Origin: a virus
Virus record (IMG/VR): IMGVR_UViG_3300030390_000633
Location: 1-28,467 of that record
Length of the DNA stretch: 28,467 bases
Strand: one strand, 5' to 3'
Positions 1 to 28,467 of this stretch are shown here, one piece after another; the first letter of the stretch is position 1; every line of letters begins with the position of its first letter. The notes beneath the pieces are model-generated. The model had not been told where the DNA came from. It did not search any database and saw only the letters and a list, made by a program, of their open reading frames with translations. The position numbers were made by a program, and so were the translations under genes.

Positions 1-483
1 TTAAAATTTAGTAATTCGTTTTACATCTATAATGCGACTGTAATTAATTACTTTAAATCTCCAACTGCTAGTGTCCGAACAATGATTAATGAGTTCTTTG
101 GTTTTGATGGCTTTCGTATGGGTCAATCATTTGGCAAAGACTTTGCTGTCAATACAACAAAGAATCCTAACTACTCTGCGATCATGCGAAGATTTAAAGA
201 TATACTGAATCAATGTTTAGGACCAGACATTGTATTAGTATTAAAGATCGCAAACAACAATAATCATATTGACAAAGTGGTTGGTATGAATCATAGAATA
301 CAAGTATCTGGTTTAAATAGAAACAGTTATGGTTATGCTGAAAAGGGTGTACGTAAATATAACTTTATAAACTTTCATGCTATGGTCAATGGTCATAAGT
401 ATGAGATTAACTTTCAATTCAGAGGGACCACGTCAGTGGATACAGGACCTCGTTATTTAAGGATATTGTTCAAAGCTAAGTAA
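1..483 (+). CDS. Hypothetical phage protein, 5'-truncated by the window edge
   Basis: The reading frame is open from base 1 with no stop, so the ATG at 82 is probably internal and the true start lies outside the window. At least 160 residues are visible. The C-terminal part is a mixed alpha/beta sequence with few charged repeats, no membrane segment and no cysteine motif. It ends in a beta-rich stretch containing FQFRGTTSVDTGPRY. I do not recognise the family. It is followed by a noncoding stretch with a late promoter, so it is the last gene of an upstream plus-strand unit. It could be a structural or nucleic-acid enzyme fragment; nothing visible decides. Confidence 0.7.
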   Translation, partial: LKFSNSFYIYNATVINYFKSPTASVRTMINEFFGFDGFRMGQSFGKDFAVNTTKNPNYSAIMRRFKDILNQCLGPDIVLVLKIANNNNHIDKVVGMNHRIQVSGLNRNSYGYAEKGVRKYNFINFHAMVNGHKYEINFQFRGTTSVDTGPRYLRILFKAK

Positions 484-590
484 GACTAAATAAAAGTAAA
501 CTTTGTGAACAATAAGAAACGAAGCGAATACACCTCCTATCAACCCAACTCACCACTCACCATCTATTTCCGTAAGCTAATTGAAAAACC

Positions 591-598
591 TATAAATA
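591..598 (+). promoter_or_regulatory. T4-type late promoter box TATAAATA
   Basis: This is an exact match to the T4 late promoter -10 element recognised by gp55-type sigma. It lies in the 193-base noncoding stretch 484-676. With T4 spacing, transcription would begin near 604, giving a leader of about 73 nt before the ATG at 677. A small inverted repeat (CGTTT at 609-613 and AAACG at 620-624, 6-nt loop) falls inside this leader. Nothing else is recognisable in 484-676. Confidence 0.7.
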
Positions 599-676
599 GT
601 AATACAAACGTTTATCCTGAAACGGACGGAAGTAAACCACAAAGGTTGAAGAAACGCTCTTTTAAAAGGAGAAAGT

Positions 677-832
677 ATGGACTTAATAAAAGACCTACGA
701 GCTCAAAGAAAAGAGATAAGTAAACAGATTTCTAGTAGAGCTCAATTAAGAAAAAGAAGTAAAGATAGTAACGCCAGACCCAAGGCGAAAACTAATCTAT
801 TTTCTAAAGATAAAAGAATGCAAGGCATTTAA
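677..832 (+). CDS. Small basic hypothetical protein (51 aa)
   Basis: The ATG is preceded by a good Shine-Dalgarno sequence (AGGAGA, about 5 nt upstream), and a late promoter lies 80 nt upstream. The product is very basic, rich in Lys and Arg with many Ser and Gln, and has no hydrophobic segment or cysteine. It begins MDLIKDLRAQRKEISKQ, which is likely an amphipathic helix, and ends in KRMQGI. It may bind nucleic acid or be a small virion or assembly factor, but the function is unknown. Its stop codon lies only 1 nt from the 3' CCA end of the oppositely oriented tRNA-His gene. Confidence 0.6.
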   Translation: MDLIKDLRAQRKEISKQISSRAQLRKRSKDSNARPKAKTNLFSKDKRMQGI

Positions 833-833
833 T

Positions 834-907
834 TGGTACAGGCGGGTGGAGTTGAACCATCGACTTCTGTTCCACAAACAGATGTTATACCGTTTAACTA
901 CGCCTGC
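834..907 (-). tRNA. tRNA-His (anticodon GTG)
   Basis: A full cloverleaf can be folded on the minus strand. The acceptor stem pairs GCAGGCG with CGCCTGT (6 Watson-Crick pairs plus a terminal G1.U72). The D stem pairs GTTA with TAAC and its loop carries G18G19. The anticodon stem pairs TCTGT with ACAGA, around loop TTGTGGA with anticodon GTG. The variable loop is 4 nt. The T arm has loop TTCAACT and one A.C mismatch in its stem. CCA is encoded at 836-834. The discriminator is A73, not the C73 that pairs with the G-1 identity base in most bacterial tRNA-His; a G does precede position 1 in the DNA (base 908). The gene sits between the 51-aa ORF and the serine hydrolase, antisense to the former's orientation. 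Confidence 0.9.
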
Positions 908-910
908 CTA

Positions 911-2062
911 TTAATGTATTTTTTTGTAAACTAGTTTCTTCCAATCATAGTTTCTATGTATTGCCATGATTGAGATAATTCTATTTCTCTCAAAATCAAT
1001 AACATGGGATTGACCACCGAAGCCATCCATAACAAATATGGGTCTATTCTCTATTCCCTCAATGTCGGTATGAAACTGACCAGCATATGATGTTGTTATA
1101 TTGAAACCATCTGTTCCACCATAATCATTCTCACCCTTTTGTATTTTGTTTTCATATAACGATTTTAGATATTGTCCTTCACAAGTATTGTTATTCCAAT
1201 CTTCTAACATCGCAATAGAAATTCTAAGGTAATCATAACGTGAAACAAAAGAACCATAAGTATGTTTTCTAAATAAATTTACTTTATATTCAATACCCAC
1301 TTTATCAACTAGTATTTCTTTTACCATTTTTTTAAATTCTTTATTTCCCATTTTAGCCACAAGATAACTTATAACAATGTTTGTATCTACATTACTATAA
1401 TTGTATTTTAACTTGCCTACTTTAGAATTCTTTAATTCTTTTTTCATTACACTTTTTATTGAAACATTATTAACCCACCTTTTTGAATTAATTAAACCAG
1501 ACATGTCATCTACATATTGTTGGTCACCAGAAGCCATATTCAAAAAATTAATAATTGGTTGTCCTTCGTATAGTGTATTTTCTAAAACGTCCCAATCTAT
1601 TGGTTGATGTATGTTACCAATATAACCTTTACAGATAGCATGACCTGTGATATATGATACTAAACTCTTACCAACAGAGTTAGAAACATATAGTGTTTTG
1701 TTTTTAAAATTCTTTTTATATTTTTCATTAATTACATCAATAACAACATTACCATCTTCATACATTAAATAACTTAACATTGCTGACTTGTCCATTTGTT
1801 TATCTACAACAATTTTATCATAGTCAAAATCAGTAATCAATTTAAAGTTAAGTTTCTTATAATCATCATTTGCTTTAATCTTAATTGTAAAGTCTTCTTT
1901 AGTTCTAGCACTAATATATTTCTTTAGATAATGTTTTAATATCTTTTCATCAGGTTTAGCTTTACTAGGTATTTCACTAGAGTTATAAGGATAACCTTTC
2001 CATGGATCAGCAACTGCTGATAATGATAAAAATAAAAATATTAATAATGTTCTAATTAACAT
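911..2062 (-). CDS. Secreted serine hydrolase, beta-lactamase/NylB-like superfamily (383 aa)
   Basis: The N-terminus (residues 1-18) is a classic Sec signal peptide: two basic-flanked hydrophobic runs ending in AVA, with cleavage expected before DPW. The mature protein carries the penicillin-binding-protein/class C beta-lactamase signature: S129-V-G-K132 (SxxK nucleophile and base), a LNMASGD stretch at 174-180 that matches the conserved block of this family, Y222-S-N224 (YxN), and GFGGQ at 347-351 where 6-aminohexanoate-dimer hydrolases and related esterases have their third motif. Length fits the family. All catalytic residues are present, so it should be active as a hydrolase, esterase or D,D-peptidase in the periplasm; the substrate cannot be read from sequence. 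Its start overlaps the preceding small membrane gene by 11 nt. It is probably host-derived. Confidence 0.85.
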   Translation of the reverse strand: MLIRTLLIFLFLSLSAVADPWKGYPYNSSEIPSKAKPDEKILKHYLKKYISARTKEDFTIKIKANDDYKKLNFKLITDFDYDKIVVDKQMDKSAMLSYLMYEDGNVVIDVINEKYKKNFKNKTLYVSNSVGKSLVSYITGHAICKGYIGNIHQPIDWDVLENTLYEGQPIINFLNMASGDQQYVDDMSGLINSKRWVNNVSIKSVMKKELKNSKVGKLKYNYSNVDTNIVISYLVAKMGNKEFKKMVKEILVDKVGIEYKVNLFRKHTYGSFVSRYDYLRISIAMLEDWNNNTCEGQYLKSLYENKIQKGENDYGGTDGFNITTSYAGQFHTDIEGIENRPIFVMDGFGGQSHVIDFERNRIISIMAIHRNYDWKKLVYKKIH

Positions 2063-2270
2063 AAGTGTAAACTAATCCTATTACGGTAATAGCTGATAAT
2101 ACAAGATTAGTTGTTATGAGTGCGGCTTCTTTCCACATGATAGAAACTGCCAACCAACACAACCCTCCAGCTAAAGTAGCAAGAGGTCCTAAAGGATAAA
2201 TCGCAAGTGAGTTAGCACCTACTCCTACCATTAGAAATCCTGTCGCAATCCATTTAAGATACTTGTCCAT
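2052..2270 (-). CDS. Small three-helix membrane protein (72 aa)
   Basis: Three hydrophobic segments are visible at roughly residues 6-22, 28-45 and 50-70, separated by short loops with YPLGP and MWKEAA. This is a compact integral inner-membrane protein with no enzymatic motif. Its start codon overlaps the stop of the upstream zinc-finger-like gene in a TAATG junction, and its 3' end overlaps the serine hydrolase start by 11 nt, so the three are probably translated as a coupled set. Similar tiny membrane proteins are frequent in marine T4-like phages. Function unknown. Confidence 0.65.
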   Translation of the reverse strand: MDKYLKWIATGFLMVGVGANSLAIYPLGPLATLAGGLCWLAVSIMWKEAALITTNLVLSAITVIGLVYTYVN

Positions 2271-2431
2271 TAAACTCTCGTATCGTTTAAATTCATTTCA
2301 TCAACAGACATAACTTTTTTATAATGTGTCTTACATAGATCAACAGGTATTATTCCTAGTTTACCTTTAAGTGATTCACCTTTCTTTACTGTGAACACTT
2401 TTTTACATACTGTACATTTACCTTTTTTCAT
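2270..2431 (-). CDS. Small zinc-finger-like protein (53 aa)
   Basis: This ORF is too short for a standard ORF cut-off. It encodes a CTVC (C6-x2-C9) pair and a second pair, LCKTH (C33-x2-H36), about 23 residues later. This is the spacing of a small treble-clef or zinc-ribbon finger, and many lysines surround it. It fills the gap between two small genes exactly: its start lies 1 nt after the stop of the upstream 114-aa gene and its stop shares an A with the next ATG. That tight fit is the main support for it being real. It may bind DNA, RNA or a host protein; nothing fixes which. Confidence 0.65.
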   Translation of the reverse strand: MKKGKCTVCKKVFTVKKGESLKGKLGIIPVDLCKTHYKKVMSVDEMNLNDTRV

Positions 2432-2432
2432 A

Positions 2433-2777
2433 TTAATTATATCCTCTCAAATAAAGTGGTCCTGTCCATTGAATAGAGTAATTGGCTTCTAGTACATTAC
2501 CTCTAGCTCTGTTCTTTGCTGGAGCTCTCCAACTAGATGCTTTTAGTATATCACCCATTTTAAATCTACCATCATCTGCCTTTACAACAAAAGCTTTTAC
2601 ACTACCATTGTTAGTTACTTTGATAAATTTTTGACCAACGATAGTTTTAAAACCATCTTTGTATTCGTTAAACATTCTTTCATTAGTATTGCCTTTACTA
2701 TAATCTAGTACCATGGCGTCTATCATTTTACCGATACCAGCTAATAGTGTTTCTGATTTATCTGTTACTGTAATCAT
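2433..2777 (-). CDS. Conserved-looking hypothetical protein (114 aa)
   Basis: This is a soluble protein without cysteines or membrane segments. The N-terminal third looks helical. The C-terminal half is beta-rich, with KFIKVTNNGSVKAFVVK, a GDILKASSWRAPAKNRARGN stretch and a final WTGPLYLRGYN. The aromatic and arginine-rich central block resembles proteins I associate with T4-like cyanophages, but I cannot name a function. Its ATG directly abuts the stop of the preceding gene, indicating coupled translation within the minus-strand island. Confidence 0.65.
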   Translation of the reverse strand: MITVTDKSETLLAGIGKMIDAMVLDYSKGNTNERMFNEYKDGFKTIVGQKFIKVTNNGSVKAFVVKADDGRFKMGDILKASSWRAPAKNRARGNVLEANYSIQWTGPLYLRGYN

Positions 2778-2998
2778 TATTTGTCCTCCGATTGTGTTAT
2801 TAGTGTTAAGATACCTGACGTGATACCAACAATAGTCATTATGAAAGCCATAAGATATTTGTCAGCCTCAACTGCGCCAGTGGCACTTACCATACTCATT
2901 ACGAAAACGATAGCAAATACTACTGATATATTGTTCTTCATATTTTTATCTTTTTCTTCTTTTTCTCTTAAAAGATTATATTGTTCTGCTGTAATCAT
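2777..2998 (-). CDS. Small membrane protein with two TM helices (73 aa)
   Basis: A charged N-terminal amphipathic stretch (residues 1-22) precedes two hydrophobic segments at about 24-44 and 48-67. The tail, QSEDK, is acidic. The chosen ATG overlaps the upstream stop in a TAATG junction. An internal ATG at residue 20 is possible but lacks a clear Shine-Dalgarno and would lose the coupling. Function unknown. Candidates include a superinfection-exclusion or membrane-modifying protein, on the basis of size and topology only. Confidence 0.6.
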   Translation of the reverse strand: MITAEQYNLLREKEEKDKNMKNNISVVFAIVFVMSMVSATGAVEADKYLMAFIMTIVGITSGILTLITQSEDK

Positions 2999-3255
2999 TA
3001 CGCAACCTCCAACATTGACATTGGTACTCTGTAAATTTTACCAGACAAATCAACTAAACATTTTGATTGCATGATTTTTGTAATAACACCAGTTGTCTTT
3101 TTAGTCTTCTGTACTACATTAACTTTTAGACCAACTTTCATTACTGACTTTACTTTGTTCTTAATAATATCAGCGATTAAGTCTTTAGTGTTATTCAAGT
3201 CTTCAATAGACATTGAAAATAATTGATTGTTAAAAGTGTTCATTTCTTTAATCAT
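2998..3255 (-). CDS. Small hypothetical protein with a KOW/SH3-like C-terminal half (85 aa)
   Basis: The start at 3255 is preceded by AGGAG with 8-nt spacing. Residues 1-35 look helical. Residues 40-85 form a short beta-barrel-like sequence with VGLKVNVVQKTKKTTGVITK, then hydrophobic strands and a final VPMSMLEVA. The GxxV..GxI pattern resembles a KOW/SH3-type nucleic-acid-binding barrel, but that is a weak similarity. Its stop overlaps the next gene's ATG. Likely a small RNA- or protein-binding factor; function unproven. Confidence 0.6.
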   Translation of the reverse strand: MIKEMNTFNNQLFSMSIEDLNNTKDLIADIIKNKVKSVMKVGLKVNVVQKTKKTTGVITKIMQSKCLVDLSGKIYRVPMSMLEVA

Positions 3256-3266
3256 AGTGTTTTCTC

Positions 3267-3455
3267 CTAGTTGTTTAGTTTATAATTGTTAATGATTTTA
3301 TTAATAGCGTTTTTCATATTAATATCAATCATATTTAAAAGTTTATTGTCAACTTCAATAACTTCTTTTAAATTTTTGTTTATCTTCTCTATTTGTTTAT
3401 ATGCGATATTTCTAACTATCGTCATATTATTTGTTTTTATGTTTTTGTTTATCAT
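3267..3455 (-). CDS. Possible small Lys/Asn-rich protein (62 aa)
   Basis: This ORF is dominated by Asn, Lys and Ile and is probably helical, with no motif. No clear Shine-Dalgarno precedes the ATG at 3455 or the in-frame ATG at residue 11. It fits the minus-strand gene train, ending 11 nt before the next start, and it would be the first gene of that island downstream of the divergent region 3456-3499. Composition is close to what random AT-rich DNA would give, so it may be spurious. Confidence 0.35.
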   Translation of the reverse strand: MINKNIKTNNMTIVRNIAYKQIEKINKNLKEVIEVDNKLLNMIDINMKNAINKIINNYKLNN

Positions 3456-3474
3456 ATACTAGCTAATATATCAG

Positions 3475-3482
3475 GATAAATA
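3475..3482 (+). promoter_or_regulatory. Near-consensus late promoter (GATAAATA)
   Basis: Seven of eight bases match TATAAATA; the mismatch is at the first position, which varies in cyanomyovirus late promoters. It lies in the 44-bp divergent gap between the minus-strand island and the plus-strand structural block. T4 spacing places transcription initiation at about 3488, 12 nt upstream of the ATG at 3500. Confidence 0.45.
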
Positions 3483-3499
3483 GAATAGTACAGATAAAA

Positions 3500-3703
3500 A
3501 TGGGTAATATAGCAAATAAATTGGTTAAAAAAGGGTTGATTTACTTGACTTTTTTACTTTTTTTGTTCGCCGTTTGTTCTTGTACCAAAATATCGTGTAA
3601 AATTAGGCCAGATTTAGAGAAAATTAGTGATTCGGCGTTGAAAAATAAAGAAAATTTAACAGAAACGAATCTACAACACGCATATATGCGATGTAAATAC
3701 TAA
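3500..3703 (+). CDS. Candidate small lipoprotein, possibly an outer-membrane spanin (67 aa)
   Basis: Residues 7-12 are basic and are followed by a strongly hydrophobic run (13-25) ending in AVCSC, so a lipobox-like cleavage before C26 or C28 is plausible though not canonical. The remaining 40 or so residues are polar and contain two more cysteines (SCK and MRCKY). This layout of short signal, lipobox cysteine and short mature chain is what Rz1-like outer-membrane spanins look like. There is no adjacent Rz-type partner in view, so that role is a guess. The gene begins just after a near-consensus late promoter and its stop is immediately followed by another. Confidence 0.5.
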   Translation: MGNIANKLVKKGLIYLTFLLFLFAVCSCTKISCKIRPDLEKISDSALKNKENLTETNLQHAYMRCKY

Positions 3704-3711
3704 TATAAATA
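3704..3711 (+). promoter_or_regulatory. T4-type late promoter box TATAAATA, immediately before a start codon
   Basis: Exact TATAAATA begins right after the stop codon at 3701-3703 and is followed by 6 nt and then the ATG at 3718. With T4 spacing the transcript would start at about 3717, so the downstream mRNA would be essentially leaderless. Confidence 0.75.
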
Positions 3712-3717
3712 GAATAT

Positions 3718-3858
3718 ATGATTTATTGTCAAAATTGCGGACACAACTGCCACTGTAATGAGTATTGTTGGCAAAAATATGATGAAGCCGGAGAAACTTT
3801 GTGTTGTAGAAACTGCAGACACGAAAATAATAATGAAAAGGAAAAAAATAATGAGTAA
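3718..3858 (+). CDS. Cys-rich mini-protein, double zinc-ribbon-like (46 aa)
   Basis: A very short ORF with eight cysteines in 46 codons: C4-x2-C7-G-H9, then C11-H-C13 and C17, and C29-C30-x2-C33-R-H35. Paired CxxC knuckles followed by Gly-His or Arg-His are typical of small zinc ribbons. The tail is Asn/Glu/Lys-rich. It has its own exact late promoter 14 nt upstream, and its stop overlaps the start of the next gene (ATGAGTAA), which supports it strongly despite its size. Function unknown; a structural zinc fold or a regulator is likely. Confidence 0.7.
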   Translation: MIYCQNCGHNCHCNEYCWQKYDEAGETLCCRNCRHENNNEKEKNNE

Positions 3859-4108
3859 AATGAGAATATTTAAGTTTTGGAATGAAAATGGTGATGAAAA
3901 AGAGAAAGAAGCGATGAGTTTGAAGAAAGCAGTAATGTCAGTACAAGGTGATTTTAAAGAAAGTGTAATTGGCGTTGAATATATTAGTAAAAGAGGCAAA
4001 CAAATTAGTGATTCTGTTCGAATACCAATGGGTAGAAAAATTAGACAGTCATTAATAATAGAAAAGAAAAGAGCAGCACTCAAAGCGGCCAAAGCAGCAG
4101 GTAGATAA
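3851..4108 (+). CDS. Small basic conserved-looking hypothetical (85 aa)
   Basis: The frame is open further upstream, but the ATG at 3851 is the best start: it is preceded by AAGGA at about 8 nt and overlaps the stop of the Cys-rich gene by 8 nt. The sequence begins MSKMRIFKFWNENGDEKEKE, continues with a helical/beta mix and ends in an Ala/Lys-rich helix (RAALKAAKAAGR). No membrane segment or cysteine. It is probably co-translated with its neighbours in the small-gene run that leads into the PAAR protein. Function unknown. Confidence 0.6.
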   Translation: MSKMRIFKFWNENGDEKEKEAMSLKKAVMSVQGDFKESVIGVEYISKRGKQISDSVRIPMGRKIRQSLIIEKKRAALKAAKAAGR

Positions 4109-4251
4109 TGGCAAAATTAGCGAAATCTTATGTGGCGCATGAAAGAATGCCAAAAAAGACTTCTCAAGGTAATCGTAAAGGTGTTAAATTTAGTTCAATG
4201 AACAAGTCAAAGAAACGTAGTTGGAAAGCATACAACTCACAAGGTAAATAA
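4108..4251 (+). CDS. Small basic hypothetical protein (47 aa)
   Basis: The ATG shares its A with the stop of the previous gene (TAATG), and the stop shares its A with the ATG of the PAAR gene. This exact double coupling makes the short ORF credible. The product is rich in Lys, Ser and Arg, with KSKKRSWKAYNSQGK at the C-terminus, and has no hydrophobic segment. Possibly a small accessory factor for spike or baseplate assembly; function unknown. Confidence 0.6.
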   Translation: MAKLAKSYVAHERMPKKTSQGNRKGVKFSSMNKSKKRSWKAYNSQGK

Positions 4252-4544
4252 TGCCAGCATGTGTTAGATCAGGATTAGATGTACACGTAGGACACGCAAG
4301 TCCGACACCAAATCCTTTTCATCAAACATCATATACAGGTGGTTCGCCAAATGTTACTATAAACAGCGCTGCCTCTATAAGAGTAGGTGACGCTACTAGT
4401 TGTGGTGACCCTGCTGTGGCAGGTAGTTCAACAGTATTTGTAAATAGTATCCCTATTCATAGAATAGGTGACGCAACCGGTGGTCATGGTAGTTGGGTAC
4501 CTAATGCTGCCTCAACTGGAAGTTCTAACGTATTCTCTGGTTAA
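4251..4544 (+). CDS. 5.4: PAAR-domain baseplate spike-tip protein (gp5.4-like, 97 aa)
   Basis: The sequence shows the PAAR repeat pattern: an N-terminal MPACVRSG, a Gly/Pro-rich HxSPTPNPF region, and two copies of a beta hairpin ending in R-V/I-GDAT (SIRVGDAT near residue 42 and HRIGDAT near 70), with cysteine and histidines placed for a metal-bound tip. Known PAAR proteins form the sharp cone on the gp5-type central spike of contractile tails and type VI systems; T4 gp5.4 is the phage version. Length about 97 is typical. It is translationally coupled to the gene before it and is followed by the gp25 gene, as expected for a baseplate cluster. AAGG 6 nt upstream of the ATG serves as ribosome-binding site. 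Confidence 0.85.
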   Translation: MPACVRSGLDVHVGHASPTPNPFHQTSYTGGSPNVTINSAASIRVGDATSCGDPAVAGSSTVFVNSIPIHRIGDATGGHGSWVPNAASTGSSNVFSG

Positions 4545-4549
4545 TCGTG

Positions 4550-4557
4550 TATAAATA
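4550..4557 (+). promoter_or_regulatory. T4-type late promoter box TATAAATA, immediately before gene 25
   Basis: Exact TATAAATA followed by 5 nt and the ATG at 4563. In T4 late promoters the box covers -13 to -6, which would put +1 on the A of this ATG. No Shine-Dalgarno is present in the 18-nt gap. Confidence 0.75.
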
Positions 4558-4562
4558 TTGGT

Positions 4563-4982
4563 ATGGCCAATTTAGATGCAATCAACAATAGTAAACGTGC
4601 TACTAGAATATACAAAGATTTAGATTTAGATTTTGGTAGAAACATTGTTACTAATGATGTAAACAAATTGACTGATGTAGAATCAGTAAAAAGAAGTGTT
4701 AGAAACTTGATTAACACTAATCACTTTGAAAGACCGTTTCACCCAGAGATTGGTGGTAACGTAAGAGCATTATTATTTGAGCCAATGACACCATTGACTG
4801 CTTTAAACTTACAAAGAAAAGTAGAAGAAGTGTTAAACAACTTTGAGCCAAGAGCAAATATAACTCAAATTATAGCTGATCCTGATATTGATAGAAATGC
4901 TTATAGACTTGAAATTAAATTTTATGTTATAGGAATACAAAACCCAATTACAGTAGAAACATTTTTAGAGAGATTAAGATAA
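4563..4982 (+). CDS. 25: Baseplate wedge protein gp25 (139 aa)
   Basis: A gp25/TssE-family protein of the usual length. Conserved features are the N-terminal YKDLDLDFG, the central helix with RSVRNLINTN-HFERPFHPEIG, ALLFEP, and the family-defining EPR motif at residues 95-97 (NNFEPRANI). In T4 gp25 sits in the inner baseplate with gp6 and gp53 and helps couple the wedge to the sheath; TssE does the same in type VI systems. It is directly followed by gene 6, as in other T4-like phages. The upstream late promoter lies so close that translation probably starts on a leaderless message. Confidence 0.93.
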   Translation: MANLDAINNSKRATRIYKDLDLDFGRNIVTNDVNKLTDVESVKRSVRNLINTNHFERPFHPEIGGNVRALLFEPMTPLTALNLQRKVEEVLNNFEPRANITQIIADPDIDRNAYRLEIKFYVIGIQNPITVETFLERLR

Positions 4983-4983
4983 G

Positions 4984-6846
4984 ATGGCAAGCAATAAATT
5001 ACAAGTTTCAGATTTTGATTTTGACGATATAAAAGCAAACTTAAAATCATTTTTACAAAATCAATCAGAATTCCAAGATTATGACTTTGAAGGTTCTGGT
5101 TTTGCTGTCTTACTAGACTTACTTGCTTACAATACACACTACCTAGGTTTCAATGCTAATATGTTAGCAAATGAAATGTACCTAGACAGTGCTGACATAA
5201 GAAAAAACATTGTGTCATTAGCAAAGATGTTAGGTTATACTCCTACGTCACCTAAGTCGGCAACAGCAACAGTAGATATTTTATTTAATAACATTGTATC
5301 AACTACAACAACAATAGAAATGGGAAAAGGCACAGCCTTTACAACTTCTGTTGATGGTAACACTTATCAGTTTGTTACTAACGCAGTACATACAACTACT
5401 CCAGAAAATGGTGTTTACAGATTTTCAAATATAACTTTACACGAAGGCACGTTAGTTAATTTTAAATATATTGTTGATAGTACAGATCCTGATCAAAGAT
5501 TTGTTATCCCAAGTATCAATGCAGATACATCTACTTTAAAAGTTTCAATACAAAATTCATCTAGTGATACTACAACTGCTACATACACAGTAGCAACAGG
5601 TATAACAAGTTTAAACCAAACATCAAAAGTTTATTTCTTACAAGAAATGGAAGATGGTAAGTTTGAAATATATTTTGGTGATGATGTATTAGGAAATAAA
5701 TTAGATGATGGTAACATTGTTAGATTAGAGTACATTGTTTCAAATAGAGCTGAAGCTAATGGCGCAAGTACATTTTCTCTATCAGGTAATATTGATGGAT
5801 TCTCAGATGTTACACTTACAACGGCTTCAATTGCTCAAGGTGGTTCAGATGCTCAAACAAAAGAGTCAATTAGATACAATGCACCTTTACAATATTCAGC
5901 ACAAGACAGAGCAGTTACAACAACCGATTATGAAACTATTGTACAATCAATATATCCAAATGCTCAATCAGTTTCTGCTTGGGGTGGTGAAGATGATGAG
6001 ACACCTGTATATGGTACAGTTAATATTGCCATTAAAGCAGCGTCAGGTTCTACTTTAACAAACATAACTAAACAAAGTATAGTAACACAATTAAAAAGAT
6101 ACAATGTTGCTTCTGTAAGACCTGTAATCGTTGATCCTGAAATAACTAAACTGTTATTAACAACAAATGTTAAGTATGATAACAAGACAACGACTAAAAC
6201 TTCTGATACATTAAAATCAGCAGTATTAACAACTCTTACAAATTACAATAATAACACCTTAACAAAATTTGAAGGTGTATTTAGATTTTCAAAAGTTACA
6301 GGGTTAATTGATAGCACAGATAGTTCTATATTATCAAACATAACAAATTTAAAAATTAGAAAAGACTTTCAACCAGCATTAGCAGCCTCTACAAAATATA
6401 CTGTATTTTTTAGAAACGCATTATACAATCCACACTCTGGTCATAACATGGCAGCTGGTGGTATATTAGAAAGTTCAGGTTTCAAAGTATCTGGTGATGA
6501 CACAACAGTATTTTATTTAGATGATGATGGACAAAGTAATGTTAGACGTTACAGTTTCTCTGGTTCAACAAGAGTATATGATAATAATACTCAAGGTACA
6601 ATTAATTACAACACTGGCGCTATTATATTAAACTCTTTAAGTGTATTAAGTGTAGAAAATATCAGAGGTGCAGCTGCAACTAAAATAGAATTAACAGTAG
6701 TACCATCTTCAAATGATGTTGTTCCTGTAAGAGATCAAATATTAGAAATAGATACAGCCAATTCATCTATCACAGTCACTGCTGACACTTTTGTTGGAGG
6801 ATCTGCTGATGCAGGAGTAGGTTATACAACAACAAGTAGTTACTAA
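4984..6846 (+). CDS. 6: Baseplate wedge protein gp6 (620 aa)
   Basis: Length is close to T4 gp6 (about 660). The N-terminus has the gp6 hallmark: a YDFEGSGFAVLLDLLAYNTHY block (residues about 38-58), then MYLDSADIRKN and a LAKMLGYTPTSP strand. The middle carries the gpJ-like domain with RAVTTTDYE (about 309-317) and WGGEDDE (333-339). The C-terminal third is a beta-rich extension. gp6 dimers link the wedges into the dodecameric ring of the baseplate. It starts 1 nt after gene 25 and ends in a TAATG overlap with the gp7-like gene. Confidence 0.93.
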   Translation: MASNKLQVSDFDFDDIKANLKSFLQNQSEFQDYDFEGSGFAVLLDLLAYNTHYLGFNANMLANEMYLDSADIRKNIVSLAKMLGYTPTSPKSATATVDILFNNIVSTTTTIEMGKGTAFTTSVDGNTYQFVTNAVHTTTPENGVYRFSNITLHEGTLVNFKYIVDSTDPDQRFVIPSINADTSTLKVSIQNSSSDTTTATYTVATGITSLNQTSKVYFLQEMEDGKFEIYFGDDVLGNKLDDGNIVRLEYIVSNRAEANGASTFSLSGNIDGFSDVTLTTASIAQGGSDAQTKESIRYNAPLQYSAQDRAVTTTDYETIVQSIYPNAQSVSAWGGEDDETPVYGTVNIAIKAASGSTLTNITKQSIVTQLKRYNVASVRPVIVDPEITKLLLTTNVKYDNKTTTKTSDTLKSAVLTTLTNYNNNTLTKFEGVFRFSKVTGLIDSTDSSILSNITNLKIRKDFQPALAASTKYTVFFRNALYNPHSGHNMAAGGILESSGFKVSGDDTTVFYLDDDGQSNVRRYSFSGSTRVYDNNTQGTINYNTGAIILNSLSVLSVENIRGAAATKIELTVVPSSNDVVPVRDQILEIDTANSSITVTADTFVGGSADAGVGYTTTSSY

Positions 6847-9494
6847 TGGCCAAGTTCACAAAGAAGATATCCAATCTCATAAAACAACAAGTACCTGAGT
6901 TTGTACTTGCCGATCACCCTAAATTTTTAGAGTTTGTTGAGACGTATTACAGGTTCATGGAGTCTGCAGAGATTACTATTGAGAATGTACAAGCAACAGA
7001 TGGTATCACAGTAGAAACAGAAACAGCACAAGCAAACAATATAGTATTAGATGGTTCTAAATTAGATACAGACAGAACCCAATTAGATGCTGGTGATAAA
7101 ATACTATTAGAGGATTCTAATTTTGGTAAATTTACTAGAGGTGAAACTGTAACAGGTCAAACATCAAACGCAACTGCGATAGTATTAGCAGAAGACTTAA
7201 TTAATAATAGATTATTCATATCTGCACAAGATAAGTTTGTACAAGATGAAATTATCATAGGTTCAACTTCTACAGCGAAAGCAACTATATCTAATTATAG
7301 ACCTAATCCTGTAAACAACATACAAGACTTATTAAACTTCCGTGATCCTGATAAAGCAATATCAAACTTCTTAACAAAATTTAGAAATGAGTTTTTAAAT
7401 ACATTACCAGAAATTTTAGACATTAATGTAGATAAAAGAAAACTTATAAAAAATATAAGATCAGTTTATAGAGCAAAAGGTACTCAAAGAGGACACGAAG
7501 TATTTTTTAGATTTTTATTTAATGAGGATTCACAAACACTTTATCCTAGAGAAAATATTTTAAGAGTATCCGATGGTAAATTTGACACTACAAAAATATT
7601 AAGAGCAATTGGATCAGTTGGTAACTTAGCTGATCTAGTTGGAAGAACAATTATAGGTAGAACATCAAACGCAACTGCTATTGTAGAAAATGTATTTCAA
7701 TTTCAAATAGGTGCAAACACAGTTACAGAATTTATCTTAAATGAAGAAACTATCTTAGGTACTTTTGTAACATCAGAAGAAATAAGAGGTACATCAACAG
7801 ATACATCAGATACATTTATAAAAGGTATAGTAACAGGTATTCCAAATGTAGTTACTATTACTAATGACGGTGGTCTATTAAGTCCTAAAGATGATATACC
7901 ATTAACAGGTGGTGGAACAACTGCTATTATTCAAGTAGGTAATACTGGTTCAGGTCCAATCACAGAAGTATTGATAGATGACGCTGGTGCTGAATATGTA
8001 ATTGGTGATACTATAACTTTTAATAATTTAAATACAGGTGGTGGTGGAGTTACAGCAAAAGTATCAGTTGTTAATGGTGGATTTACACCTGAAGACAGCA
8101 CATCTACAACATCTGATCATATAGTATTAGAAGATGAAACTGTAAGAGGCGATGTATATACTGGAGACAAAATTGTACAAGAATCTGGATCAGGATCAGA
8201 AGATATTACAGATATTAGAATTATTAATAATGGTGGTGGTTATACATCTTTACCCTCAGCAGTAGTTACAAGTGATGATGGTGTTGGTGCGAAAATTATT
8301 CCATATGGTCCAGAAATTGGAAGACTACTTAACATTAAAAAGATTGAACCAGGCGCAGGTTACGAAGCGTCACCTAGTCCTACTATTAAATTACCAAGTT
8401 CTATTGTAGTAAAAGATGCTTCTGGTAGTTTTACAATTGGTGAAGTTATAAACGGACTTGATATTTCTTCTACCGTTGTAACAGCAACAGTTGTTTCATT
8501 TATTAATAGTATTTTAAAAGTTAGAAACTCAACAGGCGAGTTTGCTGAAAATACTACGATCACAGGACAAACTACAACAACAACAGGTGTTGTTATGAAA
8601 AACGATTTAGCTACAGCAACTGTAAATGTTGGTGCAGTCGTAGATACAGAAGGTTCGTTTGTTAATGAAGATGGTTTTATTTCAGAAAATACAATGAGAA
8701 TACAAGATAGTTTATACTACCAAGATTTCTCTTATGTAATTAAAGTTGGAAGAACAATTAATGATTGGAGAGACAGTTTTAAAAAGACAATGCATACTGC
8801 TGGTTTCTATCTTGCTGGACAAGTAGAGATTACTAACAAAATTGATTTAAAAACTAGACCAAGAGAACAAGGTGGTCAGTTAGTTCCATTCTCTACAATT
8901 CTAAACACTTTATTTGCCGCTATTATCGGTAGAAGATTAGGAACGAATACAGATGGAACAACTTTAAGAGCTAATCCACAATTGTGTTTATCTGATAATT
9001 TACAAGGTAGAACATTAGCGCCTTATGACCCAACAACAAGAGACGTGACTATAACAAGAGCGCCTATTAACATACGTATGCAGAGTAGGGTTACAAGATT
9101 TATTAGTCCAACTAAAAATGGTCAAGTTCATGCTAAAACTGGGTTCGCTTCAACTGGCCCTTATTTTGCCTCACTAAATAGATATGCTAATACGAGATAT
9201 GGAACAACTACATCTATACATAACACAGTACATAATGGTGTAAGTAGTGGTATTACATTTCGTAGGTTAAGTGAGATTTTAGTAACAGGAACAAGAACAA
9301 GTTTAGACGGAACACCAGGAATATTCGTATTAACGTCACACGAAGAAGGTCAAAAAGTCAAAATAAACTTTACTTACCCGGCTGAGGTCCATACATTTAT
9401 CCCAGTAAAATTTAGTAACACAAAGGGTAATAAGAAATTTAGTAATACAACAGTTAAATGGAGCCAGACAACTCAAGCACAACCAAATCCATAA
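6846..9494 (+). CDS. 7: Baseplate wedge protein, gp7-like (C-terminal part only, 882 aa)
   Basis: The gene occupies the gene 7 position between gp6 and gp8. Segments resemble the C-terminal third of T4 gp7: an N-terminal DHPKFLEFVETYYRFME helix, NVDKRKLIKNIRSVYRAKGT followed by FFRFLFNED (about 194-228), a LVGRTIIGRTSNATAIV beta segment, and YYQDFSYVIKVGRTINDWR then HTAGF near residues 620-660. The T4 N-terminal beta-propeller half has no counterpart. Instead there are inserted beta modules: FxxGExxTGxTSxATxIV repeats at about 96, 267, 529 and 566, and Gly-rich IxxIxIxxxGxGY modules at about 372-411 and 454-516. In T4, gp7 links the wedge core to peripheral proteins. The gp7 assignment rests on order and remembered motif similarity. 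Confidence 0.72.
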   Translation: MAKFTKKISNLIKQQVPEFVLADHPKFLEFVETYYRFMESAEITIENVQATDGITVETETAQANNIVLDGSKLDTDRTQLDAGDKILLEDSNFGKFTRGETVTGQTSNATAIVLAEDLINNRLFISAQDKFVQDEIIIGSTSTAKATISNYRPNPVNNIQDLLNFRDPDKAISNFLTKFRNEFLNTLPEILDINVDKRKLIKNIRSVYRAKGTQRGHEVFFRFLFNEDSQTLYPRENILRVSDGKFDTTKILRAIGSVGNLADLVGRTIIGRTSNATAIVENVFQFQIGANTVTEFILNEETILGTFVTSEEIRGTSTDTSDTFIKGIVTGIPNVVTITNDGGLLSPKDDIPLTGGGTTAIIQVGNTGSGPITEVLIDDAGAEYVIGDTITFNNLNTGGGGVTAKVSVVNGGFTPEDSTSTTSDHIVLEDETVRGDVYTGDKIVQESGSGSEDITDIRIINNGGGYTSLPSAVVTSDDGVGAKIIPYGPEIGRLLNIKKIEPGAGYEASPSPTIKLPSSIVVKDASGSFTIGEVINGLDISSTVVTATVVSFINSILKVRNSTGEFAENTTITGQTTTTTGVVMKNDLATATVNVGAVVDTEGSFVNEDGFISENTMRIQDSLYYQDFSYVIKVGRTINDWRDSFKKTMHTAGFYLAGQVEITNKIDLKTRPREQGGQLVPFSTILNTLFAAIIGRRLGTNTDGTTLRANPQLCLSDNLQGRTLAPYDPTTRDVTITRAPINIRMQSRVTRFISPTKNGQVHAKTGFASTGPYFASLNRYANTRYGTTTSIHNTVHNGVSSGITFRRLSEILVTGTRTSLDGTPGIFVLTSHEEGQKVKINFTYPAEVHTFIPVKFSNTKGNKKFSNTTVKWSQTTQAQPNP

Positions 9495-9522
9495 TTTTTA
9501 GTAATAATAATGTTTAATACGT

Positions 9523-9530
9523 TATAAATA
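9523..9530 (+). promoter_or_regulatory. T4-type late promoter box TATAAATA (distal, upstream of gene 8)
   Basis: Exact match in the 73-bp gap between the gp7-like gene and gene 8, 32 bp upstream of a second exact copy. T4 spacing predicts a start near 9536, giving a leader of about 32 nt that contains AAGAAGG, too far from the ATG for normal Shine-Dalgarno use. Confidence 0.65.
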
Positions 9531-9554
9531 TAATAAAGAAGGATTATAAAACAG

Positions 9555-9562
9555 TATAAATA
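9555..9562 (+). promoter_or_regulatory. T4-type late promoter box TATAAATA, immediately before gene 8
   Basis: Exact TATAAATA followed by GATAT and then the ATG at 9568. The predicted +1 coincides with the A of the start codon, the same geometry as at gene 25. Confidence 0.75.
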
Positions 9563-9567
9563 GATAT

Positions 9568-11055
9568 ATGCCAGCGATAATTACAAACAAATTTAGAATA
9601 CATAACTCAGAACAATTTAGAGAATCTTTCTCTGAAGCAGCCCCTAACGTTTACTATCTAGGAATAGGTAGAGCACAAACTTGGTCAACTCTTGTAAGAG
9701 GAGACGGTAGAACAGACTATGAGGGTTCTGATACATTACCAATTTTACCATCAGATACAAACGCAACAGAATTCCATACGTTTGACGATTTATTAGCAGT
9801 AAAAAGAGTTACTACTACTAATGTTGCTTTTGTTGTTCCAAGAAACAATTGGACAACTGGTGTAGTTTACGATACTTACAGACATGACTATGGTGAATTC
9901 AAAACTGGCTCAACAACAGCAAAAGTTGTTTCAACAGGAAATAAAACTACATTATTTGACGCAAAATTTTATGTTCTTAATTCTAATTTCAATGTTTATA
10001 AATGTTTAGACAATAATGGTGGTGTTGTATCAACAGTTCAACCAACAGGAACAAATATTAATACTTTACAAACTGCTGATGGATATAAATGGAAATATAT
10101 GTATACCCTAACAGCGGCTGAACAAACAAATTTCTTATCTACAGATTTCATGGCAGTTACAGAAAATGCTTCTGCTGGAACAGGACAATCAAATGTAATA
10201 TCAGCAGCAGTAGATGGCAAGTTAGATATAATCAAAATTAAATCACCAGGTTCTGGTGGTACAAATGGTACTTTCGCAAATATAGCTATTAAGGGTGATG
10301 GCGCAAATGGTAAATGTACAGTAGTAGTGGCAGGTGGTTTAATAACTTCTGCAACTGTAACAACTGCTGGAACAGGATATACTTTTGGTACAGTTAGTAA
10401 CGCACAAATCGTAACTGCTGGAGCATCAAACTTAGCTGGTGGAGAATTAGATGTTATCATAGGTCCTAAAGGTGGTCATGGTTCAAATGCTAAAAATGAA
10501 TTAGGTGCTTTCTTCGTAATGATGAACACTAATTTAGAAGGCGCAGAAACAGCAAACTCAGGTGACTTTGTTGCAACTAATGACTTCAGAGAAATAGTTT
10601 TAATCAGAGATCCAAAATCAGGTGGATCAGCAGCGACTGGCGCTACATTAAGAGCAACATATGCTGTAAAAATTAATAACCCATCAGGAACATTTCTTCC
10701 AGATGAAGAAATAACTCAAACTACAACAGGCGCTGGTGGAAAAGTAATTGCTTGGGATGCTGTAAATGCCATTCTTTACTATATTCAAACAAGACACCAA
10801 GACGCTGGTATAGATAGTAACGGTAATCAAGTTGCGTTTTCTGGAGCAAACGTAATCACAGGAGCAACATCTACTGTGACTGGTACTCCAAACGTTGCGC
10901 AAGGTTCTGCAGTTGTTAATGTTAATTTTACAGGAGGATATTCTTCTCCTGAAATAGACCATGATTCAGGTGATGTTGTTTATGTAGAAAATAGAGCACC
11001 GATTACAAGAGCAGCTGATCAAACGGAAAACGTTAAACTGATAATTGAATTTTAG
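9568..11055 (+). CDS. 8: Baseplate wedge protein gp8, enlarged (495 aa)
   Basis: The N-terminus (IITNKFRIHNSEQF, then YLGIGRAQTWS) and C-terminus (VVYVENRAPITRAADQTENV) match the ends of T4 gp8 (334 aa), including the ENRxPI..A.DQTE block. In between lie PRNNW, VYKCLDN (like T4 VYRCLD) and a TADGYKWKYMYTL stretch. About 160 extra residues sit in the centre: a Gly/Thr-rich beta module (about 219-290) and an FLPDEEITQTTTGAGGKV repeat at 376, of types also found in the neighbouring virion proteins. gp8 dimers bridge gp7 and gp10 in the T4 wedge. Two exact late promoters precede it, and it is followed after 11 nt by the next gene with AGAGGAA as ribosome-binding site. Confidence 0.9.
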   Translation: MPAIITNKFRIHNSEQFRESFSEAAPNVYYLGIGRAQTWSTLVRGDGRTDYEGSDTLPILPSDTNATEFHTFDDLLAVKRVTTTNVAFVVPRNNWTTGVVYDTYRHDYGEFKTGSTTAKVVSTGNKTTLFDAKFYVLNSNFNVYKCLDNNGGVVSTVQPTGTNINTLQTADGYKWKYMYTLTAAEQTNFLSTDFMAVTENASAGTGQSNVISAAVDGKLDIIKIKSPGSGGTNGTFANIAIKGDGANGKCTVVVAGGLITSATVTTAGTGYTFGTVSNAQIVTAGASNLAGGELDVIIGPKGGHGSNAKNELGAFFVMMNTNLEGAETANSGDFVATNDFREIVLIRDPKSGGSAATGATLRATYAVKINNPSGTFLPDEEITQTTTGAGGKVIAWDAVNAILYYIQTRHQDAGIDSNGNQVAFSGANVITGATSTVTGTPNVAQGSAVVNVNFTGGYSSPEIDHDSGDVVYVENRAPITRAADQTENVKLIIEF

Positions 11056-11066
11056 AGAGGAATTAA

Positions 11067-14000
11067 ATGCCAAGTCCAACTGACTTTAATCTCTCGCCTT
11101 ACTTTGATGACACTACGGAAGATAAAAAATTCCATAGAGTTCTTTTTAGACCAGCATTTGCTGTACAGGCTAGAGAATTAACACAATCACAAACGATACT
11201 ACAAAACCAAATGGAGAAGTTTGGTGACCACATGTTTAAACAAGGGTCTATTGTAATACCTGGTGGTGTAGCATTTGATAAAAAATATTACGCAGTCAAA
11301 TTAACAAGTATCGCTGTTTCAAATACTTTAGCACAATTTACAACAGGAACAATTATTACAGGTGGCACTTCAGGTGTTGTCGCAGAAGTTATTGGTACAG
11401 ATGCTTTAGTAAGTTCTGATCCAGCAACTCTTTATGTAAAATACCAAAAGACGGGTACAAACAATTCATCTTTCGTATTCACAAATGGCGAAACAATTAC
11501 AGGTATCAATAGTGATAGTGTTGCTGTATCGTGTGTATGTAATACAACTGCTACAGGTTCTGCTGCAATAGGTGAAGCGGGTACTTATTATATTAATGGT
11601 TACTTTGTTAAAGCAGATGCAGAAACTTTAATACTAGACAAATATACAAACACACCTTCATATAGAATTGGTTATACTATTACAGAAACATTTATAACTT
11701 CAAATGATGACGCAAGTTTAAATGACAATGCTACAGGTAGTTCTAATCTTAATGCACCTGGCGCTCACAGATTTAAAATTCAATTAACTTTAACTAAAAA
11801 AACATTATCTTCAACAGAAGATTCTAACTTCTTTGAAATATTAAGAGTAGAAAATGGAAATATTAAAGGTCAAACAAGAGCAACAGAATATAATATTTTA
11901 GCAGAAACATTAGCAAGACGAACCTTTGATGAATCAGGTGACTATGTTTTAACTAATCCAGAGTTTGATGTTAGAGAACATTTATTAAACGGAACAAATA
12001 GAGGTATCAATACATCTGGTAATGGTGGATTAGAAACTAAACTTGCTGTTGGTGTATCTCCTTTTAAAGCTTATGTAAATGGTTATGAGGGAGAAATATT
12101 ATCAACTACATATGTTGATGTAGATAAAGCTAGAGATACAGAAAGTGCTAATAACAATAAGACAAGATTCAATGTAAAAAACTTTGTAAATGTAACTAAC
12201 GTTTTTGGATCGCCAGATATTAGTTTTGTATCAGGTCATACAGAAGCATTTAAAAATTTAAATTTATACAGAGACCCAACAACTACTAGAGGAACAGAAG
12301 TAGTAACAGTTGGTGTTGATGTTACACAAATAGGTAGAGCAAAATCACGTGGTTTTGAATATGTATCAGGAGAAGAAACATCTGACATATTCGCAAATAC
12401 AGGTGTCTATAAACATTATATATTTGACGTAGAAATGTTTACACACGTTGATTTAACAACTAGTGCTAACTTTACAACTGGTGAAAGATTGACTGGCGCA
12501 ACTACTGGCGCAACTGGTGTTGTTATGTCAGACACAGCAAGGAAAAGTGCGGCAATAGCAATCACAGCTGCTAACCCTTCTGTTGCTACTTTATCTAATC
12601 ACGGATTTGTAGATGGTCAACAAATTACTTTAACAGGTGGTACTTACTCTGTAGGTGGTGCATCAAACTCTGGCGCAAGAGTTTGTGTTGTAAGAAATAC
12701 TACAGCGAATACTTTTAATTTATTTGACGCTGATGGAACAACTTCATTGAACGTTACAGCTCAATCGGGTAATCCTACAGCTGCTCACACAACAGTTGTA
12801 TTATCAAACGTACAAGGTTCTTTCTCTGCTGGTGAAACAGTAACAGGTGATATATCTAACGCAACTGGTTCAATTCAAGCAGACAGTATTGGCTTTAAAG
12901 GTGCTACTTCTTTTGACTTTGAACAAACAAAACAAGTTGGTATGGCAGGGTCTCCTACATACACAGCAGATACAGTTTTAAACGCTACTCAAGGTTCTAA
13001 TGTAGAAATGACAGGTAACGTTACCGTGGCAAACTCAAACGCTACTGTAAGAGGTAAAGGTACTAAATTTACAACAGAATTAAAAGTAGATGATTCAATA
13101 ACATTTACAAATGATGCTGGTGCTAGTGTCACTGGTATAGTAAGAAATATTATATCACAAACAGAATTAACTTTAACAGCTAACGTTGGTGGTAGTGATG
13201 TTACAACTGGTGGTATTCCAACAAGAAGAAGAGCTAAGTTACAAAATCCAGAACAAAACATATCAATATTTAAATTACCAAATACAACAGTTAGTACATT
13301 AAAGACTTTATCAAATGGTGGCGCTGTAGATACTAACTTCACTGTTAGAAGACAGTTCGTTAAAACATTAACATCAAATGGTGATGAAACTTTTACTGCT
13401 GGTTCAAATGAAACTTTTGTATCACATGCTAATGATGATTTCACAGTATCAATAATGACAACTGGTTCTGGTGGAACAGGTGCCGTTGGTGATAGTTTAA
13501 GCACTTCAGGTAATAACCACGAAGGTGGTGCAATAATTACTTTAGGTGGATCTCCAGCGGGTAAAACATTAACACTAGATTTTGGTGCTAACTTTGCTGG
13601 TCATAAAGTAAAACTTACTGCTACATTAAGTAGATCAGTTGCAGGTTCTAAAACAAAAACTTTATCTGCTGCTCAAACAATAGCAATATCATCACAATCA
13701 ATTATACAAAGTGGTGTTATTGGTCTAGCGAAAGCAGATATATTCAAAATTAATAATATTTACATGTCACCTGCGTTTGGTACAACACCAACAGCTTCAC
13801 ATACAGATATTACAAGTAGATTTGATTTAGATAATGGTCAAAGAGATAACTTCTATGACATAGGTAGAATTAAATTAAAACCAGGTGCATTAAAACCAAC
13901 TGGTCAATTATTAATCAACTTTGATTTCTTCTCACATGGATCAGGAGATTACTTTGATGTAGATTCTTATTCAGGTGTTGTTGCTTACGAGAACATACCT

Positions 14001-17000
14001 AGTTATATTTCAGAAACACTAGGAACAACTTTTGAATTAAGAGATAGTTTAGACTTTAGACCTAGAGTAGATGACGCTTCTACTTTACCTGGTTCAACAT
14101 CAGGTTCTGACTTTGAAAGAAGTTATAACGGTACAGGTAACTCTACAATAGACATGCCAGAATTCAATTCAGACATTACAACTGACTTTGAATTCTTTTT
14201 AAGTAGAATAGATAAAATTTTCATCACAAGAGGTGGTGAGTTAAAAGTAATTAAAGGTGCTTCTTCATTGAACCCTTTAGCGCCACAAAATTTAGAAGGT
14301 AACTTACACTTAGCAACTATTGAAATACCGGCATATACGCTTGATACAGACGAAGTGATCATCAACAAACAAGACAATAGACGATTTACTATGAGAGACA
14401 TAGGTCGTTTAGAAAAAAGAATACAGAACGTTGAATACTATACTCAACTTTCATTATTAGAAGCTGATGCACAATCTTTACAAATACAAGACGCAAATGG
14501 TTTCGATAGATTTAAAAATGGATTTGTTGTAGATAACTTTACAGGTCACAATGTTGGTGATGTTGGAAACAATGATTACAAATTATCTATTGATAGAGCT
14601 AAAGGTCAAGCAAGACCAATGTTCAACGAAGACAACATTGAGTTTGAAGAAATAGACGAAGATGGTTCAGTAATATCATCAGCAGATAGAACAGCTGCTA
14701 ATTATCAATTAACAGGTGATGTTGTAACATTACCTTACACAGAGACAAGTGTAATAGATCAACCATTCGCAACTAAAACAGAAAATCTACAACCATTTAT
14801 GATTTTCAATTGGATTGGTGATGTAGATTTAGACCCACCACTAGATGAGTGGAAAGAAACAGCTAGAGCGCCAGACATTGTAGTAAATTTAAATGGTACT
14901 TATGATAACCTAAGAAGAGCAATGGGATTAGAAAATGAATCTATCGCAACTGTTCCACTAGGTACAGAATGGAATGAATGGCAAGATCAATGGTCAGGTA
15001 ACCCTAGATCAAACGTTTCTCAAAATGGTCGAACAGTTACTACAACAACAAGTAGAGACGTTGTACAGACTAGAGGCGGTATTAGAACAGAAGTTGGACC
15101 ACAAACTGTTATTCAAAGTTTAGGTGATAGAGTTGTAGGTATAAACTTTGTTCCATTTATTAGAAGTAGATCAATCGCATTTACTGCTCAAGGTATGAGA
15201 CCAAATTCACAAGTGTTCCCATTCTTTGATGAACAATCTATCGCAGCATTCGTTACACCAACTGGTGGATCACTTGGTGGTAACATTGTTACTGACACCA
15301 ATGGTGCATGTAGTGGTACTTTCGCAATACCTGATCCAACAATAGATACTAACCCAAGATGGAGAACAGGTAAAAGAGTATTCAGATTAACAAGTTCATC
15401 TACTAACGCAAATTTAAATTCAGCTGATAGTGCAACATCAGCAGAGGCAGATTATTCTGCTAAAGGTTTACAAGAAACTGTAAGAGAAGCAATTGTTTCA
15501 ACAAGAGAAGTAAGAGTAATAAGAAGAAACGTATCAGAGTCACAAAGAATTACAAGATCATCTTCAAGTTCAGTTACTTTACCACCACCACAAAATAATG
15601 ATAGAGGCGGTGGAGGACCACCAGATCCAATAGCGCAATCATTTATGATTGACCAAGAAGATGGTTGTTATATTACAAGTGTTGATACATTTTTTGCTAC
15701 TAAATCAACTACAATTCCAGTAAGAGCTGAAATTAGAAGAATGAGCAATGGGTATCCTACAAATGATGTAATACCATTCGCACAAAAATATTTAAATCCT
15801 AATGCTGTAAACGTAAGTACAGACGCAAGTCTAAAAACAACATTTACTTTTCCATCTCCTGTATATTTACAAGAGGGTGTAGAGTATTGTCTAGTATTAA
15901 AAACAGATTCAAGTTCATATGCAGCTTATACAGCAAGATTAGGTGATACAGTAATTGGTAGTGATAGAACAGTATCTAAACAACCAGCGACAGGTGTATT
16001 ATTTAAATCAGCAAATGATAGTACATGGACACCTGAACAAATGGAAGATTTAAAATTCAATTTAAAGAAAGCAGTATTTGATGTTACTACTTCAGGTACT
16101 CTTACACTAGCAAATAAATCTTTACCTACAAGAGTATTACCCGCTAATTCATTAAGAACATTTAATGGCACTGGTGTCATAAGAGTGTTCCACAAAAACC
16201 ACGGTATGCACTCTACAAGTGATAACGTGACAATCTCTGGTGTGGGTTCTGGTGTATATAACGGCATTAACGCAACTCTAATTAATGCTACATTTACAAG
16301 TATTTCAAATATAACTTTAGATAGTTACGATATTACAACAAGTGGTACAGCAAATGCGTCTGGTGATGTTGGTGGTGCTTCAATAGTTGCTACAGAAAAT
16401 AGAGCCTTTGATGTAATGCAATTACAGATTGGTCAAATCACACAACCAGGTACAGAATTAACAGCAACAATTAAAACTACAACTGGTAAGTCAGTTCATG
16501 GTACAGAGACACCATTTACACTTGATACAAATTCATCAAATACAGTTATAGGTGATAACATTTACTTTACTTCACCGAGACTAGTTGCTAGTTCTATAAA
16601 TGAAACAAATGAAATGACAGGTAAAAATTCTCTAGTTGTTGATTTAAATATAAGTTCAGCTAACGTAAACTTATCACCATTTATAGATATGAAACGAACA
16701 AATGCGTTTGCGATTAATAACAGATTAAATAATCCTCAAGTTTCATCAACTGATACATTTACAGGTGATGGTTCAGATACAACATTTACTTTATCAGGAA
16801 CACCATCAAGTGTTCACTTATTAGCAATTAAGAAAAACGGATTAAAATTACAACCAGTTGATGACTTCACAGTTTCTGGTACAACTTTAACTATGGTTAC
16901 TGCGCCAGCTGCTGGTGCATCTGTTGTAGCAAAAATAACTAATACAGTTGACTTTGAAGAAGACACAGCAGTAGAAGGTGGTTCTTCTGAAGGTGTATAT

Positions 17001-17354
17001 GTAACTAAAACAGTTAATTTAGAAAACCCATCAACAGCTTTAGATATAAGAGTTGCGGCAAGTGTTAGATCATCTTCTTCAATTCAAGCATTCTTTAGAA
17101 TAAGTGGTGGTGAAGAAACAAGAAGAATTAAAGACATAGAGTTTACTCCATTTAACATAGATGGCGCACCCGATCAAGCGATTGACCCATCAGTAGGCGA
17201 TGAAGTACAAGATAACGATTTTAGAGATCGTCAATTTAGTGTTAGTGGTTTATCAGAGTTTACTTCTTTTGAAATTAAGATAGTATTAAGAGGTAGTGTA
17301 TCACCATATGCACCGAGACTAAAAGACTTTAGAGGAATAGCATTGGCGATATAA
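11067..17354 (+). CDS. Giant virion structural protein, DUF4815-like baseplate/fibre protein (2095 aa)
   Basis: The N-terminus (PSPTDFNLSPYFDD, FHRVLFRPAFAVQARELTQSQ, then KFGDHMFKQGSIVIPGG) is the signature of a large structural protein conserved in marine T4-like phages, which I know as a DUF4815-type family. Beta modules of the FxxGExxTGxTS type recur near residues 91, 138, 469 and 586. A second conserved block (FELRDSLDFRPRVDDAS) lies near 990. A Gly/Pro hinge (RGGGGPPDP, about 1513-1521) leads into the IAQSFMIDQEDGCYITSVDTFF domain. A fibre-type module (FTGDGSDTTFTLSG ... VSGTTLTMVTAPAAGA) spans about 1898-1953. Position after gene 8 and size suggest a peripheral baseplate or proximal fibre protein replacing T4 gp9-gp12 functions; that role is inferred. 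Confidence 0.85.
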   Translation: MPSPTDFNLSPYFDDTTEDKKFHRVLFRPAFAVQARELTQSQTILQNQMEKFGDHMFKQGSIVIPGGVAFDKKYYAVKLTSIAVSNTLAQFTTGTIITGGTSGVVAEVIGTDALVSSDPATLYVKYQKTGTNNSSFVFTNGETITGINSDSVAVSCVCNTTATGSAAIGEAGTYYINGYFVKADAETLILDKYTNTPSYRIGYTITETFITSNDDASLNDNATGSSNLNAPGAHRFKIQLTLTKKTLSSTEDSNFFEILRVENGNIKGQTRATEYNILAETLARRTFDESGDYVLTNPEFDVREHLLNGTNRGINTSGNGGLETKLAVGVSPFKAYVNGYEGEILSTTYVDVDKARDTESANNNKTRFNVKNFVNVTNVFGSPDISFVSGHTEAFKNLNLYRDPTTTRGTEVVTVGVDVTQIGRAKSRGFEYVSGEETSDIFANTGVYKHYIFDVEMFTHVDLTTSANFTTGERLTGATTGATGVVMSDTARKSAAIAITAANPSVATLSNHGFVDGQQITLTGGTYSVGGASNSGARVCVVRNTTANTFNLFDADGTTSLNVTAQSGNPTAAHTTVVLSNVQGSFSAGETVTGDISNATGSIQADSIGFKGATSFDFEQTKQVGMAGSPTYTADTVLNATQGSNVEMTGNVTVANSNATVRGKGTKFTTELKVDDSITFTNDAGASVTGIVRNIISQTELTLTANVGGSDVTTGGIPTRRRAKLQNPEQNISIFKLPNTTVSTLKTLSNGGAVDTNFTVRRQFVKTLTSNGDETFTAGSNETFVSHANDDFTVSIMTTGSGGTGAVGDSLSTSGNNHEGGAIITLGGSPAGKTLTLDFGANFAGHKVKLTATLSRSVAGSKTKTLSAAQTIAISSQSIIQSGVIGLAKADIFKINNIYMSPAFGTTPTASHTDITSRFDLDNGQRDNFYDIGRIKLKPGALKPTGQLLINFDFFSHGSGDYFDVDSYSGVVAYENIPSYISETLGTTFELRDSLDFRPRVDDASTLPGSTSGSDFERSYNGTGNSTIDMPEFNSDITTDFEFFLSRIDKIFITRGGELKVIKGASSLNPLAPQNLEGNLHLATIEIPAYTLDTDEVIINKQDNRRFTMRDIGRLEKRIQNVEYYTQLSLLEADAQSLQIQDANGFDRFKNGFVVDNFTGHNVGDVGNNDYKLSIDRAKGQARPMFNEDNIEFEEIDEDGSVISSADRTAANYQLTGDVVTLPYTETSVIDQPFATKTENLQPFMIFNWIGDVDLDPPLDEWKETARAPDIVVNLNGTYDNLRRAMGLENESIATVPLGTEWNEWQDQWSGNPRSNVSQNGRTVTTTTSRDVVQTRGGIRTEVGPQTVIQSLGDRVVGINFVPFIRSRSIAFTAQGMRPNSQVFPFFDEQSIAAFVTPTGGSLGGNIVTDTNGACSGTFAIPDPTIDTNPRWRTGKRVFRLTSSSTNANLNSADSATSAEADYSAKGLQETVREAIVSTREVRVIRRNVSESQRITRSSSSSVTLPPPQNNDRGGGGPPDPIAQSFMIDQEDGCYITSVDTFFATKSTTIPVRAEIRRMSNGYPTNDVIPFAQKYLNPNAVNVSTDASLKTTFTFPSPVYLQEGVEYCLVLKTDSSSYAAYTARLGDTVIGSDRTVSKQPATGVLFKSANDSTWTPEQMEDLKFNLKKAVFDVTTSGTLTLANKSLPTRVLPANSLRTFNGTGVIRVFHKNHGMHSTSDNVTISGVGSGVYNGINATLINATFTSISNITLDSYDITTSGTANASGDVGGASIVATENRAFDVMQLQIGQITQPGTELTATIKTTTGKSVHGTETPFTLDTNSSNTVIGDNIYFTSPRLVASSINETNEMTGKNSLVVDLNISSANVNLSPFIDMKRTNAFAINNRLNNPQVSSTDTFTGDGSDTTFTLSGTPSSVHLLAIKKNGLKLQPVDDFTVSGTTLTMVTAPAAGASVVAKITNTVDFEEDTAVEGGSSEGVYVTKTVNLENPSTALDIRVAASVRSSSSIQAFFRISGGEETRRIKDIEFTPFNIDGAPDQAIDPSVGDEVQDNDFRDRQFSVSGLSEFTSFEIKIVLRGSVSPYAPRLKDFRGIALAI

Positions 17355-17572
17355 TGAGTAGAATAAAAGTAGAAGGACACACAAGTTTAGTAAGAGATAC
17401 TTCTTCAAACGCTGTGATCACTACTTCAAGTGACTATATGATATATATGGCTCGTTATAAAGCGAGAAATAAACAAGGTGATGAATTAAGGACTGCTTGT
17501 AAAGAGATAAATAATCTAAAGGCAGAATTAAGAGAAATAAAAGACTTATTAAAACAGGTTGTAAAAAAATAA
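17354..17572 (+). CDS. Small coiled-coil virion-associated protein (72 aa)
   Basis: The start overlaps the stop of the giant gene (TAATG). The N-terminal part (LVRDTSSNAVITTSSDYMIYMARYKARN) resembles small proteins encoded next to fibre genes in cyanomyoviruses. Residues about 45-72 form a heptad-like Leu/Ile helix (CKEINNLKAELREIKDLLKQ) suited to a coiled coil. No signal or membrane segment. Probably a structural or assembly cofactor of the neighbouring fibre proteins; function not established. Confidence 0.7.
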   Translation: MSRIKVEGHTSLVRDTSSNAVITTSSDYMIYMARYKARNKQGDELRTACKEINNLKAELREIKDLLKQVVKK

Positions 17573-17573
17573 C

Positions 17574-18437
17574 ATGGCAGTAAAATTTATAGCAAAAGAC
17601 GATACACTAGAAGACTTTAGACTGGCGTTTAACGATCAGTCGGCAAACAGTTTTGGTGATATCGCTAACCTAAGTGGTTCTATCAGCGCAACTAATTTAG
17701 TTGATGCAATGAACGAAACTATTACTATTGCTGTAAACACAGCTGGTTTCACATTGAGAGATAGTACATCTAGTACACAACAAATTGGTGGTGGTAATAC
17801 ATTAAATGTTGTAGGTGCTGCTAATGAAATTACAGCAGTCGTAAGTGCTACCGATACATTAACAATTGGATTGCCTGACAATGTTACAATCACTGGTAAC
17901 TTAACTACTTCTGGAACTGGAACACATACTTTAGGAACAATTAGTATAACTGGAAATACTATATTGTCTTCAAACGCAACAGCGATTTCAATTAATGATG
18001 ATCTAACATTAGCCGCAGGTAAAACATTAACTGCTGATCTTATAACAAGTTCAACAGACTACGTAGATTTTGGAGCAAAAAATATATCAACTTCAGGACA
18101 TTTTTATACAAATTCTCCAGAAGGTATAATATTTGAAGGAACAACAGCCGATGCATTTGAAACTAAATTAATTTCTATTGATCCAACTGCTGATAGACTA
18201 ATATCACTTCCAAATGTAACTGGTACATTAATTACAACTGGAGATACAGGCACTATAACAGCGACAATGCTTGCTGCTAATGCTATAACTGCCGCTAGTA
18301 TTACTAACAATTCAATTACAATTGACAAGATGGCAAATGACTCTATAGGACAAGCACAAATGAAAGATGTTGTTGATTTACAAATACAAAACTCATCTGG
18401 TGGTATTCTTAAACAGATATTTGGGGCTGGTTCATAG
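17574..18437 (+). CDS. Tail-fibre-like protein (287 aa)
   Basis: Low-complexity beta-rich sequence full of Thr, Ser, Asn and Ala, with repeated short motifs of the ITGNLTTSGTGTHTLGTISITGNT type (about 104-130), as in trimeric beta-helical phage fibres. The N-terminus (MAVKFIAKDDTLEDFRLAFN) is compact and may be the attachment domain. The C-terminus has TITATMLAANAITAASITNNSI, a pattern common before fibre tips, and a short final helix. It lacks an obvious chaperone or receptor-binding tip, so it may be a proximal segment or adaptor. It lies 1 nt after the coiled-coil gene. Confidence 0.75.
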   Translation: MAVKFIAKDDTLEDFRLAFNDQSANSFGDIANLSGSISATNLVDAMNETITIAVNTAGFTLRDSTSSTQQIGGGNTLNVVGAANEITAVVSATDTLTIGLPDNVTITGNLTTSGTGTHTLGTISITGNTILSSNATAISINDDLTLAAGKTLTADLITSSTDYVDFGAKNISTSGHFYTNSPEGIIFEGTTADAFETKLISIDPTADRLISLPNVTGTLITTGDTGTITATMLAANAITAASITNNSITIDKMANDSIGQAQMKDVVDLQIQNSSGGILKQIFGAGS

Positions 18438-18440
18438 ACA

Positions 18441-18448
18441 CATAAATA
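18441..18448 (+). promoter_or_regulatory. Near-consensus late promoter (CATAAATA)
   Basis: Seven of eight bases match TATAAATA. It lies in the 35-bp gap before the epimerase gene. The predicted start near 18454 would leave a 19-nt leader before the ATG at 18473. Confidence 0.45.
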
Positions 18449-18472
18449 ATAATAAGTATATAATGAAAAACA

Positions 18473-19201
18473 ATGAAAATATTATTAACAGGCCATAAAG
18501 GTTTTATAGGTCAACATCTATATAACTTTCTAAAAGACAATCATACAATAATCGGTATAGACGATCAATCAGGTGATAACTTATTAACCTGTGATCTAAA
18601 ACATAACGTAGATTTAGTAATACATCTTGCTGGTCTTTCTGGTGTTAGAGATAGTTTAGATAGACCAACAGATTATTGGGAACAAAACGTAATCGCTGGT
18701 CAAAGACTTTTCGATTATTTCAAAGATACAAGAATCCTATACGCAAGTTCTTCAACAGCACATGAGCCATGGAGTAATCCATATGCTATGAGTAAATATG
18801 GGTTAGAACAAATTGCGCCAAAGAATAGTGTAGGTATGAGATTTACAACAGTATATGGTCCTAATGCTAGAGAGACTATGTTGATACCAAGAATATTAAA
18901 ACATGATGTTCCTTATATCAATACAAACCATAGTAGAGATTTTATACACGTTGATGATTTAGTGAGAGCGATAAATAGTTTGATAAATTCAAACGTAAGG
19001 GGTATTACAGATATAGGTTCTGGGAGAACAAACAATCTTATAGAGTTAGTTGATTATTTCAAAATTGACTGTGAACGTGTCGTGGGAAACAAGTTTGAAA
19101 GATTGGATAACCTCGCTGATAATACCCTACTAAATAGCTTAGGTTGGTCACCTCAAATTAATTTATATGACTACATAAAGGAGAACAAAAATGATAACTG
19201 A
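18473..19201 (+). CDS. NAD-dependent epimerase/dehydratase of the extended SDR family (242 aa)
   Basis: The Rossmann signature GHKGFIG (G7-x2-G10-x2-G13) starts the protein, D30 follows beta-2 as NAD ribose ligand, HLAG (51-54) is the cofactor block, SSSTAHEP supplies the catalytic serine region, and Y104-AMS-K108 is the YxxxK pair. RFTTVYGP (about 123-130) and RDFIHVDDL are typical of UDP-glucose 4-epimerase/GDP-sugar dehydratase relatives. At 242 residues it is shorter than usual (about 310-340), mostly in the substrate domain. It probably makes or interconverts a nucleotide sugar. Its last 11 nt overlap the next gene. It lies directly after a fibre gene and faces the glycosyltransferase operon, which suggests a shared glycan pathway. 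Confidence 0.88.
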   Translation: MKILLTGHKGFIGQHLYNFLKDNHTIIGIDDQSGDNLLTCDLKHNVDLVIHLAGLSGVRDSLDRPTDYWEQNVIAGQRLFDYFKDTRILYASSSTAHEPWSNPYAMSKYGLEQIAPKNSVGMRFTTVYGPNARETMLIPRILKHDVPYINTNHSRDFIHVDDLVRAINSLINSNVRGITDIGSGRTNNLIELVDYFKIDCERVVGNKFERLDNLADNTLLNSLGWSPQINLYDYIKENKNDN

Positions 19202-19682
19202 AGAGTATCTAAAAGATAACTTTTTAACGGCATACTTTGTCGATAATGACAGAATGAATATAGAAGTACAAACTACAACGGAAGATAAGATGTCTGTATT
19301 TACTACTATCATACCATTCAAAGAAGAAAACCCTCAATGGCAAGCGCTTAATAAATTTATGACACTTGATCAATTACACGAGTCTACACACGAAAAGACT
19401 AAAGGTGAACATGAACAGTATAAAGAACAAGCACTTAAATTTGCTAAAGAAAAAGGCCTTGTTGGAAATGAGATTGCTAAAGACAATTACTTTGGTGAAA
19501 TAATTACACTTATTACCAAAGAACAAGAAAACGAAGATCATTTATTTGCTTTAAAACTTGCTATATTTGAAGTTGATGCTGTAAAAGAATCAGTAGATAT
19601 TGAGAAAAAGAAACTTGTAAGACAGAGTAAAACTAAAGCAGATTTAGTATATAACGCTTTATCAATTATCTTAAAGAAGTAA
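19191..19682 (+). CDS. Conserved-looking hypothetical (163 aa)
   Basis: The ATG lies inside the end of the epimerase gene and is preceded by AAGGAG, a strong ribosome-binding site. The N-terminal 50 residues are beta-rich (LTAYFVDNDRMNIEVQTTTEDK, VFTTIIPF), and the remainder is highly helical and charged with an ending of VYNALSIILKK. No cysteines, membrane segments or catalytic motifs. I associate similar proteins with the fibre region of cyanomyoviruses, possibly structural or chaperone-like, but no function is established. Its 3' end overlaps the convergent glycosyltransferase gene by 17 bp. Confidence 0.7.
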   Translation: MITEEYLKDNFLTAYFVDNDRMNIEVQTTTEDKMSVFTTIIPFKEENPQWQALNKFMTLDQLHESTHEKTKGEHEQYKEQALKFAKEKGLVGNEIAKDNYFGEIITLITKEQENEDHLFALKLAIFEVDAVKESVDIEKKKLVRQSKTKADLVYNALSIILKK

Positions 19683-20238
19683 AGTAGTCACTATACCAAC
19701 CAGACCAGCCTTCTTCTTGTAGATGATGCATTTGGCCTAGTGTTACTATACTGTAATCTTTTGGTTTCTCGTAGATGTAATCTTTGATTGATGGACAAAC
19801 TTTATCATAAGTTAAATAAAACGTCTCTTTAAAATAAAACTCATCACTTCCTTGGTAATATTTTTTCAAGTAAAACTGTTCTTTCGATCTAAACTTATCC
19901 CATATGTGTGATACATCGCCTGTCCATGATACAATAGACGAGTTTAGTGGCGTGTGAGCAGACTCTCTCCACCAACTGTCGTCTAGTAGTGTAAAGTTCT
20001 TTCTAATCAAGTTAGGTAGTTTATTAAAGATCACTACATCTAAATCAAAGTATAAATTCTCACCATCTCTAAACTTATCATACATTTGAAGTTTATTATA
20101 CCAATTACCATAGATATTATTTTCGATAACTTCAAAACTATCATACTTTAGACCAGAGTATGTGTCTATCATATGTTTAAGATTCTTTACATGCCAATCT
20201 GAAAACTTCTTACCAAATCTACAACAAATTATTCTCAT
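19666..20238 (-). CDS. Putative glycosyltransferase, GT-A fold with DxD (190 aa)
   Basis: The ATG at 20238 is chosen because it forms an ATGA overlap with the upstream stop; a TTG two codons earlier is less likely. The sequence begins MRIICCRFGKKFS, a GT-A-like first strand, and has the DxD metal motif at D65-L-D67 within ENLYFDLDVVIF, where a divalent metal and nucleotide sugar would bind. A C-terminal HHLQEEGWSGW resembles the His-containing end of GT8-like enzymes. At 190 residues it is a minimal enzyme. It is the last gene of the minus-strand operon. Donor and acceptor are unknown. Confidence 0.72.
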   Translation of the reverse strand: MRIICCRFGKKFSDWHVKNLKHMIDTYSGLKYDSFEVIENNIYGNWYNKLQMYDKFRDGENLYFDLDVVIFNKLPNLIRKNFTLLDDSWWRESAHTPLNSSIVSWTGDVSHIWDKFRSKEQFYLKKYYQGSDEFYFKETFYLTYDKVCPSIKDYIYEKPKDYSIVTLGQMHHLQEEGWSGWYSDYFTSLR

Positions 20239-20972
20239 AGCCAATATCTCTTTATAAAGTTGTCTCTGTGTTCATGTATAGTTTTTCCAACACCTGTAAA
20301 ATGTACAACTTTAATCTTTTCATTTACATCATCAAGTATCATATAGTCTGTATTAAACTTCTTTGAATATATCTTATTCAATTCAACATTATCCATAGTA
20401 TTATCTGAGTGTCTGCCTAACCACTCTTTAGGTGTTAGTGTTAATTTAATATTATTTTGTTGTACTTTCCAATTAACATAGTTTTGTTCTCCATAGTATT
20501 TGTGATGAACAACACCAGTATTGTAATAGTGTAATTGCCAAAAGTGTGGATTAAATGAGAAGTCGTCCCATATACTTTTTACACCACCTGATTTAAACTT
20601 ATAGAAACCACCGTTTAACTTTAATTTAGTATCCCACCATTGACCATATGTTATCAATTCGTTATCATCAACAGGGTGATTTAAAAGATCATCAACATTA
20701 TTTGTAATAACTTGATCTATATCCATTATGATAATATCGTCACCAGGTTTTTGACCTCCAAATTGAGGACTAAAAAACTTTAACTTATGCCAGTGTTTCT
20801 TTATACGACTATGATGGTTATAAGGTAATACTAAATCAGCCTCAACGTCTGTATCACTCAAACATATAAACTCAAAAGGTACTGTACTGTTTCTCTTTAG
20901 ACTTCTATATAATTTACTTACATAGTCTGGCGTGTAGAAGCCTTTAAAATATACAGTACATATCTTAAGCAC
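20235..20972 (-). CDS. Putative glycosyltransferase, GT-A fold with DxD (245 aa)
   Basis: The start is taken as the GTG at 20972, because GGAG lies 5 nt upstream and the protein then begins MLKICTVYFKGFYT, a typical GT-A first strand; the longer TTG start would add 7 residues inside the neighbour. The DxD motif is D84-I-D86 (IIIMDIDQVI). Conserved-looking pieces include WHKLKFFSPQF (about 61-71) before the DxD, a YNTGVV block, and a terminal VVHFTGVGKTIHEH, where the HFTG histidine is typical of GT8-like transferases. It overlaps the upstream gene by 8 nt and the downstream one by 4. Likely adds a sugar to a glycan or protein. Confidence 0.78.
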   Translation of the reverse strand: MLKICTVYFKGFYTPDYVSKLYRSLKRNSTVPFEFICLSDTDVEADLVLPYNHHSRIKKHWHKLKFFSPQFGGQKPGDDIIIMDIDQVITNNVDDLLNHPVDDNELITYGQWWDTKLKLNGGFYKFKSGGVKSIWDDFSFNPHFWQLHYYNTGVVHHKYYGEQNYVNWKVQQNNIKLTLTPKEWLGRHSDNTMDNVELNKIYSKKFNTDYMILDDVNEKIKVVHFTGVGKTIHEHRDNFIKRYWL

Positions 20973-21828
20973 GTTTACTCCAAACAAAATCAAAATCTTT
21001 ATTAATACAATGTACTAATTTTGTATCATCAGGTATATAACCTTGTATATCAAAAAAGTAATGCCACTTATTGTCTAACCATTGAATAGGTACATTGTTT
21101 ATTTGTTTCTTATATGAGAAGATAGTTTCGTTATCATATCTAAACATATCAATAATATTTTGTGTGTATATGCCAGGTTTACTTTCTCTTAATTTTGTCA
21201 TTATATCAATTGTGTCTTTAAACCCGCCAAAGAAATCTAATTTTATAATATCTTCTTTACTTGCTCCAATGATACCTGTATTGATAACATCATTTACAGG
21301 TTTAAAACCTTGATCATGTAACATGGCGTGACAATTAAAATATTTTGCTGATGGACTTCTAATACCTTCACTTGTATCCATACTCTTATTTACTTTAGGA
21401 TTATTATTATACACACAGATACCTTTAGACAAATCCCAGTTATTAAAGAAAGACGCTTCACGTGGGTGTTCTTTTGTAAATGGTATTACATCAAAGTCTA
21501 GGTATAATATTTCATCATAAGTCTTTGATAGTTCATTAAGTAAGTGTATCTTGTAGAAGTTAATAACTTCATAACCAGTGAACATAGGAAAGTCTTTTAA
21601 GAAGTTTTGTTCAAATGTTTTGTATTGTTCATCATACTCATACATTATAAAATCTACATCACATCTCTTAGCATACCATTGTTTAACTTCAACTAATCTA
21701 TCGTAATGTTTTTTAAAAGCATCAACAGTTTTATTAGCCTTTTCAGGTGTGTCTCGCCAATTTTTAGAATCACCATAGTGTTCTTTTGCTGGCACGTCAA
21801 CATATAAACTGTATATTACTCGTTTCAT
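20965..21828 (-). CDS. Putative glycosyltransferase, GT-A fold with DxD (287 aa)
   Basis: This is the largest of three adjacent glycosyltransferase-like genes. The N-terminus MKRVIYSLYVDVP is a GT-A-like strand. The metal motif is D111-F-D113 in ILYLDFDVIPF, preceded by a NFYKIHLLNELSK helix as in GT8-like enzymes. Further on come a NTGIIGA block (about 182-188) and a final KLVHCINKDFDF, again with the late histidine of the family. It overlaps the upstream methyltransferase in an ATGA junction. Three different GTs in a row suggest assembly of a short glycan, each adding one residue; this is inference. Confidence 0.75.
   Translation of the reverse strand: MKRVIYSLYVDVPAKEHYGDSKNWRDTPEKANKTVDAFKKHYDRLVEVKQWYAKRCDVDFIMYEYDEQYKTFEQNFLKDFPMFTGYEVINFYKIHLLNELSKTYDEILYLDFDVIPFTKEHPREASFFNNWDLSKGICVYNNNPKVNKSMDTSEGIRSPSAKYFNCHAMLHDQGFKPVNDVINTGIIGASKEDIIKLDFFGGFKDTIDIMTKLRESKPGIYTQNIIDMFRYDNETIFSYKKQINNVPIQWLDNKWHYFFDIQGYIPDDTKLVHCINKDFDFVWSKRA
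20978..20981 (-). promoter_or_regulatory. Shine-Dalgarno GGAG selecting a GTG start
   Basis: GGAG on the minus strand, 5 nt before the GTG at 20972-20970, inside the last codons of the upstream gene. It fixes the glycosyltransferase start at GTG rather than at an upstream TTG. Confidence 0.6.
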
Positions 21829-22559
21829 ATTTTACCAATTAATGTAAATCTAGTTCCTGTCTCAAATGGCATACTATCTTCTATTAAGACTTCTGCTCTA
21901 TCAGGTAATTGTGTTTTAAATTGTTCTATTGTTTTAACACAATTATAACTATCGTGTATATCAAATATATTGTGTGATTGAAAAGCAAAGTATGCTGGTT
22001 TTTCTCTATTCGCTACTCTATCCCACCAAGGATCTGTATAAGTTTGAGGTATACCAAATCTTTTTCTATATATTTCATCATACCTTGATTTTGGTCCAAT
22101 TGGTCCCCAATCTCTCATAGGTTTCATATTTTCACAAGAAGTATTGATAAACAAATCTGTTGTTTTAAATTGATCTCTAAAAGTCGCAAACACATCATCT
22201 GAAATCCAATCTACATCAAGGTCTTTAAATAAAGTATATTTAGCCATATTTAACATGGTTTTATTTTTATCAATACATGTAATTTTTTTAACCTTATCAT
22301 AGAATGCTGGTATTAATATACTACCATACCAACTACCAAATATAACTATCTCAGATTCTTTTGTTAAAAAATCTAAACTATTAACATGATCAACTAAATT
22401 CATTTTAGATGAAAACTGATTAGGACTAAACGAATCTAATAAGTCTTTTTCTTCACCACTTCTATTTAAACCCCGACTAGTCGCAGGAGTGTTAACCGCT
22501 TCTCTCATGTCAGGTGTTATTACCAAGTTCATTATTGTTTGTAATAATTTTACATTCAT
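21825..22559 (-). CDS. Putative SAM-dependent methyltransferase (244 aa)
   Basis: A class I (Rossmann) methyltransferase pattern: motif I-like IVIFGSWYG (G75 to G79), then KKITCIDKNK with the acidic residue D97 at the end of beta-2, ISDDVFATF as motif III, and DLFINTSCENM as motif IV. Motif I is degenerate (G-S-W-Y-G rather than GxGxG), so SAM binding is probable, not certain. The substrate is unknown; a sugar, small metabolite or amino acid are all possible. The start overlaps the upstream stop in a TAATG junction and the stop overlaps the next ATG, so it is co-translated with a Cys-cluster protein and a glycosyltransferase. Confidence 0.68.
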   Translation of the reverse strand: MNVKLLQTIMNLVITPDMREAVNTPATSRGLNRSGEEKDLLDSFSPNQFSSKMNLVDHVNSLDFLTKESEIVIFGSWYGSILIPAFYDKVKKITCIDKNKTMLNMAKYTLFKDLDVDWISDDVFATFRDQFKTTDLFINTSCENMKPMRDWGPIGPKSRYDEIYRKRFGIPQTYTDPWWDRVANREKPAYFAFQSHNIFDIHDSYNCVKTIEQFKTQLPDRAEVLIEDSMPFETGTRFTLIGKI

Positions 22560-22900
22560 TATTTACCTTTCCTTATTATCATATTACCAGAATCGTCAAA
22601 CCATTCTTCTACTTTTAATCTATCTTCTCCATCATCTAAACAATGATGTTTACACACATCAGGTATCTTATCTAAATCACCTGTTGATAATGTTTCATAA
22701 AACTGTGTCCATTCATTAGTAGTTATAATATCTCTTAAACTCTCATTTTCGGATATAACACTTACATTCAATAACTTTTTAATTTCAGGATATTGTATCC
22801 ATTTAGGAGTATCAATATAACAACAAGGTAATAGACGACCTCTATTATCTACAGCAATCTGTGTAGTAGATGTCATACATTTAGGTCTAAACTTTTGCAT
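22559..22900 (-). CDS. Stand-alone SPASM/twitch-like Cys-cluster protein, partner of radical SAM 1 (113 aa)
   Basis: The cysteine pattern is C8-x17-C26-C27-x55-C83-x3-C87. The context QIAVDNRGRLLPCCYID matches the 'GxxxPCC' strand of SPASM/twitch auxiliary iron-sulphur domains, and SLRDIITTNEWTQFYETL matches the helix that follows in such proteins. Normally this domain is the C-terminal (or N-terminal) part of a radical SAM enzyme; here it is a separate gene immediately downstream of a radical SAM core, overlapping it by 14 nt. It likely binds a 4Fe-4S cluster and works in trans with the core. No clear ribosome-binding site is seen, so coupling is probable. Confidence 0.7.
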   Translation of the reverse strand: MQKFRPKCMTSTTQIAVDNRGRLLPCCYIDTPKWIQYPEIKKLLNVSVISENESLRDIITTNEWTQFYETLSTGDLDKIPDVCKHHCLDDGEDRLKVEEWFDDSGNMIIRKGK

Positions 22901-23594
22901 TATATTGATTCGACCATATTCTATAATTTTTATTTAGTGGCATTAACGGATCGTCCTCAGAAAACCACTTTGATGAATAGTTTAGATTAAAATGAATATT
23001 ATTATCTTGCGCTAGTTTTTTTGCTTCATCTATATCGTTTTCATTATATCTAAATATGATATACTGCCAAACAGGTGTAATGTTTAAATACTTTTTTGAC
23101 TCGATCATTATATCAAATAGTTTTTCACCATCTTGGTTAGTTCTATACTTGTGACTATCTTTAGGTAGACCATCAATACCAAATACCCATTTTAAATCAG
23201 TATGTGCTTTGAATGCTTCTATATACCACTCTTTAGATTTTAAAGATGAAGCGTTATGTATTGTACCACCAACGTTTTTACTTCTACATAATCGTAATAT
23301 GTCAATAAAGTTTTTATTATGAACAGGATCAGATAATTGTCCACAAAAATTTATTGTCTGGAACATATCCGTTATTTTATCAAAGTCTTCTACTGTTAAA
23401 TCATGTCCAGGTATTTCTTTATTATCATCAAAGTATGTTTGTCGTTGACACCTTGAACATTCTAGTCCACATCTTGCTGATAGATCAACATTTACACCAG
23501 TGTTTTCACCATCATCTCTTAAAAAAAATTGTTTGCTGTGATAAGAAGATAAAAATGGTTTTATCTCATTTACAAAGTTACTATTATCATACAT
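22887..23594 (-). CDS. Radical SAM enzyme 1, core domain only (235 aa)
   Basis: The start is the ATG at 23594, which overlaps the upstream stop in TAATG; an earlier TTG is less likely. The cluster motif is C42-x3-C46-x2-C49 (ARCGLECSRCQR), the canonical CxxxCxxC that binds the 4Fe-4S cluster and SAM. A FCGQLSDPVHN block at about 83-93 stands where GGEP is found in classical members. FGIDGLPKDSHKYRTNQDG and PVWQYIIFRYNEND follow and are nearly repeated in the second radical SAM enzyme at 27076-27783. There is no auxiliary cluster in this chain; that domain is encoded by the next gene. The reaction is not predictable from sequence. Confidence 0.85.
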   Translation of the reverse strand: MYDNSNFVNEIKPFLSSYHSKQFFLRDDGENTGVNVDLSARCGLECSRCQRQTYFDDNKEIPGHDLTVEDFDKITDMFQTINFCGQLSDPVHNKNFIDILRLCRSKNVGGTIHNASSLKSKEWYIEAFKAHTDLKWVFGIDGLPKDSHKYRTNQDGEKLFDIMIESKKYLNITPVWQYIIFRYNENDIDEAKKLAQDNNIHFNLNYSSKWFSEDDPLMPLNKNYRIWSNQYNAKV

Positions 23595-26494
23595 TATTTT
23601 CTTATTATCCAATCATTTATAACAAGTAAGTCTAACTCTGTTTTCTTAAATGTTTTTATAGCTTGTTCAGGTGTTTCTACAATAGGTTCCTGACAATTAA
23701 AACTTGTATTCAATAACATAGGTATACCTGTAATCTTATAAAACTCATTTATAATATTGTAAAACTTTTCGTTAAACTCTTTATTAACAGTTTGTATTCT
23801 AGCAGTATTATCTAAATGAGTTATTCCAGGTACCTTGTCTGATTTAACTTGACATATTCTACTCATATAAGGACTAGGTCCTCCTCTTGTATCAAAGTAA
23901 TCTTTGTAATGTTCTTCTAATACAGCAGGTGCGAATGGTCTAAAGTCTTCTCTCATTTTAATTGTACGGTTAATAATATTTTTGATATCAGGATTACGAG
24001 GGTCTGCTAATATACTTCTATTACCTAATGCTCGATTACCACTTTCTGATTTACCTTGAAACCAACCCACTATCTTACCATCGGCGATTGCTTGAGCGAC
24101 TTCTTTGTAATTAACTTTTTCTTTCCCAACATAATCATACTCTTTACCAGCAAATGTTTCAGCCACATGTATATTGTTATTCAAAGTATAATCAGCATGT
24201 TGATACGCCCCTATGGCCTGTCCCTCGTCTCCTATTGCCGGTGGAACATGAACATTAGTATAGTGTTTAGTAAATTCTTCATTCATATAACCATTGTATG
24301 CCACACCACCTGCGATACATAGATTATCACAAGACTTTAATGGATAAACAAACTCTTTTATCTTATCCATTGTAAATTTCTGTAGAGTAAACGCCAAGTC
24401 ATTTATACTATCTAATTTTATACGTTGAAAATGTTTTTGTTTCTTTTCTGTAATAGGTCCGTCTAATATAGTTTCAAATGTATCATAATAATATTGACTG
24501 TATTTTCCATATGCCACAAGTCCCATTAATTTACTAGCGCCTAGTGTTCCAAATCCTGTTAAGTTAGACATATGATTCCATAACCAACCAATTGGTAACT
24601 TATCTGATAGATCAATTAAGTTCTGGTCTTTATCAAAGAATACACATCTGTATTTTGACCCGATACCATCTATCGCTAGTATATCTGATTGTTTATAGCC
24701 TGAATTAAGAAAGGCATATGCGGCGTGTGATTGATGATGGTCTATAAAGTACATATCATCTTTGAAGTAATGGTCCCACAATTTTTTAGGTTCATAATCA
24801 AATATATCTTGTGGTAATATATCTTTACAATTTCTAATACCACCATATGTGTAAGTGAATGCTAGAACGCCATTTGTTCCATCTCGTTCTTGTTTATCCC
24901 AATACTTTCGCATAAACTCATTATTTAAACGATAGTCTGCTGGATTTAATATATCTGATTGGTGAGCATACGCCTCAGCGTGATAAGGTAAATTATGTTT
25001 AAATCTAGTTTCTCTTTCTCTTTGATCGTGCCATACACCATCATATGCGTTATGATCATGTAAGTTTAATGCTACTGAATATATTTTCTTCACTCTTTTT
25101 TCCTCATTATATTTTTTCAATTCAGGATACACATCAAATAGATCCATTTCCCATTTAGTACCTTTGTAGTATTTATCCAATGCTAATAAGTAGTCTATTG
25201 TGTCCAAATAAGATAATCCGTTATTGTCTTCTTTTAATACATTTTGTATATCAGGAAAGTTAGTATACTTTGGGATAAGTTCTTTTTTTATTTCATCAGG
25301 TAAAACATTAGCACATAACTTTGCTGGCCCTCTTATGTTGGACCAATTAATCTGGTCAAATAATTCAGAGTTATTATCAAACCATTCTATAAGTTCATAA
25401 AATCTTAAAACGCTAAGAAAAGATATAGTACCATTTACATTTATAGTCACATTAGGATATTTTTTTATTTCTTTAATATTATTAACTATGTCTTCCCAAT
25501 TTGATCTACGTCTAATATATTCATCAGCTTTACCAATACTATCAAGTGACACTGTAAGTTCAAATTTTCTAAAATGTTTAGTATAGTCGGTAATCTTATA
25601 TTTACCGTGTCCCATGACAGACATATTTGTTTGAAATTTTACTTGCATTCGTTTAGAATAGCCTGTCTCTATCATAGCGTCAAGTAGTTTATAATATTGT
25701 TTCATAACTAGTGGTTCTCCACCAATTAACTTAACATTCCAAATGTAAGGAGCAAAGTCTGCTATCTGATCAATGACAGATTGTAGAGGTGCGCCTTTCA
25801 TCTGATTAACTTTAGTCTTGTTACCGTTTTCAATACCATACTTGTTAAACGCTGTTTGATCTTTCAGTTCATCAGAATTCATAGTTTGAGTTCTCATAGA
25901 AGAATCATAAGTATGACACATAAAACAATCTAAATTACATTGATTACCAAATGCTTTAATCTGTACTTCAAAAATTTTATGTTCTATATGACCTTTACCT
26001 GTTGCTTTATATTTCAATATAGCCTCACGCTGTAAATTCCAAAAACTAGGAACGTTACTTAAAATTTTAAGAGAAGCCACCCTCCTTGATCTACCATATA
26101 GTTTTTCTTGTTTGATACATGACTCACATGATTTTTTTGTTAATTCTAAATCCGAATCTGGCGATAACATTTCGTCCCGAAGTTGATTTAGTTTAGGGTC
26201 ATTTTCAAACCAATCTTTTATTGAAGTGTCTCTTATATTTGCTCCAAACTGCTTTGTGTCAGCCCAAGAGCAGGGTGCGTAATCACCTGGAACATCAGTA
26301 TATAATACTTGAAAGGGAGCATTACAAAAATAAATTTCTTCATTTTTAATTTGTTTTTCTAATTCAGTTTTACCTACTTCTGGATTATGAAACCAAGTGC
26401 TGGTATCTACGCTACCCCCACCTTTAAAAACATCTCCAGGACCACCTTTAGTTAAATGAGCAGGAAGTTTTTTACCATTGTTATTCTTCGTCAT
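23594..26494 (-). CDS. Radical SAM-carbamoyltransferase fusion protein (966 aa)
   Basis: One uninterrupted frame holds two enzymes. Residues about 50-130 are an auxiliary Cys domain (C57-x17-C75, C123-x2-C126). Residues about 175-400 are a radical SAM core with C186-x3-C190-x2-C193 (CNLDCFMC), LIGGEP (256-261), and SLDSIGKADEYIRRR. After a linker, residues about 468-966 are a NodU/TobZ-type O-carbamoyltransferase with NLHDHNA at the start, HHQSHAA (586-592), CIAGGVAYNG (726-735), ESGNRALGNRSILADPR (817-833), REDFRPFAP (848-856) and LLNTSFNCQEPIVETP (927-942). The second half should carry carbamoyl-adenylate chemistry and O-carbamoylate an acceptor hydroxyl. Radical SAM and carbamoyl transfer are probably sequential on one substrate. 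The gene overlaps its neighbours by 14 nt upstream and 1 nt downstream. Confidence 0.9.
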   Translation of the reverse strand: MTKNNNGKKLPAHLTKGGPGDVFKGGGSVDTSTWFHNPEVGKTELEKQIKNEEIYFCNAPFQVLYTDVPGDYAPCSWADTKQFGANIRDTSIKDWFENDPKLNQLRDEMLSPDSDLELTKKSCESCIKQEKLYGRSRRVASLKILSNVPSFWNLQREAILKYKATGKGHIEHKIFEVQIKAFGNQCNLDCFMCHTYDSSMRTQTMNSDELKDQTAFNKYGIENGNKTKVNQMKGAPLQSVIDQIADFAPYIWNVKLIGGEPLVMKQYYKLLDAMIETGYSKRMQVKFQTNMSVMGHGKYKITDYTKHFRKFELTVSLDSIGKADEYIRRRSNWEDIVNNIKEIKKYPNVTINVNGTISFLSVLRFYELIEWFDNNSELFDQINWSNIRGPAKLCANVLPDEIKKELIPKYTNFPDIQNVLKEDNNGLSYLDTIDYLLALDKYYKGTKWEMDLFDVYPELKKYNEEKRVKKIYSVALNLHDHNAYDGVWHDQRERETRFKHNLPYHAEAYAHQSDILNPADYRLNNEFMRKYWDKQERDGTNGVLAFTYTYGGIRNCKDILPQDIFDYEPKKLWDHYFKDDMYFIDHHQSHAAYAFLNSGYKQSDILAIDGIGSKYRCVFFDKDQNLIDLSDKLPIGWLWNHMSNLTGFGTLGASKLMGLVAYGKYSQYYYDTFETILDGPITEKKQKHFQRIKLDSINDLAFTLQKFTMDKIKEFVYPLKSCDNLCIAGGVAYNGYMNEEFTKHYTNVHVPPAIGDEGQAIGAYQHADYTLNNNIHVAETFAGKEYDYVGKEKVNYKEVAQAIADGKIVGWFQGKSESGNRALGNRSILADPRNPDIKNIINRTIKMREDFRPFAPAVLEEHYKDYFDTRGGPSPYMSRICQVKSDKVPGITHLDNTARIQTVNKEFNEKFYNIINEFYKITGIPMLLNTSFNCQEPIVETPEQAIKTFKKTELDLLVINDWIIRK

Positions 26495-27095
26495 ATCTAT
26501 TAAATGAAAAATTCAATTGTTCAAATTTGTCTGTTAGTTGTATATCAAATGCGTTATGTTCTTTTATATGATCATATACTTGTTTAAATCCATTATATGC
26601 TTTTTCTGTTGAATTAACTCCTGGTTGTTCATATTCTGCACACATGGGTAAATGTATTATAGTTTGATATCCTATTTTTGACCAATGTACAGCACTAATT
26701 GGTTTTGCATTAATAACACAACCTCCCAATTCACACCCACCTATAATTATTTGTGTATCACTTGGTCTCGCATGCCAACCAATAGCTTGATGTACAAGAG
26801 AGTCTATATACGTAATCGTCATACTCTTTATCTCGTTGTATTCGCTTAATTGTACAACTTTAAACCCATAATGTGTTTTACACATTGTTAATATTGCGTC
26901 TAACTTTCGGTCATTACCTTTCTTCGTGTTTGTAACTATAATTAGTTTTTCTTTATCAATATTATTACCAAGTGCTAGTCTTTGTAGTTCTGAGTACCTT
27001 CTGTTATTTACATAATCATCACCAAGTAAAGGTGCCCCTATAAAGTCAATTAAAAGTACAACCGTTTTATGTTTTCTATTTTCGCTTTTTATCAT
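26481..27095 (-). CDS. Isochorismatase-like cysteine hydrolase, divergent (204 aa)
   Basis: The ATG at 27095 is preceded by AAGGA at 5 nt and is preferred over an upstream in-frame ATG at 27110. The first strand TVVLLIDFIGAPL resembles the isochorismatase-family strand with the catalytic Asp (IDF), and GGCELGGCVINAKPISA followed by GYQTIIHLPMCAEYEQPG resembles the nucleophile-elbow block with the catalytic Cys (GGCV) and the strand after it. A lysine-rich TNTKKG lies between. The usual substrate-lid motifs are not obvious, so the assignment is tentative. Such enzymes hydrolyse amides, ureas or vinyl ethers. Placed between two radical SAM genes, it may process a carbamoyl, ureido or amide intermediate. 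Confidence 0.5.
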   Translation of the reverse strand: MIKSENRKHKTVVLLIDFIGAPLLGDDYVNNRRYSELQRLALGNNIDKEKLIIVTNTKKGNDRKLDAILTMCKTHYGFKVVQLSEYNEIKSMTITYIDSLVHQAIGWHARPSDTQIIIGGCELGGCVINAKPISAVHWSKIGYQTIIHLPMCAEYEQPGVNSTEKAYNGFKQVYDHIKEHNAFDIQLTDKFEQLNFSFNRYDEE

Positions 27096-27783
27096 TAAGT
27101 TCCTTATCATTCATAAATATAGTTTCATGTAGTAATTGCTGAGATTTATCACGTCTGCCTTGTGTTCTATCTAAACTTAGGTTTTTCTTGGTAGGTCTTA
27201 AAGGATCATTTTCGCCCATCCACCTTGATGAATTGATTACTATAAACTTCACACCTATTTCAGTTGCCATATCTCTACATGCTTCAATATCATTTTCATT
27301 AAAATTAAATACAATGTATTGCCATATTGGTAGATTCTTTAAATACTTAACACTATCTTTCATTATATCAAATAATTTTATACCGTCCTGGTTAGTTCTA
27401 TACTTATGACTATCTTTAGGAAAACCATCAATACCAAACCACCATTGAGCTCTTGGATTTGCTTGAAAGGCTGTAGGATACCACTTCAAAGGTTTAGCAG
27501 CTGATGCGTGATGAATACTACATGTATGGTCTTTTCTTTCATATATCATTTTCAAAAATTCTGTAAATTTTGGGTGATGAACAGGGTCAGACACTTGACC
27601 ACAAAAATTTATATGATTAAAAAAGTCAAGCACCTTAGCAAAATCTTCAATAGATAAATCTTCACCAGGAACCTTTAGACCTTTACTTGTGAATGAAGTA
27701 TATCTTTGACACCTCATACACTCTAATGGACACCTATGTGTAATATCAATATTAATTCCTCGTCTCTTAAATAAAGTATTCAT
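27076..27783 (-). CDS. Radical SAM enzyme 2, core domain only (235 aa)
   Basis: A paralogue of the radical SAM gene at 22887-23594. It has C18-x3-C22-x2-C25 (HRCPLECMRCQR), FCGQVSDPVHH (60-70), FGIDGFPKDSHKYRTNQDG and PIWQYIVFNFNENDI in the same order, so the two enzymes probably use related substrates. Differences lie mostly at the N-terminus (this copy starts about 24 residues closer to the Cys motif) and after residue 190. Its C-terminus is Lys/Asp/Asn-rich and lacks the auxiliary cluster, which is in the gene upstream. It starts 1 nt after that gene's stop and overlaps the next by 20 nt. Confidence 0.85.
   Translation of the reverse strand: MNTLFKRRGINIDITHRCPLECMRCQRYTSFTSKGLKVPGEDLSIEDFAKVLDFFNHINFCGQVSDPVHHPKFTEFLKMIYERKDHTCSIHHASAAKPLKWYPTAFQANPRAQWWFGIDGFPKDSHKYRTNQDGIKLFDIMKDSVKYLKNLPIWQYIVFNFNENDIEACRDMATEIGVKFIVINSSRWMGENDPLRPTKKNLSLDRTQGRRDKSQQLLHETIFMNDKELNDKKRK
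27101..27105 (-). promoter_or_regulatory. Shine-Dalgarno AAGGA selecting the isochorismatase-like start
   Basis: AAGGA on the minus strand, 5 nt before the ATG at 27095. It lies inside the 3' end of the radical SAM 2 gene and supports the shorter of two in-frame starts. Confidence 0.55.
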
Positions 27784-27784
27784 T

Positions 27785-28135
27785 TTACGTATCTCTTACC
27801 CTTTTCTCAAAACCAGGTTCATATATTGTTTGTTTTTGAAACTTTGCTTCTTTTTTACATATTTTGTGACATTGAGGAAAACCTTTTCCATTTGCTAAAT
27901 CTTTATTAAAATCAATCCACTCTGGTTGTAATAGTATATCTTCTATACTATCATGGTCTTTAATATTACTAACTGATAATAGTTTTTGATATGCTGGATC
28001 CACTCTATTGTTTTGATTATCTAACCAACAACAAGGTATCAACTCACCTCTATTAGTAAAACCATAATTGTGTTGTCTTTGATCAAAACATTTTGGGTCT
28101 AACTCATTTATTTTTTCTTTATCTTCTTTATTCAT
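27785..28135 (-). CDS. Stand-alone SPASM/twitch-like Cys-cluster protein, partner of radical SAM 2 (116 aa)
   Basis: The ATG at 28135 is chosen: GAGG lies 6 nt upstream, and it overlaps the preceding stop; a longer frame would need a TTG ten codons earlier. The cysteines follow C16-x18-C35-C36-x52-C89-x3-C93, with YGFTNRGELIPCCWLDN and SIEDILLQPEWIDFNKDL as the equivalents of the paralogous gene at 22559-22900. It is therefore the auxiliary-cluster partner of radical SAM 2, encoded upstream of its core, whereas in pair 1 the order is reversed. Predicted to bind an iron-sulphur cluster and contact the core in trans. Confidence 0.7.
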   Translation of the reverse strand: MNKEDKEKINELDPKCFDQRQHNYGFTNRGELIPCCWLDNQNNRVDPAYQKLLSVSNIKDHDSIEDILLQPEWIDFNKDLANGKGFPQCHKICKKEAKFQKQTIYEPGFEKRVRDT

Positions 28136-28467
28136 TGTCGTCCTCAAATGAAAAGATATCCTCAAAGGGTGGGCAAGTATCTTTTGCTAGATTTTCTTTT
28201 TGCATATTCTGCCATTTATATTTCTGTGCCTTACCTATTGTTTGTATTAGAAATGGGTGATATTTAACAAATTGAAAGTGCTCTGAATTATTCCATGGTT
28301 CTATCCAATGAGGAAAACAAGCATTATACGAAGTGTCCCAATTGTTATCTAAAACTGCTCCTGTAATACATTTAGCAAGCATTCCTACCTCTATACCCCA
28401 AGCTTCTCTTCCTTTTGGTATATAAGTCTCTCGTCCCATCTCCCATTGTGTACCTGTTTTAGCACAT
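28128..28467 (-). CDS. Hypothetical protein, 5'-truncated by the window edge
   Basis: The frame continues without a stop to the right end of the window (upstream codons read CAKTGTQWE before the ATG at 28439), so the real start is probably outside. Visible residues include GRETYIPKGREAWGIEVG, several tryptophans (WDTSYN, HWIEPWNN) and an acidic C-terminal tail FEDDNE. Aromatic-rich and soluble, with three scattered cysteines that form no recognisable motif. It overlaps the Cys-cluster gene by 8 nt, so it belongs to the same operon. I do not recognise the family. Confidence 0.6.
   Translation of the reverse strand, partial: CAKTGTQWEMGRETYIPKGREAWGIEVGMLAKCITGAVLDNNWDTSYNACFPHWIEPWNNSEHFQFVKYHPFLIQTIGKAQKYKWQNMQKENLAKDTCPPFEDIFSFEDDNE
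28142..28145 (-). promoter_or_regulatory. Shine-Dalgarno GAGG selecting the Cys-cluster start
   Basis: GAGG on the minus strand, 6 nt before the ATG at 28135. It favours this ATG over an upstream in-frame TTG at 28165. Confidence 0.55.

Follow-up and report, generated by a model that had tools for sequence, protein, structure and literature searches.

What does a virus build with a run of closely packed enzyme genes beside its tail genes, and to what would the product be attached? The question is raised by a 28,467-nucleotide stretch of the IMG/VR record IMGVR_UViG_3300030390_000633 (positions 1 to 28,467 of the record; hereafter the window), in which 11 minus-strand open reading frames (ORFs) span 19666-28439 and neighbors overlap by 1-38 nt or sit 1 nt apart. 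From low to high coordinate, the junctions measure -10, -29, -4, -1, -14, -19, -14, -35, +1, and -38 nt, sizes that hinge on the chosen start codons, several of which are TTG; the initial annotation, which described eleven minus-strand genes joined by overlaps or 1-nt gaps, is thus borne out. Three glycosyltransferases and three radical SAM cores are encoded in this cassette, one of the cores being fused to an O-carbamoyltransferase; with them come a methyltransferase-like protein, two SPASM-type subunits that stand alone, and two less secure calls. Features of the window, with the short codes used below, are as follows.

28128-28439, minus: NR, a nitroreductase-like flavoprotein represented here by its C-terminal portion; its gene runs past the window end across a 10-N gap and encodes 228 aa in sister contig L003
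27785-28165, minus: SP, an iron-sulfur subunit of SPASM type encoded on its own and partnering 27076-27783; sub-threshold Pfam SPASM match (0.0025)
27076-27783, minus: radical SAM core protein (rS), CPLECMRC; PHROG 21308 3e-8; 53% identity to a gene of phage Mosig
26481-27110, minus: IC, an accessory gene whose putative product is an isochorismatase-like or cysteine hydrolase, called from a motif alone (GGxxxGGCV, with Asp and Cys invariant)
23594-26494, minus: 966-aa fusion of a twitch radical SAM protein (TW; residues ~1-467, CNLDCFMC; NF033640) and an O-carbamoyltransferase (CT; 468-966; Carbam_trans)
22887-23612, minus: second radical SAM core protein (rS), CGLECSRC; PHROG 21308 9e-14
22559-22900, minus: second stand-alone SPASM-type subunit (SP); Pfam SPASM 3e-4, 21.3 bits versus a cut-off of 21.5
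21825-22559, minus: Rossmann methyltransferase-like protein (MT); profile match to MJ0882 methyltransferase, 4e-5
20965-21828, minus: glycosyltransferase, GT8-like (G8); Pfam GT8 0.0028, below cut-off
20235-20993, minus: glycosyltransferase (Ga); PHROG 1962 7e-13
19666-20244, minus: glycosyltransferase-like (Gb), final cassette gene; PHROG 1962 7e-6
19191-19682, plus: c12, 163-aa protein tied to the cassette (76 of 78 distinct c12 loci have cassette genes)
18473-19201, plus: NDP-sugar epimerase/dehydratase (EP), probable precursor supply; PF01370 1.4e-25, PHROG 540 6e-48; overlaps c12
17574-18437, plus: c17, a fibre-like virion protein rich in Ser/Thr (25%) and a candidate acceptor; its PHROG matches to tail fibre or baseplate families are weak
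11067-17354, plus: VrlC-like baseplate/tail protein, 2095 aa, marking the edge of the host recognition cluster; same family as the Mosig 'putative VrlC protein'

Enzymes of the cassette

The window truncates the cassette, ending at a 10-N gap within the nitroreductase-like gene. A contig 99.98% identical to the window extends it with nitroreductase-like genes, a further radical SAM protein (R4), a DegT aminotransferase (DT), and more, so that at least seven additional genes lie upstream of the part seen here and the earlier description of a complete pathway does not hold. Among the activities predicted at that time, the carbamoyltransferase, the fused radical SAM protein, and the epimerase stand; several of the other calls are sub-threshold or motif-based.

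Assignment of the C-terminal half of the fusion as a NodU/TobZ-type O-carbamoyltransferase is certain at the level of sequence. Both the N and C domains of Carbam_trans are found (Pfam 2.5e-20 and 7.3e-66), and in an alignment of 28 carbamoyltransferases the HHxxH and Asp metal ligands and the C-terminal RALG and NTSFN motifs are intact. These domains, ligands, and motifs are common to the nearest carbamoyltransferases, NovN, GdmN, and TobZ (NodU/CmcH family), but cassette copies have GNRALG instead of GPRALG (76 of 76 tested) and, in the lineage of the window, the enzyme is joined to a radical SAM domain. That fusion recurs in other contigs at 70-90% identity.

CxxxCxxC is present in all three radical SAM cores, of which the fused one alone scores above a curated threshold (289 versus 170 bits for NF033640). 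Its invariant cysteines (C57, C75, C123, C126, C186, C190, and C193) account for the CxxxCxxC core and the N-terminal cysteines of NF033640, and an AlphaFold model of the N-terminal part of the fusion (pLDDT 82.5) has a twitch radical SAM fold that matches BlsE, MoaA, SuiB, DesII, and viperin, as well as SkfB. The other two cores are of the rS type, in which 72 of 74 relatives have CxxxCxxC and 80 of 92 genes have an adjoining SP gene; four rS~SP fused genes occur across the family. Both SPASM ORFs of the window score slightly below the Pfam cut-off (21.3 and 18.5 bits versus 21.5), and the Cys-Cys motif is present in 65 of 67 SP family members. The NR family matches Pfam Nitroreductase weakly (0.0088 for the neighboring copy, none for the window copy), and the AlphaFold model of R4 (pLDDT 63.5) has no significant PDB match and was set aside as uninformative on its fold.

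Of the glycosyltransferases, Ga and Gb both match PHROG 1962 and the third is a sub-threshold GT8; the methyltransferase signal is weak yet seen in profile form. Nearest PDB entries to the DegT protein are scyllo-inositol transaminase, QdtB, and WbpE, which are aminocyclitol or sugar aminotransferases. IC has no Pfam or PDB match, and profiles of GB, SG, and IC found no match in the PDB; their respective labels "glycosyltransferase-like", "SGNH", and "isochorismatase-like" are therefore motif-based and weak. The suggestion that an NDP-sugar epimerase-like gene lies on the facing strand is confirmed by its PF01370 match. Because the great majority of distinct c12 loci hold the cassette, the epimerase and c12 appear to belong to the module.

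Co-inheritance and virus restriction

Neighborhoods of relatives could have shown these genes scattered or co-inherited, and they are co-inherited. Across 77 distinct loci, the order GB-[rS/SP]-SG-DT-R4-CT-[NR/PP/TW]-MT-G8-Ga-Gb is kept, and in the 17 complete clusters the DegT aminotransferase, R4, the carbamoyltransferase, and the methyltransferase are each present in 17, GB in 16, and G8 in 14. Tight packing is the rule, with 664 of 770 junctions in relatives overlapping, and members are fused to one another as TW~CT, TW~PP, and rS~SP. Given conserved order and content along with the fusions, the earlier proposal that the genes build and attach a decorated group fits best.

The core is restricted to viruses. 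Among 50,697 phage records, c12 and R4 are each found in Mosig only. The two of the 78 distinct c12 loci that lack cassette genes stop just past c12. R4 occurs in 309 viral contigs versus three marine metagenome-assembled genome (MAG) contigs among 84,980 prokaryotic genomes, and the 146 other SAR11-family genomes all lack it. The three R4-bearing genomes each have a single marine MAG contig with cassette synteny, two of which also have phage genes c12, c15, and c17 alongside; we read these contigs as phage sequence within bins and, on this distribution, R4 as virus-specific. The cassette is a tightly packed, jointly inherited set of 10 to 20 enzyme genes in a SAR11-infecting virus family.

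That this combination is unfamiliar for a phage module, as the initial annotation stated, is partly wrong. For the pelagimyophage host recognition cluster (HRC), both glycosyltransferases and radical SAM cassettes have already been described, in an account that treats the island as variable, does not mention a carbamoyltransferase, and reads the island as modifying the host O-chain (Zaragoza-Solas et al. 2020, PMC7029224). The cassette occupies the same slot, beginning at VrlC in the structural region, yet differs in that its core pathway is fixed, its genes keep one order and some are fused, and its radical SAM and carbamoyltransferase clades are virus-specific. In the literature searched, the conserved pathway inside the HRC, its radical SAM enzymes in split and fused form, and the virus-only carbamoyltransferase clade are not described.

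A cultured carrier, Pelagibacter phage Mosig EXVC030M (MT647606), has an orthologous cassette in the same place beside VrlC, with a carbamoyltransferase 79% identical to that of the window, annotated merely as putative molybdenum cofactor enzymes and hypotheticals. Unlike in the window, its carbamoyltransferase and radical SAM genes are separate, there is one rS/SP pair, and no twitch protein was found in the 41 kb read. In the T4-like Campylobacter phages CP220 and CPt10, five radical SAM genes share an operon with an amidinotransferase gene and two genes for nucleotide-diphospho-sugar transferases; the operon lies close to baseplate genes and is interchangeable from phage to phage (PMC2853527). 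The 20 kb read there has no annotated carbamoyltransferase or DegT gene, and one radical SAM protein shows an identity of only 25%.

Candidate products and acceptors

We tentatively favor the reading that the cassette is an all-soluble phage pathway in which an unusual O-carbamoylated, probably methylated amino-sugar glycan is made in the host cytoplasm and attached to an acceptor, the likeliest being the phage's own tail-fibre or baseplate-associated proteins; all substrates, the order of steps, and the acceptor are what we infer. The epimerase would supply an NDP-sugar, on which the twitch and two-part radical SAM and SPASM enzymes, with the nitroreductase-like flavoproteins, may carry out redox chemistry. 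The DegT enzyme would aminate the sugar, the carbamoyltransferase would carbamoylate it using carbamoyl phosphate and ATP, and the methyltransferase would cap it; the glycosyltransferases would assemble the glycan and transfer it to the acceptor. Radical SAM enzymes act in aminocyclitol and aminosugar pathways, as with BtrN/SpeY and DesII. These pathways have the same mix of a radical SAM redox enzyme, DegT aminotransferase, glycosyltransferase, and O-carbamoyltransferase, but no cyclitol synthase was seen in the cassette and the radical SAM kinship is at the superfamily level only.

Peptides are the commonest targets of SPASM-type radical SAM enzymes, and nitroreductase-like proteins occur in RiPP pathways. 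Together with the matches of the twitch domain model to SuiB and SkfB, this lends some weight to a RiPP-like route, in which the radical SAM/SPASM proteins act on a peptide or virion side chain and carbamoylation and glycosylation follow on the modified residue. We consider it improbable, because the overlapping junctions leave no room for a short precursor gene beside the radical SAM genes (an embedded or distant one aside), no protease or exporter was seen, and the DegT aminotransferase and several glycosyltransferases indicate sugar chemistry.

DNA is a still poorer candidate, and we regard it as very unlikely that phage DNA is what the carbamoyltransferase and its neighbors act on (one such route being hydroxymethylcytosine carbamoylation, with more groups added by other enzymes). 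A virome 5-hydroxymethylcytosine carbamoyltransferase is known, and W408, G421, and R423 (TobZ numbering) have been proposed for cytosine-specific enzymes (PMC8670742); some cyanophage relatives also adjoin an annotated DNA methyltransferase. The known DNA-type genes, however, go with PF00303 thymidylate synthases, not glycosyltransferases (PMC8670742), and a PF00303 protein (thymidylate synthase or dCMP hydroxymethylase) was found in none of 13 carriers tested (Mosig, HTVC008M, which carries a relative, and eleven long contigs, all partial, including three of 128-171 kb). Cassette carbamoyltransferases form their own clade apart from DNA-linked ones (support 100/100, in a tree that left out the characterized metagenomic 5-hydroxymethylcytosine enzyme and in which Xp15 is a long branch). 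DNA, one of the targets first proposed, is thus unlikely by the hydroxymethylcytosine route. For the 5-methylcytosine route, a PF00145 search did not recover its own positive control, P-RSM6.

A virion acceptor is, tentatively, the likeliest in our analysis, and the genomic slot bears on it in both directions. The HRC island starts after VrlC and the flanks of the cassette vary. Toward the other HRC boundary, at neck gene gp14, the window record ends within the cassette; the neck genes of Mosig are at 38-40 kb, past the fibre genes. In favor of a virion acceptor are the adjoining VrlC and Ser/Thr-rich fibre genes, linkage to c12, and the position of GB, the first cassette gene, which directly follows c12 on the structural-gene strand in 13 loci (11 contigs). 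No window protein has a transmembrane segment, with no hydrophobic stretch above a mean Kyte-Doolittle value of 1.57, and the chlorovirus precedent points the same way. Against it, the cassette gene adjoining c12 lies on the opposite strand in 32 of 59 loci, the cassette is away from VrlC in other phage lineages (L032-L040 and L047), and Ser/Thr richness does not single out c17, whose relative in HTVC008M is annotated as a baseplate wedge initiator. Most large structural proteins of the window have Ser/Thr fractions of 0.19-0.25, and we do not take the high content in c15 and c17 to prove that they are glycosylated. We dropped c15 as a strict cassette partner, as it is missing from the window and found without the cassette in two contigs. 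In 14 of 55 loci (six expected), a T4-late-like TATAAAT is found close to the first gene of the cassette, but most copies sit at -13 relative to the start codon, an atypical position, and we make no claim from it.

The published host O-chain reading also counts against a virion acceptor and belongs to the main rival, that the carbamoyl-aminosugar pathway alters the host envelope during infection (LPS core, O-chain, or capsule precursors), masking the receptor from rival phages or the phage's own progeny. We hold this to be quite possible. That interpretation was given for pelagimyophage glycosyltransferases (PMC7029224), and the GT8-like enzyme and the host-recognition genes in the same island fit with it. 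In SAR11 host genomes, carbamoyltransferase homologues lie among glycosyltransferases and NDP-sugar epimerases in polysaccharide-type neighborhoods, making a host acceptor glycan plausible. Conversely, no lipid-carrier enzyme or membrane protein, and no flippase, polymerase, or initiating transferase of a Wzx/Wzy-type polysaccharide cluster, was found among window proteins, the core protein R4 is absent from the other SAR11-family genomes, and the 13 co-directional loci hint at late expression with structural genes.

Significance for SAR11 phages

In chloroviruses, capsid glycosylation takes place in the cytoplasm and relies on virus-encoded glycosyltransferases, most of them soluble (PMC5408694). 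These are eukaryotic viruses, and the analogy to the cassette is one of principle only. We know of no radical SAM or carbamoyltransferase step in chlorovirus capsid glycosylation. A more specific and doubtful proposal is that the radical SAM and SPASM pairs and the twitch~carbamoyltransferase fusion oxidize and carbamoylate a sugar, yielding a new tail-fibre glycan of a major ocean phage group and a phage counterpart of the chlorovirus capsid glycan.

SAR11 is among Earth's most abundant bacterial groups, and its T4-like phages spend some 10-20 kb on the cassette pathway. The virus-only radical SAM family, the natural radical SAM~carbamoyltransferase fusion, and the split radical SAM/SPASM enzymes offer biochemical targets, and with Mosig growing on HTCC1062, the question is open to a direct mass spectrometry test. 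If virion or host-surface decoration is true, host range, co-infection, and resistance in SAR11-phage systems would need re-reading.

Organization and extent of the cassette

The IMG/VR record comprises 29,870 bases, and the window is its first 28,467, stopping at a 10-N gap. Its genes are arranged as follows.

834-907, minus strand: tRNA-His (GTG) gene, close to the record's left end
911-2062, minus strand: ORF of 383 aa adjoining the tRNA gene, without any PHROG match
Plus strand: genes for wedge subunits and related proteins of a T4-like baseplate
Plus strand: VrlC-type protein of 2095 aa; fibre-like protein; NDP-sugar epimerase (EP); 163-aa protein (c12)
19666 onward, minus strand: the cassette, eleven ORFs whose neighbors overlap or are separated by 1 nt

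The 3' end of the cassette faces c12 and EP. The eleven-gene extent in the initial annotation falls short, as the cassette goes on upstream of the window in L003, a contig from another metagenome with 99.98% identity to the window's virus across 4,594 bases. L003 supplies the rest of the nitroreductase-like gene (NR) cut off at the window end and, upstream, a second NR, a 273-aa radical SAM protein (R4), a DegT aminotransferase (DT), a second twitch radical SAM protein (TW), an SGNH-like protein (SG), a PP-loop ATPase (PP), and a partial putative glycosyltransferase (GB). Because L003 extends the gene run, the complete set in this virus is about 18 genes: GB-PP-SG-TW-DT-R4-NR-NR-SP-rS-IC-TW~CT-rS-SP-MT-G8-Ga-Gb (SP, stand-alone SPASM-type subunit; rS, radical SAM core; IC, isochorismatase-like; CT, O-carbamoyltransferase; MT, methyltransferase-like; G8, GT8-like; Ga and Gb, glycosyltransferases).

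Conservation and restriction to viruses

Searches with the fused protein (TW~CT) recovered 45 viral contigs, and those with R4, c12, and c15 (a phage gene near the cassette in some relatives) recovered 309, 135, and 389, with 80 retained for each of these three. At least three core families are present in 105 of 122 distinct loci (near-identical DNA removed), although the retained loci are the most similar ones and counts are therefore biased towards cassette carriers. Both ends of the gene run are included in 17 of 77 distinct R4 loci. In these 17, DT, R4, CT, and MT are each always present, followed by GB (16), G8 and NR (14 each), SG (12), rS, SP, Ga, and Gb (11 each), N2, a clearer nitroreductase (8), and PP and TW (3 each). 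Thus, the cassette has a constant core with exchangeable accessory enzymes. Scattering of these genes among relatives, the observation named at the outset as refuting the proposal, did not emerge.

Among 50,697 phage records, only that of Mosig, a cultured Pelagibacter (SAR11) phage, contains R4. Three of 84,980 prokaryotic genomes also have it, and in all three the contig concerned shows cassette gene order. R4 is absent from all 146 other SAR11-family genomes. Carbamoyltransferase matches were found in 84 of 147 SAR11-family genomes searched and are distant in all except one. The cassette is a viral pathway. A tail sheath resembling that of Mosig (72–83% identity) is encoded by four long carriers. 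No such sheath was found in the partial sequence of contigs L032–L040 and L047, whose divergent cassettes (carbamoyltransferase 55–61% identical to the window's) are without VrlC neighbors, and the cassette may therefore be present in another phage group too.

Probable chemistry and related systems

The best PDB matches of the DegT protein are scyllo-inositol transaminase, QdtB, and WbpE; those of the carbamoyltransferase are NovN, GdmN, and TobZ. Fold neighbors of the twitch domain (BlsE, DesII, MoaA, viperin, and the peptide-modifying SuiB and SkfB) reveal only the fold common to radical SAM proteins. Related carbamoyltransferases of SAR11 hosts are located among glycosyltransferases and NDP-sugar epimerases, which fits polysaccharide synthesis. 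The combination of DegT, carbamoyltransferase, epimerase, methyltransferase, and glycosyltransferases is typical of modified amino-sugar synthesis. On the basis of the enzyme set, PDB matches, and host gene neighborhoods, we predict with moderate confidence that the cassette encodes a glycan pathway.

Of 92 rS-type radical SAM genes, 80 are adjoined by a SPASM-type gene, and the two are fused in four loci. In the window's lineage, twitch protein and carbamoyltransferase are joined in one ORF, and in three contigs (L038, L039, and L044) a 744-aa ORF fuses PP-loop ATPase and twitch protein; several fusion-bearing contigs are near-identical, so independent fusions are few. Metal and C-terminal motifs of the cassette carbamoyltransferase are intact, GNRALG is present in all 76 copies checked, and the family forms a clade with 100/100 support and a long stem.

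The description of the pelagimyophage host recognition island, with its glycosyltransferases and radical SAM cassettes, dates from 2020 (PMC7029224) and that of phage Mosig from 2021 (PMC7892664); Campylobacter phages were reported in 2010 to have a different radical SAM cluster (PMC2853527). We found no description of the conserved pathway, the fusion, or its carbamoyltransferase in the literature searched. Three phages have other enzyme clusters.

Campylobacter phage CP220 (L165, NC_027997), 7297-15880: five radical SAM genes, amidinotransferase, two nucleotide-diphospho-sugar transferase genes; baseplate genes nearby
Mosig (L048), 8560-14813: second cluster abutting the cassette in opposite orientation; hydroxylases, acetyltransferase, dioxygenase, peroxiredoxin, FMN reductase, aminotransferase, desaturase
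Cultured pelagimyophage HTVC008M (L049), 10982-15129: methyltransferase, distant carbamoyltransferase, NAD-synthetase-type PP-loop protein, and UDP-glucose dehydrogenase consecutively, without R4

The CP220 operon looks like an independent counterpart of the cassette in another T4-like phage group, and the HTVC008M row is possibly a second, simpler form of the same idea.

Candidate acceptors

Evidence is against DNA as the acceptor via hydroxymethylcytosine: PF00303 was not found in any cassette carrier tested, cassette carbamoyltransferases form a separate clade, and true DNA types have another gene neighborhood (PMC8670742), exemplified by Xp15, where the carbamoyltransferase adjoins thymidylate synthase and dCMP deaminase. 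Separately, replication-region carbamoyltransferases in the cyanophages P-RSM6 (L159, 1246-4957) and S-WAM1 (L163, 1030-4966) have as neighbors a 2OG-Fe oxygenase and a gene annotated as DNA methyltransferase, a trio that could be a route for DNA from methylcytosine through hydroxymethylcytosine to a carbamoyl product.

Modification of the host envelope accords with how the island has been interpreted in print (PMC7029224), with the GT8-like enzyme, and with the host homologs situated in polysaccharide loci; we consider it slightly less favored than modification of virion proteins. The cassette adjoins VrlC and fibre genes, c12 is tied to it, and in 13 loci on 11 contigs GB comes directly after c12 and runs in the direction of the structural genes. 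The window part of the cassette has no membrane component. We therefore prefer virion proteins as the acceptor, but only slightly.
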